A stretch of DNA of 64,000 nucleotides from Bacteroides mediterraneensis (GTDB lineage: Bacteria; Bacteroidota; Bacteroidia; Bacteroidales; Bacteroidaceae). Of this stretch, positions 1 through 64,000 are shown piece by piece (positions within the stretch are counted from its first letter, which is position 1; every line of letters begins with the position of its first letter). Both the position numbers and the translations under genes were made by a program. The stretch spans positions 2,381,935-2,445,934 of the forward strand of contig NZ_LT635783.1 of NCBI RefSeq assembly GCF_900128455.1. Reading direction: 5' to 3'. The notes under the pieces are model-generated. The model was not told where the DNA came from. It did no database searches and worked only from the letters and a program-made list of their open reading frames with translations.

Positions 1-35
1 AGGCAGGCAGCCAATGTTACGTGTTTCTGGTTCAT
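1..35 (-). CDS. Start of an unidentified gene, cut by the window edge
   Basis: Reading leftward, an ATG at 35 opens a frame (MNQKHVTLAAC...) that runs off the window after 11 codons. It starts 28 bases after the stop of the NhaC gene on the same strand, so it could be the next gene of that unit. Too little is visible to name a family, and it may be a chance frame. Confidence 0.3.
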   Translation of the reverse strand, partial: MNQKHVTLAAC

Positions 36-63
36 TCTTTTATGGTTTTAATGAAAATGATTC

Positions 64-1518
64 TTAGTCTTTTTTCGCCGGACGCACAATCTTGTAGCCG
101 ATGCACGCCACAAAAATACTCATCAGCGGGCTCAGATAGTTGAAGAAGCAATATGGCAGATACACCAGTGTAGGCACACTCAATATCGTAGCCTGCGTCA
201 TGCCACACGTGTTCCAGGGAATCAGCGGACTAGTTACTGTCACGGCATCCTCCGTCGTACGGCTCAACAAACGCGACTCATACCCGTTCTTCTTATAAAT
301 ATCCTTGAACATGTTCCCGGTGAGAATAATCGAAATATACTGGTCGGCAGTAGCCAGGTTCAGAAACAGGCCGGATGCCACCGTAGCCGCCACCGTTCCG
401 GCCAGTTTATGCGTCAGATGCACAAACATGCGCGTGATACTTCCCAACATACCGCAAGCCGTCATGGCTCCGCCCAGGCACATGGCACAGATAATCAGCC
501 ACACCGTATCCATCATGCCACCCATTCCGCGAGTAGCAATCAGTTCAGTCAGTTCTGGACTGGAAGCCGGCACAGAGGTACTGCTCGACAAGGTCATCAA
601 GACCCCTTTATACAAAGCCTCAGCACCGCTTACCCCTTCACCAGCCACTTCTTTCAAGACATCCGTCTGAAACACCAGCATGCATATCACCGCCAGTGCA
701 GTCGAGGCAAAAAGCGTAATGATGGACGGCACCTTCCGGGCAATCAGTATGCCCGTAGCCACCGGCACCAGCAGTACCCACCACGTAATGTGGAAACGTT
801 CGGCCAGCCCGGAAGTAAACACCGCCATCTGCGAACTGTCCGTCACTTCATGCGAAAATCCGGCTACGGTGAAAATAACCAATGCAATCACAATCGAAGG
901 TACGGTAGTGAACATCATGTAGCGAATGTGTGTAAACAAGGGCGTATCCGTCACCGAAGAAGCCAGAATGGTCGTGTCTGAAAGCGGAGATACTTTATCT
1001 CCGAAATAGGCACCCGACACGATGGCCCCGGCAATCCAACCCTCGTCAAATCCCTGTGCCTTCCCGATTCCCATCAAGGCAATGCCAATGGTGGCGATAG
1101 TGGTCCACGAGCTGCCCGTCATGACCGACACCACGGCACAAATCGCACAACAGGACACCAGAAAGAATTTCGGATGAATAATCTGCACACCATAATATAT
1201 CAAGGTAGGCACCACACCTCCCAACATCCAGGCGGCCGAAAGGGAACCGATAATCAATAATATGATTAATGCGGAACTCACTCCTGCAATGTTGTTTATA
1301 ATGGCACGTTCAATGTCTTTCCAGCTCACCCCATAAAAGCCCATTCCCAGGGCAGCACACAAAGCCGTAGTCAGTAGCAAACAAATCTGGCTGCCCCCGC
1401 CCAATGCATCGGCTCCTAAAAGACGGATTGTAAAGAAAAGCAGGACCACCAAGACCAACACCGGCAGCAATGAGACCAGTGGAGAAGGAATTTTCAGTTT
1501 CTGTGTCATTTTTGTCAA
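64..1518 (-). CDS. nhaC: NhaC-family Na+/H+ antiporter
   Basis: The 484-aa protein is a polytopic inner-membrane protein made almost wholly of hydrophobic segments, in the size range of NhaC antiporters. NhaC-like stretches include GSSWTTIATIG (about residues 134-144), AYFGDKVSPLSDTT (about 170-183) and a C-terminal SPLIPWNTCG segment. The family exchanges internal Na+ for external H+ and so supports sodium and pH homeostasis. It is transcribed leftward, divergent from the TamB gene, with 233 bp between them. The family call is strong; the ion specificity is inferred from the family, and a related substrate/sodium antiport role is possible. Confidence 0.88.
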   Translation of the reverse strand: MTKMTQKLKIPSPLVSLLPVLVLVVLLFFTIRLLGADALGGGSQICLLLTTALCAALGMGFYGVSWKDIERAIINNIAGVSSALIILLIIGSLSAAWMLGGVVPTLIYYGVQIIHPKFFLVSCCAICAVVSVMTGSSWTTIATIGIALMGIGKAQGFDEGWIAGAIVSGAYFGDKVSPLSDTTILASSVTDTPLFTHIRYMMFTTVPSIVIALVIFTVAGFSHEVTDSSQMAVFTSGLAERFHITWWVLLVPVATGILIARKVPSIITLFASTALAVICMLVFQTDVLKEVAGEGVSGAEALYKGVLMTLSSSTSVPASSPELTELIATRGMGGMMDTVWLIICAMCLGGAMTACGMLGSITRMFVHLTHKLAGTVAATVASGLFLNLATADQYISIILTGNMFKDIYKKNGYESRLLSRTTEDAVTVTSPLIPWNTCGMTQATILSVPTLVYLPYCFFNYLSPLMSIFVACIGYKIVRPAKKD

Positions 1519-1735
1519 TCTAAATCAAATTCATTCATATTCTATAAAACGCCACAAATTTCCGAATATTTTTCCAAATAACCACATAAATTCTACTTTT
1601 ATTTGTTCTATCCAAAAGAAAAATGCATAAAAATAGAAAACTAATACTCCAAATACAGGTGATGGAATTCATCCTCTAAACCTTAAAAACTGCTAATACC
1701 CTTGTTACAAAGCCTTTTCTTCGCCAGTTATTTTG

Positions 1736-1743
1736 TACTTTTG
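1736..1743 (+). promoter_or_regulatory. Bacteroides-type -7 element for tamB
   Basis: TACTTTTG matches the Bacteroides -7 consensus TAnnTTTG and lies 23 bp before the chosen tamB ATG. No clear TTTG -33 box is seen at the usual 19-21 bp spacing. Confidence 0.5.
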
Positions 1744-1766
1744 TTTATTCATTGCACAGAGTAAGG

Positions 1767-4700
1767 ATGAGTAGAGCCACACGCATAAAACAAGCCATAC
1801 GTATCACGGTCATTTCCGCATTGACACTTTATTTCGGTCTGATTGCCTTGATCAGCCTCCCGGCTGTCCAACATCGCATCAGTACGTATGCCTCCCGTGA
1901 ACTTTCCCGGCTCACTCAAGCCGAGGTCCGCATCGGAAATGTAGATTTGGGCCTCCTCAACCGCATAGTCATTCAGAATGTACAGATAAAAGACCGGCAA
2001 GGAAAAGACATGCTCGGCATTTCCCGTTTCTCCGTCAAACTGGACATCCCTTCCCTCTTCCGGAAAAAAATCCGCATCAGCAGTATCCAACTCTTCGGAT
2101 TGGACGCCCGACTGCACCGGACTAATCCCGAAGCCCCGCTCAATTGTCAGTTCCTGATTGACACTTTTGCCTCAAAAGATACCACAAAAAAAGAAAACAA
2201 CCTCGACCTGCGTATCAACTCTGTGCTGATACGCCGTGGGCAGGTGCACTACGACGTACTGTCGGAGGCCTATACCCCCCGTCAGTTCAATCCTCAACAT
2301 ATCGGAATCAGTGAACTCTCGGCCACAATTTCGCTCAAAGCCCTGCAAAAGGACTCCCTCAATGCGCAAATTCGCCGCATGAGCTTCAACGAGCAAAGTG
2401 GTTTCCGCCTGAAAAGATTCACTCTGAAAGCCACTGCCAACCCAGAAGGTATATACCTGCACGAACTGGAACTGAACTTGCCGGCCACCAGTCTCCGAAT
2501 TGACACTCTTGCTGCCAAGGGAAATATAGACTCTCCCCAGTTCCTTTCCGACGACGAAACCACCTACATGGGCCGCCTGCACGCTTCGGTGACCCCGGTA
2601 GACCTCTCGTCCCTTGTGCCTTCCCTGCAACATTTCCAGGATTCCCTGCACATTGACATTGACTTTCATGGAAAAGGGAAACAACTTCAATGTACCAACT
2701 TCTACCTGGCCAGCCCGCAAAAAGAGCTGGTAGTACATGCCGAAGGAATGCTCGACCACAGTGCTCCATCCCGCCCTCCCTATTTCTTCGGGAAAATCAC
2801 CCAAGCCGACATCAGTGAAAAAGCCATCCCTTGGCTGTTCCACAACCTGAAGGGAAATACGGCAACCCTGCCCGACCTTATCCAACGCTTGGGCTTTCTT
2901 AAATTTCAAGGCGATGTCTCAGGCTATCCTTCCCGCCTTACGGCTCATGGCACGCTGCAAAGCCGCCCCGGTCTGCTCAATGCCAACATGACCATGCATA
3001 CCGACACCCTGACCCTGCAAAGGAGTTACTCTGGAAAAGTGTCTACCACCGATTTCGAATTAGGCAAACTGCTGGCTAAAGATGAACTCGGGAAAACATC
3101 GTTCGACCTTGAGCTGAACGGACTGCAATACCGTAACCACCAGCCGGAATCGCACGTAAAGGGAGTGATTTCCTCACTGGAATACAACCATTACCAGTAC
3201 CAGCACATCATGCTGAACGGCGATTTCAAGCCGGGAGGCTTCAACGGACATTTGGCACTCGACGACGACAATGGACAAATCACCATCGACGGAAATTTTG
3301 TTACCCACCAGACTGTCCCCGACTTCAACCTGCGGATGAAAGTACGCAATTTCCGTCCCCACAAACTGCATCTTACTAAAAAATATGAGGATACAGACAT
3401 AGCTCTAAACCTGACCGCCGATTTTTCCGGCCATTCCATCGATGACATCCAAGGAAAAATCAACCTCGACAGTCTCTCGGTACATACGGCAGATGCAAGT
3501 CTGGATTATTTTCTGCCTCGTTTGCAAATTAATGCCACCCGAATGACCTCCAATGCCGAAATAAAAGAAATACGCATCGACTCCCCGTTCCTCACAGGAA
3601 GCGTGCAAGGGAAATATGCCTATCACACATTATTAAAAAGCATTGAGAAAGTTATCCAAAAACATATCCCCTCCCTGTTCCCATCCGGGAAGAAGGCCAA
3701 AGGGAAAAAATCGCAAGCACTGAACAACCGGTTCCGTTTCCAGTTCCGTATGGAAAACAGTGAGTTCTTGTCGAAAGTACTGCACATTCCTTTCGAACTG
3801 CAAATGCCGGCCACCTTGTCCGGCTATCTCAATGACAGCCTTTCACAGATGCGTGTCAATGGTTCTCTGCCTCAGTTCATTTACAACGGGAAATATTATG
3901 AATCGGGTACTCTCCTGTGTGAGAACCATCCCGACGCACTGCAATGCCAGCTCCGTGTCGGGACTCTGATGAAGAAAGGTGCCATGTTCAACCTGTCGCT
4001 TATCACACGGGCACAACATGACCAACTGCACACCACGCTCTATTGGGGCAACAACACTACTCAAACCTATAGTGGAAAAGTGGATGCCGTCACTTCTTTC
4101 CGTCAGGACAGTCTCCGCAGGGAACTTCATACCCGGGTAGATATACAGCCCAGCCAGGTTATCCTGAACGATACCACCTGGCACATCCATCCGGCCACCA
4201 TAGATATTGCAAAAGACAGCATCGAGATACACAACTTCCTCTTCGAGCACCGCGACCAGCACCTGAAAATCAACGGACGACTGGGAAAAACGGAAACAGA
4301 CTCTTGCTTGGTCGATTTAAAGAACATCAACCTCCTCTACATCATGGATATGATTCAGTTCCATGCCGTACGCTTCGATGGAGGTATCAGCGGAAAAGCC
4401 CGTCTGCTGCATGTGCTTAAAGACCCAGTGATGGAAGCCCGCCTGGATGTGAAAGATTTCTCCCTGAACCAAGCCCTACTGGGCCGTGCCGACATTCTGG
4501 CCTCTTGGGATAAGGAACTGGGCGGCGTACGCCTGAACGCCGATATCCGGCGCGACAGCACCTGTACCACGGGAGTAACAGGCTATGTATCCCCCAAACT
4601 GAAAGGACTCGACCTGCATATCAAGGCCGGGGGCACTCCTCTTGCCTTCCTGCAACCGTTTGTAGAGAATATTTTCACGAATGTCCGGGGAGAGGCCTAT

Positions 4701-6341
4701 GGCGATGTACACTTGTTCGGACCTTTCGCTGAGCTCGACCTGGAAGGAAAAGTCAAGGCACGGATGCAGACTAAAATCAATATTCTGAATACTTCTTTCA
4801 TTGCATCGGCCGATTCGGTCAATATATCTTCTGGCTTGTTCAATTTCCAGAACGTCCGCCTGCAAGACCTGGAAGGACACACCGGAGTGGTCAACGGGGA
4901 ACTCCGGCATACCAAACTGAAAAACCTGAGTTACAATTTCCGTTTCCAGACCGACCGTATGCTAGTGTACGACACCGATCGCGAAACACCTGATTTTCCT
5001 TTCTACGGACACATCTATGCAACCGGCGATGTCCGGTTACAAGGTGGTGACGGACAGCTGAACGTAGACGGGCAAGTCCGTGCCGACAACCAGACCGAGT
5101 TCGTCTATGTATTGGGCACTGCCGCCGAAGCTACCAATTCCAGCTTTGTAACCTTCGTAGACCGTACGCCCCGCCGGCAGCAGACTGCCATCCAGGCAGA
5201 TGTCTACCATCCGCTGAACCAGCCAGAACAGACCGAAGAAGACGATAGTCCGACGGCTATCCACCTCAACCTGCAGATAGAGCCGGCCGAACGCGCCAAC
5301 ATGAAAATCATCATGGACCCGGCAGCCGGCGACTACATATCCGCTTACGGAACCGGTAACCTGCGCATCAATTTCTTCAACCAGGGTAATTTCCAGATAT
5401 TCGGCAATTACAACATCACCGAAGGAATCTACAAGATGAGCATGCAGAACGTCATCCGCAAAGACTTTACCCTGCAACCCGGAGGCATCGTTTCCTTCAA
5501 CGGCGATCCTAGAGCAGCCAACTTGAACGTACAGGCCGTCTATACGGTCAACTCCGCTTCCCTCAACGACCTGATAGCCGACGCTTCTTCTTCCCGGGGA
5601 AACGTGCGGGTAAACTGTCTGCTGAATCTGACCGGCAACCTAACCTCTCCGAATCTCAGTTTCGGACTGGAACTACCCACTGTAAGCGAAGAAGACCGGG
5701 AACTGGTACGCAGCCTCACCAGTACCGAAGAACAGATGAACACGCAAATCATCTACCTGCTGGGAGTAGGCAAATTCTACACCTACGACTATGCCAATAA
5801 CACCGGGCAGACCGATGCCACCAGCTCACTGGCCTTCAGCACCTTGTCCGGACAATTGAACAATATGCTCTCGCAAGTCATCGACAACCAGAACTGGAAC
5901 GTAGGAACCAACCTCACCACAGGCGAAAAGGGGTGGACCGACGTGGAAGCCGAAGCCATCCTCTCCGGCCGTCTGCTGAACAACCGCCTCATCATCAACG
6001 GCAACTTCGGTTACCGGGAAAACACCCTGCGCAACACCAACTTCGTGGGCGACTTCGAAGCCATCTGGCTACTCACCAAGAACGGCGAGTTCCGCCTGCG
6101 GGGCTACAACCAGACCAACGACCGCTACTTTACCAAGTCGACGCTGACTACCCAAGGCATCGGTATCATGTACAAGAAAGACTTCATGAACTGGAGAGAA
6201 CTGGTCGACTGGTTCCTCCGCCGCCGGAAGGCGCGCAACAGCAAGCAGAAAAAGGACGACGACGAAAAATACATCCAGAAAGAAGCCGACCTTCCTGCTG
6301 CACAAAAGAAAAGAACATCCAACGAAAAACAATTACAATAA
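1767..6341 (+). CDS. tamB: TamB-like translocation/assembly module protein (DUF490)
   Basis: The protein is about 1524 aa: a single N-terminal membrane anchor (about residues 10-32), a very long repetitive beta-rich body, and a C-terminal DUF490/TamB domain containing NFFNQGNFQIFGNYNITEGIY and a closing region rich in aromatic residues and Asn. AsmA/TamB proteins span the periplasm and are linked to phospholipid transport and outer-membrane protein assembly. ATG 1767 was chosen over an in-frame TTG at 1752 because the -7 promoter element ends at 1743. No Omp85 partner (TamA/TamL) is adjacent. The stop is two bases before aguA, so the genes probably share a transcript although their functions differ. 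Confidence 0.85.
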   Translation: MSRATRIKQAIRITVISALTLYFGLIALISLPAVQHRISTYASRELSRLTQAEVRIGNVDLGLLNRIVIQNVQIKDRQGKDMLGISRFSVKLDIPSLFRKKIRISSIQLFGLDARLHRTNPEAPLNCQFLIDTFASKDTTKKENNLDLRINSVLIRRGQVHYDVLSEAYTPRQFNPQHIGISELSATISLKALQKDSLNAQIRRMSFNEQSGFRLKRFTLKATANPEGIYLHELELNLPATSLRIDTLAAKGNIDSPQFLSDDETTYMGRLHASVTPVDLSSLVPSLQHFQDSLHIDIDFHGKGKQLQCTNFYLASPQKELVVHAEGMLDHSAPSRPPYFFGKITQADISEKAIPWLFHNLKGNTATLPDLIQRLGFLKFQGDVSGYPSRLTAHGTLQSRPGLLNANMTMHTDTLTLQRSYSGKVSTTDFELGKLLAKDELGKTSFDLELNGLQYRNHQPESHVKGVISSLEYNHYQYQHIMLNGDFKPGGFNGHLALDDDNGQITIDGNFVTHQTVPDFNLRMKVRNFRPHKLHLTKKYEDTDIALNLTADFSGHSIDDIQGKINLDSLSVHTADASLDYFLPRLQINATRMTSNAEIKEIRIDSPFLTGSVQGKYAYHTLLKSIEKVIQKHIPSLFPSGKKAKGKKSQALNNRFRFQFRMENSEFLSKVLHIPFELQMPATLSGYLNDSLSQMRVNGSLPQFIYNGKYYESGTLLCENHPDALQCQLRVGTLMKKGAMFNLSLITRAQHDQLHTTLYWGNNTTQTYSGKVDAVTSFRQDSLRRELHTRVDIQPSQVILNDTTWHIHPATIDIAKDSIEIHNFLFEHRDQHLKINGRLGKTETDSCLVDLKNINLLYIMDMIQFHAVRFDGGISGKARLLHVLKDPVMEARLDVKDFSLNQALLGRADILASWDKELGGVRLNADIRRDSTCTTGVTGYVSPKLKGLDLHIKAGGTPLAFLQPFVENIFTNVRGEAYGDVHLFGPFAELDLEGKVKARMQTKINILNTSFIASADSVNISSGLFNFQNVRLQDLEGHTGVVNGELRHTKLKNLSYNFRFQTDRMLVYDTDRETPDFPFYGHIYATGDVRLQGGDGQLNVDGQVRADNQTEFVYVLGTAAEATNSSFVTFVDRTPRRQQTAIQADVYHPLNQPEQTEEDDSPTAIHLNLQIEPAERANMKIIMDPAAGDYISAYGTGNLRINFFNQGNFQIFGNYNITEGIYKMSMQNVIRKDFTLQPGGIVSFNGDPRAANLNVQAVYTVNSASLNDLIADASSSRGNVRVNCLLNLTGNLTSPNLSFGLELPTVSEEDRELVRSLTSTEEQMNTQIIYLLGVGKFYTYDYANNTGQTDATSSLAFSTLSGQLNNMLSQVIDNQNWNVGTNLTTGEKGWTDVEAEAILSGRLLNNRLIINGNFGYRENTLRNTNFVGDFEAIWLLTKNGEFRLRGYNQTNDRYFTKSTLTTQGIGIMYKKDFMNWRELVDWFLRRRKARNSKQKKDDDEKYIQKEADLPAAQKKRTSNEKQLQ

Positions 6342-6343
6342 AT

Positions 6344-7381
6344 ATGGAAAAGACGTACTATCTTCCTGCCGAATGGCACCCACAGAGCTACATACAGCTC
6401 ACCTGGCCCCATGCAGAGACCGACTGGGCCTATATGCTCGACGAAGTGGAAACCTGCTTTGTCCGCCTGGCAACCGAAATCGCCAAGCGCCAGCCCCTGC
6501 TGCTCGTGGCACCGGAGTTTCCGGCGGCCCTGGCTGATTTTCCCTACCGGGACCGTATCACGTTTGTGGAATGCTCCACCAACGACACATGGGCCCGCGA
6601 CCACGGATTCATTACCCTGCTGGAAAGGCACACCGACCCTCTCCTGCTCGATTTCTGTTTCAACGGCTGGGGTATGAAATTTGCCGCCTGCAAAGACAAC
6701 CTCATCAACAGCCGTGTGTTCAAAACCGGTGTATTCAATGGCGACTACATCAACTGCCGTAACTTCGTGCTGGAAGGCGGTTCTATTGAAAGCGACGGAG
6801 AAGGCACTCTGCTGACCACCTCTCCCTGCCTGCTGGCTCCCAACCGTAACGACACACTCTCAAGAAAGGACATCGAAACCTACCTGACAGACCGCTTCAA
6901 CCTGCGACAGGTGCTCTGGCTGGACTACGGCTACCTGGCCGGTGACGACACCGACAGCCACGTGGACACCCTGGCTCGTCTCTGCCCCGACCATACCATC
7001 ACCTACGTGCAGTGTCTGGACAAGGATGACGAGCACTACGGCGCCCTCCGTTCCATGGAAGACCAGCTCAAGACCTTCCGTACCCTCGACGGAGACCCTT
7101 ATCGTCTGCTTCCGTTGCCGATGCCCGAGGCCATCTACGACGAAAACGGCGAACGCCTTCCGGCTACTTACGCCAACTTCCTGATTATGAACGAGGCGAT
7201 ACTTTATCCTACTTACGACCAGCCGGAACACGATGCCCGTGCCGCTCAGGTACTGGCCGAAGCCTTCCCCGGACGTGAAATCGTAGGCGTGGACTGCCGT
7301 GCCCTCATCAAACAGCACGGGTCTCTCCACTGTGTCACCATGCAATATCCTGAATCTGTAAAAAACAACATAGAATCATGA
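6344..7381 (+). CDS. aguA: Agmatine deiminase (PAD_porph family)
   Basis: The 345-aa protein belongs to the peptidyl-arginine deiminase-like guanidino-modifying fold. It contains NDTWARDHG and LEGGSIE (substrate and acid residues), DTDSHVD (catalytic His region) and a C-terminal HGSLHCVTMQ with the likely nucleophile Cys330. The reaction is agmatine to N-carbamoylputrescine plus ammonia, in the cytoplasm. ATG 6344 was chosen although the frame is open upstream, because upstream codons overlap tamB out of frame and the family begins near the YYLPAEW motif. The gene follows tamB by two bases, and its TGA overlaps the ATG of the amidase that uses its product, which strongly supports the assignment. 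Confidence 0.93.
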   Translation: MEKTYYLPAEWHPQSYIQLTWPHAETDWAYMLDEVETCFVRLATEIAKRQPLLLVAPEFPAALADFPYRDRITFVECSTNDTWARDHGFITLLERHTDPLLLDFCFNGWGMKFAACKDNLINSRVFKTGVFNGDYINCRNFVLEGGSIESDGEGTLLTTSPCLLAPNRNDTLSRKDIETYLTDRFNLRQVLWLDYGYLAGDDTDSHVDTLARLCPDHTITYVQCLDKDDEHYGALRSMEDQLKTFRTLDGDPYRLLPLPMPEAIYDENGERLPATYANFLIMNEAILYPTYDQPEHDARAAQVLAEAFPGREIVGVDCRALIKQHGSLHCVTMQYPESVKNNIES

Positions 7382-8265
7382 AACGAACCATCCGTGTCGG
7401 CCTCGTACAGCAATCCTGTACCCCCGACCTCAAACTGAATCTTGAGAAACTGCACCGCAACATTGCCTCCGTGGCACAAGCCGGTGCACAACTGGTAGTG
7501 CTCCAGGAACTTCATAACACCCCCTATTTCTGCCAGACAGAAGATACCAACTTGTTCGACTTGGCAGAACCTATCCCCGGTCCTTCCACCGGCTTTTACA
7601 GTGAGATAGCTGCCGCCTACCATATTGTGCTGGTCACCTCCCTGTTCGAACGTCGTGCCGCCGGACTGTATCACAACACCGCCGTGGTGTTCGACGCAGA
7701 CGGAAGCATTGCCGGAAAGTACCGCAAAATGCACATTCCCGACGACCCTGCTTATTATGAAAAGTTCTACTTCACCCCTGGCGACCTGGGCTTCGAACCC
7801 ATCGAGACCTCTCTCGGCAAACTGGGCGTGCAAGTATGCTGGGACCAGTGGTATCCCGAAGGAGCCCGCATTATGGCTCTGAAAGGCGCCGAACTCCTGA
7901 TTTATCCCACGGCCATAGGTTGGGAAAGCAGTGACACCCAGGAAGAGAAGATGCGCCAGCTCGGTGCATGGGTCACCGTACAGCGCGGCCATGCCGTAGC
8001 CAACGGACTGCCCGTCATCGCCGTGAACCGTGTAGGTCTGGAACCTGACCCATCCGGACAGACCAACGGCATCCAGTTCTGGGGCAACAGTTTCGTGGCC
8101 GGCCCACAAGGTGAGATTATCGCCCAGGCCAGCAACTTGAAAGAAGAAAACATGGTGGTAGAAATCGATATGGACCGTAGCGAGAACGTACGCCGCTGGT
8201 GGCCCTTCCTGCGCGACCGTCGCATCGACGAGTTCGAACAGCTTACCCGCCGCTTTATCGATTGA
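7378..8265 (+). CDS. aguB: N-carbamoylputrescine amidase
   Basis: The 295-aa protein is a nitrilase-superfamily hydrolase with the Glu-Lys-Cys triad visible: Glu44 in VLQELHN, Lys117 in YRKMHIPDD and Cys154 in VQVCWDQW. It hydrolyses N-carbamoylputrescine to putrescine, CO2 and ammonia, completing the agmatine route to polyamines. It starts inside the aguA stop (ATGA overlap), so translation is probably coupled. A rho-independent terminator follows. The arginine decarboxylase that would feed the pathway is not in this window. Confidence 0.94.
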   Translation: MKRTIRVGLVQQSCTPDLKLNLEKLHRNIASVAQAGAQLVVLQELHNTPYFCQTEDTNLFDLAEPIPGPSTGFYSEIAAAYHIVLVTSLFERRAAGLYHNTAVVFDADGSIAGKYRKMHIPDDPAYYEKFYFTPGDLGFEPIETSLGKLGVQVCWDQWYPEGARIMALKGAELLIYPTAIGWESSDTQEEKMRQLGAWVTVQRGHAVANGLPVIAVNRVGLEPDPSGQTNGIQFWGNSFVAGPQGEIIAQASNLKEENMVVEIDMDRSENVRRWWPFLRDRRIDEFEQLTRRFID

Positions 8266-8282
8266 TGATCAATCCCTCATAT

Positions 8283-8327
8283 AAAAGAAAAGAGCCATTG
8301 CCGTGGAGGCAGTAGCTCTTTTCTTTT
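8283..8327. terminator. Bidirectional terminator between aguB and trkH
   Basis: A 13-bp perfect inverted repeat (8283-8295 with 8315-8327) ends in an A tract on one side and a T tract on the other, so it can stop both convergent transcripts. Confidence 0.85.
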
Positions 8328-8346
8328 TATCTTGATTTTCTCTTTC

Positions 8347-9852
8347 TTACCGTCTTTCCCAGAAACTTGGAGTCAGCAACAACAGTACCCCGAACAGCTC
8401 CAGACGTCCAATCAACATCATGAACGACAACAGCCATTTTGCCATATCCGGCAGTGCGCTCCAAGAAAAAGCCGGACCGAAAGCTCCCAGTCCCGGCCCT
8501 ACGTTACCGATACTTGACACCGACAGACCGAAAGATTCCTCCAGCCCGACGCCCATACACATCAGCGCCAGCCAGCAAACAAAAATGCAGAAGAAATAGA
8601 ACAGCACAAACGTCATCACCGTGGCAATCGTCCGTTGCGAAGCCGCCATCCGGTTCAGCTTTACCGGCAATACCGCACGCGGATGCATCAGCCGGTGAAA
8701 CTCGTTCTTCACGTTGCGCAGCACCACCAGCAGACGTACAATCTTGATACCGCCGGCCGTAGACCCGGCACATCCACCTGCTATCATGGCGTAAATCAGC
8801 AACATCCACGTGAAAGGCGCCCACATATTATAGTCATCCGTAGCAAATCCACACGAGGTGTGAACGGAAGCCACCTGAAACAACGATTTGCGGAAAGCCT
8901 CTTCCAGTCCATAATGATTGTGCCAATAGAGTGATCCCGTAATCAACAGTGTCACTCCCACAATGGAAATAAGGAACAACCGGAACTCTTCATCCTTGAA
9001 CAAATGTTTCACTCGCCCCGTCATACACATGAAATACAGAGAGAAGTTCACTCCCGAAAGTATCATGAAAATAGCGATTACATATTCTATAAAAGGCGAA
9101 TTCCAATACGCCACACTGTCCTGTTTGGTAGAATATCCTCCGGTAGCCGTCGTGGAGAACGCATGACATACCGCATCAAACAAATCCATGCCGCCCAGCA
9201 ACAGCAGCACCGTTACCACGACCGTAAGAATCAGGTACACCGTCCACAACCACTTGGCCATGATACTGATTTTCGGATGAATCTTATCGTGCGTCACCCC
9301 TGTCGCTTCAGCGGAGAAGAGTACCTGGTTTCCCACCCCGAAGATAGGCAGTACCGCAATCGTGAAGAACACGATTCCCAATCCTCCAATCCATTGCGAG
9401 AAACTCCGCCAGAACAACATACCGTGGGAAAGCGACTCGATGTCGTCCAGAATGGTCGCTCCCGTCGTAGTAAAGCCAGACATCGTTTCAAAAAAAGCGT
9501 CTGCTATTGAAGGAATACTCCCGCTGATGTAAAAAGGCAACATGCCGAAGCCTGTGAAAAGCAACCAGGTAAAGGCCACGATGCAATATCCATCACGTCG
9601 TGTTACCCGGTTTTCGGCTCCTTTACCCAGTAACAGCAAAAGACTCCCTACAGCTACATTGATAATCGTCGTGTAGATAAAATAAAGATAGTCTGCCTCT
9701 CCATAACACAAGGATACCCCTGCACAAACCAGAAACATCAACGCTTCCATGAAGAGCAAGACCCCTAAAATGCGGAAAATCATCCTTTTGTTTATCAAAC
9801 TGTTTTCCCTGTTGGCTGTCACATTGACCGCTGTCGATATAAAATCTTCCAT
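8347..9852 (-). CDS. trkH: TrkH-family potassium uptake protein
   Basis: The 501-aa inner-membrane protein has the four pore-loop repeats of the TrkH/KtrB family: SGFTTTGAT, FSTTATGGYST, SVHTSCGFAT and SIGNVGPGLG. Each carries the selectivity-filter glycine. It forms the K+-translocating subunit, normally gated by a cytosolic TrkA/KtrA subunit that is not in this window. The start at 9852 agrees with a -7 element ending at 9875 on this strand, which leaves a short leader. It converges on aguB. The mobilizable element begins just upstream of its promoter. Confidence 0.92.
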   Translation of the reverse strand: MEDFISTAVNVTANRENSLINKRMIFRILGVLLFMEALMFLVCAGVSLCYGEADYLYFIYTTIINVAVGSLLLLLGKGAENRVTRRDGYCIVAFTWLLFTGFGMLPFYISGSIPSIADAFFETMSGFTTTGATILDDIESLSHGMLFWRSFSQWIGGLGIVFFTIAVLPIFGVGNQVLFSAEATGVTHDKIHPKISIMAKWLWTVYLILTVVVTVLLLLGGMDLFDAVCHAFSTTATGGYSTKQDSVAYWNSPFIEYVIAIFMILSGVNFSLYFMCMTGRVKHLFKDEEFRLFLISIVGVTLLITGSLYWHNHYGLEEAFRKSLFQVASVHTSCGFATDDYNMWAPFTWMLLIYAMIAGGCAGSTAGGIKIVRLLVVLRNVKNEFHRLMHPRAVLPVKLNRMAASQRTIATVMTFVLFYFFCIFVCWLALMCMGVGLEESFGLSVSSIGNVGPGLGAFGPAFSWSALPDMAKWLLSFMMLIGRLELFGVLLLLTPSFWERR

Positions 9853-9874
9853 GTATTTCTATGTGTTTACCATG

Positions 9875-9882
9875 CAAACTTA
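9875..9882 (-). promoter_or_regulatory. -7 element for trkH
   Basis: Read leftward this is TAAGTTTG, matching TAnnTTTG, about 23 bp before the trkH ATG. It overlaps the left candidate attachment repeat, so insertion of the element may have replaced the original upstream DNA. Confidence 0.5.
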
Positions 9883-9900
9883 CGGAAAATCTATGGAATA
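9880..9900 (+). repeat. Left candidate attachment repeat
   Basis: The 21-bp sequence beginning TTACGGAAAATCT matches 17690-17710 at 19 of 21 positions in direct orientation. The two copies enclose all the element genes. The left copy overlaps the trkH promoter, and similar short sequences occur at other promoters (for example near 32191), so coincidence is possible. Confidence 0.3.
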
Positions 9901-10070
9901 TCCGCCGAAATTCGGCAGAAATGCGAATTTGAAATTGGGAATTAAGCAGTTAGGAGAAAATCGTGGAAGTTGGGCAGAGGGCTGAAAAGCGTTTCAAAGC
10001 GGATTGCGGCAGAAGAACGGTTTCCTAATCGTTACCCGCCAAAAGTGCAGATTTAACAGTCTCCGATTTA

Positions 10071-10134
10071 TTTGCGCCGTTCTGCGTAGATTTGCTTGTC
10101 AAGGTTTAACTCGTTGATTTATAGTTTTGCAACC
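10071..10134 (+). promoter_or_regulatory. Conserved promoter module upstream of the integrase
   Basis: This 64-bp block aligns without gaps to 11897-11960 (about 46 of 64 identical). Both start with TTTGCGCCGTT and end with a -7 element followed by GCAACC (TAGTTTTG here at 10122-10129). The equal spacing suggests shared regulation of integrase and replication genes. It also contains GTAGATTTGC, which fits the GTANNTTTGC core used by IntDOT-type integrases. Confidence 0.5.
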
Positions 10135-10147
10135 AAAAAGAACGAGT

Positions 10148-11377
10148 ATGACAAGGAGTACATTTCGCGTGCTGTTCTATGCGAACGGCAGCAAGGAGAA
10201 GAACGGAATTGTCCCCATCATGGGACGGGTTACAATCAACGGGACGGTGGCGCAGTTCAGTTGCAAGCGGAGCATCGCAAAGGAGCTTTGGGACGCAAAA
10301 GGCAACCGTGTCAAGGGCAAGAGCCGTGAAGCGAGGGAGACGAACCTTGCGCTTGACAACATAAAGGCGCAAATCATCAAGCACTACCAGCGCATATCCG
10401 ACCGTGAGGCGTATGTTACGGCTGAAATGGTGCGCAACGCCTATCAGGGCATCGGTGGTGAGTATGAGACGCTGCTCAAAGCCTTTGACCGTGAGAACGA
10501 GGTGTTCAAAAAGCGTGTCGGCAAGGACAGGAAGCTGGCGACCTATCAGTCACGGGTAGTAGCAAGAAACTATGTGGCGGCATTCATCAAGTCGTTCTAC
10601 AAACGCAGTGATATGTCCATGCTGGAACTTACGCCCGACTTCATCAAGGAGTTCGCGGTCTATCTTTCCACGGAAGCGGGATTGCGCAACGGCACGATAT
10701 GGGAAAAGTGCATGTGGCTGAAAGGTGTGGTGATGAGGGCGCACTTCAACGGGCTGATACCGAGAAATCCGTTTGCGCAGTTCCACATCAGCCCGAATGT
10801 CAAGGAGCGTAAGTTTCTGACGGAGGACGAGTTGAAGGCGGTGATGACACACGAGTTCGCAGACCCGAAGCTGGCATACATCCGTGACCTGTTCGTGTTT
10901 GCGAGCTTCACCGCCCTCTCTTTCGTGGACATCAAGGAACTGACCAACGACCGCATCGTGGAAGTGAACGGCGAGAAGTGGATTATTTCCAAGCGGCACA
11001 AGACGGGCGTACCGTTCCAAGTGAAGCTGCTGGACATCCCCTTACAGATAATCGAGCGTTACCGTCCGTTTCAAGAAAACAACTTCGTATTTCCCAACCT
11101 GAACTATTGGTCAATCTGCAAGCCGTTGAAGAAAATGATACGGGAATGCGGTGTGAATAAGGACATCAGCTTCCATTGCTCACGTCATGGATTCGCAACC
11201 TTGGCCCTCTGCAAGGGTATGCCGATAGAGAGCGTAAGCCGCATTTTGGGTCATACGAACATCGAAACGACCCAAATCTATGCGAAGATAACCGTGGAGA
11301 AGCTGGATAACGACCTCACGATGCTGGGCGACAAGCTGAGCAAGTCATTCGGTAACATCAAAGTGGCAGGGATATGA
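10148..11377 (+). CDS. Tyrosine site-specific integrase of the mobilizable element
   Basis: The 409-aa protein has an N-terminal arm-binding region, a core-binding SAM-like domain (about residues 110-215) and a C-terminal tyrosine recombinase domain with HCSRHGFAT, the GHTNIETTQIYAKI end and the catalytic Tyr. The usual first catalytic Arg is replaced: the motif reads TALSFVDIKEL, with Ser where most family members have Arg. The same substitution is known in IntDOT-like integrases of Bacteroides elements. It catalyses integration and excision of the element. ATG 10148 was taken because an upstream in-frame TTG overlaps the -7 promoter element. Its stop overlaps the next ORF by ATGA. Confidence 0.9.
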   Translation: MTRSTFRVLFYANGSKEKNGIVPIMGRVTINGTVAQFSCKRSIAKELWDAKGNRVKGKSREARETNLALDNIKAQIIKHYQRISDREAYVTAEMVRNAYQGIGGEYETLLKAFDRENEVFKKRVGKDRKLATYQSRVVARNYVAAFIKSFYKRSDMSMLELTPDFIKEFAVYLSTEAGLRNGTIWEKCMWLKGVVMRAHFNGLIPRNPFAQFHISPNVKERKFLTEDELKAVMTHEFADPKLAYIRDLFVFASFTALSFVDIKELTNDRIVEVNGEKWIISKRHKTGVPFQVKLLDIPLQIIERYRPFQENNFVFPNLNYWSICKPLKKMIRECGVNKDISFHCSRHGFATLALCKGMPIESVSRILGHTNIETTQIYAKITVEKLDNDLTMLGDKLSKSFGNIKVAGI

Positions 11378-11745
11378 AACGGACAACAATCACAATGGAT
11401 GTGTGCGGCAGGATTGCCGTGCCGTCCGATACCGCCAATTTGTGGATGAGCGAAATGGAATTGGTAAGGCTGTTCGATGTAATCGCCCCGATACTCCGTG
11501 CCGCTATCCGAGCCGTGTACAAGACCGGAGTGTTGCAGCCTTGCGAGGTGGAAAGACGCATCAGGCTGCCCAATGGTTATTATGCGGATGTGTATGCCTT
11601 GCCTATGGTCGTGGCACTCGCTTTCCGTATCAATACGCCAAATGCCGCAAGGGTACGCAATACCCTGCTCAAAAGGCTGTGCTTGCGAAAAGAAAGACAA
11701 ATGCTGTGGTTTTCGTTAGGCAGCAGTACAGCGTGTAAATGTTAG
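11374..11745 (+). CDS. Hypothetical element protein, 123 aa
   Basis: The frame starts inside the integrase stop (ATGA overlap), which suggests translational coupling. The protein has no recognised domain. Its middle (residues about 25-95) looks helical and includes a SEMELVRLFDV segment and an RRIRLPNGYYADVY segment, the sort of pattern seen in small element-borne regulatory proteins. The C-terminus (CKC end) is weak. A strong terminator follows at 11796, closing the int unit. Function unknown. Confidence 0.55.
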   Translation: MKRTTITMDVCGRIAVPSDTANLWMSEMELVRLFDVIAPILRAAIRAVYKTGVLQPCEVERRIRLPNGYYADVYALPMVVALAFRINTPNAARVRNTLLKRLCLRKERQMLWFSLGSSTACKC

Positions 11746-11795
11746 CGGGTGCAGTTGCGTGTCAATACGCCCGTGCATTCACACAACCCAAGTCT

Positions 11796-11835
11796 GCCCG
11801 AAGAAGTATCATTTTCCGCTTCTTCGGGCTTTTTC
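11796..11835 (+). terminator. Rho-independent terminator after the integrase unit
   Basis: GCCCGAAGAAG (11796-11806) pairs perfectly with CTTCTTCGGGC (11819-11829) and is followed by a T-rich run. Confidence 0.85.
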
Positions 11836-11896
11836 TTTTCGCCTTTGGATGGCTGATATTGCCCGTTCCGCCGCATTTTCTTATCGGTCAGTTTCT

Positions 11897-11960
11897 TTTG
11901 CGCCGTTTCGCATAGTTTTACTTATCAATGTTTTAGCCGTCCTGCCGTAGCTTTGCAACC
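11897..11960 (+). promoter_or_regulatory. Second copy of the conserved promoter module, before the helicase gene
   Basis: This is the partner of 10071-10134, with the same spacing from TTTGCGCCGTT to the -7 element (TAGCTTTG at 11948-11955) and the same GCAACC after it. A short hairpin, GCCGAC (11976-11981) with GTCGGC (11987-11992), follows in the leader before the gene start at 12016. Confidence 0.5.
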
Positions 11961-12015
11961 ATGTTTAATCCGCTTGCCGACAAGGTGTCGGCGGCACTAA
12001 AACCAAGTAAAGCCA

Positions 12016-13209
12016 ATGACAGAAAAAGAAGAATTCATCCGAGTAGGCACAACGCTCTACAAGATTGTGAACCAGCCCCGTATTGACGGCGGCTATGTGA
12101 GGAAGCGCATCGCATGGAACTCTGAGACCTTGCGGCAGGACTACGGCAAGGACTATATGGCTGGCATCCCGAAGTATGACGGCTTCTGCACCGTACCCGA
12201 CCATGTGGGATACAAGCCCGTAGTCGGCAAGTTCCTCAACCTCTACGAGCCGATAAGCCATGTTCCCGTGCAGGGCGACTTCCCCTGCATCCGCTCGCTG
12301 GCGGAACACATCTTCGGCGAACAGTACGAGTTGGGCATGGACTATTTGCAGTTGCTCTACCTTTACCCCGTACAGAAGCTGCCCATCCTGTTGCTCGTGT
12401 CCGAAGAGAGGAACACGGGCAAGAGTACGTTCCTGAATTTCCTGAAAGCCGTGTTCCAAAACAACGTGACGTTCAACACCAACGAGGACTTCCGCAGCCA
12501 GTTCAATTCAGATTGGGCTGGCAAGCTGCTCATCATGGTGGACGAGGTGCTGCTCAACCGCCGTGAGGACAGCGAGCGGTTGAAGAACCTCAGCACCACA
12601 CTATCCTACAAGGTGGAAGCGAAAGGCAAGGACCGTGACGAGATAGGATTTTTCGCCAAGTTCGTGCTTTGCTCCAACAACGAGCACCTGCCCGTCATCA
12701 TTGACGCAGGAGAGACACGCTATTGGGTGCGGAAGATTGTGCCGTTACGAAGTGACGATACCGACTTCCTGCAAAAACTGAAAGCGGAGATACCCGCTTT
12801 TCTCCATTTCCTGCAACACAGGCAGCTATCCACCGAAAAGGAAAGTCGTATGTGGTTCAACCCGAAGCGGCTGGAAACGGATGCACTGCGGAAGATTATC
12901 CGAAGCAACCGCAACCGTTTGGAGATAGAGATGGCGGAACTGCTGCTCGACATCATGGCAAGCGTGGGCGTCAGTTCTGTTTCTTTTTGCCTCAATGACA
13001 TTATCCCGTTGCTCGTCTGCTCGCAAGTAAAGGTGGAGAAGTCGCAGGTTCGGATAGTGGTGCAGGAATGCTGGAAGCTGGCTCCTGCATCCAATTCGCT
13101 TTCCTACACCACCTATCAATACGACTACAACCGTGAATGCCGTTACTCGCCCGTCAGGAGGATTGGACGCTACTATACGGTAAGCAAGGAACAGTTAGAA
13201 ACACTCTGA
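12016..13209 (+). CDS. SF3-type helicase/primase-like replication protein (DUF5906-like)
   Basis: The 397-aa protein carries a Walker A motif (ERNTGKST, Lys136) and a Walker B-like LLIMVDEVLL, followed by LCSNNEHLPV, which resembles the sensor region of superfamily 3 helicases. The overall layout matches the DUF5906/primase-helicase proteins that lie between integrase and mobilization genes in Bacteroides mobilizable elements. Its probable role is to unwind or prime the excised circle for replication. It follows a conserved promoter module and a small leader hairpin. There is no N-terminal primase domain, so origin recognition may need a host partner. Confidence 0.75.
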   Translation: MTEKEEFIRVGTTLYKIVNQPRIDGGYVRKRIAWNSETLRQDYGKDYMAGIPKYDGFCTVPDHVGYKPVVGKFLNLYEPISHVPVQGDFPCIRSLAEHIFGEQYELGMDYLQLLYLYPVQKLPILLLVSEERNTGKSTFLNFLKAVFQNNVTFNTNEDFRSQFNSDWAGKLLIMVDEVLLNRREDSERLKNLSTTLSYKVEAKGKDRDEIGFFAKFVLCSNNEHLPVIIDAGETRYWVRKIVPLRSDDTDFLQKLKAEIPAFLHFLQHRQLSTEKESRMWFNPKRLETDALRKIIRSNRNRLEIEMAELLLDIMASVGVSSVSFCLNDIIPLLVCSQVKVEKSQVRIVVQECWKLAPASNSLSYTTYQYDYNRECRYSPVRRIGRYYTVSKEQLETL

Positions 13210-13221
13210 TATTTTGATGAA

Positions 13222-13605
13222 ATGATGAAAGCATATATAAACATAAAGAATAACAGCAACTTACATGCTCATCAAACGCTCAACAAAAGGATTGGGCTGA
13301 TGAAAAGAGAAAACGGACGCAGCCCCACACATCACTTTTCTTTTGGCGAGCGGTTTGATGAAACGCTGATGAAGGGTTATTGCATTAGCTGTCAGCATAT
13401 TATACTACCTAATCATCAATTCATCGGAATTTCACCCTTCATCAAGTCTGCCGGGGAAGCAGCAGAGGTGAATATCGCCATCCGCAGACAGGTCGGACGG
13501 ACTTCCAGTCTGCCGACAGACAAGGGAAAGCCGATGTCGCTGGCGAAAAGAAAAAGGCAGCCAATGTCCGCCGACATCATCGCTGACGCCGCCGCAGGCT
13601 TTTAG
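13222..13605 (+). CDS. Uncertain ORF, 127 aa, before the oriT region
   Basis: An open frame starts 12 bases after the helicase gene and is rich in basic residues, with a KGKPMSLAKRKRQPM segment near the C-terminus. No family is recognised. Position suggests a small DNA-binding accessory mobilization protein, but the composition also fits a chance frame through a regulatory region. The opposite strand has a competing long frame that is clearly a shadow of the relaxase. Confidence 0.35.
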   Translation: MMKAYINIKNNSNLHAHQTLNKRIGLMKRENGRSPTHHFSFGERFDETLMKGYCISCQHIILPNHQFIGISPFIKSAGEAAEVNIAIRRQVGRTSSLPTDKGKPMSLAKRKRQPMSADIIADAAAGF

Positions 13606-13621
13606 GAAACAAAAAGCCATA

Positions 13622-13699
13622 GCTCATTAGGGCGTTTTCTTCACGCACCGCTGACGCTAATGCTAAAAACGCCCCAATGAGCCAGCGGGGTTGCACCCC
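13622..13699. other. Candidate origin of transfer (oriT) with a large inverted repeat
   Basis: A 17-bp inverted repeat with one mismatch (13622-13638 with 13666-13682) has a 27-base loop, and is followed at once by a small GGGGTTGCACCCC dyad (13687-13699). The block lies about 90 bp upstream of the MobV relaxase gene, where oriT sites of this relaxase family usually sit. The nick site cannot be called from sequence alone. Confidence 0.45.
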
Positions 13700-13790
13700 T
13701 CTGGACACCCCCGTTTGCCCCATGCGGTTATGACCGCAGGCAGACGGACACCGACAAACAAGTTTGTACAACCTAAAAAACAAGAAACGA

Positions 13791-15161
13791 ATGGGATATA
13801 TCAGCATCCAAATCAACAAGGCGAAAGGTTCGGCTGACACGGGCGCATCCGACCATATAGAACGCAAGACCACGCCCAAGAACGCAGACCCCACACGCAC
13901 CCATCTCAACCGTGAGTTGGTGGAGTTTCCCGACGGCGTGGCAGACCGCACCGAAGCGATAAGCCACCGCATCCGCACAGCTGGCATCAAAAGGAAGATA
14001 ACGCCCGACCAAGTGCGGGCAATCCGCATCGTGCTTTCGGGCACGCATGAAGATATGGTGAGAGTGCAGGACGAAGGCAGGCTGGGTGAATGGTGCGATG
14101 ACAACCTGCAATGGCTACATCGCACATTCGGCAGGGAGAACACCGTTTCGGCAGTACTGCACATGGACGAACACACGCCGCACATCCATGCAACGGTCGT
14201 GCCGATAGTGACGGGAGAGCGCAGGAAAGCCAAGAAGAAACAAGCGGACAGCAAACGCACCTACCGTAAGAAAGCCAATGCCGTGCGCCTGTGCGCCGAT
14301 GACCTCATGAGCCGTGAAAGGCTTGTTTCCTATCACGACAGTTATGCCAAGGCGATGGCGAAGTACGGCTTGAAGCGTGGCATACGGGGTTCAGAGGCAC
14401 GGCACACCACCACCGCCCAATACTACCGAGACCTGAAACGGCAGACGGGAGAGCTTGAAGCCAACGTGCAGCAGTTGCAGACCGAACGCCAACAGGCAAA
14501 GCAGGAACTTGACGAAGTCAAAAAAGAAATCAAGTCGGAGAAGCTGGAAGCCGCCAAGACCGAGGCGAAAGCGGCACTCGTGGCAAAGGTCGGTTCTCTT
14601 TTGGGCAGTGGCAAGTTGAAAGGGCTGGAAGCCGACAACCGCACCCTGCAAGGCGAGGTTGCCGCCCGTGACGAGAGTATCGAATTATTGCAAAAGCAGA
14701 TGGAGCGGCAGCAGGAGGAACACAGCCGCCAATTGGTGGAACTGCAAGCCAAGTACCGCAGGGAAATGGCGGACAAGGAAGCGGCACACCAAGAGGAAGT
14801 GTCATTCCTAAAATCCATTATCCAAAAAGCCAAGAAATGGTTTCCGCTGTTTCAAGAGCTGGTGTATATGGAGAAGTTCTGCCTTAAAGTCGGCTTCAAC
14901 GAGAGGCAGACTGCCACGCTCATCAGCGGCAAACCGCTGTTCTACGAGGGCGAACTCTATTCGGAGGAACACAGGCGGAAGTTCAAGACCGAGAGGGCAG
15001 GCTTCCAAGTGGTAAAAGACCCGAAAGACAAAGCTAAACTTGCGCTTGCCATCAACGGGCAACTGATTGGCGAATGGTTCAAGGAGCAGTTTGGCAGGCT
15101 GTTCTCATCCGTTAAAAGGACGGTTGAACCGCTTAGGAGAGGCAAGGGCATGGGATTATAA
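13791..15161 (+). CDS. MobV-family relaxase
   Basis: The 456-aa protein has the MobV (Pre/Mob) signature: the metal-binding motif HMDEHTPHIH at residues 124-133 and an N-terminal SIQINKAKG region with RTHLNREL near residue 40. Residues about 215-350 form a long coiled coil rich in Glu, Gln and Lys. MobV relaxases nick oriT on one strand and carry the DNA through a helper's conjugation pore. ATG 13791 was chosen over an in-frame TTG at 13764 because family members begin close to the SIQINKAKG block. The nearby inverted repeats at 13622-13699 are the probable target. Confidence 0.88.
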   Translation: MGYISIQINKAKGSADTGASDHIERKTTPKNADPTRTHLNRELVEFPDGVADRTEAISHRIRTAGIKRKITPDQVRAIRIVLSGTHEDMVRVQDEGRLGEWCDDNLQWLHRTFGRENTVSAVLHMDEHTPHIHATVVPIVTGERRKAKKKQADSKRTYRKKANAVRLCADDLMSRERLVSYHDSYAKAMAKYGLKRGIRGSEARHTTTAQYYRDLKRQTGELEANVQQLQTERQQAKQELDEVKKEIKSEKLEAAKTEAKAALVAKVGSLLGSGKLKGLEADNRTLQGEVAARDESIELLQKQMERQQEEHSRQLVELQAKYRREMADKEAAHQEEVSFLKSIIQKAKKWFPLFQELVYMEKFCLKVGFNERQTATLISGKPLFYEGELYSEEHRRKFKTERAGFQVVKDPKDKAKLALAINGQLIGEWFKEQFGRLFSSVKRTVEPLRRGKGMGL

Positions 15162-15238
15162 ACAATACCAACGGAAAAATAGCAAGTTTGTGTTTGGGGC
15201 AGACCAAAACCGCTTGCTATCCTCAGTTGGTTGAAACG

Positions 15239-15802
15239 TCATTTTATTTGTGCCCGAATCCTACTCAAACTTGCCTGTGTGATGCCTAAATAGGTGGCGA
15301 TACTTCCTAACGGCAACCGCTGTAACAAATCAGGCTCTTTCTCTAACAACTCGTGATACCGTTCCGAGGCGACGGCTGACAACATGGAAATCAGCCGTTC
15401 CTCGGCAGCAAGCAGTTCCATTTCCGCATAACGCCGTCCCCAATTGGCTATGTGCAAATCCTTCAAGAATAACTCTTTCAGTTTTTTCCTTTCCAATACA
15501 TATAAGACAGAATTTTCCATCAGCTCCATTGTTTCATACCCCGGTTCGTCATTCACATATCCTTTCATGGAAACAATAGTCGCCCCTTCCTTGCCGACCC
15601 AAAAGGTAATTTCTTTTCCCTCTACCGAAGTATAGGCGCGGACAATGCCTTTCTTGATGAAAAAGATGTCTTTTTCTATCTTGCCATATTCCAACACTTG
15701 GAATCCTTTTGGGTATGAGACTTCCGTCAGGCATTGCCGCAACTTGTCCAAAGACGCATCTGGCATGGCATATCTCTGGTTGATGATTTCCTTTATATCC
15801 AT
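15239..15802 (-). CDS. Crp/Fnr-family transcriptional regulator
   Basis: The 187-aa protein has an N-terminal cyclic-nucleotide-binding-like beta-barrel (about residues 20-115) with KDIFFIKKGIVRAY, and a C-terminal winged helix including IATYLGITQASLSRIR (recognition helix, about residues 167-182). It has no Cys cluster for an Fnr-type FeS centre. It is divergent from the SMR/MFS efflux genes with 156 bp between, which contain a dyad near the efflux promoter, so it probably controls those pumps. The ligand is unknown. The start fits a -7 element at 15822-15829. Confidence 0.87.
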   Translation of the reverse strand: MDIKEIINQRYAMPDASLDKLRQCLTEVSYPKGFQVLEYGKIEKDIFFIKKGIVRAYTSVEGKEITFWVGKEGATIVSMKGYVNDEPGYETMELMENSVLYVLERKKLKELFLKDLHIANWGRRYAEMELLAAEERLISMLSAVASERYHELLEKEPDLLQRLPLGSIATYLGITQASLSRIRAQIK

Positions 15803-15821
15803 AAGTCATTTTGTTGTGGTA

Positions 15822-15829
15822 CAAAATTA
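15822..15829 (-). promoter_or_regulatory. -7 element for the Crp/Fnr gene
   Basis: Read leftward, TAATTTTG matches TAnnTTTG, 20 bp before the gene start. Confidence 0.5.
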
Positions 15830-15883
15830 TAAAATAGCGCACAGAAACAGCTGCTAACGGCTGTTTTTTGTCAAATGCAAAAT

Positions 15884-15909
15884 CCGTTTTTACCAAATGT
15901 AAAAAACGG
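15884..15909. promoter_or_regulatory. Candidate operator dyad in the regulator/efflux gap
   Basis: CCGTTTTTAC (15884-15893) is mirrored by GTAAAAAACGG (15899-15909), with one extra base, about 16 bp upstream of the efflux -7 element. Position and symmetry suit binding of a dimeric Crp/Fnr protein. Confidence 0.4.
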
Positions 15910-15925
15910 TTAGAAATTACTTGCT

Positions 15926-15933
15926 TACTTTTG
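15926..15933 (+). promoter_or_regulatory. -7 element for the efflux genes
   Basis: TACTTTTG matches TAnnTTTG, 25 bp before the SMR gene start. No good TTTG -33 box is present, which fits an activator-dependent promoter. Confidence 0.5.
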
Positions 15934-15958
15934 CACCCGAATTTAATAAATCATAGGT

Positions 15959-16285
15959 ATGAATTGGATAATTTTATTTTTGGCAGGATTGTTTGAGGTA
16001 AGCCTTACATTCTGCTTGGGAAAAACGAGAGAGGCATCAGGTATTGGTTTTTATCTGTGGGGAAGCGGTTTCTTGGCTTCTACGGTATTGAGTATGACAT
16101 TACTTGCCAAAGCGGTTCAGACTTTGCCTTTGGGTACGGCATACGCCATTTGGACGGGTATCGGAGCGGTCGGCACGGTCTTGATTGGGATATTCGTTTT
16201 CAAAGAGCCGGCCACTCCCATACGGCTTTTCTTCCTGTTCACGCTCATTGCCTCCTTGATTGGATTGAAAGTTGTGTCATACTGA
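15959..16285 (+). CDS. SMR-family efflux protein, SugE/Gdx-like
   Basis: The 108-aa protein has four transmembrane helices and the small multidrug resistance pattern, with the key membrane Glu13 in AGLFEVSLT and the TAYAIWTGIGAVGTVLIG helix. The LFEV context resembles SugE/Gdx (guanidinium or quaternary ammonium export) more than EmrE. It works as an antiparallel dimer that exchanges protons for cations. The MFS gene follows 12 bp later. It is probably regulated by the divergent Crp/Fnr protein. Confidence 0.85.
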   Translation: MNWIILFLAGLFEVSLTFCLGKTREASGIGFYLWGSGFLASTVLSMTLLAKAVQTLPLGTAYAIWTGIGAVGTVLIGIFVFKEPATPIRLFFLFTLIASLIGLKVVSY

Positions 16286-16297
16286 AAGGAGGAATAA

Positions 16298-17503
16298 ATG
16301 ATGAAATATGAATTGAGAGAAAACCGCGGCATTCCGGCACCTCTGCTGGCTCTGCTGGCAGTCGCTACCGGGCTTTCCGTTGCCAACTGCTACTACAACC
16401 AGCCTTTGTTGGGCAGCATGGCAAAGGATTTTGGGGTAAGCGACTTTTCTGCCAGCATGGTTGCGACATTGACCCAGATAGGTTATGTAGTCGGACTTGT
16501 GTTTGTCATTCCGCTTGGCGATTTGGTTTCACGAAAGCAGCTGATATTGACCAATTATATCATTTCATCGTGCGCATTGCTTGCCATAGCACTTGCCCCT
16601 AACATCTATTGGGTGTGGGGCGCATCCTTGCTTGCCGGAGCCTCTTCGGTTATGCCGCAGTTCTTCATCCCGTTGGTGTCTTTCCATTCAGCACCAGCAC
16701 ACAAGGTACGCAACGTGGGGATTATACAGTCCTGTCTGCTCATAGGCATTCTTGGCTCACGGGTGTTAAGTGGTTTCCTGGCTGATATGTGGGGATGGCG
16801 TTCCGTCTATTTTGTGGCTTGTGTGTTTATGCTCGGATGCTTTCTTATGATTTACAAGATGCTTCCCGTTCTGCCTGCTCGTTCACGTGAAAATTATGCG
16901 GGTCTGATGAAATCCTTGTTGCGTCTGCTTGCCAAATACCCGTACTTGCGTATCGCTTCGTTGAGGGCGGCATTGGCTTATGGCTCGTTCTTTGCGTTGT
17001 GGAGTTGCCTTGCTTTCCGGATGAAGCAAGAGCCTTTCTTTGCGAGTGACGATATTATCGGCGCACTCGGTTTGTGCGGATTGGCAGGTGCGTCTACGGT
17101 TGTATTCATTAGCGGCTATATCCAGAAGTACGGCGTAAGGTTCTTCTCCATTGTCGGGGGATGTGTTATCTTGGCTGCATGGTTGTTGGCATTTTTTGGA
17201 AATGACAGCTACTTGTGGATGATAATCGCCATCCTTTTGATTGATGCAGGAATGCAATGCATCCATTTGTCAAATCAGACCAGCGTGGTCTCCCTTGACG
17301 CATCCGCCATCAACCGAGTCAATACCGTTTATATGACCATCTACTTTCTGGGCGGTTCTGCTGGTACGTTCGTTTCAGGTCTGTTTTGGCAACATTACGG
17401 ATGGGCAGGCGTGGTAGGAGTAGGAGTTGCCTTTACCGTGGCTTCCTTGTTCGTTAATTGCTTCCAACCAAGACTGCATAAGGATGAATGCTCAATATTC
17501 TGA
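16298..17503 (+). CDS. MFS transporter, drug-efflux type
   Basis: The 401-aa protein has about 12 transmembrane helices. An early NCYYNQPLLGSMAKDF stretch and a PLGDLVSRKQL loop between helices 2 and 3 match the MFS signature seen in proton-driven efflux carriers. It follows the SMR gene closely. An unusually complete Shine-Dalgarno sequence (AAAGGAGGA, 16285-16293) precedes the start; this is rare in Bacteroidales, which rely little on it, and hints at transfer from another group. Two ATGs in tandem (16298, 16301) could start it. Substrate unknown. Confidence 0.85.
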   Translation: MMKYELRENRGIPAPLLALLAVATGLSVANCYYNQPLLGSMAKDFGVSDFSASMVATLTQIGYVVGLVFVIPLGDLVSRKQLILTNYIISSCALLAIALAPNIYWVWGASLLAGASSVMPQFFIPLVSFHSAPAHKVRNVGIIQSCLLIGILGSRVLSGFLADMWGWRSVYFVACVFMLGCFLMIYKMLPVLPARSRENYAGLMKSLLRLLAKYPYLRIASLRAALAYGSFFALWSCLAFRMKQEPFFASDDIIGALGLCGLAGASTVVFISGYIQKYGVRFFSIVGGCVILAAWLLAFFGNDSYLWMIIAILLIDAGMQCIHLSNQTSVVSLDASAINRVNTVYMTIYFLGGSAGTFVSGLFWQHYGWAGVVGVGVAFTVASLFVNCFQPRLHKDECSIF

Positions 17504-17548
17504 CTAAAATAATTTTTGGAATGATCCTTTCAGTCTGAATATTTTTCA

Positions 17549-17556
17549 TACCTTTG
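17549..17556 (+). promoter_or_regulatory. -7 element upstream of a 43-codon ORF
   Basis: TACCTTTG matches TAnnTTTG and lies 31 bp before the small ORF at 17588. Confidence 0.4.
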
Positions 17557-17587
17557 TACCGTAAGAGTTTCCCGAACAAGCAAAGCG

Positions 17588-17719
17588 ATGCAGACCACGG
17601 CAATTAGAACGGTTACCAACTCATTACCCGAAAACGAGGTAATTCTTCTAACTCTCTTGATTTCAAAGAGGTATATTCCTTATACAGATTTACAGAAAAT
17701 CTCTGGAATAACCTTGTGA
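17588..17719 (+). CDS. Short, possibly truncated ORF, 43 aa
   Basis: ATG 17588 opens a 43-codon frame (starts MQTTAIRTVTN, ends LQKISGITL) just downstream of a -7 element. Its helical, hydrophobic C-terminal part, ending in ISKRYIPYTDLQKISGI, looks like the start of a helix-turn-helix rather than random sequence. The last codons coincide with the right candidate attachment repeat (17690-17710), so it may be a gene cut by insertion or deletion of the element. No family recognised. Confidence 0.35.
   Translation: MQTTAIRTVTNSLPENEVILLTLLISKRYIPYTDLQKISGITL
17690..17710 (+). repeat. Right candidate attachment repeat
   Basis: Direct copy of 9880-9900 with two mismatches, about 190 bp past the last cargo gene. 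Confidence 0.3.
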
Positions 17720-18046
17720 AACAGAAAAAAAGTGAACAAAGCCCCCTGTAAATCCGTTCATATCCTGAAGACTTCCGAAGATTTTCGAAGGCTTTGGAGG
17801 TGATAATGAAGACTTTTGACGACCACCTCAAAACGCAAGTGCGTTTCAACTCAAACGCAAGTACGTTTTGATCAAAACGCACTTACGTTTCAAGTAAAAC
17901 GTAAGGACGTTTTTCCGGCCCTGTATTTGCGGCTTTCACGACATGAAAACAGCTTGAAAAAATGCGGAACAGAGGATGCAGTATTTCTCCATACAACGCA
18001 TTTGTTTACTGAACCCCCTCGAAAAAGCCTTTTTGAGATGGGTTAT
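17720..18046. other. Structured intergenic region before the polysaccharide operon
   Basis: No convincing gene is seen here. It holds a GAGGTG/CACCTC dyad (about 17797-17829) and then four tandem short palindromes (17830-17914). Frames of 60-110 codons exist but cross these repeats and have no ribosome-site or family support. Confidence 0.6.
17830..17914. repeat. Four tandem 17-19-bp palindromes
   Basis: Units at 17830-17846, 17853-17869, 17874-17890 and 17896-17914 share the pattern AAACG, six central bases, CGTTT. Unit centres are 21-23 bp apart, about two helical turns. The third unit is in inverted orientation relative to the others. Confidence 0.85.
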
Positions 18047-18077
18047 TTTGGCTTTTCAGCAAAAAGGAATACTTTTG
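18047..18077 (+). promoter_or_regulatory. Promoter of the polysaccharide operon
   Basis: TTTG (18047-18050), a 19-bp spacer and TACTTTTG (18070-18077) form a textbook Bacteroides promoter, leaving a leader of about 90 bases before the flippase gene. Confidence 0.7.
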
Positions 18078-18096
18078 CAAACGAAAAATCTCACGC

Positions 18097-18148
18097 TTAC
18101 CTTGCATACCTTATTATCTGGCCGGATGGACAGGTATGGGACAGGTAA
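18097..18148 (+). promoter_or_regulatory. Leader hairpin of the polysaccharide operon
   Basis: TTACCT (18097-18102) and ATACCT (18106-18111) pair with AGGTAT (18132-18137) and AGGTAA (18143-18148) to form a two-part stem in the untranslated leader. There is no T tract, so it is not a simple terminator. It could be a target for antitermination or RNA stability. Confidence 0.45.
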
Positions 18149-18175
18149 CGGCGAAGCGTACCTAAACTAGAACGA

Positions 18176-19702
18176 ATGTCCGATTCCTCCAACAAACGAA
18201 TCGCTATAAATACGGTGTTGCTATATGTACGAATGTTGTTTCTCGTACTGATTAGCCTGTACACTTCACGTATCGTCCTGAAGACACTGGGCGTAGAAGA
18301 TTTCGGTATCCACAATGTCGTGGCCGGCATCATCTCTTTCCTCGGATTTCTCACCGGCTCGCTTTCCGGAGCCTCATCCCGATTTATCACATTCTCTTTG
18401 GGAAAAGGGGATTTACCTCAACTCAAAGCGACTTTTGGGAACATCCTCCTCATTCACCTGCTCTTTGCCTTTCTCATTCTGGTGCTGGGGGAAACCCTCG
18501 GCCTGTGGTTCGTCTCTACCCAGCTGAACATTCCTCCAGAAAGAGAAACGGCGGCCTTCTGGGTGTACCAGTTCTCCATCCTCACTGCCATAGGGAGCCT
18601 CGTCAGCATGCCCTACAATGCGGTCATCATCGCGCACGAAAAGATGTCGGCCTTTGCCTACCTCACCATAGGCGATGCCGTTTTGAAACTGGCGTCGGTG
18701 TTCCTCCTCATGTATCTGCCTTACGACAAACTGATTCTCTATGCGTTGTTCATCCTGTGTATCCAGTTCTTCGACTTTCTGGTCTACATCGCGTATTGCT
18801 CCCGAAAATTCGAGGAAACGCAATCGCTCCACCTCAAAATAAACAAATCCCTGTTCAAGGAGATTTTCTATTACACCGGCTGGACCATGAACGGTAACCT
18901 GGCCGTGTTCGGCTATACGCAGGGACTGAATATCCTGCTCAACATTTTTTTCAATCCGGCGGTCAATGCGGCGAGAGGCATCGCCGTACAGGTACAGAAC
19001 ATCATCAACAACTTCAGCGTCAATTTTCAGACGGCGGTCAATCCGCAACTCACCAAAAGTTATGCGCAGGAAGATTATGCACGCATGCACCAGCTGCTGG
19101 TGATGAGCTCCAAGTTTTCGGTGTTCCTCATGTGCTTCATCTGTCTTCCGCTCTCCCTGGAGATTGACCAGGTGCTGAAATGGTGGCTGGGAAGTTATCC
19201 CGAACATACCCGTATGTTCCTGCGGCTGATTCTTTTTACCAGTATTCTGTTTTGTCTGGCTAACCCGCTCATCACCTCCGTGCATGCCACCGGACGCATC
19301 AAACGGTTCCAGCTCATCGAGGGCAGTATGCTCCTGATGATTGTACCCCTGTCCTATCTTCTGCTGAGATTTTTCCACGTACCTCCTGAGAGCGTGTTTG
19401 TGGTGCATATCGTCGTGGAACTGTGTACCCAGTATGCCCGGGTACGCATCGTGTTGCCGATGATTAACATGGATAGAAAGACCTATATAAGGGAAGTAAT
19501 CAGGCCGATTGTAAAGGTGGCTTTAACGGCTCCTGTCATTCCGCTACTCTTATACAACTACCTTCCGCAGAACATATTCACCTTTCTGGTGGTAGGAAGC
19601 GCATGTGTGTTGTCCGTCACCTCGTGTACGTATTTCTTCGGATGTACGGAAAAGGAACGTAGTATCATTACCCATAAACTGAGAACCCGACTGAAAAGAT
19701 GA
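18176..19702 (+). CDS. Polysaccharide repeat-unit flippase (Wzx-like)
   Basis: The 508-aa protein has about 12-14 transmembrane helices and belongs to the MATE-like polysaccharide transporter group. It starts with a cytoplasmic RIAINTVLLYVRML segment, followed by SLYTSRIVLKTLGVEDFGI, which is typical of Wzx-like proteins in Bacteroidetes. It would flip undecaprenyl-linked repeat units to the periplasmic face. First gene of the operon; its stop overlaps the next start (ATGA). Wzx proteins vary greatly, so the sugar cannot be deduced. Confidence 0.88.
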   Translation: MSDSSNKRIAINTVLLYVRMLFLVLISLYTSRIVLKTLGVEDFGIHNVVAGIISFLGFLTGSLSGASSRFITFSLGKGDLPQLKATFGNILLIHLLFAFLILVLGETLGLWFVSTQLNIPPERETAAFWVYQFSILTAIGSLVSMPYNAVIIAHEKMSAFAYLTIGDAVLKLASVFLLMYLPYDKLILYALFILCIQFFDFLVYIAYCSRKFEETQSLHLKINKSLFKEIFYYTGWTMNGNLAVFGYTQGLNILLNIFFNPAVNAARGIAVQVQNIINNFSVNFQTAVNPQLTKSYAQEDYARMHQLLVMSSKFSVFLMCFICLPLSLEIDQVLKWWLGSYPEHTRMFLRLILFTSILFCLANPLITSVHATGRIKRFQLIEGSMLLMIVPLSYLLLRFFHVPPESVFVVHIVVELCTQYARVRIVLPMINMDRKTYIREVIRPIVKVALTAPVIPLLLYNYLPQNIFTFLVVGSACVLSVTSCTYFFGCTEKERSIITHKLRTRLKR

Positions 19703-20703
19703 ACCCGACCATTCCCTCCCTGTCTGTAATCGTGCCGGTCTACAAGGCCGAGAAATACCTTCCGCGCTGCATCGACAGCCTGCTTGCACAGACATTCAAG
19801 GATTTTGAACTGCTGTTGATAGACGACGGAAGTCCGGACCATTCCGGAAATATCTGCGACGCGTACGCCCGGAAGGACCCGCGCGTCCGCGTGTTCCACC
19901 AGCCCAACCGGGGGGTCAGCTCCTCCCGCAACCTGGGCATCGAACAGGCACGGGCCGAATGGGTGACATTCGTCGACAGCGATGACTGGGTGGAAACGGA
20001 TTTTCTGGCACGGTTCCGTTTGGAGGAAGCTGAACCGGACACCTTCATCCTGCAAGGCTTCACCCACAACCATGAGCAGCACCCCGAAAAAGACTTCCGG
20101 TTCGGCTATTACAAAGAATGCGTGTTTCCCCTTTCCTCGGGCGAGGATGTAGCCCGGTATGACCTTCTACAGAATGGGTATCCCTTTGCCAAACTCTACC
20201 ACAAGGAGAAACTGCAACGGCATTCTATCCGGTTCAATACGGCCATTTCCATCCACGAAGACCATGCGTTCGTATGGGATTACCTGTGCCAGGTCACCCG
20301 TGTCAGACTGATGGAGAGTGCCTCCTATCATTACGAAAAAAAGGTGGGCGAATCCTTGAGCAACAAGACTTACCCTCCCTCCGTATGGCTGGCGGCTTCG
20401 GACAGCCTGCTGGCCAGCCTTTCCATTCTGGAAGTCAAATGTCACCTCACGGGCAGCCGCTACCTGAAGGAAGTGTACACCGCTTACGGACTGGAACAGA
20501 TTATGCAGGCCTTATATCACATGGATGCCTCGAATTTCCGGAGTGTCATTGCCTCGGCCCAAAAAAGGACGCCCCTTTTCGAACAGTATTTCCTGTCCCG
20601 GACTCCGCGACAGAAGCTGGTCTTGTACCTGCTGAAACAGAGATGGGGGAGCCAGCCCTTATGGCTTTTCATCCACCTGTCGCACAAGCTGTTCTCGAAA
20701 TAA
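19699..20703 (+). CDS. Glycosyltransferase family 2
   Basis: The 334-aa protein has a GT-A fold start (SVIVPVYKAEKYL), the nucleotide-binding LLLIDDGSPD, and the DXD-like FVDSDDWV at about residues 91-98. It transfers a sugar from an NDP donor to the lipid-linked repeat unit on the cytoplasmic face. Its start overlaps the flippase stop by four bases. Donor and linkage cannot be read from sequence. A 63-bp gap separates it from the next gene. Confidence 0.88.
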   Translation: MNPTIPSLSVIVPVYKAEKYLPRCIDSLLAQTFKDFELLLIDDGSPDHSGNICDAYARKDPRVRVFHQPNRGVSSSRNLGIEQARAEWVTFVDSDDWVETDFLARFRLEEAEPDTFILQGFTHNHEQHPEKDFRFGYYKECVFPLSSGEDVARYDLLQNGYPFAKLYHKEKLQRHSIRFNTAISIHEDHAFVWDYLCQVTRVRLMESASYHYEKKVGESLSNKTYPPSVWLAASDSLLASLSILEVKCHLTGSRYLKEVYTAYGLEQIMQALYHMDASNFRSVIASAQKRTPLFEQYFLSRTPRQKLVLYLLKQRWGSQPLWLFIHLSHKLFSK

Positions 20704-20766
20704 GACAAAGCGGTTACCCAAAAACAAACTATTTTTCATTCAGACTTCACGAACCAAGCTAAAGTA

Positions 20767-21861
20767 ATGAAACTTCTTTTTGATTTATCCAGCAACCAGA
20801 GTATATATGATGGCGTGACGGTGTATGCCTTGCGTATCCTGAAAGGATTTCAGGAACATCACTATCCCCATATCATCCTTTTGGGCAATTCAGCCATCTG
20901 TGATTACCTCACGACCCATTTCCCGGAATACCCCTGTATCCAGGCCAATATCCACAACGAGAACGGTTCGCTTCTCAAGAACGGATGGAAGTGGCACCGG
21001 CAGGTACGGAACATCGACTGCGACGTCATTTTCTCGCCCAACCCTTATCTGACTTATTTCAGTTCCAAGAGAATCATCCAGACCGTCCACGACCTGCAAC
21101 CCTTGAAGATTTACAAGGGCAGAACGTTATGGGCCTTCCGCATTTTCCTGCCGCTTGTCCTGCTCAGAAGCCACCGCCTCATCACCATTACAGATTTCGT
21201 ACAAAAGGAAATCAAACGCATCTATCCGTTCATTTCCTCCCGGAAAATGCACACCATATCCAACTGCGTCAGCGTAGACCCCACCCGTTACCCGGAGTCC
21301 CCGCTGCCGGAAAAGTACCTGCTGTACGTCAGCACACTGTGGGAGTATAAGAATATCTTCACGCTGTTGCAGGCTCTCCATCTGCTGAAAGACCAGATTC
21401 CGCACAAACTGGTCATCATCGGGAAACCCATGGATGGGTACTGGGAGAAAGTATGTGTGCCTTATATCCAGGCCCACCATCTGGAGCCGCACATTCTTCA
21501 CCTCCGCCAACCCGTCAGCGACCAGCTGCTGGCACAATACTACCAGTTTGCCGACCTCTTCATCCATCCCTCGTTGCTGGAAGGTTTCGGCTATCCGCCC
21601 ATCGAAGCGGCCATCCACCGGACTCCGGTACTGACCACCAAAGAAACCGCTTTATACGAAAGTACGATGGGGCTGCTCAACTATTACGAACCAGCTACCG
21701 ACCCGCAGGCGCTGGCTCACAAAATACGGGAACTGCTCGCCAATCCGCCTTCAGCCGAAAAGCTGGCACAGATTTCCGAGAAATTACGCCGTCAATACGA
21801 TTATGCGGCACAAGCCGAAAAAGTCTATCAGTATCTGACCCAAAACGCTCCCCGCCCATGA
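20767..21861 (+). CDS. Glycosyltransferase family 4, first of a tandem pair
   Basis: The 364-aa protein has a GT-B fold. The C-terminal donor domain contains YLLYVSTLWEYKN (start of the domain, about residue 180), KLVIIGK and the family motif HPSLLEGFGYPPIEA with the E-x7-E glutamates. The N-terminal acceptor domain has a mannosyltransferase-like TVHDLQPL stretch. It is clearly paralogous to the next gene, which starts in its stop codon (ATGA). Probable role: one retaining sugar transfer in repeat-unit synthesis. Confidence 0.88.
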   Translation: MKLLFDLSSNQSIYDGVTVYALRILKGFQEHHYPHIILLGNSAICDYLTTHFPEYPCIQANIHNENGSLLKNGWKWHRQVRNIDCDVIFSPNPYLTYFSSKRIIQTVHDLQPLKIYKGRTLWAFRIFLPLVLLRSHRLITITDFVQKEIKRIYPFISSRKMHTISNCVSVDPTRYPESPLPEKYLLYVSTLWEYKNIFTLLQALHLLKDQIPHKLVIIGKPMDGYWEKVCVPYIQAHHLEPHILHLRQPVSDQLLAQYYQFADLFIHPSLLEGFGYPPIEAAIHRTPVLTTKETALYESTMGLLNYYEPATDPQALAHKIRELLANPPSAEKLAQISEKLRRQYDYAAQAEKVYQYLTQNAPRP

Positions 21862-22991
21862 ACGTCCTTGTAGACATGACCCATATCACGCCCGACAAGC
21901 TGTATGCCAGCTTATCTATCTATGTGTTCCGTATGCTGGATGCCATGCCCGCCGCCGAGAGGAAGCATTTCACCCTGCTCATTCCCTCGGAACTGGAAGA
22001 CTTCACCCGCCGGCGGTATCCAGAGTATGCGTACCTGCTTTTTCCGGCAACCCGGGCCCACGTGTCCCGCCACAAGCTGCTCAGAATCGCCCAACAGATA
22101 CGGGTGTACAGACGCATCGTGAATTCGTCAGGCTGCGACATTCTTTTCATTGCCAACGACTTGTATCCTTACACCCACATCCGGACCCGCCTGAAGAAAG
22201 TGGTGGTGATACACGACTTGAAGGTCATCAAGGATACGCCCCGCTCGTGGGCAGGGAAGATAGCCCGCTACCTCAATTTCCGTTTCTACGCCTCTTTCAT
22301 GAAGCATGCGGAGGTGGTTGTGGCCATTTCCAACTACACCAAAGAGGATATCCTGACACATTATCCTTCCGTCCGACCCGAGAAGATAAAAGTCATTTAC
22401 AACAGTGTCCTGCTGGCCCAAGAAGCAGTTTCTCCTTTCAAGAATACCTCTGCTCCAGAAGACTACCTTCTATATGTCAATACGTTGCAACCTCACAAGA
22501 ACCCGCTGACACTGCTCAAGGCTTTCCAACTGCTGAAAGACAAAATCAGCCATTCGCTGGTCCTCGTCGGGAAAGAAACCTCCTACTGGCAGGAGGAACT
22601 CCTGCCTTATCTACAGGCACATCAGCTGGAGTCGCGCATCCTCCACCTGCAGAACCTCCGCGAAGAGGAGCTCAGGTACTTGTACGAACACGCCCGTCTG
22701 TTCATCACCCCTTCCTTGCGCGAAGGCTTCGGCTATACCCCCATTGAAGCCGCCCTCTGCCAATGCCCTGTGGTCTGCTCCACCTGTGAAGCCCTGCCCG
22801 ACACCACCCGCCGGCAACTAGTCTATTACCAGCCCCCACAGGATGCGGAAGCACTGGCCGAGACCCTTCTCCGCACCCTGCAGAATCCGCCTTCTCCCGC
22901 CCGACGGGCACAGATAGCGGCCGACTATCAGGATGCCTATTCGTGCACCCGCCAGGTACAGGATTTCCTCACCCTCTTCCATCACTGCTAA
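21858..22991 (+). CDS. Glycosyltransferase family 4, second of a tandem pair
   Basis: The 377-aa GT-B protein shares colinear motifs with its upstream neighbour: YLLYVNTLQPHKN, SLVLVGK and TPSLREGFGYTPIEA. It probably arose by tandem duplication and then diverged. ATG 21858 was chosen, although the frame is open far upstream, because it overlaps the previous stop and gives the normal family N-terminus (NVLVDMTHIT). It would add a further sugar to the repeat unit. Confidence 0.88.
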   Translation: MNVLVDMTHITPDKLYASLSIYVFRMLDAMPAAERKHFTLLIPSELEDFTRRRYPEYAYLLFPATRAHVSRHKLLRIAQQIRVYRRIVNSSGCDILFIANDLYPYTHIRTRLKKVVVIHDLKVIKDTPRSWAGKIARYLNFRFYASFMKHAEVVVAISNYTKEDILTHYPSVRPEKIKVIYNSVLLAQEAVSPFKNTSAPEDYLLYVNTLQPHKNPLTLLKAFQLLKDKISHSLVLVGKETSYWQEELLPYLQAHQLESRILHLQNLREEELRYLYEHARLFITPSLREGFGYTPIEAALCQCPVVCSTCEALPDTTRRQLVYYQPPQDAEALAETLLRTLQNPPSPARRAQIAADYQDAYSCTRQVQDFLTLFHHC

Positions 22992-23003
22992 CATGCCGTT
23001 ATC

Positions 23004-24050
23004 ATGCTGATATACATTGGAATATATCTTCTTATTCTGCTCTTTCTGGTGGCTGATTTCGCCAAGGAGGGTCAAAAGCACAAGGCTCTCCACGTGCTGG
23101 GAGTCCTCCTGGTACTCTTTGTCGGCCTCAGAGGAAGTAGCGGAGCCGACTCTCCCGTCTATATCGACTTTTTCAACTATAATACGGATACCATCTGGAA
23201 CTGGGAAGGAGTGGAAAAGGGATATGCAGAATATGGATTCTACTATCTGTCGGTGCTCCTGAAAAGTATCTGGAACAACGTGGATTTTTATTTTACAGCT
23301 ATCTCCGCGCTGACCATTTTCTTTCTGGTAAAATCGCTGAAGGAATTTTCCATCTATCCCCTGCTGGGATTCTGTGTGTATTACTCCAGATTCCTCATCA
23401 TCCGTGACATGAACCAGATACGGCAGGCCTTGGCCATGGTGGTCATCGTCTATGCCTTCAAGCTGCTGCTCAGCCACCGGAAAAAAGCCTTCGCCTGCGT
23501 CATTCTGGCCATGACTTTCATCCATTACAGTTCCATCATCGTCCTGCCGTTTATCTGGCTGTATGACCGACGGCCCAATCTGAAACAGACCACTGGTCTT
23601 CTGGTGCTCAGTCTGGTGACCGGATTTCTGGGCAGCGTGGTCTTAAAGAAACTGCTCATCGCCACGGGAAACATCGTATTCCTGCGGTATGTGGGCACGG
23701 CCAACCTGGGTCTTCTGAACCCGGTACTGATTTTCCAGCTGGGCATCTGTTTCCTGTTCTGTTATTTCGAACCGTTGCTGAAGGACAGGCAGAAAGGGTA
23801 CTATCTCATGCGCAATGCCTACCTGTATTCCACTATCCTGCTCCTGCTTACGTGCAACATGGGAGAAATCGGCGGACGACTGGCCACTATCTTCGCCACC
23901 TGCGAAATCTTTATCTTGCCGGCACTGGCTACCACCATCCGGCCTCGCCTGGGCGGATACATTCTTTACGTACTGCTGGCCTCCCTGCTTTTCGCCATGA
24001 ACTACCTCAAACTGCTACAGGCAGCTTCCTCATGGGAATATTTCTCATGA
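23004..24050 (+). CDS. EpsG/Wzy-like polysaccharide polymerase
   Basis: The 348-aa protein has about ten transmembrane helices and the EpsG-family pattern: GLRGSSGADSPVYIDFF near the N-terminus, RDMNQIRQALA near residue 133 and TFIHYSSIIVLP near 170. Such proteins polymerise repeat units at the periplasmic face and so define a Wzy-dependent pathway here. A polymerase together with a flippase and a chain-length protein makes the assignment consistent. Confidence 0.83.
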   Translation: MLIYIGIYLLILLFLVADFAKEGQKHKALHVLGVLLVLFVGLRGSSGADSPVYIDFFNYNTDTIWNWEGVEKGYAEYGFYYLSVLLKSIWNNVDFYFTAISALTIFFLVKSLKEFSIYPLLGFCVYYSRFLIIRDMNQIRQALAMVVIVYAFKLLLSHRKKAFACVILAMTFIHYSSIIVLPFIWLYDRRPNLKQTTGLLVLSLVTGFLGSVVLKKLLIATGNIVFLRYVGTANLGLLNPVLIFQLGICFLFCYFEPLLKDRQKGYYLMRNAYLYSTILLLLTCNMGEIGGRLATIFATCEIFILPALATTIRPRLGGYILYVLLASLLFAMNYLKLLQAASSWEYFS

Positions 24051-24069
24051 GGCATTTCATCCTTTCTTT

Positions 24070-25104
24070 ATGAAAATAGCTTACCTCATTCCCAAACCCG
24101 CCAATACAGGTCCCATCCTCGTGGTGCTGGAACTCGTCAAGGCTATGTCCGAACACAGGCACGACTGTACGGTATATTATTTTGACGAAGGAGACGAGAT
24201 TCTGTTTCCCTGCAAAACCCAACGAATCTCTTTTTTCCAGAAAATCAATTTCCGTGAATTTGACATCGTACACTCCCATGGCCTGCGGCCCGACTGCTAT
24301 CTTTTCCTGCACAAACCTCTACGGTGCAAGGCCCGCTGCCTCACGACTCTGCACAACTACATCATTCCCGACTTCTCCTACCAATATAACAAATTCATTG
24401 CCTACACCGTCGGCAATTTATGGATGCTGGCCCTCAGAAGACACGATACCATCGTCACGTTAAGCAAGGATGCCCTGCAATATTACCGCCACAGGTTGCC
24501 GGCACGGAAGCTCACCTATGCCTACAACACCCGCCAGGTGGCTCTGGAAGCTCCGCTGGATGTACAGACCCGGCAGCAGATTTTGCAATTCAAGCAGGGA
24601 GCCGTGACACTGGGAGTCAATGCCGCCCTGACCGACCGCAAAGGCATAGACCAGGTAATCAGGGCCTTGAAAAAATTGCCGGGATACAAACTTATCATCG
24701 CTGGAGACGGAAAAAGCAAGGCTTCTCTGGAGAAGCTGTCCATCGACGAGCAAGTGGCAGACAGGGTATTGTTTCTGGGCTACCGGAAAGACGCTTACCG
24801 TCTTTTACCCTATTACGACGTGTTCGTGCTGCCGAGCCGGAGCGAAGGATTTGGGCTTACCCTGATGGAATCGGCCTTATACCGGAAAAAGGTGGTCTGT
24901 TCCCGAATTCCCATCTTTGAAGAACTCTGCCCGCAAGACGAAGTGGTTTTCTTCGAGCTGGAACAGATTCCTTCCCTCGTCCAAGCTCTTCAGCAGGCTG
25001 CCGGAAGCCCGGAGCTGGGGCAGAAACTATACCAACGATACCTTCAGGCGTTTTCGCCGGAAGCCTTCTACGAGAGATACCACCAGATTTACCAACATAC
25101 ATAG
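24070..25104 (+). CDS. Glycosyltransferase family 4
   Basis: The 344-aa GT-B protein has IVHSHGLRPD in the N-terminal acceptor domain. The donor domain carries YKLIIAGDGKSK and the motif LPSRSEGFGLTLMESA with the conserved glutamates (about residues 256-271). It is less like the two upstream GT4 proteins than they are like each other. Probable sugar transferase in repeat-unit assembly; specificity unknown. Confidence 0.87.
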   Translation: MKIAYLIPKPANTGPILVVLELVKAMSEHRHDCTVYYFDEGDEILFPCKTQRISFFQKINFREFDIVHSHGLRPDCYLFLHKPLRCKARCLTTLHNYIIPDFSYQYNKFIAYTVGNLWMLALRRHDTIVTLSKDALQYYRHRLPARKLTYAYNTRQVALEAPLDVQTRQQILQFKQGAVTLGVNAALTDRKGIDQVIRALKKLPGYKLIIAGDGKSKASLEKLSIDEQVADRVLFLGYRKDAYRLLPYYDVFVLPSRSEGFGLTLMESALYRKKVVCSRIPIFEELCPQDEVVFFELEQIPSLVQALQQAAGSPELGQKLYQRYLQAFSPEAFYERYHQIYQHT

Positions 25105-25115
25105 AAAAAAGAATC

Positions 25116-25919
25116 ATGCTATCCGTTCTTTTATCGGTTTATTACAAAGAAAACGTACACCATTTGTCACAGGCGCTGGACAGCATCCTGCATCAGTCGG
25201 TACCTCCCACGGAGATTATCCTCGTGAAGGACGGGCCTCTGACGGAAGAGCTGGAAACCGTCCTCGCCCGGTACCAGCAACAATATCCCCTGCTCCATAC
25301 CGTCAGCCTGCCGGTCAACCAAGGGTTGGGAAAGGCGCTCAACGAAGGGCTGAAGCATTGCCGTTACCCTTTGATTGCCCGGATGGACACGGACGACATA
25401 GCCAAGCCCGACCGGTTTGAGAAACAGCTCCAGGTGTTCGAACAGCATCCGGAAGTGGATATATGCAGTGCCTGGATTGAAGAGTTTGAAGATACGCCGA
25501 CACGCATCCTGGCCGTCAAGAAACTGCCGGAAACGCATGCGGAAATCCAAAAATACGCCCGGCACCGCTGCCCCATCAACCATCCGGTAGTGATGTATAA
25601 AAAGGAAGCCGTGCTAAAAGCCGGAGGTTACGAAGGATTCCCAGAAGACTACCGTCTATGGGTGAAGATGCTTGGGAAAGGAGCGCGGTTCTACAACCTG
25701 CAGGAGAGTCTGCTTTATTTCCGCTTCTCGCCCAGCATGGTGAAGCGCCGGGGCGGATGGCGCTATGCCCTTGCCGACATGAAGTCGCAGATAGATTTCT
25801 ATCGGATGGGCTTTTTAAATCTTCCGACATTAGTCTGCAACCTGCTCATCCGCCTTACGGTCCGACTGACGCCCAACCGACTACGCAGTGTGATATACCG
25901 GAAAATGTTGCGCAAATAA
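25116..25919 (+). CDS. Glycosyltransferase family 2, AmsE-like
   Basis: The 267-aa GT-A protein contains SVLLSVYYKEN, ILVKDGPL, NQGLGKALNEGL and the metal-binding IARMDTDDIAKP (about residues 86-97), followed by an acceptor region with EDYRLWVKML. This arrangement resembles amylovoran AmsE-type transferases. It starts 11 bp after the preceding gene. It is the last sugar transferase before the export and attachment genes. Confidence 0.87.
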   Translation: MLSVLLSVYYKENVHHLSQALDSILHQSVPPTEIILVKDGPLTEELETVLARYQQQYPLLHTVSLPVNQGLGKALNEGLKHCRYPLIARMDTDDIAKPDRFEKQLQVFEQHPEVDICSAWIEEFEDTPTRILAVKKLPETHAEIQKYARHRCPINHPVVMYKKEAVLKAGGYEGFPEDYRLWVKMLGKGARFYNLQESLLYFRFSPSMVKRRGGWRYALADMKSQIDFYRMGFLNLPTLVCNLLIRLTVRLTPNRLRSVIYRKMLRK

Positions 25920-25958
25920 CCTCAAGATTTTTTTAGACAACGAATAACTTTCATTACA

Positions 25959-27035
25959 ATGGCAGAAATACAAAAGAAAGAAATAAAGGAAATTGACCTG
26001 AGCGTGTTATTCCAGAAATTATATTCTCACCGGAAAAAACTGTATAAAGCGGCAGGCATAGGTATTCTGGCCGGACTCGTCGTCGGCTTCAGCCTCCCCA
26101 AAACCTATCAGGTGGATGTGAGTCTGTCGCCGGAATCGGGGGTGAACGGGACCAGCGGCCTGTCGGGTATCGCCTCGATGTTCGGATTGGGCAACGGCTC
26201 TAGCGGCTTCGGAGAGGACGCCCTCACCTTCAACATGTTTCCGGAAATCGTAAAGACAAATCCTTTTGCCCTGGAGATGCTCCAGATTCCGATTCGGACC
26301 CAGAAAGAGAAGCAAATCCTGCTGTATGATTACCTGGACACGGAGAAAAAACCTTGGTGGAGTTATATCGCCCAGGCTCCCGGAATGGTGCTGTCACTGT
26401 TTAAAGACAAAGAAGCCGATACCGTGCGGACCATCGATCCGTTTCATCTCACACCCGCTCAAAGCGGACACATTGAGCGACTGAAAAAGGTCTTAAAGGT
26501 GGAAACCGACAAGAATACCAACATGACCAAGGTCAGTGTGTCGTTGCAAGACCCACTGGCCGCTGCGGTAGTGGCCGACAGTGCTGTTCAAAAATTACAG
26601 GAGTACATCACCGACTACCGCACGCGGAAGGCCAAACAGGATTATGATTTTCAGCTGAGCCTGTGCGAACAATATAAGAAAGAATATTTTGAGGCACAAC
26701 AAGCCTATGCCCGGTTTGCCGATGCCAACCGGAACGTCATCCTCCAGACGGTCACCACCGAAAAGGAAAGACTGCAAAAGAACCTGAGCCTGGCAGAGCA
26801 AATCTACAGCCAGTCCATGGGGCAACTGCAAGTGCTTCGTGGAAAGGTGCAGGAAGCCAAACCCGTATTTGCGGTAGTCGAACCGGCTACCGTACCCTTG
26901 GCACCTTCCTCTCCCAGAAAGATACTGATAATGGTGGGCTTTGCCTTTCTGGCTTTACTACTTGAATCTGTTTGGATTCTCTTCGGAAAAGATACATACC
27001 GTCAATTCAAGCGTACCCTGAAAAAAGAAAACTAA
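25959..27035 (+). CDS. Chain-length determinant (Wzz-like) protein
   Basis: The 358-aa protein has the Wzz layout: one transmembrane helix near residues 30-50, a large periplasmic domain with helical coiled coil (about 210-300), and a second helix near 325-345 preceded by a Pro-rich PATVPLAPSSPRK. It sets polymer length together with the Wzy polymerase. No C-terminal tyrosine-kinase domain is fused and no separate kinase gene is near. The SLSPESGVNGTSGLSG stretch is an unusually Gly/Ser-rich loop. Confidence 0.85.
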   Translation: MAEIQKKEIKEIDLSVLFQKLYSHRKKLYKAAGIGILAGLVVGFSLPKTYQVDVSLSPESGVNGTSGLSGIASMFGLGNGSSGFGEDALTFNMFPEIVKTNPFALEMLQIPIRTQKEKQILLYDYLDTEKKPWWSYIAQAPGMVLSLFKDKEADTVRTIDPFHLTPAQSGHIERLKKVLKVETDKNTNMTKVSVSLQDPLAAAVVADSAVQKLQEYITDYRTRKAKQDYDFQLSLCEQYKKEYFEAQQAYARFADANRNVILQTVTTEKERLQKNLSLAEQIYSQSMGQLQVLRGKVQEAKPVFAVVEPATVPLAPSSPRKILIMVGFAFLALLLESVWILFGKDTYRQFKRTLKKEN

Positions 27036-27049
27036 CCTTCCTACCCCAC

Positions 27050-28537
27050 ATGAAACTAAATGTATTTTTATTGTTCAGCATATTGTCTGCCGGTCTGGTA
27101 AAAGCACAACCCGACACTTCCTCTCTCACCTATCGTCTGGAACTGGGAGCTACCGGCGGAAACGGGACCTACGCCCCGTTGTGGCTCACGGCCAACCGCT
27201 TCGGATTGTCGAGCACCAACCCCAACTCGGGTTACCTGCGGGCCGGGATTGCCTACGACAAGCAGTTTTCGCACGGATGGCGGATTGAAGCAGGTCTGGA
27301 CATGGCAGGAGGCATCCACCATACACAACCCGTATCCATCCACCAGATATACAGTGACTTCTCCTGGAAAATGCTGACTCTCAGCGTGGGAAGCAAAGAA
27401 CGTCCCGGATTTCCGCTGGCCAAAAACACGGCACTCAGCAGCGGGATGATGGTAGAAGGACCCAACACCCAGCCTGTCCCTCAAATCAGAGGAGAAATAA
27501 AGGAATACCTGAATGTGCCGGGCACCAAAGGGTGGTTCGCCTTCAAAGGGCACATTGCTTATGGCTCTTTTCCGGAAAACGGCTGGCAGAAAGACTTCGT
27601 ACGGCCCGGACAATATTACGTAAAGAATGTGCTCTACCACAGCAAATCGCTGATGATGCGTTTGGGTAACCTAGAGAAACTGCCGTTGGAACTCGAGTTC
27701 GGCATCCTGATGGCTACCCAGTTTGGGGGTGACAAATACCTGAAACTGGCAGACGGAAGCGACCAAAAGGTGCTCGACATGCCTAATAACCTGAAGGCCT
27801 ACTGGAAAGCATTCTGGCCACAGGCTGGAGGAGATGACACCCCCGAAGGAGAACAGGTGAACGTAGAAGGGAATATGTTGGGCAGTTGGAATTTTGCCTT
27901 GAACTACTATCTGGGCGAATGGAGATTCCGGGCATATCTGGAACATTATTTTGAGGACCATTCCCAGATGTTCTGGCAATACGGATGCTGGAAGGACGGA
28001 CAGCTGGGACTGGAAATCACTTTTCCCAAAAACCGATGGATCAGCAGCGTGGTGTGGGAAGGGCTGAGCACAAAAGACCAGACAGGTCCCTTGCAATATG
28101 ACAGTTTCTGGGGACAATTCCCTGAGTATCAAATCAGCGCAGACGATGATTATTATAACCACTACCTTTACGGGGCCTGGCAGTATCAAGGCATGGGCAT
28201 GGGAAACCCTCTCCTTCCGGGACCGGCCTACAACGCCGACCACCGCATTACCTTCCGGAGCAACCGGGTAACAGCCCATCATCTGGGCTTCAACGGACAG
28301 CCCTCCCCGGAATGGGGATACCGGGTACTGGTTTCATTCGCCAAACACTGGGGTACCTATAAGGCCCCTCTTGACAAACAGTGCAAACAGTTCAGCTCGC
28401 TCTACGAGGTGACCTATACCCCCGCTTGGGCCAAAGGCTGGAAAGCCTCACTGGCACTGGGTCTGGACCGGGGAAATTACTTGGGAAACTCCACGGGAGG
28501 CATGCTGACCCTCCAAAAGACAGGCATTCTCTTCTAA
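27050..28537 (+). CDS. Capsule assembly protein Wzi family
   Basis: The 495-aa protein starts with a signal peptide (cleavage likely after VKAQ) and continues as a beta-barrel with many aromatic, amphipathic strands. Family-like stretches include TANRFGLSSTNPNSGYLRAG near the N-terminus and a GNPLLPGPAYN loop. Wzi is an outer-membrane lectin that anchors capsular polysaccharide to the cell. ATG 27050 gives the signal peptide; the open frame upstream overlaps the Wzz gene. Its presence argues that the product is a capsule or cell-attached polysaccharide. Confidence 0.87.
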   Translation: MKLNVFLLFSILSAGLVKAQPDTSSLTYRLELGATGGNGTYAPLWLTANRFGLSSTNPNSGYLRAGIAYDKQFSHGWRIEAGLDMAGGIHHTQPVSIHQIYSDFSWKMLTLSVGSKERPGFPLAKNTALSSGMMVEGPNTQPVPQIRGEIKEYLNVPGTKGWFAFKGHIAYGSFPENGWQKDFVRPGQYYVKNVLYHSKSLMMRLGNLEKLPLELEFGILMATQFGGDKYLKLADGSDQKVLDMPNNLKAYWKAFWPQAGGDDTPEGEQVNVEGNMLGSWNFALNYYLGEWRFRAYLEHYFEDHSQMFWQYGCWKDGQLGLEITFPKNRWISSVVWEGLSTKDQTGPLQYDSFWGQFPEYQISADDDYYNHYLYGAWQYQGMGMGNPLLPGPAYNADHRITFRSNRVTAHHLGFNGQPSPEWGYRVLVSFAKHWGTYKAPLDKQCKQFSSLYEVTYTPAWAKGWKASLALGLDRGNYLGNSTGGMLTLQKTGILF

Positions 28538-28557
28538 TAATCAAATCATAGACAATC

Positions 28558-28998
28558 ATGAAAAAAATTCTCTCTATATGGGGTATACTCCTGTTGGCCA
28601 TCCTATGCAACAGCTGCGAGAAAGAACCGATTAACCGGTATATTGAAGGGCACTGGCAGCTGCTGGAATTTACCACCAAAGCAGACGGTGAGGTCCATCC
28701 GTGTACACGCATTTACTACAGTATCCAGTTATGGGTGGTGGAAGTGGCCGAAAAACAAGGTCCGCAAGGACTGACTCCCTTTCGCGGACGGTACCAATAT
28801 GACGAGTCCAGCCGTTCTATCCGGCTATCGGAGATGAGTACGTATGCTACCCCGGAAAATTCCCGTCCGGCAGAAGTATGGGAACTAAATCCCTATGGGT
28901 TGAACAACGTCAATACCACGTTCAAGGTCATTGAATCGGATGGCAAGCAGATGACTCTGGAATCAGACTATGCCCTGCTGAAACTCCGAAAATTCTGA
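28558..28998 (+). CDS. Lipocalin-like lipoprotein, last gene of the polysaccharide operon
   Basis: The 146-aa protein has a lipoprotein signal ending ILCNSC (lipidation at Cys20) followed by a compact beta-rich domain with GHWQLLEFTT and an end stretch KQMTLESDYALLKLRKF. The pattern matches the small lipocalin-like lipoproteins common in Bacteroides. Its role in polysaccharide attachment is inferred only from position, 20 bp after the Wzi gene. A terminator follows at 29023. Confidence 0.72.
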   Translation: MKKILSIWGILLLAILCNSCEKEPINRYIEGHWQLLEFTTKADGEVHPCTRIYYSIQLWVVEVAEKQGPQGLTPFRGRYQYDESSRSIRLSEMSTYATPENSRPAEVWELNPYGLNNVNTTFKVIESDGKQMTLESDYALLKLRKF

Positions 28999-29022
28999 CA
29001 AAAGAAATTTCCGAATCCGAAT

Positions 29023-29058
29023 AAAAAGCCTTGTCCCCGTTGGAGGTCAAGGCTTTTT
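29023..29058 (+). terminator. Terminator of the polysaccharide operon
   Basis: An 11-bp perfect stem (29023-29033 with 29048-29058) ends in a T run, 24 bp after the lipoprotein stop. Confidence 0.85.
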
Positions 29059-29069
29059 GCTTATATTTG
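29040..29069 (+). promoter_or_regulatory. Promoter of the UpxY-like gene
   Basis: TTG (29040-29042), 19 bp, then TATATTTG (29062-29069). The promoter overlaps the preceding terminator, so the gene is a separate unit with a leader of about 130 bases. Confidence 0.55.
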
Positions 29070-29205
29070 TAGCTAAAATATGCCTTACCGTCCGGATTTT
29101 GGAAAAGAATAAAAAGGAATTCCGCACGCAGACGCATAGCTGAAAACAATAACAAACAACTGGAAACAGACAACATTCCTGCCTCAACAGCCAGATAAGA
29201 AAAGA

Positions 29206-29721
29206 ATGGAAACAAACAAAGAGATGCACTGGTATGCCTTTTATGTAAGGATGCATCATGAAAAGAAAACAGCAGAGAAACTCGAAACGCTGGGAGTCAC
29301 TCACTTCCTGCCCATACAAGAAGTAGTCCGCCAATGGAGCGACCGGAAAAAGAAAATCAAGCAGATGGTCATTCCCATGCTGATTTTTATTTGTACGGAC
29401 GAGAAAGGGCGCATCGAATTACTTCAAAACTTTCCGTCATTGACGGGATGCCTGATAGATCCTGCCTCCAGAAGACCGGCCATTATCCGGAATGAAGAAA
29501 TGGAGCAATTCAAGTTCATGCTGGACTATTCGGAAGAAACCGTCCGGTTCCAAAACGAGCCATTGGCTCCGGGAGAAAAGGTAGAGGTCATCAAAGGGCC
29601 GTTGAAAGGACTGCAAGGGGAACTGGTAGAACTGGCTGGACACTCGGAAGTAATGATACGTATCGACCACTTGGGATATGCCACCGTGGAAATCCCTGTG
29701 GGGTATGTCAAGAAGTTATAA
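29206..29721 (+). CDS. UpxY-like NusG-family transcription antiterminator
   Basis: The 171-aa protein has an N-terminal NGN domain (WYAFYVRMHHEKKTAEKL at the start) and a C-terminal KOW domain (GEKVEVIKGPLKGLQGELVEL, about residues 124-144). This is the architecture of the UpxY proteins that let RNA polymerase read through capsule operons in Bacteroides. UpxY genes normally sit at the 5' end of the locus they control; this one lies after the last gene, behind its own promoter and terminator, with no UpxZ partner. It may act on the leader at 18097 or be left from a former locus. Confidence 0.85.
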   Translation: METNKEMHWYAFYVRMHHEKKTAEKLETLGVTHFLPIQEVVRQWSDRKKKIKQMVIPMLIFICTDEKGRIELLQNFPSLTGCLIDPASRRPAIIRNEEMEQFKFMLDYSEETVRFQNEPLAPGEKVEVIKGPLKGLQGELVELAGHSEVMIRIDHLGYATVEIPVGYVKKL

Positions 29722-29752
29722 GCCTTTGACACCGGAGACGGATTTGAGTTAT

Positions 29753-29807
29753 AAAAGAAATGCGGAAAACCCATCTGATGAAACAGTGGTTTTCCGCATT
29801 TCTTTTT
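29753..29807. terminator. Bidirectional terminator between the UpxY-like gene and PBP1A
   Basis: A 19-bp perfect stem (29753-29771 with 29788-29806) has A and T tracts on its two sides. Confidence 0.9.
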
Positions 29808-29824
29808 ATATTGCGCCCGTCTCT

Positions 29825-32152
29825 TTACTGGAAGAACACATCGTCCAGACGGGTATTGTTTTCCTCTTCGATTTCTGTCAGACGGTCCTTGCAAGGATCA
29901 AAGTCGCCCGGTATGTCGAACGTTTCATCGGGTGAATACCCCAAGGACTTGTCGGCATAGACCTTCTGCATATAGATTCCCCAGATAGGCAATGCCATAG
30001 AAGCACCTTGTCCGTCGCGCATCGTGTCGAAATGGATGTCTCGTTCTTCACCGCCTACCCAGCATCCGGAAACCAGCGACGGGGTGAAGCCCATGAACCA
30101 TCCGTCGGAGTTACGGTTGGTGGTTCCCGTCTTACCTCCCATATCGGCCTTGATGCCATACAGACGACGTACACGACCGCCCGTACCTTCATTGATTACA
30201 GCACGCAACATTACCAACATTTTATAAGAGGTGGACTCGCTGATGACTTCGTTTACCTGAGGTGTGAAGGTAGCCACCACATTCCCGTCGTTGTCCTCAA
30301 TGCGGGTGACAAACAGCGGAGCGGTACGGATACCTTTATTTACAAAGGCAGTATAGGCACTTACCATTTCTCCCACAGAGATTTCACACGGTCCCAAACA
30401 CAAAGAAACCGTGGGCTGGATATCCTTGTTCAACACCCCAAACGAATGTATCAGACGAACCAAGTCGTACGGACTCAGCTTGCTCATCAGGTAAGCCGAA
30501 ATCCAGTTGTTGGAGTTGGCCAGACCCCACTTCAGGGTCACCATTTCCCCATAATGCGATTTGGAACTGTTTCGGGGTGACCAGGCTTTTCCGTTCTCGT
30601 CAAAAAGCGTCTGCTCCACGTTACGGACCTCATCGCAAGGGGAGAATCCGTTCTCCATGGCCAGCGCATACAAGTAAGGCTTGATGGTTGAACCCACCTG
30701 ACGACGGCCCACCATGGCCATGTCATACTGGAAATAATTATAGTTCGGTCCGCCCACGTAAGCCTTCACGTAACCGGTAATAGGGTCCATCGACATGAAT
30801 CCGGCCCGCAGGAAGTGCTTGTAATAACGGATAGAATCAAGCGGTGTCATGATGGTATCCTTCTCCCCTTCCCAAGAGAACACCGACATCTCATACTTGG
30901 TATTGAAAGCCTTCATGATTTCGGCTTCCGAACAGCCGTCGGCCTTCATTGTACGGTAACGGTCGCTCTGGTGCACGGAGCGGTTCAGAATCTGTTCTAC
31001 TTCCTCCGGAGTGAGCTGATTGGTGTAAGGAGCCGTCTTGCGTCCTCTCTTCTCTTTGAAGAACCGTGGTTGCAAATATTTCGCTACATGCTCATACACA
31101 GCCTCTTCGGCATACTGTTGCATGTGAGAGTTGATAGTGGTATAGATTTTCAACCCGTCTACGTAAAGATTGTAGTTCGTACCATCCTTCTTCTTGTTCT
31201 TGGCACACCAGCCGTAAAGCGGATTGGTTTCCCAAGCCAAAGAATCTTCATAATACTTCTGCATCTGCCAGCCACGATAATCACTACGGTCCGGCTTGTG
31301 GGCCGTCATGATGCCACGCAGATATTCACGGAAATAGGTGGCCAGACCGTCTTTATGGTCTACCGGTTGGAATTTCAATACCAGCGGAAGTGCCTGAAGA
31401 GAATCACATTCCTCCTGTGTCAGGTAACCGGCCTTGCGCATCTGGTCGAGTACCGTATTACGGCGCCCCCGCGAACGCTCATTGAAACGGCGGGGATTAT
31501 AAAGCGAAGGATTCTTACACATGCCTATCAAGGTGGCAGCCTCTTCTATCTTCAGGTTCTTGGGATCTTTCCCGAAATACGTCTTGGCCGCCGTCTTGAT
31601 ACCTACGGCATTGTTCAAGAAGTCAAACTTGTTGAGGTACATGGTCAGGATTTCTTCCTTCGTGTAATACCGTTCCAGCTTGACAGCGATGACCCACTCA
31701 ATGGGTTTCTGCAGCAGACGCTCCATGACGTTGTCGGCCGTAGGCGAATAGAACTGCTTGGCCAGCTGCTGGGTGATGGTACTACCTCCACCGGCATGCT
31801 TCTGCATGAAAATTCCACGCTTGATGACCGCACGCATGAACGCCCGGGCATCAATACCGGAATGGTCCTCAAAACGGACATCCTCGGTGGCCACCAAGGC
31901 ATGCACCAAATGGGGAGAGAGTTCTTCGTACCCCACATACACACGATTTTCCTTACTGAGCGACCAGGTGCCCAACAATTTTCCGTCGTCGGAAATAATC
32001 TGGGTGGCAAACTTCAGATTCGGGTTTTCCAGTTCTTCCACAGGAGGAACATAACCAATTTTTCCTTTGGCAATAGCCGTAAAAATAATGGCTACCACGA
32101 GCATGCAGAGGAGTACAAATCCCCACAATACATATATAAAGACCTTTCTCAT
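29825..32152 (-). CDS. mrcA: Penicillin-binding protein 1A (bifunctional)
   Basis: The protein is about 775 aa. It has an N-terminal membrane helix, then a GT51 transglycosylase domain (ATEDVRFEDHSG, the GGGSTITQQLAKQ motif and the LERYYTKEEILTMYLN motif), then a transpeptidase domain with the SxxK motif GSTIKPYLY, SNN and KTGTTN. It polymerises and crosslinks peptidoglycan at the periplasmic face. ATG 32152 (MRKVFIYV) was chosen over the longer frame starting at 32230 because a -7 promoter element at 32189-32196 lies between the two, so the extra residues would not be transcribed. Confidence 0.92.
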   Translation of the reverse strand: MRKVFIYVLWGFVLLCMLVVAIIFTAIAKGKIGYVPPVEELENPNLKFATQIISDDGKLLGTWSLSKENRVYVGYEELSPHLVHALVATEDVRFEDHSGIDARAFMRAVIKRGIFMQKHAGGGSTITQQLAKQFYSPTADNVMERLLQKPIEWVIAVKLERYYTKEEILTMYLNKFDFLNNAVGIKTAAKTYFGKDPKNLKIEEAATLIGMCKNPSLYNPRRFNERSRGRRNTVLDQMRKAGYLTQEECDSLQALPLVLKFQPVDHKDGLATYFREYLRGIMTAHKPDRSDYRGWQMQKYYEDSLAWETNPLYGWCAKNKKKDGTNYNLYVDGLKIYTTINSHMQQYAEEAVYEHVAKYLQPRFFKEKRGRKTAPYTNQLTPEEVEQILNRSVHQSDRYRTMKADGCSEAEIMKAFNTKYEMSVFSWEGEKDTIMTPLDSIRYYKHFLRAGFMSMDPITGYVKAYVGGPNYNYFQYDMAMVGRRQVGSTIKPYLYALAMENGFSPCDEVRNVEQTLFDENGKAWSPRNSSKSHYGEMVTLKWGLANSNNWISAYLMSKLSPYDLVRLIHSFGVLNKDIQPTVSLCLGPCEISVGEMVSAYTAFVNKGIRTAPLFVTRIEDNDGNVVATFTPQVNEVISESTSYKMLVMLRAVINEGTGGRVRRLYGIKADMGGKTGTTNRNSDGWFMGFTPSLVSGCWVGGEERDIHFDTMRDGQGASMALPIWGIYMQKVYADKSLGYSPDETFDIPGDFDPCKDRLTEIEEENNTRLDDVFFQ

Positions 32153-32188
32153 ACGCTTATCAATTCTTTTATTATTTCTATGAAGTCG

Positions 32189-32196
32189 CAAATTTA
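32189..32196 (-). promoter_or_regulatory. -7 element for PBP1A
   Basis: Read leftward, TAAATTTG matches TAnnTTTG and decides the PBP1A start in favour of 32152. Confidence 0.55.
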
Positions 32197-32300
32197 CGGA
32201 AAATCTTTGTAACAACGGCTTATTTTCCACAATATCCTCCTAAATGCGAAAAGGTTGTCCGAAATCTCTCCAAAACGGTGGATTTTTTATTTTTTTTGCC

Positions 32301-32308
32301 TACCTTTG
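32301..32308 (+). promoter_or_regulatory. -7 element for pyrBI
   Basis: TACCTTTG matches TAnnTTTG, 37 bp before the pyrB start. Confidence 0.55.
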
Positions 32309-32345
32309 AACTCCGGTATTATAAAAGTAATCAAAAACAGCTAAC

Positions 32346-33287
32346 ATGGAAAATAGAAGTTTAGTTACTATCGCCGAACATTCCAAAGAGAAAATCCTGT
32401 ATCTTCTGGAAATGGCAAGAGAGTTCGAAAAGAAACCTAACCGCCGCCTGCTGGCCGAAAAAGTAGTCGCCACCTTGTTCTTTGAGCCGTCCACCCGTAC
32501 CCGGCTGAGTTTTGAAACGGCAGCCAACCGTCTGGGAGCGAGAGTCATCGGATTTACAGACCCGAAGGTGACCAGTTCTTCCAAAGGAGAAACCCTGAAG
32601 GATACGATTATGATGGTGAGCAACTATGCCGACATCATCGTGATGCGACACTACCTGGAGGGAGCCGCTCGCTACGCCAGTGAAGTAGCCCCTGTACCTA
32701 TCGTCAATGCAGGAGACGGTGCCAACCAGCATCCTTCACAGACCATGCTCGACTTGTATTCCATCTACAAGACGCAAGGCACACTGGAAAACCTGAATAT
32801 CTATCTGGTGGGCGACCTGAAATATGGAAGAACCGTTCACTCCTTGCTGATGGCGATGCGTCATTTCAACCCTACTTTCCACTTCATCGCGCCGGACGAA
32901 TTGAAAATGCCGGACGAATACAAGCTGTACTGCCAGGAACATCACATCAAATATGTGGAGCATACGGACTTTACGGAAGAAACCATCGCAGATGCGGATA
33001 TCCTGTACATGACCCGTGTGCAGCGCGAACGCTTCACCGACCTGATGGAATATGAAAGAGTGAAAGACGTGTACATCCTGAACAACAAGATGCTGGAACA
33101 TACACGTCCGAACCTGCGAATCCTCCACCCGCTGCCTCGCGTAAACGAGATTACCTACGACGTGGACGACAACCCGAAAGCTTACTATTTCCAACAGGCC
33201 AAGAACGGTCTTTACGCCCGTCAGGCCATCCTTTGCGACGTGCTGGGCATCACACTCGACGAGGTGAAAGCTGATACTGAAAAATAA
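32346..33287 (+). CDS. pyrB: Aspartate carbamoyltransferase, catalytic subunit
   Basis: The 313-aa protein has the carbamoyl-phosphate binding motif [13 protein letters not shown] (residues 46-58), the [14 protein letters not shown] motif (about residues 125-138) and HPLPRVNEI near the C-terminus. It makes N-carbamoyl-aspartate, the committed step of pyrimidine synthesis. The regulatory-subunit gene follows, so the enzyme is probably the PyrB/PyrI holoenzyme with allosteric control. Confidence 0.96.
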
Positions 33288-33315
33288 TCCGGAAACCTAT
33301 TCAATTCAAGTGACT

Positions 33316-33774
33316 ATGAGTGAAAAGAAAGAATTACAGGTAGCCGCACTCAAGAACGGTACGGTTATCGACCATATACCATCCAACAAGCTGTTTACAG
33401 TGGTATCTCTGCTTGGACTGCAGAATGAAGATGCCAACATCACCATCGGAAATAACTTTGAAAGCAAGAAACTGGGAAAGAAAGGCATCATCAAGATTGC
33501 CGACCGTTTCTTTACGGAAGAGGAAATCAGCCGGTTGTCGGTAGTGGCTTCCAAAATCAAGTTGAACATTATCCGTGACTATGAGGTTGTGGAAAAGAAA
33601 GAGGTAGAGATGCCGGACGAGCTGAAAGGTATCGTGAAATGCAACAACCCGAAATGCATCACCAACAACGAACCGATGCAAACCTGGTTCCACGTGATTG
33701 ACAAGGAAAAGGGCTTGCTGAAATGCCACTACTGCGAGAAGGAACAGCAGAAGGATAACATCAAACTGCTGTAA
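33316..33774 (+). CDS. pyrI: Aspartate carbamoyltransferase, regulatory subunit
   Basis: The 152-aa protein has an N-terminal nucleotide-binding domain ([16 protein letters not shown]) and a C-terminal zinc domain with four Cys (CNNPKC and CHYC). It binds CTP and ATP to adjust PyrB activity. ATG 33316 is preferred over GTG 33310. It lies 28 bp after pyrB and three bases before the flavin reductase gene, forming one operon. Confidence 0.95.
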
Positions 33775-33777
33775 ACG

Positions 33778-34344
33778 ATGAAGCAGGACTGGAAACCAGG
33801 AACGATGATTTATCCGCTTCCGGTCGCCTTGATTACGTGCGGAAGTTGTGAAGAAGAATACAATATCATTACCATAGCGTGGGTGGGTACAATCTGTACC
33901 AACCCACCTATGTGTTATATTTCGGTCAGGCCGGAACGATATTCCTATCCCATTTTGAAGAAAAATATGGAGTTCGTCATCAACCTGACTACAAAAGACA
34001 TGGCTTTTGCGACAGACTGGTGTGGCGTACGCTCCGGAAAAGACTACCACAAATTCAAAGAGATGAAGCTGACACCGGGAAAGGCTTCCATGGTGCAGGC
34101 ACCTCTCATTGAAGAGTCTCCCCTCTGCATTGAATGCCGGGTAAAGGAAATCGTGGCCCTGGGTTCTCACCACATGTTCATCGCCGATGTGGTCAATGTG
34201 AAAGCCGATGACAAATACCTAAACACCGAAACCGGAAAATTCGAACTGGCACGTGCCAATTTGCTGGTCTATGCCCACGGCGGCTATTACGAGCTGGGAG
34301 AAAAGATTGGCAAGTTCGGCTGGTCGGTGGAGAAAAAGAAATGA
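33778..34344 (+). CDS. Flavin reductase family protein
   Basis: The 188-aa protein belongs to the FMN-binding split-barrel flavin reductase-like family, with PLPVALITCG near the start, ITIAWVGTICTNPPMCYISVR (residues 31-51) and an SHHMFIADVVNV strand. It probably binds FMN and reduces flavin or another acceptor with NAD(P)H. It sits three bases after pyrI and is likely cotranscribed, although no functional link to pyrimidines is obvious. Confidence 0.85.
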   Translation: MKQDWKPGTMIYPLPVALITCGSCEEEYNIITIAWVGTICTNPPMCYISVRPERYSYPILKKNMEFVINLTTKDMAFATDWCGVRSGKDYHKFKEMKLTPGKASMVQAPLIEESPLCIECRVKEIVALGSHHMFIADVVNVKADDKYLNTETGKFELARANLLVYAHGGYYELGEKIGKFGWSVEKKK

Positions 34345-34351
34345 ACCAGAT

Positions 34352-35089
34352 ATGATGAAAGAAGCCATACTCACCGTAATTGGAAGCGGAGTGCTAGCAG
34401 TGTGCGAGCTGCAGGCGCAAGCTACCACTACGCCTATGGTCACACTACGGCAACCTCGTTTCAATTTAGGGGTGAAAGCGGGCTTCAATTCTTCCATGTT
34501 CTTTACCGATGAGGTATCCATCAACGGGAAAGACCTGGAACAAGCACAAAACAATTACAAGGTGGGGTATTTTGCCGCAGTGTTCTGTAGGTTTAACATC
34601 AAAAAGCATCACTTTATCCAACCCGAGTTTTCGTGCAACATCACTCAAGGAAGTGTGTCCATCCCTCTCACCTTGGCTAATTCAGAGCTCTTGTCGGACA
34701 ACGCCTTGATAAAGAAAAAAATGACCACCCTTGATGTCCCCATCCTCTACGGTTATAAGTTCGTGGATGTACATCCATACGGAATGGCTTTCTTTGTCGG
34801 CCCGAAAGTGACCTGGATATGGAAGCGACACAGCTCTACTGAATTCTCCGGCTTCCATCAGCAGGAAATAAAAGAAGAACAATACCCTTTACAATATAGC
34901 GGTGTGGTAGGATTGGCAGTCAATGTCTCCAACATTTTTTTTGACTTCCGCTATGAGATAGGCTTGCACAACTCTATCCGGGCCATGTCCTACAATACAG
35001 ATACTACCGAATCCCCCCATAACGAAGGAGAAATCCGACTGCGGCAACGCAAAAACATTCTGAGTTTTTCTGTGGGAGTTATTTTTTAA
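34352..35089 (+). CDS. Outer-membrane beta-barrel protein (PorT-like)
   Basis: The 245-aa protein has a signal peptide (cut near LQAQA) followed by alternating amphipathic strands of a small barrel (about 8 strands), including [12 protein letters not shown] and a terminal aromatic [11 protein letters not shown]. It matches the porin-family/PorT barrels abundant in Bacteroidales. Two ATGs (34352, 34355) are possible. It follows the flavin reductase closely. Function unknown. Confidence 0.78.
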
Positions 35090-35118
35090 TCAGATTTATC
35101 ACTTTTAATAAATATATC

Positions 35119-36399
35119 ATGAAACGAGACGATTCTATTTTTAACATCATCGAGAAGGAACATCAGAGACAACTGAAAGGTATTGAACTGATTGCTTCTG
35201 AAAATTTCGTAAGTGACCAAGTCATGCAGGCCATGGGCTCCTGCCTCACCAATAAATATGCGGAAGGATACCCTGGAAAAAGATATTACGGAGGATGTGA
35301 AGTCGTTGACCAAAGCGAACAGCTGGCTATTGACCGTATCAAAAAGATTTTCGGTGCTGAATGGGCCAACGTACAACCTCATTCCGGGGCCCAGGCCAAT
35401 GCAGCCGTATTTTTGGCCGTACTGAATCCAGGCGACAAATTCATGGGACTGAACCTCGCCCACGGAGGCCATCTGTCTCACGGTTCCGCCGTCAACACGT
35501 CAGGCATTCTGTACACGCCGTGCGAATATAACCTGAACAAGGAAACAGGTCGTGTAGACTACGACCAGATGGAAGAAATCGCACTGCGGGAACATCCGAA
35601 GTTGATTGTCGGTGGAGGTTCTGCCTACTCTCGCGAATGGGATTACAAACGGATGCGTGACATCGCCGACAAGGTAGGTGCCTTGCTGATGATTGATATG
35701 GCCCACCCTGCCGGACTGATTGCAGCCGGATTGCTGGACAACCCGGTGAAATATGCCCACATCGTGACTTCTACTACGCACAAGACGTTGCGTGGACCGC
35801 GTGGAGGTATCATCCTGATGGGAAAAGACTTCCCCAACCCATGGGGCAAGAAAACACCGAAAGGTGAAATCAAAATGATGTCACAGCTGCTGGATTCTGC
35901 CGTATTCCCCGGCATCCAAGGAGGCCCGCTGGAACATGTCATCGCAGCAAAAGCTGTTGCTTTCTACGAATGCATGCAACCGGAATACAAGGAATACCAG
36001 ATTCAGGTACAGAAAAATGCCCGTGTACTGGCCCAGGCCCTGATGGATCGCGGATTCACCATCGTATCGGGAGGTACCGACAATCACTCCATGCTGGTAG
36101 ACTTGCGCACCAAATATCCTGACCTGACTGGAAAGGTGGCAGAAAAAGCACTGGTTGCAGCCGACATCACAGTCAACAAAAACATGGTTCCGTTTGACAC
36201 CCGTTCTGCTTTCCAGACATCCGGCATCCGCCTGGGAACTCCGGCTATCACAACCCGTGGAGCAAAGGAAGACCTGATGTACGAAATTGCGGAAATGATT
36301 GAAACCGTCCTGTCGAATGTAGACAACGAGGAAGTAATCGCTTCTGTACGTCACCGGGTGAATGAAACCATGAAGAACTATCCCATATTTGCATATTAA
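35119..36399 (+). CDS. glyA: Serine hydroxymethyltransferase
   Basis: The 426-aa PLP enzyme has IELIASENF (residues 22-30), [15 protein letters not shown] and the PLP-lysine motif [14 protein letters not shown] with Lys222. It interconverts serine and glycine with tetrahydrofolate and supplies one-carbon units in the cytoplasm. Length and motifs are those of a normal intact enzyme. Confidence 0.97.
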
Positions 36400-36417
36400 C
36401 TAAACGGAGGGGAAAAA

Positions 36418-37134
36418 ATGAAAACAATGAATTCTATGGCTATCTTACTGAGCGCATGCTTGGTATTTAGCAGTTGTGGTATGACAAATACAGCCAAAGG
36501 TGGATTAATCGGAGGCGGTAGCGGTGCTGCATTGGGTGCATTGGTAGGTGGAGTCATCGGCCATGGAAAAGGGGCCGCCATCGGAGCCGCTGTAGGAACT
36601 GCGGTAGGTGCCGGCGCCGGCGTATTGATTGGCAAGAAAATGGACAAAGCCGCCGCACAAGCAGAACAGATTGAAGGAGCACAAGTGGAACAAGTGACCG
36701 ACAACAACGGCTTGCAAGCAGTGAAGGTAACCTTCGACTCTGGTATCTTGTTCAGCACAAGCAGTGCCACACTGAGCACTTCTGCCAAATCGGCTCTGAG
36801 CAAATTTGCCAACAATGTGCTCAACCAGAACAAAGACATGGATGTGGCCATCTACGGATACACAGACAACACGGGATGGAAAAACAGCACTGCTGAACAG
36901 AGCAAGCAGAAAAACCTTGATTTGTCACAGGAACGTGCACAGAGCGTATCCAGCTACCTGCTGGGATGCGGTGCTTCCTCCAGCCAGATTAAATCTGTTA
37001 CTGGTATGGGTGAAGAGAATCCGGTGGCAGACAACTCTACCGCAGCCGGACGCGAACAGAACCGCCGTGTAGAAGTATATATGTATGCCAGCCAGCAAAT
37101 GATTCAACAGGCTGAAGCAGGTACATTACAATAA
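36418..37134 (+). CDS. OmpA-family lipoprotein with glycine-zipper segment
   Basis: The 238-aa protein has a lipoprotein signal (lipobox VFSSC, Cys20), then a Gly/Ala-rich glycine-zipper region (about residues 28-72) and a C-terminal OmpA peptidoglycan-binding domain with TFDSGILFSTSSATL, YTDNTG and the terminal NRRVEVYM. It resembles YiaD-type lipoproteins that tether outer membrane and cell wall. A strong AGGGG ribosome site precedes it, 18 bp after glyA. A terminator follows. Confidence 0.88.
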   Translation: MKTMNSMAILLSACLVFSSCGMTNTAKGGLIGGGSGAALGALVGGVIGHGKGAAIGAAVGTAVGAGAGVLIGKKMDKAAAQAEQIEGAQVEQVTDNNGLQAVKVTFDSGILFSTSSATLSTSAKSALSKFANNVLNQNKDMDVAIYGYTDNTGWKNSTAEQSKQKNLDLSQERAQSVSSYLLGCGASSSQIKSVTGMGEENPVADNSTAAGREQNRRVEVYMYASQQMIQQAEAGTLQ

Positions 37135-37164
37135 TTATAGGCCGTATCAGGCCGATAAAGACAC

Positions 37165-37194
37165 ATTATGCCGGGTCTCTGGATCCGGCATAAT
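37165..37194 (+). terminator. Terminator after the OmpA lipoprotein
   Basis: ATTATGCCGG (37165-37174) pairs perfectly with CCGGCATAAT (37185-37194), followed by a short T run. Confidence 0.8.
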
Positions 37195-37220
37195 TTTAAT
37201 GTAACACATTCAGACTCAAA

Positions 37221-37916
37221 ATGAACAAGAAACGGATATTCAAATACCTTCGTAACCTGATTATTTTCTTTTTCGCCTCTACCCTTCTTTCGGTGGTTGC
37301 TCTCCGGTTTATTCCTGTCTACATTACCCCGCTAATGGTGATACGCAGCGTAGAACAACTGGCAAAAGGAGAAAAACCGGTCATGAAACACCGCTGGGTG
37401 CCGAAAGAAAAAATATCACATCATCTCCCCATGGCGGTCATCGCATCGGAAGACAACCGCTTTGCAAGCCATAACGGCTTCGACTTCAAGGAAATCAGCA
37501 AGGCGATGGAAGAAAACAAAAAACGGAAAAAAGCCAGGGGGGCCAGCACCATCAGCCAGCAAACAGCCAAAAATGTATTCTTATGGCCATCCTCATCGTG
37601 GGTAAGAAAAGGATTCGAAGTGTATTTTACGGTACTGATTGAACTCATCTGGGACAAAGAAAGAATTATGGAGGTGTACCTGAACTCCATCGAAATGGGA
37701 GACGGTATCTATGGAGCGGAAGCAGTAGCCAAAGCCCACTTCCACACCACGGCCGCTAAACTGACCCGCAAGCAGTGCGCACTTATTGCAGCCAGCCTCC
37801 CCAATCCCCGGAAATTCAATTCCGGAAATCCCAGCCCCTACATGTACAAGCGACAGCGTAAAATCATGTATCTGATGAAATGTGTCCCCACTTTCCCTGC
37901 ACCTGAAAAACAATAA
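37221..37916 (+). CDS. mtgA: Monofunctional peptidoglycan transglycosylase
   Basis: The 231-aa protein has one N-terminal membrane helix (about residues 12-33) followed by a GT51 domain with [14 protein letters not shown] (catalytic Glu in the first motif), [12 protein letters not shown] and [15 protein letters not shown]. There is no transpeptidase domain. It extends glycan strands from lipid II. It is a second GT51 enzyme within 5 kb of PBP1A. It converges on the channel gene with only four bases between stops. Confidence 0.92.
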
Positions 37917-37920
37917 GGCA

Positions 37921-38559
37921 TCAGGGATTCTCGGGGTCCCCCTTCAGAATGGGAAGAGTTATCTTGTATTTCACCGCAAGGATACGGGTGAAAAACACCG
38001 TGAGCCCTCCAATAATCTGGGAAAGAACCGACTCCACACCCAGCATCAGGCAAATCCAATACACCAGCCCACCGATTACGCAAGCCATAGCATAGATTTC
38101 CTTACGGAAAATCAAAGGAATCTCGTTGATAAAGATATCACGCAGCACTCCACCGGCAGCTCCTGTAATGCTTCCCATGATGATAGCAATCCAGAAAGGA
38201 TATCCCAAGGTATAAGCTTTGCTGAAGCCTACGATGGTGAACAATGCCAGCCCGATGGTATCGAACAAGAAAAAGGTATTGTTCAAACGAATGACATACT
38301 TTCCAAATAGAATTACAAAAAACATGGCAAACGCCGTACAAATCAAATACATTGGATCGGTCATCCATGCAGGGGTCACATCCAGTAAAAGATCACGGAT
38401 GGTTCCTCCCCCAATGGCCGTAGCCAACCCCACCACATAGGCGCCAAACCAGTCAAAACGTTTGGCCGATGCAAGCCGAATGCCACTAATGGCAAACGCG
38501 AATGTCCCCACAAAATCCAGAATCGTTACAAACGAAGGTATCTGAAGAAAAGTTTCCAT
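37921..38559 (-). CDS. TRIC-type cation channel family protein (YicG/UPF0126)
   Basis: The 212-aa membrane protein is built from two similar three-helix UPF0126 repeats with a seventh helix. The signature GTFAFAISGIRLA and the paired glycine motifs GGGTIRDLLL and AGGVLRDIF are clear. Family members form trimeric K+-selective channels in prokaryotes. ATG 38559 was preferred over an in-frame TTG at 38565. The gene lies a few bases after the DUF3078 gene on the same strand. Confidence 0.85.
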   Translation of the reverse strand: METFLQIPSFVTILDFVGTFAFAISGIRLASAKRFDWFGAYVVGLATAIGGGTIRDLLLDVTPAWMTDPMYLICTAFAMFFVILFGKYVIRLNNTFFLFDTIGLALFTIVGFSKAYTLGYPFWIAIIMGSITGAAGGVLRDIFINEIPLIFRKEIYAMACVIGGLVYWICLMLGVESVLSQIIGGLTVFFTRILAVKYKITLPILKGDPENP

Positions 38560-38569
38560 AGTCAATGTT

Positions 38570-40039
38570 TCACCAAGTATAACTCAAACCAAAGCTAAGC
38601 AATTCCTGCAGCTGAAAATAACTGTCGCCCACTTCCCGTGACACTCCATCATCGAAACGGCCGTGCACGAACAATTTAGTAGAAAGATACTTATTAATAG
38701 AGAATGTAAAGGTATTTTCCCATTCGGCCAACACCTTCTCATAATTTGTGGTGTAAGAAAAACGAGATTCCCACATCAGCATGGAGAAGACCTTCCATTT
38801 CAACGTAGACTCCAGACGGGAACCCCATACACTTTCCCGTTTATGTCCGGCCTCAATGTTGAACTTAGTCGGGTCTACTCTATCACTGGCCACACTATAT
38901 AAAGTATAGTTGATTGGGTTGATCAACACAGACAGATTGCACACCCCATCCTTCACATACTTATAATCCATACCAAGACCGATATTCAATTCCGCCGGAG
39001 AGAAGAATGCAGACACCAGATTGTCGGAGTTGGTGTCATAATTAGAAAAGAACTGGGTCTTGAATTCAGCAGATAAAGTATAATACCAGGTACTGAAAGC
39101 TTTATAACCGAGTTTGGAGCTTAAACGTAACAAGTCATTATTAGCCTTGTAACTGTGTACCGTATCGGATGGTGCCGTCACGAATCCCAGTTTCCATTCA
39201 ATCTTATTTTCAAACTGAATACGTTGTCTGTCATCATAGTTTGCCTGCCAGGTAAATCCGGAAAGTAAAGATTTCGTACTTTCACCTCCTTTGTACCAGT
39301 TACCCGAAATATAATTCTGTGAGAACTGCAGATAACCGTTTCCACCCAATGTCCAGAAATTGGGCTTGATAACCAACAAATCCTTTTCTGTCACCTGATT
39401 GGGCAGTTCGTCATTCTGCATCATGTCGAGCAAGTTCTCCTTTCTCGGCTCATCCACCAGAATCTCGCCATAAATAGGCTTCAGGCCCTCCAGATTCTCT
39501 TCATTCTGCTTCACCAGTTTGGGATACTCCAAGTAAAAAGAAAGCAACTGGCGGTTCACGAACCTATCTACCTGCTGGGAATGACGTAAATCCTTCAGCT
39601 GAGGCAATTGCTTCTTCAACGTGTCTTCCTTTATAAAAGGTATTTCAGGTTTCCAATCTGAAATACTGAATGCTTGCTCAATGGGAGCTTCATAATAAGT
39701 AGCCGGCATGGACAACTTATAATAATCCGGATTCGGACGAATCCCTGTAATCAACAGATAAATGTCATCCCAACGTTCTAGCTGTGCATCGTAGTCCTTG
39801 CGAAAATTCTGCAGCATCTGCCAGAAATTAAGCACTTCCAAAGAAGGTACATTCTTTTTGGGGGAAGAAGCTATCACTTGTTTTCCCGCTTTAGCTGCCT
39901 TCGGGGTTGCTAAAGCCGGAGATGTCAGCTGAAGTGAATCCATCTCACTACGGATTGTATCCGAGGAAATCTCAATTTCTTGTGCCGCTAACCCACCACA
40001 CATCAGACACGACATCACGAATAAGCCTATTTTTCTCAT
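38570..40039 (-). CDS. DUF3078 outer-membrane-associated protein
   Basis: The 489-aa protein has a signal peptide (cut near GLAAQE), an N-terminal helical region and a C-terminal DUF3078 portion rich in aromatic strands, including FWTLGGNGYLQFSQNYISGNWYKGGE. The last residues (LSFGLSYTW) look like a barrel-end signal. DUF3078 proteins are common in Bacteroidetes and of unknown function. A -7 element at 40063-40070 supports the start. Confidence 0.8.
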   Translation of the reverse strand: MRKIGLFVMSCLMCGGLAAQEIEISSDTIRSEMDSLQLTSPALATPKAAKAGKQVIASSPKKNVPSLEVLNFWQMLQNFRKDYDAQLERWDDIYLLITGIRPNPDYYKLSMPATYYEAPIEQAFSISDWKPEIPFIKEDTLKKQLPQLKDLRHSQQVDRFVNRQLLSFYLEYPKLVKQNEENLEGLKPIYGEILVDEPRKENLLDMMQNDELPNQVTEKDLLVIKPNFWTLGGNGYLQFSQNYISGNWYKGGESTKSLLSGFTWQANYDDRQRIQFENKIEWKLGFVTAPSDTVHSYKANNDLLRLSSKLGYKAFSTWYYTLSAEFKTQFFSNYDTNSDNLVSAFFSPAELNIGLGMDYKYVKDGVCNLSVLINPINYTLYSVASDRVDPTKFNIEAGHKRESVWGSRLESTLKWKVFSMLMWESRFSYTTNYEKVLAEWENTFTFSINKYLSTKLFVHGRFDDGVSREVGDSYFQLQELLSFGLSYTW

Positions 40040-40062
40040 TTTACTTTACTCTTCATTTTGTG

Positions 40063-40070
40063 CAAAAGTA
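40063..40070 (-). promoter_or_regulatory. -7 element for the DUF3078 gene
   Basis: Read leftward, TACTTTTG matches TAnnTTTG, 23 bp before the gene start. Confidence 0.5.
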
Positions 40071-40214
40071 CGATTTTTTTCTAAAAGAACACCGTTTTTT
40101 CAACGAGTAATTATACAATAAACAAATTTCCTGCATCCTTTGTTTAAAAGACCCTGCCACTAGTCCAAAACCATGCGGATATTTCAACCAAAATAAGGTT
40201 TTACTCTCTCTGCC

Positions 40215-40245
40215 TTTGTGGGTTCAGCTTTTTTTCCTAATTTTG
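40215..40245 (+). promoter_or_regulatory. Promoter of pyrG
   Basis: TTTG (40215-40218), a 19-bp spacer and TAATTTTG (40238-40245) match the Bacteroides promoter, giving a leader of about 120 bases. Confidence 0.7.
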
Positions 40246-40266
40246 CAACTTTGAAGAAGTAGTTCT

Positions 40267-40297
40267 TCACGCTTGGAAGAAAATATGTTCCAAGTGA
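40267..40297 (+). promoter_or_regulatory. Hairpin in the pyrG leader
   Basis: TCAC-GC-TTGGAA (40267-40278) pairs with TTCCAAGTGA (40288-40297), leaving a two-base bulge, within about 20 bases of the predicted transcript start. There is no T tract after it. Possible role in CTP-responsive control or RNA stability. Confidence 0.45.
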
Positions 40298-40372
40298 CCC
40301 CGCAACCGTTTTCTGGAAGAAACAAGGAAGACGGACGGTTTTATTGGGATTTAATTTTTAAATATTCATATT

Positions 40373-41971
40373 GTGGCAGAAACAAAGTATATTTTCGTAA
40401 CAGGTGGTGTGGCCTCTTCACTGGGAAAAGGAATCATCTCATCATCTATCGGTAAGTTGCTGCAGGCCAGAGGCTACAGCGTAACCATCCAGAAGTTCGA
40501 CCCGTATATCAACATCGACCCGGGAACTCTGAACCCTTATGAACACGGAGAATGCTACGTAACCGTAGACGGACACGAAGCCGACCTCGACTTGGGACAC
40601 TATGAACGATTCCTGGGTATCCAGACCACCAAAGCCAACAACATTACTACCGGCCGTATCTACAAGAGTGTAATCGACAAGGAACGCCGGGGTGACTATC
40701 TGGGTAAGACCATCCAGATTATCCCTCACATCACCGATGAAATCAAGCGCAATGTCAAACTGCTGGGTAACAAGTACAAATTCGACTTTGTTATCACTGA
40801 AATCGGAGGAACAGTGGGTGATATCGAATCACTCCCTTATTTGGAAAGTATCCGCCAGCTGAAAAGGGAGCTGGGCAAAAACGCTTTGTGCGTACACCTT
40901 ACCTACGTGCCTTATCTGGCTGCCGCCGGAGAGCTGAAGACCAAGCCGACCCAGCACTCTGTCAAGGAACTCCAGTCAGTAGGTATCCAGCCGGACATTC
41001 TGGTGTTGCGTACCGAACACGAACTGAGCACAAACCTGCGCAAGAAAGTCGCTTTGTTCTGTAACGTAGACGAAAGCGCCGTTATCCAGTCTATGGATAT
41101 GCCGACCATCTACGAAGTACCTTTGCGCATGCAGGAACAGAAGCTTGATGTCACCATTCTGGAAAAGATGGGACTTCCGGTAGGCGAAACCCCGACCCTC
41201 GGCCCGTGGAGAGACTTCCTGAACCGCCGTCACAATGCCACTGAAAAGGTAAAAATCGGCCTGGTAGGGAAATACGATTTGCAGGACGCCTACAAATCTA
41301 TCCTCGAAGCCCTTTCACAGGCGGCTACCTACAACGACCGCAAGGCAGACATCCACTTCATCAACAGTGAGAACCTGACAGAAGAAAACATTGAAGAAAA
41401 GCTGAACGACATGGACGGAGTTATCATCTGTCCAGGATTCGGCCAGCGCGGTATCGAAGGTAAATTCATCGCCATCAAATATTGCCGTACACACAATGTG
41501 CCGACCTTCGGAATCTGTCTGGGTATGCAGTGCATGGCCATCGAATTTGCCCGCGATGTACTGGGTTATGCCGATGCCAACAGCCGCGAGATGGACGAAA
41601 AGACTCCGCACAATGTCATCGACATCATGGAGGAACAGAAATCCATCACCAACATGGGAGGTACCATGCGTCTGGGAGCTTACGAGTGCGTCATCGACCC
41701 GACTTCCAAAACCTATCAGGCTTACCAGAGCGAGCACATTCAGGAACGCCACCGTCATCGCTACGAATTCAACAACAGCTACAAGGAAGAATTCGAAAAG
41801 GCCGGCATGAAGTGCGTAGGTATCAATCCGGAATCAGACCTGGTGGAAATCATCGAAATCCCGACCCTGAAATGGTTCATCGGTACACAATTCCATCCGG
41901 AATACAGCAGTACGGTACTGAAACCCCATCCGTTGTTCCTGTCCTTCATCAAGGCAGCCATCAACAAGTAA
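40373..41971 (+). CDS. pyrG: CTP synthase
   Basis: The 532-aa protein has an N-terminal synthetase domain (YIFVTGGVASSLGKG; QKFDPYINIDPGT) and a C-terminal glutamine amidotransferase domain with nucleophile Cys382 in FGICLGMQ and a GTQFHPE motif. It converts UTP to CTP with ATP and glutamine. The start is a GTG (40373), which gives the conserved family N-terminus; no in-frame ATG is near. yidC follows 29 bp later, probably on the same transcript. Confidence 0.96.
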   Translation: MAETKYIFVTGGVASSLGKGIISSSIGKLLQARGYSVTIQKFDPYINIDPGTLNPYEHGECYVTVDGHEADLDLGHYERFLGIQTTKANNITTGRIYKSVIDKERRGDYLGKTIQIIPHITDEIKRNVKLLGNKYKFDFVITEIGGTVGDIESLPYLESIRQLKRELGKNALCVHLTYVPYLAAAGELKTKPTQHSVKELQSVGIQPDILVLRTEHELSTNLRKKVALFCNVDESAVIQSMDMPTIYEVPLRMQEQKLDVTILEKMGLPVGETPTLGPWRDFLNRRHNATEKVKIGLVGKYDLQDAYKSILEALSQAATYNDRKADIHFINSENLTEENIEEKLNDMDGVIICPGFGQRGIEGKFIAIKYCRTHNVPTFGICLGMQCMAIEFARDVLGYADANSREMDEKTPHNVIDIMEEQKSITNMGGTMRLGAYECVIDPTSKTYQAYQSEHIQERHRHRYEFNNSYKEEFEKAGMKCVGINPESDLVEIIEIPTLKWFIGTQFHPEYSSTVLKPHPLFLSFIKAAINK

Positions 41972-42000
41972 GTCAAAAATAACATTGTAAAAAAACAGAA

Positions 42001-43857
42001 ATGGACAAAAACACGTTAGTGGGCTTTGTCCTGATTGGAGCGGTAATTGTAGGTTTTGGTATCTACAACCGCCCCAGCCAGGAAGAAAGAGCACGCGCAC
42101 AGCACTATCAAGACTCTATCCAGCAGGTCATCAAGCAACAGCAGGAAGTACAGGAGAAAAAGGCCGCGGCAGCCGTAGAAGCTGCACGCCCGGACAGTTC
42201 CTCCCTCTTCTTCCAGTCTGCACAAGGTACGGAACAGTTCACCGTACTGGAAAACGACTTGGTGCAGCTGACCTTCTCCAACAAAGGCGGACGGGTAAGC
42301 AAGGCCTTGTTGAAAGAGTATAAAGACCAGAAGAAACAGCCGCTCGTTCTTTTCGACGGCAAAGATGCTTCCATGAATTTCGGCTTCGAAGGAAAAGGAG
42401 AAAACATCCTGAGCGACCAGATGTATTTCGAGGCAACCAACGTGACCGACTCCACCGTGACCATGCGGTTGAATGCGGCCAACGGCGGACACTTGGATTT
42501 CAACTACCGCTTGCTGCCGAATTCCTACATGGTAGACTTCACCATCCAGGCCAGCGGCTTGCAGAATTTCTTCTCTCCTTCCACCAAGACGATGAGCATC
42601 GAATGGAAACAGCGGGCCCGCCAGATGGAGAAAGGCTACAACTTCGAACAGCGTTACACCTCGCTGACCTATAAGCCGGTGGACGACAGCTTCGACTACC
42701 TGAGCGAGACAAAGGATGCCAAAGAAACCATTCCGGAAGCTCTCGACTGGGTAGCCTTCAAGAACCAGTATTTCTCTTGCGTCTTCATGGCCGAGCAGAA
42801 CTTCGACAATGCTACCCTCGAATCCAAGATGGAACAGCAAGGCAGCGGTTATATGAAAAACTATACTGCCGACATGAAAACGGCTTTCGACCCGACGGGT
42901 GCCAAGGCCTCACACCTGCAGTTCTATTTCGGTCCGAATCACTTCAAGACTTTGCTTGCCAGCAACGACTTGAGCTTTAAGGACAAAGACCAGGAACTGG
43001 AAGATTTGGTCTACCTGGGATGGCCGATTATCCGACTCATCAACCGCTGGTTTACCATCAACCTGTTCGACTGGTTGTCGGGTTGGGGACTGAGCATGGG
43101 TATGGTAATCCTGCTCATGACCATCATCGTCAAGGTACTGGTACTTCCCACTACCTGGAAGTCCTTTATTTCCTCGGCCAAGATGCGAGCCCTGAAACCG
43201 TATGTGGACAAAATCAATGCCAAATATCCGAAACAGGAAGATGCCCTGAAAAAACAGCAGGAAACCATGGCCCTCTACCGACAGTACAATGTCAGCCCGA
43301 TGGGAGGCTGTCTGCCGATGCTGTTGCAGACACCGGTGTTCATGGCTCTCTTCTTCTTCGTGCCGAATGCCATCGAGCTTCGCCAGCAAGGATTCCTGTG
43401 GGCAACCGACCTCTCGGCATACGATGACCTGATTAGCTGGAGCTACCACATTCCGTTGCTGGGTAACCACCTGAGCTTGTTCTGTCTGTTGTTCAGCATC
43501 ACCACAGTCTTGAACCAGATTATCATGATGAAGCAGCAGGACATGGGCAACAACCCGCAGATGGCTGCCATGAAATGGATGATGTACATCATGCCCGTGA
43601 TGTTCTTCTTCATCTTCAACGACTATGCATCGGGATTGAGCTACTACTACTTCATCTCCGGTCTGATTGGTATCATCACCATGTGGATTATGCGCCGTAT
43701 GACCGACGAGAAAAAACTGCTCGCCCAGCTGGAAGCCAACAAGAAGGAACCTTCACAGCAGAAAGCCAGCGGACTGATGGCCAAACTGGAAGCCCTGCAG
43801 AAAGAACAGGAACGCTTGCAGAAAGAACGTCAGGAGCACCTGAACAAGAAGAAATAA
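42001..43857 (+). CDS. yidC: Membrane protein insertase YidC
   Basis: The 618-aa protein has an N-terminal helix (LVGFVLIGAVIVGFGIY), a large periplasmic domain (about residues 60-345) and the conserved five-helix insertase core (about residues 355-565) with SPMGGCLPMLLQTPVFMALF and NDYASGLSYYYF. A basic, coiled C-terminal tail follows. It inserts and folds inner-membrane proteins, alone or with SecYEG. Confidence 0.96.
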   Translation: MDKNTLVGFVLIGAVIVGFGIYNRPSQEERARAQHYQDSIQQVIKQQQEVQEKKAAAAVEAARPDSSSLFFQSAQGTEQFTVLENDLVQLTFSNKGGRVSKALLKEYKDQKKQPLVLFDGKDASMNFGFEGKGENILSDQMYFEATNVTDSTVTMRLNAANGGHLDFNYRLLPNSYMVDFTIQASGLQNFFSPSTKTMSIEWKQRARQMEKGYNFEQRYTSLTYKPVDDSFDYLSETKDAKETIPEALDWVAFKNQYFSCVFMAEQNFDNATLESKMEQQGSGYMKNYTADMKTAFDPTGAKASHLQFYFGPNHFKTLLASNDLSFKDKDQELEDLVYLGWPIIRLINRWFTINLFDWLSGWGLSMGMVILLMTIIVKVLVLPTTWKSFISSAKMRALKPYVDKINAKYPKQEDALKKQQETMALYRQYNVSPMGGCLPMLLQTPVFMALFFFVPNAIELRQQGFLWATDLSAYDDLISWSYHIPLLGNHLSLFCLLFSITTVLNQIIMMKQQDMGNNPQMAAMKWMMYIMPVMFFFIFNDYASGLSYYYFISGLIGIITMWIMRRMTDEKKLLAQLEANKKEPSQQKASGLMAKLEALQKEQERLQKERQEHLNKKK

Positions 43858-43878
43858 AAACGCCCCGAAAGGGAACAG

Positions 43879-43925
43879 AAAGAGCGGAACAGAAAGGCAA
43901 TCGAAGGCCTTTCGTTCCGCTCTTT
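43879..43925 (+). terminator. Terminator after yidC
   Basis: A long stem (43879-43898 with 43906-43925, one small mismatch region) ends in a T-rich run. Confidence 0.88.
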
Positions 43926-43959
43926 TTCTTTTCGCCTTCTCTTTTTCCATTTATTATCT

Positions 43960-43967
43960 TACCTTTG
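43960..43967 (+). promoter_or_regulatory. -7 element for the S9 peptidase gene
   Basis: TACCTTTG matches TAnnTTTG, 54 bp before the gene start. Confidence 0.5.
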
Positions 43968-44021
43968 CACGACGGAAACGCGTACAAAGACTCGCATACT
44001 CTAAAAATTAAAAATAAAAAC

Positions 44022-46130
44022 ATGAAGAAAACAGATTTAATGAACATGACTGCGGCCGTGCTGATGGCCTCGGCTCCGATGGCTGCCATACAGGCGGAAG
44101 GAAGCGACGCACCTTTCATCGGCAAGCAGGAAATCACCGTGAAAGACGGACGAATGACCCCGGAAACCCTGTGGGCCATGGGACGTATCGGAAGTTCCTG
44201 TGTGTCTCCCGACGGAAAGAAGATTGCTTACACCGTATCTTACTACAGTGTAAAACTGAACAAGGGCCACCAGGTCATCTACGTGATGAACGCCGACGGT
44301 TCTGACAACAAACTGCTGACCACCTCTGCCGACAGCGAAGGCGAACCGGCATGGATCAAAGGCGGAAGCAAACTGGCTTTTATCACAAAAGGACAGATTT
44401 GGGAAATGAATCCCGACGGCACCGGACGCCAGCAACTCTCTGACTATGCAGGCGGCATCGACGGATTCAAGTTCTCTCCCGACGGCACCAAGGTGCTTTT
44501 CATCTCACAAGTAAAATATGGCGAACGTACCGCCGACAAATACCCCGACCTGGACAAAGCCAGCGGAAAAGTCATCGACGACCTGATGTACAAGCACTGG
44601 GATGAATGGGTAGAAACCGTTCCCCATCCGTTCGTGGCTTCCTTTACTGACAATAAAGTAGGTGAAGCCACCGACATCCTGGCCGGTGAACCCTACGAAT
44701 CGCCGATGAAACCTTTCGGCGGCATCGAACAGCTCGCATGGAGCCCCGACTCCAAGTCTGTGGCCTACACCTGCCGCAAAAAGACCGGAAAGGATTATGC
44801 CGTATCCACCGATTCGGACATCTATATATACAATGTGGAAACCAAGCAGACCCGTAACCTCTGCAAGGAAGATGCCACCGACAAGAACATGGGTTACGAC
44901 ACTAACCCGCAGTTCTCTCCCGATGGAAAGAACATCGCCTGGCAAAGCATGGAACGCGACGGATACGAAAGCGACCGCAACCGTCTCTGCGTGATGGACC
45001 TGAACAGCGGAAAGAAAATCTACGTGACCGAAGCCTTCCAGTCGGGCGTGGACAGTTACTGCTGGGCACCCGACAACAAGACCCTCTACTTCACAGGCGT
45101 ATGGCATGCCACCAGCATGATTCACAGCACCAACCTGAAAGGGGAAGTGAAACAGCTCACCGACGGCATGTATGACTATGCTTCCGTGGCCATGCTGAAC
45201 GACAAGCAACTGCTCACCACCCGCCACTCCCTGAGCGAAGCCGACGAACTGTTTACGGTCGATCTGAAAAAGAAAAACGAGGTGACCCGTATCACAAAAG
45301 AAAACGACCACATCTTCAGCCAGCTGAAACTGGGCAAGGTTGAACCCCGCTGGACCAAGACCGTCGACGGAAAAGACATGCTCTCTTGGGTAGTTTATCC
45401 GATTAACTTCGACCCGAACAAGAAATACCCCACCCTCCTGTTCTGTGAAGGAGGACCGCAAAGCCCCGTCAGCCAGTTCTGGAGTTACCGTTGGAACTTG
45501 CAGATCATGGCCGCCAACGACTACATCATCATTGCCCCCAACCGTCGCGGACTGCCGGGATTCGGTATGGAATGGCTGGAAGAAATCAGCACCAACTATG
45601 GCGGCCACTGCATGGACGACTACCTGAGCGCCATCGATGACATCGCCAAGGAACCCTATGTGGACAAAGACCGTCTGGGATGCGTGGGAGCCAGCTTCGG
45701 AGGCTACTCAGTATACTGGCTGGCCGGACACCACAACAAGCGCTTCAAAGCCTTCATTGCCCACGATGGTTTCTTCAACATGGAACAGCAATACCTCGAA
45801 ACCGAGGAACTCTGGTTCACCAACTGGGATTTGGGTGGTCCGTACTGGGACAAGAGCAACCCGGCCGTACAGCGCAGCTACGCCAACTCTCCCCATCTGT
45901 TCGTAGACAAATGGGACACTCCGATTCTCTGCATCCACGGCGAGAAAGACTACCGTATCCTGGCTTCACAGGGAATGGCTGCCTTCAACGCCGCCAAGCT
46001 GAGAGGTATCCCTGCCGAACTGCTGATTTTCCCGGACGAAAACCACTGGGTGTTGAAACCACAGAACGGTATCCTCTGGCAACGCACCTTCTTCAACTGG
46101 CTTGACCGCTGGCTGAAACCGCAGAAATAA
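44022..46130 (+). CDS. S9-family prolyl oligopeptidase-like peptidase (DPP5/S9C-like)
   Basis: The 702-aa protein has a signal peptide (cut near AIQA), a beta-propeller domain with several WSPDSK/FSPDGK blades, and a C-terminal alpha/beta hydrolase domain with Ser558 in GASFGGYS, Asp643 in GEKDYR and His675 in ENHWV. It is a periplasmic dipeptidyl/acylaminoacyl peptidase that trims peptides for uptake. ATG 44022 gives the signal peptide; the open frame further upstream overlaps yidC and the terminator and is rejected. Confidence 0.93.
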   Translation: MKKTDLMNMTAAVLMASAPMAAIQAEGSDAPFIGKQEITVKDGRMTPETLWAMGRIGSSCVSPDGKKIAYTVSYYSVKLNKGHQVIYVMNADGSDNKLLTTSADSEGEPAWIKGGSKLAFITKGQIWEMNPDGTGRQQLSDYAGGIDGFKFSPDGTKVLFISQVKYGERTADKYPDLDKASGKVIDDLMYKHWDEWVETVPHPFVASFTDNKVGEATDILAGEPYESPMKPFGGIEQLAWSPDSKSVAYTCRKKTGKDYAVSTDSDIYIYNVETKQTRNLCKEDATDKNMGYDTNPQFSPDGKNIAWQSMERDGYESDRNRLCVMDLNSGKKIYVTEAFQSGVDSYCWAPDNKTLYFTGVWHATSMIHSTNLKGEVKQLTDGMYDYASVAMLNDKQLLTTRHSLSEADELFTVDLKKKNEVTRITKENDHIFSQLKLGKVEPRWTKTVDGKDMLSWVVYPINFDPNKKYPTLLFCEGGPQSPVSQFWSYRWNLQIMAANDYIIIAPNRRGLPGFGMEWLEEISTNYGGHCMDDYLSAIDDIAKEPYVDKDRLGCVGASFGGYSVYWLAGHHNKRFKAFIAHDGFFNMEQQYLETEELWFTNWDLGGPYWDKSNPAVQRSYANSPHLFVDKWDTPILCIHGEKDYRILASQGMAAFNAAKLRGIPAELLIFPDENHWVLKPQNGILWQRTFFNWLDRWLKPQK

Positions 46131-46202
46131 GCCCTAAAACCTTTCCGGATACCTTTTTTACGGCGTTTTTTCCCTGAAATACGCAAAAAAGAGGTGTCCG
46201 GA

Positions 46203-46234
46203 TTTGCATATTAAAATAAAAAGCCCTACCTTTG
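46203..46234 (+). promoter_or_regulatory. Promoter of the tRNA-Pro pair
   Basis: TTTG (46203-46206), a 20-bp spacer and TACCTTTG (46227-46234), 23 bp before the first tRNA. Confidence 0.65.
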
Positions 46235-46257
46235 CATCGCTTTTGAGAAAGACACTT

Positions 46258-46332
46258 CGGGGTGTAGCGCAGTCCGGTTAGCGCACCTGCTTTGGGAGCA
46301 GGGGGTCGTGGGTTCGAATCCCGCTACCCCGA
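46258..46332 (+). tRNA. tRNA-Pro (UGG)
   Basis: A complete 75-base cloverleaf: acceptor CGGGGTG/TACCCCG, anticodon arm CCTGC-TTTGGGA-GCAGG with anticodon TGG, and T arm GTGGG-TTCGAAT-CCCGC. CCA is not encoded. Confidence 0.95.
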
Positions 46333-46368
46333 CAGAAGTCAAGAAAAGTAAAAGTTATTACAAACGTT

Positions 46369-46443
46369 CGGGGTGTAGCGCAGTCCGGTTAGCGCACCTG
46401 CTTTGGGAGCAGGGGGTCGTGGGTTCGAATCCCGCTACCCCGA
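46369..46443 (+). tRNA. tRNA-Pro (UGG), identical second copy
   Basis: Identical to the first copy over all 75 bases, 36 bases downstream. It is the last host feature before the prophage, so its 3' end is a possible attachment site, although this is not proven here. Confidence 0.95.
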
Positions 46444-46446
46444 CAG

Positions 46447-46490
46447 AAAAAAGGCAACTTATCCGATGTGATGAGCTGCCTTTCTTTTTT
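46447..46490 (+). terminator. Terminator after the tRNA pair
   Basis: AAAAAAGGCA (46447-46456) mirrors TGCCTTTCTTTTTT (46477-46490), with a T tract. Confidence 0.75.
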
Positions 46491-46667
46491 GAGGTTATTC
46501 GAGGATTTCCGAAGATACAAGCCGAAAAACGAATTGTAAGAATTAATCAAAACGTTTTGTGTTGTTTTTATATTTATTAATATAAAACAAAATGTGATTT
46601 TTCTATTAATAATAGATTTAAAAATATATTCCAGAAATTAATCAGAATTTAAATAGAGCTTAATAAA
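46491..46667. other. A+T-rich gap with palindromes, possible attachment region
   Basis: No gene is seen. It holds a perfect 12-bp palindrome CAAAACGTTTTG (46548-46559) and then a TTTTATATT/AATATAAAA dyad (about 46566-46587). Such sites near a tRNA and a recombinase could be integrase arm or core sites. Confidence 0.35.
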
Positions 46668-46699
46668 AAAGTGGTCTACAAATTAATGTAGACCACTTT
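46668..46699. terminator. Perfect inverted repeat overlapping the end of the small gene
   Basis: A 13-bp perfect stem (46668-46680 with 46687-46699) with A and T tracts acts as a terminator in both directions. It contains the stop codon of the small gene. Confidence 0.7.
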
Positions 46700-46873
46700 C
46701 ATTAAAAGAGAGTCAGTTATCGTAAAGATTGCATGTATAACCAAACTTTTCCCGAAGGCGCGTGCATCTACAACTTCTGTTGTCCTAGAATCTGATAATA
46801 TTTTCTCTTCAGGTATTTCCGTCTCTTCAATTACTGCGGAAAGAATATTTCTGAATATGTCGCTTTTTGACAT
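46676..46873 (-). CDS. Small protein with DnaA-C-like start, 65 aa, perhaps truncated
   Basis: From ATG 46873 the frame reads SKSDIFRNILSAVIEE, then SRTTEVVDARAFG and a short unrelated tail. The first part resembles the DnaA C-terminal/helix-turn-helix type domains of small Bacteroides phage and element proteins, in which the VDAR block is followed by more helices. Here those helices are missing, and the frame ends inside a terminator stem, so it is probably truncated. A -7 element at 46905-46912 supports this start; the longer upstream frame is rejected because it crosses that promoter. Confidence 0.5.
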   Translation of the reverse strand: MSKSDIFRNILSAVIEETEIPEEKILSDSRTTEVVDARAFGKSLVIHAIFTITDSLLMKVVYINL

Positions 46874-46904
46874 CTGATATAATATATTGTGTTCGTAATT
46901 ATCA

Positions 46905-46912
46905 CAAATATA
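46905..46912 (-). promoter_or_regulatory. -7 element for the small gene
   Basis: Read leftward, TATATTTG matches TAnnTTTG, 31 bp before the start at 46873. Confidence 0.45.
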
Positions 46913-47092
46913 AGCATTTAATTTGATAATTAAAAGAATAAAGAGGGGATTATCACACTTGATAACCTCCCTCTTCGTTGCATTTAATAATTCATTATGA
47001 ATTATCGTCAACAAATATACTATTTTCCTGATTATTACTTGCATTTGTGGATATTTTTTCGTATCTTATAAGTGCATTTAATAAACATCATT

Positions 47093-48247
47093 ATGAAAAA
47101 AATCAAGTTTTCTGTCTACGCGAAAAGTGTTCGCGGAGGCATGGTTGGCATATATATAAGATGCCAACAGGGTGTTAGAATTGTACCTATTGATACAGGA
47201 GTACGTGTGTTTAGTGACGAGTGGGACGAAGATAACGGATTGATTGTTAACAATCCAAATTCTTTGGAATTAAACAGAACTGTAAGAAAATGTGTATATG
47301 ATTTGCAAAACATGGAGTATTCAAAATCAGAAGAAGGTATTTCTTTGAGTAGTCTAATTAAAATTTGGAATGAAAAAGATTCGTATCATGATTTTTATTT
47401 GTTCTTTGAGAATCATATTTCTACTGATAATATAAGAGATTCTACATCTAAATTACATAAAAACACTCTAGCTATGCTAAAATGTTATAAGAAAAAATGT
47501 TTATTATGTGATTTAGACGAAGACTATGTTGAAGGTTTTTATCTTTTTCTAAGAAATCACACATTCCTTAATGATAGGCGCTACGAATCTACTACGATAA
47601 AAAAACATCTTAAAATCCTACGAACATATTACAATAAGGCAAAAAAAATATATCCACGGCATGTTAATGATATAGATTTCTCAAAAATTCAAATTAAAAC
47701 TTCAGAAAAGCCTATTAAATCTTTAGAAGAAAACGATATAAAAATATTAGAGAAGATCGTTAATTGTGAGAAAAAAGAAAATGATGAATTAGTTGTATAT
47801 CAATTTTTATTTATGAGTTATACAGGATGCAGATATTCAGATTTCGTGTCTTTAAATGAAAGTAATCTCATTAAAGATCGTGAAACATTATGGCTAAATT
47901 ATACATCGATTAAAACAGGTGTTCCAGTAAAAATTCCTCTCAATCTTTTATTCGATGGTCGTGCTGAACAAATTTTATACAGATATAAAGACAGATTAAA
48001 ACATTTCTTTTCAATACCTAGTAATAGCACTTGGAATAAAAAGATACAAAGAATAGCAAAGAAATATGGAGTGATAAAACATATATCAGCACATATAGCA
48101 AGGCACACATTTGCTACAAGGCTATTAGCAAGAAATATACCATTAACTACAATACAAAAAGTTATTGGACATAGGAAACCTGAAACTACAATGATATATG
48201 CTAAAGTTAGTGATAATATGTTACTAACGCAATTTTCTAAGAAATAG
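47093..48247 (+). CDS. Tyrosine recombinase beside the invertible region (candidate invertase or phage integrase)
   Basis: The 384-aa protein has an N-terminal phage-SAM/arm-binding part, a core-binding domain (about residues 100-200) and a catalytic domain with Arg in TGCRYSDFV, Lys in SIKTGVPVKI, the AHIARHTFATRLL box, GHRKPETT and the nucleophile Tyr in MIYAKV. The full RKHRHY set is present, unlike the integrase at 10148. ATG 47093 was chosen over an upstream TTG. The gene reads toward the 140-bp inverted repeat that starts 43 bp after its stop, so it may drive tail-fibre inversion; a role in prophage integration is the alternative. Confidence 0.88.
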   Translation: MKKIKFSVYAKSVRGGMVGIYIRCQQGVRIVPIDTGVRVFSDEWDEDNGLIVNNPNSLELNRTVRKCVYDLQNMEYSKSEEGISLSSLIKIWNEKDSYHDFYLFFENHISTDNIRDSTSKLHKNTLAMLKCYKKKCLLCDLDEDYVEGFYLFLRNHTFLNDRRYESTTIKKHLKILRTYYNKAKKIYPRHVNDIDFSKIQIKTSEKPIKSLEENDIKILEKIVNCEKKENDELVVYQFLFMSYTGCRYSDFVSLNESNLIKDRETLWLNYTSIKTGVPVKIPLNLLFDGRAEQILYRYKDRLKHFFSIPSNSTWNKKIQRIAKKYGVIKHISAHIARHTFATRLLARNIPLTTIQKVIGHRKPETTMIYAKVSDNMLLTQFSKK

Positions 48248-48250
48248 AAT

Positions 48251-48280
48251 AAAAAAAGGAGGTTATTTCCTCCTTTTTTT
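48251..48280 (+). terminator. Terminator between the recombinase and the silent fibre cassette
   Basis: AAAAAAAGGAGG (48251-48262) and CCTCCTTTTTTT (48269-48280) form a perfect 12-bp stem with a six-base loop. It shields the silent cassette from recombinase transcription. Confidence 0.92.
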
Positions 48281-48290
48281 AGTGAATCTA

Positions 48291-48430
48291 CGCAAGTTCC
48301 GGCAGAACTTAGGACAGCAGGGCTTACCGTCAGCTTCATTAATTCAGATGGAGACACGGAGAAATGGGAGTTCGGCGGAGGTTCCTGGGCGGTCGGCGGC
48401 TTTGAGAAGGTAGGGGCTGGGAAACTTAGC
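48291..48430 (+). repeat. 140-bp inverted repeat, left copy
   Basis: Identical, apart from one base (48316), to the reverse complement of 55518-55657. It encodes the conserved fibre stretch running from QVPAELRTAG to KVGAGKLS in the same reading phase as the expressed copy. Confidence 0.95.
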
Positions 48431-50320
48431 TGGCTGTATGAGAATATATTTGGTATACCCATATTTTCAAAAGGTGGTATTGATGCAAACACTGGGAATA
48501 GTATAGAGAATTCAGGCAGGGTAAGGACTGATAACTTTTATAAGGTAGATTATAATTTAAAATCAGATGCTACTATTATAGTATATTTATATGACAAAGA
48601 CAAAGCGTATTTAGGTTACATATCAGCTAATTATAATCAAAAAAGTGAAACTGCATTATCTACATACCCATCAGCAGAATTTTCAAAGTTTTCTATTACT
48701 AAAACAGAATATACCCTATCAGGATATGCGTCTTCAACTAATAATAAAACACTGACAGAACTTAGTATTGACGTTGAAAAATTATCTGATAATGTTTTGG
48801 ATACAAAAAATATTTTATATGACAACATAATACCTATAGATTTAAATAACAAAAAATATTGGAGAGTTGGAGGCATTTCAAGCAGTGATGGTACGTTAAT
48901 TAACGACAAGACAAGGTTAAATACTTGTCTATTTCATTTCACAGAAAACTCCGATGTGAAACATACAAGGATAAATACAGATGTAACTGTTACTGGCTCG
49001 TATATATCTGTGTATGATGCTAATAAGAAGTATTTAGGATATGAATCTGTAAAAACTTTAATATCTGATATTATCAGTTTATATCCAATGGCATATTATT
49101 TTGCTAAAACTTTACACTTAACGGAAGATGCATCTGTAGATGTGTTTGGCTTAAATATTAAGATGTCTGACAATATTTACGGAACTGTAAGAGATTCTGT
49201 TATTGAAGCTCCAATAGAAGATATGCTAACAAATGCGATACCTACATTTACGACTGGTGGAATTGATGCAAGTACAGGAAATAATGTTGTAAATACAGGT
49301 AGAGTTTATACCCCCAATTATTACAGTGCAATAGATTACAAGATAAGATGTGACAATAATATTATTGCATATCTATATGATTCATCTAAAACATATCTTG
49401 GCTACATAAGTTCAGCAAGAATACAGAGCAGTGATATGGCTAGGTCTCAGTATCCTGAATGTGCTTTAGTTAGATTCTCAGTGACATCAACAGATATATC
49501 AAGCCTTACTGGTTATGTTAAAGAAAAAATAAAAGGTATTAAATCCTTAAATAATCAATTAGGAACTTCATCAAATAGATTAGAAGGATTAATATGGGCA
49601 TATTGCGGAGATAGTTTTAGCTATGGTGGTTATTCTTCTTCTGAAATAACAGATGCTGATAAAATGCCACAAGATAGTATGTATGCTGGACAAAATAAAG
49701 TATATGGCTATATTATTGCAGATAGAAATAATATGATATTACAAAATATGTCTATGGGTGGAAGAACACTAGCAACTCCAGCTGATGGTTCTTTCACTAA
49801 TGCTTTTACCAACATCAATAATCAAGTATCTAATAGTAATTATAAACAGATTAGAGAAGATGCTAACATAGCAACTTTTTATTTCGGGATAAACGACAGC
49901 CACCATAGACCTGGAAGTGGTGGAGGAGACGGTGAAGATAATACTGGAGAAATAGAAGTAGGAACTATTGATGATGAAACCGAAAATACTTTTTATGGAG
50001 CGTGGAATGTTATGCTTAAATGGGTTATTGAAAATAGACCATTTACTAAATTAGGTATAATTGTCTCTAATGGATGCGAAACAGATGAATATCGTGTAGC
50101 TACAATAGCTATAGCAAAAAAATGGGGCATTCCTTATATTGACATAAATGGAGATGAAAGAACTCCTATGATGTTAAGAAGTACTAATCCAAACATTTCT
50201 TTTTCTGCAAAAGAAGCTAGACTTAATAGTCAGAGAATATCATCAACAAATTCACATCCTAATACAAAAGCGCATGAATATGAAAGTACATTTATTGAGA
50301 ACTTCTTACGAAGCTTGTAG
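48291..50320 (+). CDS. Silent alternative C-terminal cassette of the tail fibre
   Basis: The frame is open from the terminator through the repeat to the stop at 50320, but the shared part has no start codon and no promoter. The first usable in-frame start is a TTG at 48797, deep inside the domain. After the repeat it encodes 629 residues: three related beta-rich modules (each with a YLYD/YLGYIS-type core, about 100 residues) and a C-terminal SGNH hydrolase domain with CGDSFSYG, FGINDSH and SHPNTKAHEY. Joined to the 190-codon constant part it would give an 819-aa fibre. The SGNH domain may remove acyl groups from surface glycans. Confidence 0.85.
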
Positions 50321-50604
50321 AAGATATTAGTAAACCTAACATTTTATAGAAGGTTATACTGTTTTTTCGATTACTTATACAGAGAAAATCTTTGACCGAG
50401 TAATCCGCCTAAAACTGATGCTCTGGGGCGGAAACTATATTTATGATTACAATATATTATGTCGTTCTTAGATATGCGTATTTGTTGTAAACTGATATAA
50501 CGTATGACATGATGGCAGATTAAAACATTGGTGCTATTTATGTTTTGTAACCTGTTTTTAAGGTTAAAACTATTAATTGTTTTTTTATTGTAGAGCTATC
50601 AACT

Positions 50605-50612
50605 TATCTTTG
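50605..50612 (+). promoter_or_regulatory. -7 element upstream of the RNA candidate
   Basis: TATCTTTG matches TAnnTTTG. No TTTG lies at the ideal spacing; the nearest TTG boxes are at 14 and 25 bp. Confidence 0.35.
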
Positions 50613-50618
50613 TACTCG

Positions 50619-50795
50619 GTAAAAGAAATGGGAGACGGCAACCTCCCATTCTTCTCCAAACCTTTTAATTAGTAAAAAAACTAATTAAAAAGACGCTAAT
50701 AAGCTCTACTAAGAGCCTAATTAGCAATTCAATTAAATATTTCATAATAATAAAAATTAAAACAGTCTAGCATATTAATATGTTGGACTGTTTTT
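50619..50795 (+). ncRNA. Candidate structured small RNA inside the invertible segment
   Basis: After the -7 element come four hairpins: AATGGGAG/CTCCCATT (50627-50650), an 11-bp perfect stem (50663-50673 with 50680-50690), a two-part GCTAAT/GCTCT stem (50695-50725), and AAAACAGTC/GACTGTTTT (50759-50794) ending in a T run like a terminator. No plausible protein fits; a 14-codon frame from ATG 50628 is the best. Function unknown; no known RNA family recognised. Confidence 0.4.
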
Positions 50796-51009
50796 TATTT
50801 TTCCCATAACAAAGATAATAAAAGTCATTTACATCACAGGCAAATCTTGTAATTAACATCATCAACGTTTAACAGCCTTTACCTAATTCCTTTGTTTAAT
50901 AATAGCGTAGCTCTATATTAAAGTATACGATTTTTTTATCATGGTATATCTACATACAGTATCTGTACGTTTTTTACAAGTAGAATAACTCGATATTACC
51001 GGGTTATTC

Positions 51010-51511
51010 TCACAGACCACGTAAAAAGTTTTCAATGAATGCACTTTCAAACTTATGTGCTTCCACGTTAGGATGGCCATTTTGGGGGGAAACTTTATAT
51101 TGTGCAGTTCTTAATGACACAATATTAGATGGTATATTCTGTTTTTGCACTTTAAAGGTTTGTCTATAAAAGTATGGGACTTTTTCGCCTTCTTCATTAA
51201 TACACAACAATCCATATTTTTTTGCTATCTCTACGGTAGCATTTGAATATTCAATAGTGTCGCAACCATTAGATGCTATAAGTCCTATTTTTGCATTTTG
51301 TCTATTGGTTATAAGCCATGTCAAAATATAATTCCACGCTCCATAAAAAGTGGTTGTATCATCACTATCAATATCACCGATTGGAACACTTTGGTGGCTA
51401 TCATTAATACCAAATTTTAGCGTAATGTAATCACTATCTATGGGTATCTGATTTAGCTTTTCCTCATTCGCGTAATCTATTAATTTAGCTCCATTGACAG
51501 CTAAATTGGTT
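51010..51511 (-). pseudogene. C-terminal part of the tail fibre, separated by the IS21 element
   Basis: This piece carries the end of the SGNH hydrolase domain (FGINDSHQS, ASNGCD, GHPNVEAHKF) and stops with ENFLRGL, closely parallel to the silent cassette's ENFLRSL. Its frame joins the N-terminal piece exactly if the IS and one AAACT copy are removed, giving an intact RNNMKLTNLAVNGAKLID junction and a 749-aa protein. In the present state its only start would be an IS-derived ATG at 51573 (a 187-codon frame), so it is probably not made. Confidence 0.85.
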
Positions 51512-51516
51512 AGTTT
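51512..51516. repeat. Target site duplication, left copy
   Basis: AGTTT on this strand (AAACT on the fibre strand), matching 54340-54344 directly outside the other IS end. Confidence 0.88.
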
Positions 51517-51521
51517 TGCTG

Positions 51522-51565
51522 AAAACGGTTGATATCCGTTCACCCAAAACGGTGATATCCGTTCA
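51522..51565. repeat. Inverted transposase-site repeats at the left IS end
   Basis: Two copies (51522-51542 and 51546-51565) of the reverse complement of the TGAACGGATATnCTCCGTTTT repeat seen at the other end. Confidence 0.8.
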
Positions 51566-51598
51566 CTTTTCATACTCTTTACCTATGGCGATGCAAAT

Positions 51599-52354
51599 TT
51601 ATTGATTTTCGTCTGTAACGTTGCAGTTTTGATGTCTTTTTTGACGTAAACTGCTGCCTTGTAGCTCGAAGCGCACACTTGTGTGTACCAACCTGTCTAA
51701 TATTGCATCAGCTGCAGTCGTGTTGCCTTTCATCACATCGTACCAGTTGGCAACCGGCAGTTGTGATATGATGATCGTAGCTTTTTGTCCATGGCGGTCT
51801 TCTATAATCTCCATAAAGTCAAGTAACTGTTGTCCGTCAAGAACTTTCATGCCGAAGTCGTCCAGTATAAGCAGGTCAGTCTGTGCCAGCTTGGCGAAGA
51901 AACGATGCAGGGTACTGGATATACGGGCAAGGCTTATTTCCTCGAAGAGCCTGTACAGGTTATAATAAGCAACCTTATATCCGTTCATGCAGGCCTGATG
52001 ACCAAACGCTGTACCCAACCAGCTTTTACCGGTACCGGCAGCACCCGTAATAAGTATGGATACCCCGTTTTTCACATAGTCACAAGTGGCAAGATTAAGT
52101 ACTTTCTGCTTGTCCACGCCACGCTTGCAGTCATAGATAACTTCACTTATGGAAGCCTGATAACGGAAGTGTGCTTTTTTTATCAGACGGGCATTCCGGC
52201 TTTGATTCCGGTTATCCAGTTCAGCCTGTATAAGCAGTTGCAGACCGTCTTTCAAGGAGAGCGACTCTGCCTGTCGCGTCTCCTGCATGGTAGCCCAGTA
52301 ATGGGCCATTCCAGGCATCTTAAGGTTTCTTAGAGCATTGATAATTTCATCCAT
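51599..52354 (-). CDS. istB: IS21 ATP-binding helper protein IstB
   Basis: The 251-aa AAA+ ATPase has Walker A GAAGTGKSWLG (about residues 103-113) and Walker B LLILDDFGM (about 155-163). It follows istA by 29 bp and assists transposition by controlling target choice. Length and motifs are intact. Confidence 0.95.
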   Translation of the reverse strand: MDEIINALRNLKMPGMAHYWATMQETRQAESLSLKDGLQLLIQAELDNRNQSRNARLIKKAHFRYQASISEVIYDCKRGVDKQKVLNLATCDYVKNGVSILITGAAGTGKSWLGTAFGHQACMNGYKVAYYNLYRLFEEISLARISSTLHRFFAKLAQTDLLILDDFGMKVLDGQQLLDFMEIIEDRHGQKATIIISQLPVANWYDVMKGNTTAADAILDRLVHTSVRFELQGSSLRQKRHQNCNVTDENQ

Positions 52355-52383
52355 CGTTATTTGTTTTGAGTGTTAGAAGTCTG

Positions 52384-53946
52384 TCATTTGAACTGTGCTT
52401 TTCCACGGATATTACAGTGCTGCGGAGGAGCAAAGGAAGATGAAGGTTGCCCCACACCGGCACACTTGCTCTCTACCAGTAAACGGATAAAGCGATAGTT
52501 GCATCTGTCTACATTCAGGGCTGCCTCGCAGGCTTTTTGGAAAACGACCGGATCACTGCTCCTTTGCAGGTTTAGAAGCCCGTCGCAGGTCTTGTAATGA
52601 GTCTCCGGAGGCATTGTGGAAGAATAAAATATGCGGCGGATTACATCTCCCAGTATGCCGGATGCACGCTCGGCACGCTCTATGTATGATTTTGCACTCA
52701 TCCCTCTGTATTCCCGGGAATTGCTTGCAAGATGCTCCTTTACGATAGTATACTTTCCCCTGTTGTAATCACGTAGGTGAGTGGCTACAAGCTCACCGTC
52801 CACATATACTTTTACCAGTGTGCGTGTATATGCGACATGTGCGGTTTTGGATATATACTGATACGGTACTGTATAATAGTGCTGGTCACGTCCAAGATAG
52901 ATACAGCAGTTGGTTGACACCTTCAAATCGGTATATGACACAATCTCAAAATCTCTGTCAGGCAGTGGCATAAGATTTGGCTTGTCTACGGCAAGGAACC
53001 GTTCCTCACGCGTGTAAGGATGCTTTTGCATGCGTTTCTGGTTGTGCGCTTTCATTTTGAGTGAGGCTGCCCGGTTAAGCTCTTCCAGTGAATGGAAGGT
53101 TTCATTGCGGAGTTCGGCAAACACACGCATATAGACAAGCCTCACGGTCCCTTCCACGTTGCTTTTATCTTTAGGGTGTACGGGACGTGCCGGTATGATG
53201 ACCGTACCGTAATGATTGGCCATATCCTCCATTACACGGTTAAGTGAAGGCTCATATCTGTCGGTCTTGACAACAGCAGCTTTAAGGTTGTCAGGGACAA
53301 GCATCTTTGGTACGCCGCCAAGATGTTTCAGGCACTGCGTTATGGCATATACAAAGTCTTCTGTACGCTGTGAACGTACGAAGAGGATATAACCGTAGTC
53401 GCTTGCAGGCAGAGTGGCTACAAAAGCCTGACACTGGACGACCTCACCGGTTTCCATGTCAACGTATCCCATAGTATCACCGGCAAAATCGAGGAAAAGC
53501 TTTTCGCCGCCCGTACGCATGTCGGCAAGTATGGTGGATGGCGACTCCTTCCTGGCCTCTGTGTTCTGATTGTAATGAAAACGGAACTGTGTCAGGCTGT
53601 AGTGGTCATCCGGATGCTCATTACGGTATTCTTCCCAAAGCAGCTTCAGCGTGACATGCTTGCGCTTCATCTCCTCCTGAAGATATGGAAGAAGGGCTTT
53701 GAATGTTTCAAAACGCTTGTCGCTATATGCAGGATTGCCGCCCTTGAGACGGTGCTCAAGAATGGGATCATCCAACCTGATAAGTTCATCAAGGCTCAGA
53801 CTGTCAGCGTTGACCTTATTCATGTAGTTGTTCACTGTCTCCTTGTTCATGCCGATTATATCAGCAGCCTTGCGGTTGGAGATTCCGCTCTTCTTTAGTA
53901 GAAGAAGTTGTTTGATCTGGCTCATATTCTTACTTTTTCCTGCCAT
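52384..53946 (-). CDS. istA: IS21 transposase IstA
   Basis: The 520-aa protein has an N-terminal helix-turn-helix (SGISNRKAADIIGMNKETVNNY) and a DDE integrase core with Asp in LFLDFAGDT, Asp in VPDNLKAAV and Glu in KSNVEGTV. A C-terminal beta domain ends in a Pro/Ser-rich tail. It catalyses strand transfer of the element. The gene looks intact, so the IS may still be active. Confidence 0.95.
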   Translation of the reverse strand: MAGKSKNMSQIKQLLLLKKSGISNRKAADIIGMNKETVNNYMNKVNADSLSLDELIRLDDPILEHRLKGGNPAYSDKRFETFKALLPYLQEEMKRKHVTLKLLWEEYRNEHPDDHYSLTQFRFHYNQNTEARKESPSTILADMRTGGEKLFLDFAGDTMGYVDMETGEVVQCQAFVATLPASDYGYILFVRSQRTEDFVYAITQCLKHLGGVPKMLVPDNLKAAVVKTDRYEPSLNRVMEDMANHYGTVIIPARPVHPKDKSNVEGTVRLVYMRVFAELRNETFHSLEELNRAASLKMKAHNQKRMQKHPYTREERFLAVDKPNLMPLPDRDFEIVSYTDLKVSTNCCIYLGRDQHYYTVPYQYISKTAHVAYTRTLVKVYVDGELVATHLRDYNRGKYTIVKEHLASNSREYRGMSAKSYIERAERASGILGDVIRRIFYSSTMPPETHYKTCDGLLNLQRSSDPVVFQKACEAALNVDRCNYRFIRLLVESKCAGVGQPSSSFAPPQHCNIRGKAQFK

Positions 53947-54003
53947 AGTCGTATCGTATGAAGATTGTTTTCTGCATACAAGATACGGGAAAAGAGTAGC
54001 AAG

Positions 54004-54255
54004 TGAACGGACATGCTCCGTTTTTTATGCAGGCATTGTCGTTTCTGTGAGAAGGTGAACGGATATACTCCGTTTTCCGTATGTAGACAACTGATTATAG
54101 TATTATTACATTCTCATTAGTGAACGGATATACTCCGATTTCTGTAGAGAAAACGGAGATTCTATCGTAATATCCAAACCACTGAACGGATATGCTCCGT
54201 TTTTTATGGCGTTTTGTGGCGTTTTTAGCTGAAATGAACGGATATACTCCGTTTT
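54004..54255. repeat. Five direct transposase-site repeats at the right IS end
   Basis: Copies of TGAACGGATATnCTCCGTTTT start at 54004, 54056, 54121, 54183 and 54235, spaced 52-65 bp (about five to six helical turns). They probably bind IstA. Confidence 0.85.
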
Positions 54256-54339
54256 TCAGGCACTTTTCAAGGCCAATTTAGCGGTAAAACTGGATGGATT
54301 AAGCCGTTCAGAGTGGGTGGGGATGCTCCGTTTTCGGCA

Positions 54340-54344
54340 AGTTT
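54340..54344. repeat. Target site duplication, right copy
   Basis: AGTTT on this strand, paired with 51512-51516. Confidence 0.88.
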
Positions 54345-55517
54345 CATATTGTTTCTCTTTGCAATCCACCAAGGATATGTTTTGTACATTTTCAAATCAT
54401 AATCATATATATTATCATTAAATTCAGTATCAGGTGTTGTATTGCCATCTTCACCAGCGTTGGCAAAATCTCCATGGGTGAAACTATCTCCCAAAGAGGT
54501 ATAGGATTTCCCTGATAACACATTTCCGGTTCCTATTATTTTCTTTTCTAGTGATTTAATTATTTTTTCGTTACCTGAAAAAGAAGAATCATCTGATTTC
54601 TTAAAAGAAAAGCGAATCAACATATCACTGGTTATTTCGGTAGTGGAATTTAACCGCTTTAAGAAATTACCTGTTAAGTCATAGGCCACAATGTTTTCAA
54701 TACTATAGCCTTCATTTAAAGAATAATTATATGCGCCAGATAAAAATCCAGTTGTTGTTCTATTACTATTATTACTAGCAGCAAGTTCTCCATCAGTGCT
54801 GCTTGCGTAGTATCCGTATATGTAATTGACAATACTACCAGATTGTTTAATTAAGTCATTTTTTGTGGATTTTATATTTTCATCAATCTGTGGCTGTTTT
54901 TTAGCTAATGCTGTCAAACCTGCATTTAATCCGATTTCTAAACTTCCAGTTAAACCAACAACATATACCCAAAGGCTGCTAATGTCTTTGTCGCAGTAAT
55001 GATAATAATCTTTATCATTCTCCATATAATCGAACAATCTATCAGAATTGTTCCCATTTATTCCGATTAAAAGTCTATTCCAACTTCCATCACTTTTAGG
55101 CCTTATATTTAAATAAGAACCTTTCTTGATTGAAAAACTTGCAAACGTTGTTTGTTGGCTATCAGGAGTGTCCGTAACATTATAAGTACCTATAAAGCTA
55201 TTATTATCAATAAAGTGTAAAGATTTAATAGCTTGTTCATTGCCATTGAAAACAGAGTCATCAGTCTTAACAAATGTAATTCTAGTTAATAGTCCAGTCT
55301 TATCGTCATTTATGCCTAAACGCTTTACATATTCACCTGTTAAATCAAATGCTACAATATTTTCAATACGGTAACCTTCATTTAAAGTAATAGTATAGTT
55401 CCCTCTAATATACCCAGTAGTACATCTGTTTATTGAATAAATCAAAGCACCATCAGCACTGCTTGTGTAATATCCGTATATGTAATTGATAACACTACCA
55501 AATTTATTTTCCAGATT

Positions 55518-55657
55518 GCTAAGTTTCCCAGCCCCTACCTTCTCAAAGCCGCCGACCGCCCAGGAACCTCCGCCGAACTCCCATTTCTCCGTGTCTCCAT
55601 CTGAATTAATGAAGCTGACGGTAAGCCCTGCAGTCCTAAGTTCTGCCGGAACTTGCG
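55518..55657 (-). repeat. 140-bp inverted repeat, right copy (inside the expressed fibre gene)
   Basis: Reverse complement of 48291-48430 with one mismatch. It ends exactly at codon 190 of the fibre, so exchange at any point within it keeps the frame. Confidence 0.95.
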
Positions 55658-56091
55658 CAATAGCCCCTGCAAGGTCATATCGGTTCGATCCTGACGTTCC
55701 GCTGGTTGGATGAAAAACAGATACATTATACTCAGCAGTAGCTTTCTTTGCATAGTCTTCTACGTCTTTCAAGTCTTCTTTAGTTGCATAGTCGTTTAGA
55801 TCAACAGAGTCTGCATCAGGAGCCTTAGTCGTATTATGCCATGCTCCATTGCTTTGCACGTCATACACCGTTCCAGGGTAAGGTTCTCCCACAAATGCAG
55901 TATCTCCAACTTTAGGGGATGGATATGCCTGTTTAAGTGCTGTTTCAGTTGTAAAGTATCCCTTAAACTTTGTAGTCGAAGATTTTACTTTTTCCAAATC
56001 CACATTTATGTTTTGGAAATTTGAATTGATTGTACTTGCTGCGTCACCCCAATTCGATTCTTTTTTTATTTCAGAAAGGTTTGCCATATAG

Positions 56092-59000
56092 TTACTGTCT
56101 TAATGTTTTTATAAAATAATGAACTTCAGATTGGGTCAATGGACCTGGGTTCAATATGCTTCTGAGAATACATACCATGCCAAGCACATCACCTTTACTC
56201 AACACAATCTCTGTCATCTCATTTCCATTCTGGTCGAATAGTTTTGCTCCATCAGAAAGATGTATCGCAAATTCAGAGTTGTTCTGTACTGAAACGCCTA
56301 TGAAAGATGAATAAGCAGGAACAAGTATGTCTATATAAAATCCATTTGCGCCCATTTCAATTCCAGGTATTTTTTCAGAAATTTGCTGAAAGTTTGGAAG
56401 AAGAACTTCAAATCTGCCCGTAGTGAAAGTGTTAAATATAAGTTCATAAATCTGAGCACGACCTATATTATTAATAATGAAATTACGAATAAAATCTTCG
56501 TTGTTAGGTATTAGGTTAAATCCCGACATCGAACCCAACACAGTCATGCTATATCCAAGCAATGCTCCATTTGCATTTACGCGAAGTCCTCCAAGTTGTG
56601 ACCCTTCTCCGGCTTCGAGGACTCCATTTACCTTTAACCTGTCACCCGTGAAGTCAATGAACGGTTTCTGCCCATCTTTCTTTCCTATCCATCCGGTTCC
56701 ATCCGCATTGAGACGTGTCACTCCGTCACCCAAATCTACTATGCCCATGAAATATCCTCCCAGGGCATAGATGTATCCACGAATAAACACATCGCCTCCA
56801 TGCGTTGCCACGAACTTCGCCATAGACTTCCATTCTTCATCTGTAGGCGTTTCTCCTCCAAGTATTTTCTGTACTGTCGCGATGGCTTCTTCATACGTTC
56901 CACCAGACCACACAGACACATCTGTGTCATCATTGTAGATTCCACTGATACCTGCATTTACTTTCTCCATGACACCATTAACCCATTTCCCTACCTGTAT
57001 CATTGAAGTTAACACAAGGCCTCCGTTCACTTCTGTACTTCCTTTCATTGCATCCTGCAAGTACCAAAGATGCTTAAATTCATCTTTAACTGAATCAGGA
57101 TCTAAGACAGAAGGACACCAGTCTGTTGGTATCGTACCACGTTCCAGCTTAATGTCACATATTGTAGCACTTCCTGAGATTGTAACTGATGTGACATTGT
57201 TGTTGGTAAACACATGAGAATACTTTTTGTAATCGTTAGTCAGATTTTGAGTAATCGTACTTCCTCCGACAACAATCTGTAATAAAGTTCCTTTTGCTTT
57301 GTAGCTTATTACATAATTTTCATCTTGAATGAGCATTAATCCTTGTGAAAGTCTGCCTAACGTAGCAGATACACCGGATACTGCATTTGAATCTTCATTC
57401 AGAGTTGCTGTACCACTCCACTTGTAGAGTGTCGTGTTATACATCTTTGTATTCTCTTGTAGGGGAGTTGCTGAATCAAGTTCTAATGTTTCATAATTCC
57501 CTAAAAATCCTGTATTCAGCAAAAGGTTTTCACCACCTATCTTTACTGCACTATATATCTCATCAGGTAAATCAGTAAAGTTACCTGCTCCTGTTGAACC
57601 TGATTCGATGCTGACTTTACCCTTTACTTCCACACCATTTTCTTGGTCGTACTTTACATAAGTGCTTTCATCTTTCGCTCCAACGTATGAGTCTCCGTAT
57701 GTGACTTCCTTGAAACGGCCTGTGACCACATCAAAATATTCATCTTTGATTACCTTACCGACAAGGCTGTATGAATTGATTTCCTGATACATCTTGCGTG
57801 AAGGTGAGTCAGACCCGTAGGCGGAATAAATCTGTGCGTTCTGTCTCGTTACGTCCGTGCGGTTTCCTAACTGAGAAACCTGATCGCCGGCCTGCGGAAT
57901 GTCGCTTCCTATATCTGCATCGGTTTTTGAAAACACCACATAATCATCTCCTATTTCCGTAACAAGTCGCCACCAGTAACGATTTCCTACCTGTCCGTTT
58001 TCCTGCTTCTCAAGATTGAATGTTTGGCAACGTCCTTGGTCGTCTTTTTCAAATTCATTATAAATTGTACGTCCATCACTGTTTTTCTTATTAAAATAGC
58101 ATTTGTATCCTGTATCTGTTTCTTGCACGCTGGAGATAATCATGGAAGCCGGAGATATAATCAGTGCTCCACCAATGTGTTTGAGCTCCTGCACCGTAAT
58201 TTCAGTGAAAAGGGCTTTCTTACGGATGTTCAAATAATCAAACTCAGCATGAGAGTTTCCGTCATCGTCTATCTGTATAGCTCCCCCAGTTCCAAGCAAA
58301 CCGGATACAAATTTTCCCAGTTCAATCCCTTTCATGAATCTTTGAAGATACGGGTTTTCGTCCGTTTTGTCCTTCCGATGAAATCTTAAAAGAGAAGCCA
58401 AAGCAGAATATACATTATTGTCAGAAGGTGTATTCCTATCTATACTTTTCAGTATATCAATCATCGTCTGTTCCGCCTGTCTGGACACTTCATACCGAAG
58501 CGAGTTCAACGAGTTATCTACCGATGACTTCCACCCCGTCCCTACCTCATCCGAGCAGGTAATCGTGGCTTGACACAAGTCATTCAGCTTGCGCTGCACC
58601 TTGGTAATACGAGTATCCTTGTATCCACCGGTGGTGCCAAAATACTGTTCTGACAGCAGACGCACGTTCCACCCGATGCGTAGCGGTGTATTATTCTTTT
58701 CTATGTAGTTCCGGTCCGTGGTTCCGGTGTATTTGTTAGGGTCAAAGCTGTAGGTATTCAGAAAGTCATCGACAGCCTGTTTGTACGCCTGTTCCGCTGC
58801 AGTAATGTACTCCTGCGGCATGGCGAAGTTCCACGGAATGTATTGGTCGCCTGGAGTTGGGATAATCGCTCCGCCAGGTATCTGGGTCGTATCATCCGGA
58901 TATACGTTGATGATTTCCCACTCTCCAGTGTCTTCGTGCCATGCGGCCTGAAAGGAACCGTCAGTCCCTCGTCCTGCAAGTTCGCCCGTCTGGAACTGAA

Positions 59001-59928
59001 TCATATAGTCCAAATCCGGGATCTCGTAGTCTTTCGGATTCCAGTTCATTCCGTTGTCCTTGAAGTAATATACGGTGTACTTCCGTCCTTCCTCGCTGGT
59101 TTTCTCTTCCGTGCGAACCGACGAAACCGTACCCACATACTGAGGATATATCTCAGCAAACGCAGCTTCTTCCGTTTCTTCCTTCACGCCGTACAAGTCT
59201 ACGTTCTTGTCCACATATATTTCCCTACTTGGAAGTTGCAGACGAGAATACCCGTACTTCGTCGCATCAATATTGCGTGTGCTGCCCAATGGGAACAGAC
59301 GGGTAAAGAACTTTACTTCTCCGTTATCTTCCTGTGCCAGATTGGTAAGTCCTTGAAGGTATCCCAGCTCTACTACTTCTCCTCGTTCAGCTTTGCAAAG
59401 ATTAATTACATAACCATCCGCCCACATTTCTGTGCCGAAAGTCTCTGCAATACCGTTACTACCGAAAGCCGCATCCCAGCACTTTACGTTCCGGTAGTCG
59501 ATAGTTTTGTTTTCAGCAGTAATCACGGTTCCGATGCTCCACAAGTTACCACCGGCACGGCGGTTCATGTTGTCAATCCATAACTGGAGGTGTTCGCGCG
59601 GACCACCGTCGTAACTGAATTCAGATGTGGTACCACCTTCCTGGAACAGCATCAGCGTATCTTCCGCGTCGTGTATTGGCGCATAGAACTTCACGCTGTA
59701 TTCGTAAGTCTGCGTGTTCTTCTGCTTCGGACGATAACGGGACTTCACCTTGTATCGCACGCCTTCCAGTTCGATGTAGTCATCCACATCCAGCGGCACG
59801 TATGAGGTATGTGTGAAGGATGCAGATACGCTGCATTCTCCACCTATTTCCTCTGTGACGGTAGAAGAAGTGTTCGGACTGGCTGTCAGTCGAAGATTGT
59901 TGGCTTTATCGTATATTTTCAGTTCCAT
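56092..59928 (-). CDS. Phage tail hub/endopeptidase-like structural protein
   Basis: The 1278-aa protein begins with a baseplate-hub-like domain (MELKIYDKANNLRLTASPNT; KQKNTQTYEYSVKFYAP), then a long mixed region with repeated beta elements, and a distal half with carbohydrate-module-like ENLLLNTGF and a collagen-free shaft ending in glycine-rich turns (GDGVTRLNADGTGWIG). It corresponds in place and size to the Tal/tail-lysin-like proteins that connect the tail tip to the fibre in siphophages. It lies between the distal-tail-like gene and the fibre gene, four bases from the latter. Confidence 0.8.
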   Translation of the reverse strand: MELKIYDKANNLRLTASPNTSSTVTEEIGGECSVSASFTHTSYVPLDVDDYIELEGVRYKVKSRYRPKQKNTQTYEYSVKFYAPIHDAEDTLMLFQEGGTTSEFSYDGGPREHLQLWIDNMNRRAGGNLWSIGTVITAENKTIDYRNVKCWDAAFGSNGIAETFGTEMWADGYVINLCKAERGEVVELGYLQGLTNLAQEDNGEVKFFTRLFPLGSTRNIDATKYGYSRLQLPSREIYVDKNVDLYGVKEETEEAAFAEIYPQYVGTVSSVRTEEKTSEEGRKYTVYYFKDNGMNWNPKDYEIPDLDYMIQFQTGELAGRGTDGSFQAAWHEDTGEWEIINVYPDDTTQIPGGAIIPTPGDQYIPWNFAMPQEYITAAEQAYKQAVDDFLNTYSFDPNKYTGTTDRNYIEKNNTPLRIGWNVRLLSEQYFGTTGGYKDTRITKVQRKLNDLCQATITCSDEVGTGWKSSVDNSLNSLRYEVSRQAEQTMIDILKSIDRNTPSDNNVYSALASLLRFHRKDKTDENPYLQRFMKGIELGKFVSGLLGTGGAIQIDDDGNSHAEFDYLNIRKKALFTEITVQELKHIGGALIISPASMIISSVQETDTGYKCYFNKKNSDGRTIYNEFEKDDQGRCQTFNLEKQENGQVGNRYWWRLVTEIGDDYVVFSKTDADIGSDIPQAGDQVSQLGNRTDVTRQNAQIYSAYGSDSPSRKMYQEINSYSLVGKVIKDEYFDVVTGRFKEVTYGDSYVGAKDESTYVKYDQENGVEVKGKVSIESGSTGAGNFTDLPDEIYSAVKIGGENLLLNTGFLGNYETLELDSATPLQENTKMYNTTLYKWSGTATLNEDSNAVSGVSATLGRLSQGLMLIQDENYVISYKAKGTLLQIVVGGSTITQNLTNDYKKYSHVFTNNNVTSVTISGSATICDIKLERGTIPTDWCPSVLDPDSVKDEFKHLWYLQDAMKGSTEVNGGLVLTSMIQVGKWVNGVMEKVNAGISGIYNDDTDVSVWSGGTYEEAIATVQKILGGETPTDEEWKSMAKFVATHGGDVFIRGYIYALGGYFMGIVDLGDGVTRLNADGTGWIGKKDGQKPFIDFTGDRLKVNGVLEAGEGSQLGGLRVNANGALLGYSMTVLGSMSGFNLIPNNEDFIRNFIINNIGRAQIYELIFNTFTTGRFEVLLPNFQQISEKIPGIEMGANGFYIDILVPAYSSFIGVSVQNNSEFAIHLSDGAKLFDQNGNEMTEIVLSKGDVLGMVCILRSILNPGPLTQSEVHYFIKTLRQ

Positions 59929-59950
59929 TTAATCAGTGTTTAATCAATTC

Positions 59951-60397
59951 CTAAATCGAAGGCTGTGGCTCCAGAAATTTTACTGAAAACAGCACATAGA
60001 AGCGGTCTCCTTCGTAGCTTTCGTACCATGATGGATCTGCCGGCATATCCTGATACACCATATTGTAAGTGCGGTAATTCTTCACGGAGACAGCAAGCAT
60101 ACCGGACGTAATCAGTGTCATCATACGCTGATATTTGTCCAGACGGTCGGCTGCGGAGGTTCCACGTAGCCAGAACTGCAAGGTCCGTTCGATGCTGCTC
60201 AGTTTTACGTCCGGATTCTGAGGAAGCTCTACCCCATTCCTTTCGCGGAATTCTACGGTGGTAATGTCCTTTGCCTTGGGCATTCGAAGCAAAGCATCCA
60301 TGTTCACGTGTCCGCCTTCTTCCGTCTCGCCGAGGAAAGCACCGTATTCCGTCCATGCGTCCGTTCCGTTAATTGTTAGGTATCCTGTCAGGTCCAT
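59951..60397 (-). CDS. Distal-tail-like phage protein
   Basis: The 148-aa beta-rich protein (DLTGYLTINGTDAWTEYG near the start) lies between tape measure and tail hub, the usual place of a distal tail protein. No catalytic motif is seen. It starts one base after the tape-measure stop region, so the genes are tightly packed. The name rests mainly on position. Confidence 0.65.
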   Translation of the reverse strand: MDLTGYLTINGTDAWTEYGAFLGETEEGGHVNMDALLRMPKAKDITTVEFRERNGVELPQNPDVKLSSIERTLQFWLRGTSAADRLDKYQRMMTLITSGMLAVSVKNYRTYNMVYQDMPADPSWYESYEGDRFYVLFSVKFLEPQPSI

Positions 60398-60398
60398 A

Positions 60399-63300
60399 TC
60401 ATTTCAGTGTTATACCGTTCAATTTCATATCACTCAATATCTCGTGTATCTCCACCAGGTGTGCCGTATGTCCGGCTATGGTGGCCAACGTCTGGCTGTC
60501 CTGCTTCTGCGTGTTGCGGATTTCCTGCACAAACTTGTCCGTATTGGCCAGATGCGTCTGCATGTTTCGTCCTATTCCTTCAAAGGTGGATATGCTGTCC
60601 TGGCTCATGGTGGTCAGCGCACCGCTGCTGGGAGACTGGCTGCTTCCGGAATCCGCAGATGAAGACCATCCGAAAGCATTCATTATCTGTTCTCGTTCGG
60701 CGAGCATATCGTCTACAATACTCTGATATTGATTGCGTAGCATTTCAGCTTCTTTTTCGTCAAGGCCTTTGTTTATCTCTGTTTTACCATGTGAAAAAAA
60801 ACTTGCCTTAGAAGGATCATACACGATAGTGCCATCTGCCGCTTCTTTCGCCCATGAGTCATATAAGCTCTGAATTCTTTCTTTATACTTATCCGCAACC
60901 ATTGAGGAGAATATCGCATTCTGTAGATACTTTTCGAAATTATCCGCAAAATCCTGATTTGTGGCATCGAGGTCCGACAGCATACTGGTAAAGCTGTCAC
61001 GGAATTCGTCAAAACTGACTCCGGTAAATGCTTCCTTCTCCTGTTCGGCAATTTCCTGCAACTGTTCGCTGTACTTGTCAATATTCTGAATGTAGGTCAC
61101 AAACTCAGAGTTGACAGCGGTCAGTACCGACACAAACTTTTCGTCTTGAAGCACCTTACCTATGACATCTTCATCCAGGTTGATTACATCGCCAAATTCA
61201 CGTATATTCGCTCCGGTCAGTTCTGAAAGTCTGTCCCAGTCCGAACTGCTCATACGGTCATTTACACGGTATCCAAGAGAGTGACTACCGATGCTTGACC
61301 CGCTTCCAGAAAGAGAATGCATCAGCTGCCGCTGGCGTTCAATCTGCACATCTACCAGTTTCTTCGCTTCCTCGGCTGCTTTCTGAGCTTCTGTTCCGTA
61401 GTCTATGTCGATGTATTCCTGCTTTTTTGATATAAGATCATCCCAGATTGTAATCAGTCCCTCATACTTCGACTTCATATTTTCATAGCCGGAATAATCC
61501 GCCCCGCCGAAACCAAACAGTCCGGCTATGGTGTTCCCTACTCCAGTCAGAATCTTAATTGAGCCAGTAATGGCACTGAAAGGTTTTGTCAAGTCGATAC
61601 TTTCCAGTCCACTCATTACCTGACTTACTCCATTCAGTGTATCCGTAACCGCTTCCGGAACCTTCACGCCAAAGTTTTCCAGCATGTCCACAATGTCGTT
61701 TCCGGCATTGACAACAGCCATTCCCTTTTGCCCGATGGAATTAGCCGCTTCCGTCAGACTTTTCTGTGCGCTGTATCGTTTATCCTGTGCAGCACGCAAT
61801 TTTTCTTCGGCTTCGGCCTGTGTGACCAACTTACGGGTAATCGTTCCTGTCGCTTCGTCGTATTCCTCTACAATTACGCTTCCGCCCATCTGTGTCTGGT
61901 TCAACAGATTTTGGGCTGAGCGCACTTCCTCCATTGCCGACTTGTAGTCCTCGTAGCCTTTCTTCATCGTTTCGAACGGGGAACGGTCGGCCAGTTCGGA
62001 GTCAATATCCTTGAACGCATCCATTACTTCCTTGAAGGACTCGGGGCTGATGTCATCGCCTATGCCTTCCAGGTATTCCTTCAACTTTTCGCGAAGGCTT
62101 TCCAGTGTATCGGTGGAAACCCGTTCCAGATCACCGAAGATTTTGTCCCAGTCCATCCCTTTCTTCATTTCCTCGAAGTCCAGGTTGGCCAGCTTGTCGT
62201 CGCGTTCACGCACAAGTGTGTTAGCTTCTCCTTCCGTTTCCGCAGCGGCAATCTTCCGGGCGTAATCCATTGCAATGGCCAGACGCTTTTCCTGATATGT
62301 GCCGTATTGTTTATTGTAGTCGATAAGGCTTTGTGTGGCCTTGTCGCGATATTCCTGTTCAATCTGATAGATCTTTTCGTTGTACACCTGTTCCGCCAGC
62401 ACGCGGTTGGTGTTAGCCGTGTTCTTCACTTCCTCATACTGGCTCTGAGGAATGTTGTCACCTTGCTTCCGTGCCTGGTTCATCTTCTCCACTGTATCGC
62501 GCTCTTGCTTGTCGATTTCGGAAATGCTGTCATCGTATTCCTGCTTGGCCAGTGCCATCCGCTTTGCAATACCTTCCTGCATAATCTGTATGCGGAGTTT
62601 CTCTGTAGTCTGTTGTGCTTTTACGCGGGCATCAGCCAGCTGGGAGGCATAGTCTGTCTTTTCTTTGTTTGTTCCTGTTCCTGTTTTAGTTCCTGAAAAA
62701 TCAGTACTGTAAGCTGATGTGTCTATCTGTTTGACTACACCTTCTACTATTTTATTGTTTTTTGCAATTTCATCAGAGTACTTCTTTATGTTTGACATGC
62801 GCCGCTCGTATTCTTCAATCAGTTTCCCTTCTGCTGTATTACTAATCCATGATTTTGCAGCACTATCTACAATTGCACTTCCTTGATTTACTTTACGATA
62901 ATTTTCCCACATTTTATCGCGTTCCTTCAATGCAGCTTCGTATGCGGCCTTGTTTTGATTTGTCCAATTTGTGTCCGCATTGATGCCACGCTGCAACTGG
63001 AAGTTTTTCTTAGAATAATCAGACACAATATCTTCAGCCGCCTGTGCCTGTCCCTTACGGATAATTGCTTTGGTCAGTTCATCATAAGCTGAAGCCGCAT
63101 TTCCAGCCAAAATTGCTTCATTGCTAAGCTTCCCAAAGTAATCAGGATACATTTTTTGCAATTCATCCACCGCTTTGTTCCTTTCTCTCATGGATTTAGT
63201 GGAATCTTGCGTAGCAGTATATAATATCTTGAGTTTAGCTGATTCTTCCGAAGCTGATTCCCCTCCCTTTCTTCTTGCGCTGTTAAGTTGTTCTTGTAGT

Positions 63301-63947
63301 TTTTGCGTTTCGGAAAGTTCTTTTTTTACGTTGAATAAAGACGATAACCATCCGGAAATCTGCTTATTGAATACAATTATCAATGTTATTGCAGTAACCA
63401 GTCCGGTCTGCCAGCTGAACAAGGAACTTACCAGCTGCTTCCATACCGGCACGCTCTTCTGACCAGATGCAGCCAAAAGTTCATTCTGTTTGCGTACATC
63501 CGCGATGGCATCCGCTAACATCGGGAGGTTGTTGGAGATAGCGAGGATAAACATCTGCGGCCCCATTGCCAGCGAAGGCAGCTCTCTTGCCACCTGACTG
63601 AACTGCATCTTCAGGTTGTTTGTTTTACGCGTAACGGCTTCCGTGTCGATGTCGATTGAAGGTGTTTTGGCTGCCTCCTCTTTTGCTTTCTGCAAGTCTT
63701 TCAGACCAGCTTTCAATCCGTTGATTTGTCCGGTCAAAGCCTGTACGTTGGCCGCTTCCTGCGTGTATCTTTTTCCGGCTTGCTTGTTCGCTTCAAGCTG
63801 CTTGATCTGTTCGGCACGTACCTGCTTCAATGCTTCAATCAGTTTCATAGTCTGATTTTCCACATCATCCACATTCTTACCCACGCTCTGTAGTCCGGCC
63901 TTGGTAAGGTCTTTCATGAATATTTCCAGTTCCACAGGTACTGCCAT
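60399..63947 (-). CDS. Phage tail tape-measure protein
   Basis: The 1182-aa protein is mostly alpha-helical: an N-terminal coiled coil (residues about 1-110), a hydrophobic segment near 175-200 (WQTGLVTAITLIIVF), then long Lys/Glu/Gln-rich coiled coils, and a Gly-rich hydrophobic stretch near 770-850. This is the usual tape-measure layout; the length implies a long tail, since tail length scales with tape-measure length. The first gene upstream of the tail hub group. Confidence 0.88.
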   Translation of the reverse strand: MAVPVELEIFMKDLTKAGLQSVGKNVDDVENQTMKLIEALKQVRAEQIKQLEANKQAGKRYTQEAANVQALTGQINGLKAGLKDLQKAKEEAAKTPSIDIDTEAVTRKTNNLKMQFSQVARELPSLAMGPQMFILAISNNLPMLADAIADVRKQNELLAASGQKSVPVWKQLVSSLFSWQTGLVTAITLIIVFNKQISGWLSSLFNVKKELSETQKLQEQLNSARRKGGESASEESAKLKILYTATQDSTKSMRERNKAVDELQKMYPDYFGKLSNEAILAGNAASAYDELTKAIIRKGQAQAAEDIVSDYSKKNFQLQRGINADTNWTNQNKAAYEAALKERDKMWENYRKVNQGSAIVDSAAKSWISNTAEGKLIEEYERRMSNIKKYSDEIAKNNKIVEGVVKQIDTSAYSTDFSGTKTGTGTNKEKTDYASQLADARVKAQQTTEKLRIQIMQEGIAKRMALAKQEYDDSISEIDKQERDTVEKMNQARKQGDNIPQSQYEEVKNTANTNRVLAEQVYNEKIYQIEQEYRDKATQSLIDYNKQYGTYQEKRLAIAMDYARKIAAAETEGEANTLVRERDDKLANLDFEEMKKGMDWDKIFGDLERVSTDTLESLREKLKEYLEGIGDDISPESFKEVMDAFKDIDSELADRSPFETMKKGYEDYKSAMEEVRSAQNLLNQTQMGGSVIVEEYDEATGTITRKLVTQAEAEEKLRAAQDKRYSAQKSLTEAANSIGQKGMAVVNAGNDIVDMLENFGVKVPEAVTDTLNGVSQVMSGLESIDLTKPFSAITGSIKILTGVGNTIAGLFGFGGADYSGYENMKSKYEGLITIWDDLISKKQEYIDIDYGTEAQKAAEEAKKLVDVQIERQRQLMHSLSGSGSSIGSHSLGYRVNDRMSSSDWDRLSELTGANIREFGDVINLDEDVIGKVLQDEKFVSVLTAVNSEFVTYIQNIDKYSEQLQEIAEQEKEAFTGVSFDEFRDSFTSMLSDLDATNQDFADNFEKYLQNAIFSSMVADKYKERIQSLYDSWAKEAADGTIVYDPSKASFFSHGKTEINKGLDEKEAEMLRNQYQSIVDDMLAEREQIMNAFGWSSSADSGSSQSPSSGALTTMSQDSISTFEGIGRNMQTHLANTDKFVQEIRNTQKQDSQTLATIAGHTAHLVEIHEILSDMKLNGITLK

Positions 63948-63951
63948 ATCA

Positions 63952-64000
63952 TTAATCTTTTATTGCATAATGGGTAAAGAACTCCATCGGGTTCATCCCC
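63952..64000 (-). CDS. C-terminal end of the preceding phage gene, cut by the window
   Basis: Leftward frame GMNPMEFFTHYAIKD ends at a stop (63952-63954), four bases before the tape-measure start. By position it is probably a tail assembly chaperone, but only 15 residues are visible. Confidence 0.4.
   Translation of the reverse strand, partial: GMNPMEFFTHYAIKD

Follow-up and report, generated by a model that had tools for sequence, protein, structure and literature searches.

A tyrosine recombinase gene beside an inverted repeat as the probable invertase of a two-state tail-fibre switch in a Mu-like Bacteroides prophage

A tyrosine recombinase gene lies directly beside a long inverted repeat in a prophage of Bacteroides mediterraneensis, and its position raises the question of whether the enzyme integrates the phage or inverts its tail-fibre locus. 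The initial annotation favoured a dedicated invertase, acting instead of or in addition to phage integration, and our analysis of the window, by which we mean the whole 64,000-nucleotide stretch that was analysed, supports this reading: the phage has the genes of Mu-type integration, relatives of the enzyme have inverted sites beside them, and the repeat holds a core site of SusC type. On the strength of these sequence comparisons we hold, with a probability of about 0.88, that the encoded enzyme is dedicated to inverting DNA in a two-state tail-fibre switch, which lies at the fibre end of a transposable prophage of Mu-like (Hankyphage) type.

Table 1. Coordinates, within the window, of the features at the fibre end of the prophage.
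Feature	Position	Strand	Basis or remark
Left end of Mu-like prophage	46516..46640	+	begins TACAAGCC
Small ORF between phage end and recombinase	46676..46870	-	weak DnaA C-terminal HTH similarity
Tyrosine recombinase, proposed fibre invertase	47093..48247	+	384 aa; Pfam, PHROGs, alignment
Terminator-like stem-loop between recombinase and silent fibre arm	48250..48281	.	scan lists minus strand
Inverted repeat, recombinase-side arm, opens silent fibre allele	48291..48430	+	140 nt
Proposed crossover site AAGTTCCGGCAGAACTT	48294..48310	+	outer edge of repeat; sequence comparison with relatives
Silent alternative fibre C-terminal half, GDSL-like domain	48291..50320	+	Pfam below cut-off; PHROG
Detached 3' end of in-place fibre allele, severed by IS	51010..51573	-	phrog_5240 4.6e-8; GDSL below cut-off
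Presumed IS21-type insertion sequence within GDSL-like part of in-place allele	51599..53946	-	
Presumed IstB-like gene	51599..52354	-	
Presumed IstA-like gene	52384..53946	-	
Tail-fibre gene: constant N-terminal part and allele in place, IS-truncated	54267..56087	-	606 aa
Inverted repeat, fibre-side arm	55518..55657	-	AAGTTCCGGCAGAACTT copy at 55638-55654
Minor tail protein, conserved in Hankyphage-type phages	56092..59928	-	N-terminal third aligned
Tape measure protein	60399..63947	-	phrog_9959 2.8e-43

The recombinase gene is intact, running from an ATG at 47093 to a stop codon that ends at 48247; the list of open reading frames puts the start upstream at a GTG (47072), and the end coordinate of 48290 given initially takes in the gap between gene and repeat. 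That gap, from the gene end to the arm start at 48291, is exactly 43 bp, as first described. The protein matches Phage_integrase (4.8e-20) and Phage_int_SAM_5 (9.3e-12) in Pfam, and all six residues of the catalytic set noted at the outset are present (R247, K274, H334, R337, H360 and Y369) together with the PF00589 catalytic domain. The lysine, both histidines, the second arginine and the tyrosine are invariant in 58 of 58 aligned sequences, and R247 is found in 48 of the 58. The Pfam search returned only the Phage_integrase and SAM-like domains, with no serine recombinase catalytic domain. PHROGs classes the protein as an integrase, and an NCBIfam search of it and five relatives gave only generic matches below the cut-off, as did another integrase of the same genome. 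The small ORF upstream has a match to PF08299 under the curated cut-off (E 1e-4) and no PHROG match.

The two arms of the repeat match at 139 of 140 positions, with one mismatch, and the second of them falls within the tail-fibre gene, at a distance of 7.1 kb from the first; an inverted repeat of 140 bp and 99% identity cannot be chance. Directly outside the recombinase-side edge identity drops to 25-28%. At this edge lies AAGTTCCGGCAGAACTT, a 17-bp near-palindrome with 6-bp inverted half-sites around a 5-bp centre, past which the repeat continues for only 3 bp on the outer side, the arrangement expected if crossover takes place there and all DNA inward of it is exchanged. The site is placed at the edge at several SusC loci as well, where homology runs from the other half-site. 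As at the SusC/SusD invertase loci, an inverted pair of sites of the AGTTC-N5-GAACT type stands beside the recombinase; the three or more short asymmetric crossover sites of the Rin systems were not found, the locus having two arms only. When the translated site region of the fibre repeat was used as a probe, it matched 3 of 301 genomes of the family, this genome included, and no phage record, so the coding sequence of this repeat is rare.

In the mechanism that we propose, the enzyme would pair the two AAGTTCCGGCAGAACTT sites by binding the near-palindrome at the edge of each arm, cut and rejoin within the site centre, and thereby flip the 7.1-kb segment, so that either of two C-terminal halves would be fused in frame to a constant N-terminal part of 145 aa. 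Integration of the phage would be left to MuA and MuB. A stem-loop between the recombinase and the silent allele, described at first as a strong terminator, is indeed present and has the longest stem of the four terminator-like sites in 1.5 kb (mean of 0.3 in shuffled sequence), with 13 pairs in an AT-rich sequence of which four are G-C. The sequence is nearly symmetric and was listed by the scan for the minus strand alone; its role as a putative terminator of the recombinase transcript is plausible, and in that role it would keep this transcript from reading into the silent allele.

The constant part of the fibre is in frame with both of its own arms. The silent half reads open for 674 aa from the site, without a start of its own, and matches the tail-fibre family phrog_5240 (1.7e-10) and, below the Pfam cut-off, GDSL; the fibre piece at 54267-56087 matches no family of Pfam or PHROGs. 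An insertion sequence interrupts the allele in place; from its translations we take it to be IS21 with IstA and IstB, and its left end is matched at 12 further places in the genome at 98-100%. The fibre is consequently 606 aa long as sequenced, cut by the insertion, and would be 819 aa long and intact if flipped; in the sequenced state the phage should carry a truncated fibre. The assembly holds a single copy of the locus, in one orientation, and the second orientation was not found in it. One other record (L036) is 100% identical across 11.6 kb in the same orientation and is probably the same genome. The broken allele and the single orientation would also fit a switch that formerly worked and is now locked, for instance by the IS21 insertion or by lost expression of the recombinase. 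We consider this unlikely, as the recombinase, the silent allele and both arms are intact and the arms still agree at 139 of 140 positions. We therefore infer a working switch inverted by this recombinase, in which the crossover would fall at the proposed site, the stem-loop may act as outlined above, and inversion may alter receptor choice.

Counting this one, 61 genomes of the genus were compared, of which 45 hold a match to the recombinase at E 1e-40 or better. Sites were compared at 47 loci, made up of 37 of the 53 places listed in other genomes (taken mostly best matches first), two further places in this genome and eight virus, phage or GTDB loci; a partial match (L143) and one of 30% identity (L144) were left out. 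Scans of IMG/VR and of GTDB genomes, which reach close relatives only, gave no relative of the recombinase except an identical copy (L036) in IMG/VR. Over the 47 loci, which are not independent because L138 and L168 represent a single prophage and L150/L151/L153, L158/L159 and L177/L178 are near-copies, AGTYYYBGCNGAACT occurs as an inverted pair at 27, a copy being at most 1.5 kb from the recombinase, and STGGVRGRACT on both strands at 13, seven of them virus or phage records. Reversed-pattern controls gave 0 of 48 for both site types. One of the two inverted kinds of site thus stands near the recombinase at 40 of 47 relatives, at two of them weakly: the record of L106 starts with a cut at position 1 and has its opposite-strand copy 48 kb off, and L164 is unclear in its context and was grouped by the tree with the SusC rows. 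At the other 7 of 47 neither pair is present. All 27 loci with the SusC-type pair fall among the 32 with a SusC-like gene, as called by a tblastn search whose query was a single SusC-like ORF from this genome. A stricter pattern, AGTTYYSGCVGAACT, matches 17 of 48 loci (control 0), a count from which the present locus is missing solely because a single arm lay within the stretch used. The locus studied here has the SusC-type pair of sites without a SusC gene: over the 20 kb that start at 46401 the SusC score is 0, and the target is the fibre gene.

The same kind of site recurs in the host chromosome. The first site pattern that we used included the variant of this locus; the repeat search used AGTTCCGGCCGAACTT, the relatives' exact consensus without that variant and the exact site of several of them, yet it was chosen after both had been seen. 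With up to one mismatch, AGTTCCGGCCGAACTT occurs at three places in the 4.08-Mb genome, the two fibre arms and a SusC locus at 3563487 (control 0). A looser pattern has six matches genome-wide (control 1), of which two are in the fibre arms and three at the SusC locus. The sixth, the sole match outside these loci, is a single AGTTCTGGCAGAACT at G000:C1:100486-100500. The host SusC switch (L167, G000:C1:3552500-3572400; also L010) has sites AGTTCCCGCCGAACT, the site AGTTCCCGCCGAACTT and, at 3561804, its own related recombinase, of 32% identity; SusC sites lie at C1:3555089, 3561415 and 3563488. In the phage the 5-bp centre of the site reads CGGCA, two bases apart from CCGCC in the host, and the identity of the exchanged centre normally matters for tyrosine recombinases. 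This difference argues against a switch that is real but worked mainly in trans by the host SusC/SusD invertase, with the phage gene diverged or weak, and so does the phage gene itself, which is intact, retains all catalytic residues and adjoins its own site as its relatives do. We regard such a dependence on the host as quite improbable, even though the host switch with AGTTCCCGCCGAACTT and a related recombinase shares the genome, the phage recombinase forms a long branch, and Tsr0667 of B. fragilis acts beyond one locus, at three SusC/D clusters and nine other regions according to the available part of PMC4747536.

In a tree from which the 11 outgroup rows, L164 and L188 were omitted, 12 recombinases (11 from phage shufflons, and L172) form one clade with support of 100/100 and the present enzyme falls outside it. 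A SusC-recombinase clade without this enzyme, which has a very long branch, was not rejected (p-AU 0.259). When the 11 other integrases of the genome served as the outgroup and L138 was omitted, support was weak both for the place of this enzyme and for the split of these recombinases from the 11 integrases (72). By these trees the enzyme is not a member of the phage-shufflon clade. Given the long branch and an identity of at most 34% to any relative, it is chiefly the shared site on which a function can be assigned by comparison with the relatives.

Evidence on how the phage integrates comes largely from beyond the window, where there are a transposase (phrog_310, 3.5e-90; assigned by PHROGs, with no Pfam family) and MuB (phrog_296, 1.1e-55), as well as Portal_Mu (1e-67) and Phage_Mu_F (2.5e-15) by Pfam. 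The gene order is that of Hankyphage p00, and the transposase is 38.5% identical to that of BK010646. The prophage extends over 42,416 bp from window position 46516 to G000:C1:2470865 (..GCCCGTA), and a 4-bp duplication, AAGA, stands before its left end (46512-46515) and again after its right end; MuA, MuB, the Mu portal, F and a target duplication, which mark Mu-like phages of Hankyphage type, are thus all found. Ends of this kind also bound the relative G020 (36,773 bp, duplication CACA), and the Hankyphage p00 and Porphyromonas phage records have TA at both ends, which the BKO1-TP4 record does not; the end points here were picked with the ends of p00, the Porphyromonas phage and G020 in view. 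Matches to the host DNA of relatives end short of the left end and resume beyond the right. The repeated motifs after TACAAGCC are putative transposase sites. Motifs of GGTATCCCCAA are repeated directly inside the far phage end (G000:C1:2470440-2470525), and repeats of AAACGCAAGTGC type stand directly outside it (2470909-2470994) and recur at C1:1264092. No tRNA-like direct repeat was found between 46101-47120 and C1:2468900-2471100, the longest being 12 bp and AT-rich. Because the MuA and MuB genes and the 4-bp duplication are present and an att-like repeat is not, transposition is very probably the way in which the phage inserts, and it has no need of a tyrosine integrase; the check for another integration enzyme suggested at the outset has thus turned one up.

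The recombinase nevertheless lies 577 bp inside one prophage end, its nearer tRNA-Pro gene of two is 0.65 kb away and its PHROGs category is integrase, all of which would suit a phage integrase acting at attL/attR beside tRNA-Pro and close to the repeat simply because integrases sit at prophage ends. We judge this very unlikely: integration at tRNA-Pro was rejected by the direct-repeat search and the mapped ends, MuA and MuB are present, a 4-bp duplication and TA ends take the place of an att repeat, and inverted sites stand next to 40 of the 47 related recombinases. A Phage_integrase match is, moreover, absent from Hankyphage p00, BKO1-TP4, a Porphyromonas Mu-like phage and G077, which indicates that such phages can do without one; a match is present in 5 of 12 records, those of this phage, G075, BS-TP2 (two, the second an annotated integrase), G078 and G074. 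Mu replicative transposition makes joined copies and RecA could recombine a 140-bp repeat, so that the enzyme might resolve multimers or cointegrates while the repeat flips by homologous recombination only, a proposal that we consider exceedingly improbable in view of the inverted SusC-type site on both arms, which at the stringency of AGTTCCGGCCGAACTT is found elsewhere in the genome only at the SusC switch, and of several Mu-like phages that lack such a gene.

A dedicated fibre invertase in this position can be compared with what other phages carry at the same slot. In G075, whose transposase is 95% and minor tail N-terminal part 84% identical to those of this phage, the slot holds a tyrosine recombinase and eight alternating copies of GTGGGAGGACT, each opening 81-108 aa, and all eight arms (L124:1-3713) begin with VGGL. 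L193/L139 has a minor tail part of 95% identity, six CTGGCGGRACT sites and a G075-type recombinase, and at both G075/L136 and L139/L193 the recombinase is beside the minor tail gene. The sites at L139:6137-7951 are CTGGCGGAACTTATTGG, of which one copy also fits the SusC-type pattern; by sequence, this site looks intermediate between the two types. A second prophage of the same genome (L168 7764-10510, equal to G000:C1:2537763-2540509; L138) has a short-site switch of GTGGGAGGACT type and a tyrosine recombinase that shares 84% identity with the G075 enzyme. Among phages with G075-type enzymes, inversion between records is visible in 3 of 66 record pairs, most pairs sharing little beyond the recombinase: L140 886-1194 aligns with BS-TP2 880-572 at 98% and L141 3132-3609 with BS-TP2 585-108 at 97%, both segments being bounded by sites, and a third inverted pair, L141 and L173, covers only 57 bp. 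Inverted repeats of at least 25 bp were not found in the scanned stretches of G020, G077, G075, G019 and BS-TP2, the short sites of G075 having been found by k-mer counting; G020 matches G077 and neither has a long repeat, and the contig of G014 stops after 12 kb with no fibre end. The recombinases of G078 and G074 are distant (22-27%), that of G074 lying at the far end of a 90-kb contig. In G078, which is Mu-like with a transposase of 58-59% identity, a 422-aa tyrosine recombinase (L128:9239-10507, 22-24%) stands beside fibre-like genes in 20 kb with no exact inverted repeat longer than 14 bp, so a tyrosine recombinase near a fibre need not mean a switch.

A retroelement occupies the slot in p00 and, by reverse transcriptase match, in two Mu-like prophage regions of G019; L192, which covers the present phage from 48.4 kb to past the window end, has no match to the p00 reverse transcriptase. 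Compared with that enzyme, the reverse transcriptases at L121:5914-7215 (99%) and L119:11581-12693 (32%; G019) and at L134:3937-4998 (54%; G074) are of varying identity, and the last has a distant tyrosine recombinase some 2.8 kb away. Among 23 IMG/VR loci with the minor tail gene and a 10-kb flank, a related recombinase was found at L193 and L196 and a retroelement reverse transcriptase at L204, figures that carry no claim of prevalence since many loci are short fragments and L192, which is this phage, has its recombinase beyond the flank.

Phage Mu has a two-state tail-fibre inversion, the G segment, at one end of its genome, and the locus described here resembles the Gin/G segment of Mu and the Cin system of P1 in that a switch of this kind would operate at an end of a Mu-like genome. 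Both Gin and Cin belong to the serine recombinases, as stated in the available part of PMC6109161, whereas the enzyme here is a tyrosine recombinase. Hankyphage p00 (BK010646) shares the transposition genes, gene order, TA ends and a variable fibre at the same end; it differs in that its fibre is varied by a diversity-generating retroelement and in having no Phage_integrase match. In the shufflons of G075 and BS-TP2 type, too, the alternative fibre tips adjoin a gene for a tyrosine recombinase, which in G075 and L193 lies downstream of the minor tail gene, just as in the present phage, but these systems work with many short sites (GTGGGAGGACT, CTGGCGGRACT) and enzymes of the separate 12-member clade. 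With the SusC/SusD shufflon invertases of Tsr0667 type the enzyme has in common a similar length (384 aa against mostly 385-389, up to 411), an AGTTC-N5-GAACT-like core at the edge of a long repeat and a gene adjoining one arm; here, in contrast, the target is a phage tail fibre rather than a TonB-dependent transporter, with two arms, in a transposable phage and at no more than 34% identity. Tsr0667 is placed at SusC/SusD in the available part of PMC11852207, and we infer that the SusC loci here are of its type. The Rin enzymes of bifidophages (PMC6109161) and those of Eggerthella prophages (PMC8778435) are similar in being phage-borne tyrosine recombinases that are beside receptor-binding-protein arms and separate from the integration enzyme. 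In the portions available, PMC6109161 describes for Rin several 11-bp asymmetric sites and the lack of an arm-binding N-terminal domain, and PMC8778435 describes Rin-type switching in Eggerthella; the present locus differs by its two long arms, its near-palindromic site and its setting in a Mu-like Bacteroidales phage. The view that a tyrosine-type phage fibre switch would be unusual thus holds, though such switches are not unprecedented, given Rin, Eggerthella (PMC6109161, PMC8778435) and the Bacteroidales phages above.

Hankyphages are widespread in Bacteroides according to the available parts of PMC12135933 and PMC6199706, the former of which describes the Hankyphage with its retroelement; the words 'recombinase' and 'integrase' are both absent from its available text. 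A tyrosine fibre switch in a Bacteroidales phage is not described in the available portions of PMC3090145, PMC5903667, PMC2535602, PMC8042965 and PMC12118408, nor in any of the matches listed from the open-licence literature without preprints, as far as their available text extends. PMC2535602 does note that a tail gene of a B. fragilis phage is rearranged and in part inverted, and PMC5903667 reports inversions around the tail fibres of prophages in four Proteobacteria species. Within the bounds of the open-licence literature, the Mu-like setting, the SusC-type site and the in-place fibre arm broken by IS21 look new.

Our findings suggest that a broad phage group, to which the widespread Hankyphages belong, has a modular slot at its fibre end, which can hold a retroelement, a many-site tyrosine shufflon or, as here, a two-state tyrosine switch of SusC type. 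The allele cut by the insertion sequence permits a clean assay of the switch described here, since a broken fibre should result one way and an intact fibre the other. A further idea, which we hold to be rather doubtful, is that phage and host share one recombination code, such that each enzyme may act on the switch of the other. The fibre is the binding part of the phage and SusC/SusD transporters are what some phages could bind; if the idea were true, a nearly identical 16-bp site and related enzymes in the same cell would mean that receptor and anti-receptor switching may be coupled or biased. The near-identical site, which at the stringency of AGTTCCGGCCGAACTT this genome has at both places and nowhere else, provides a concrete, testable tie between host surface switching and phage fibre switching.
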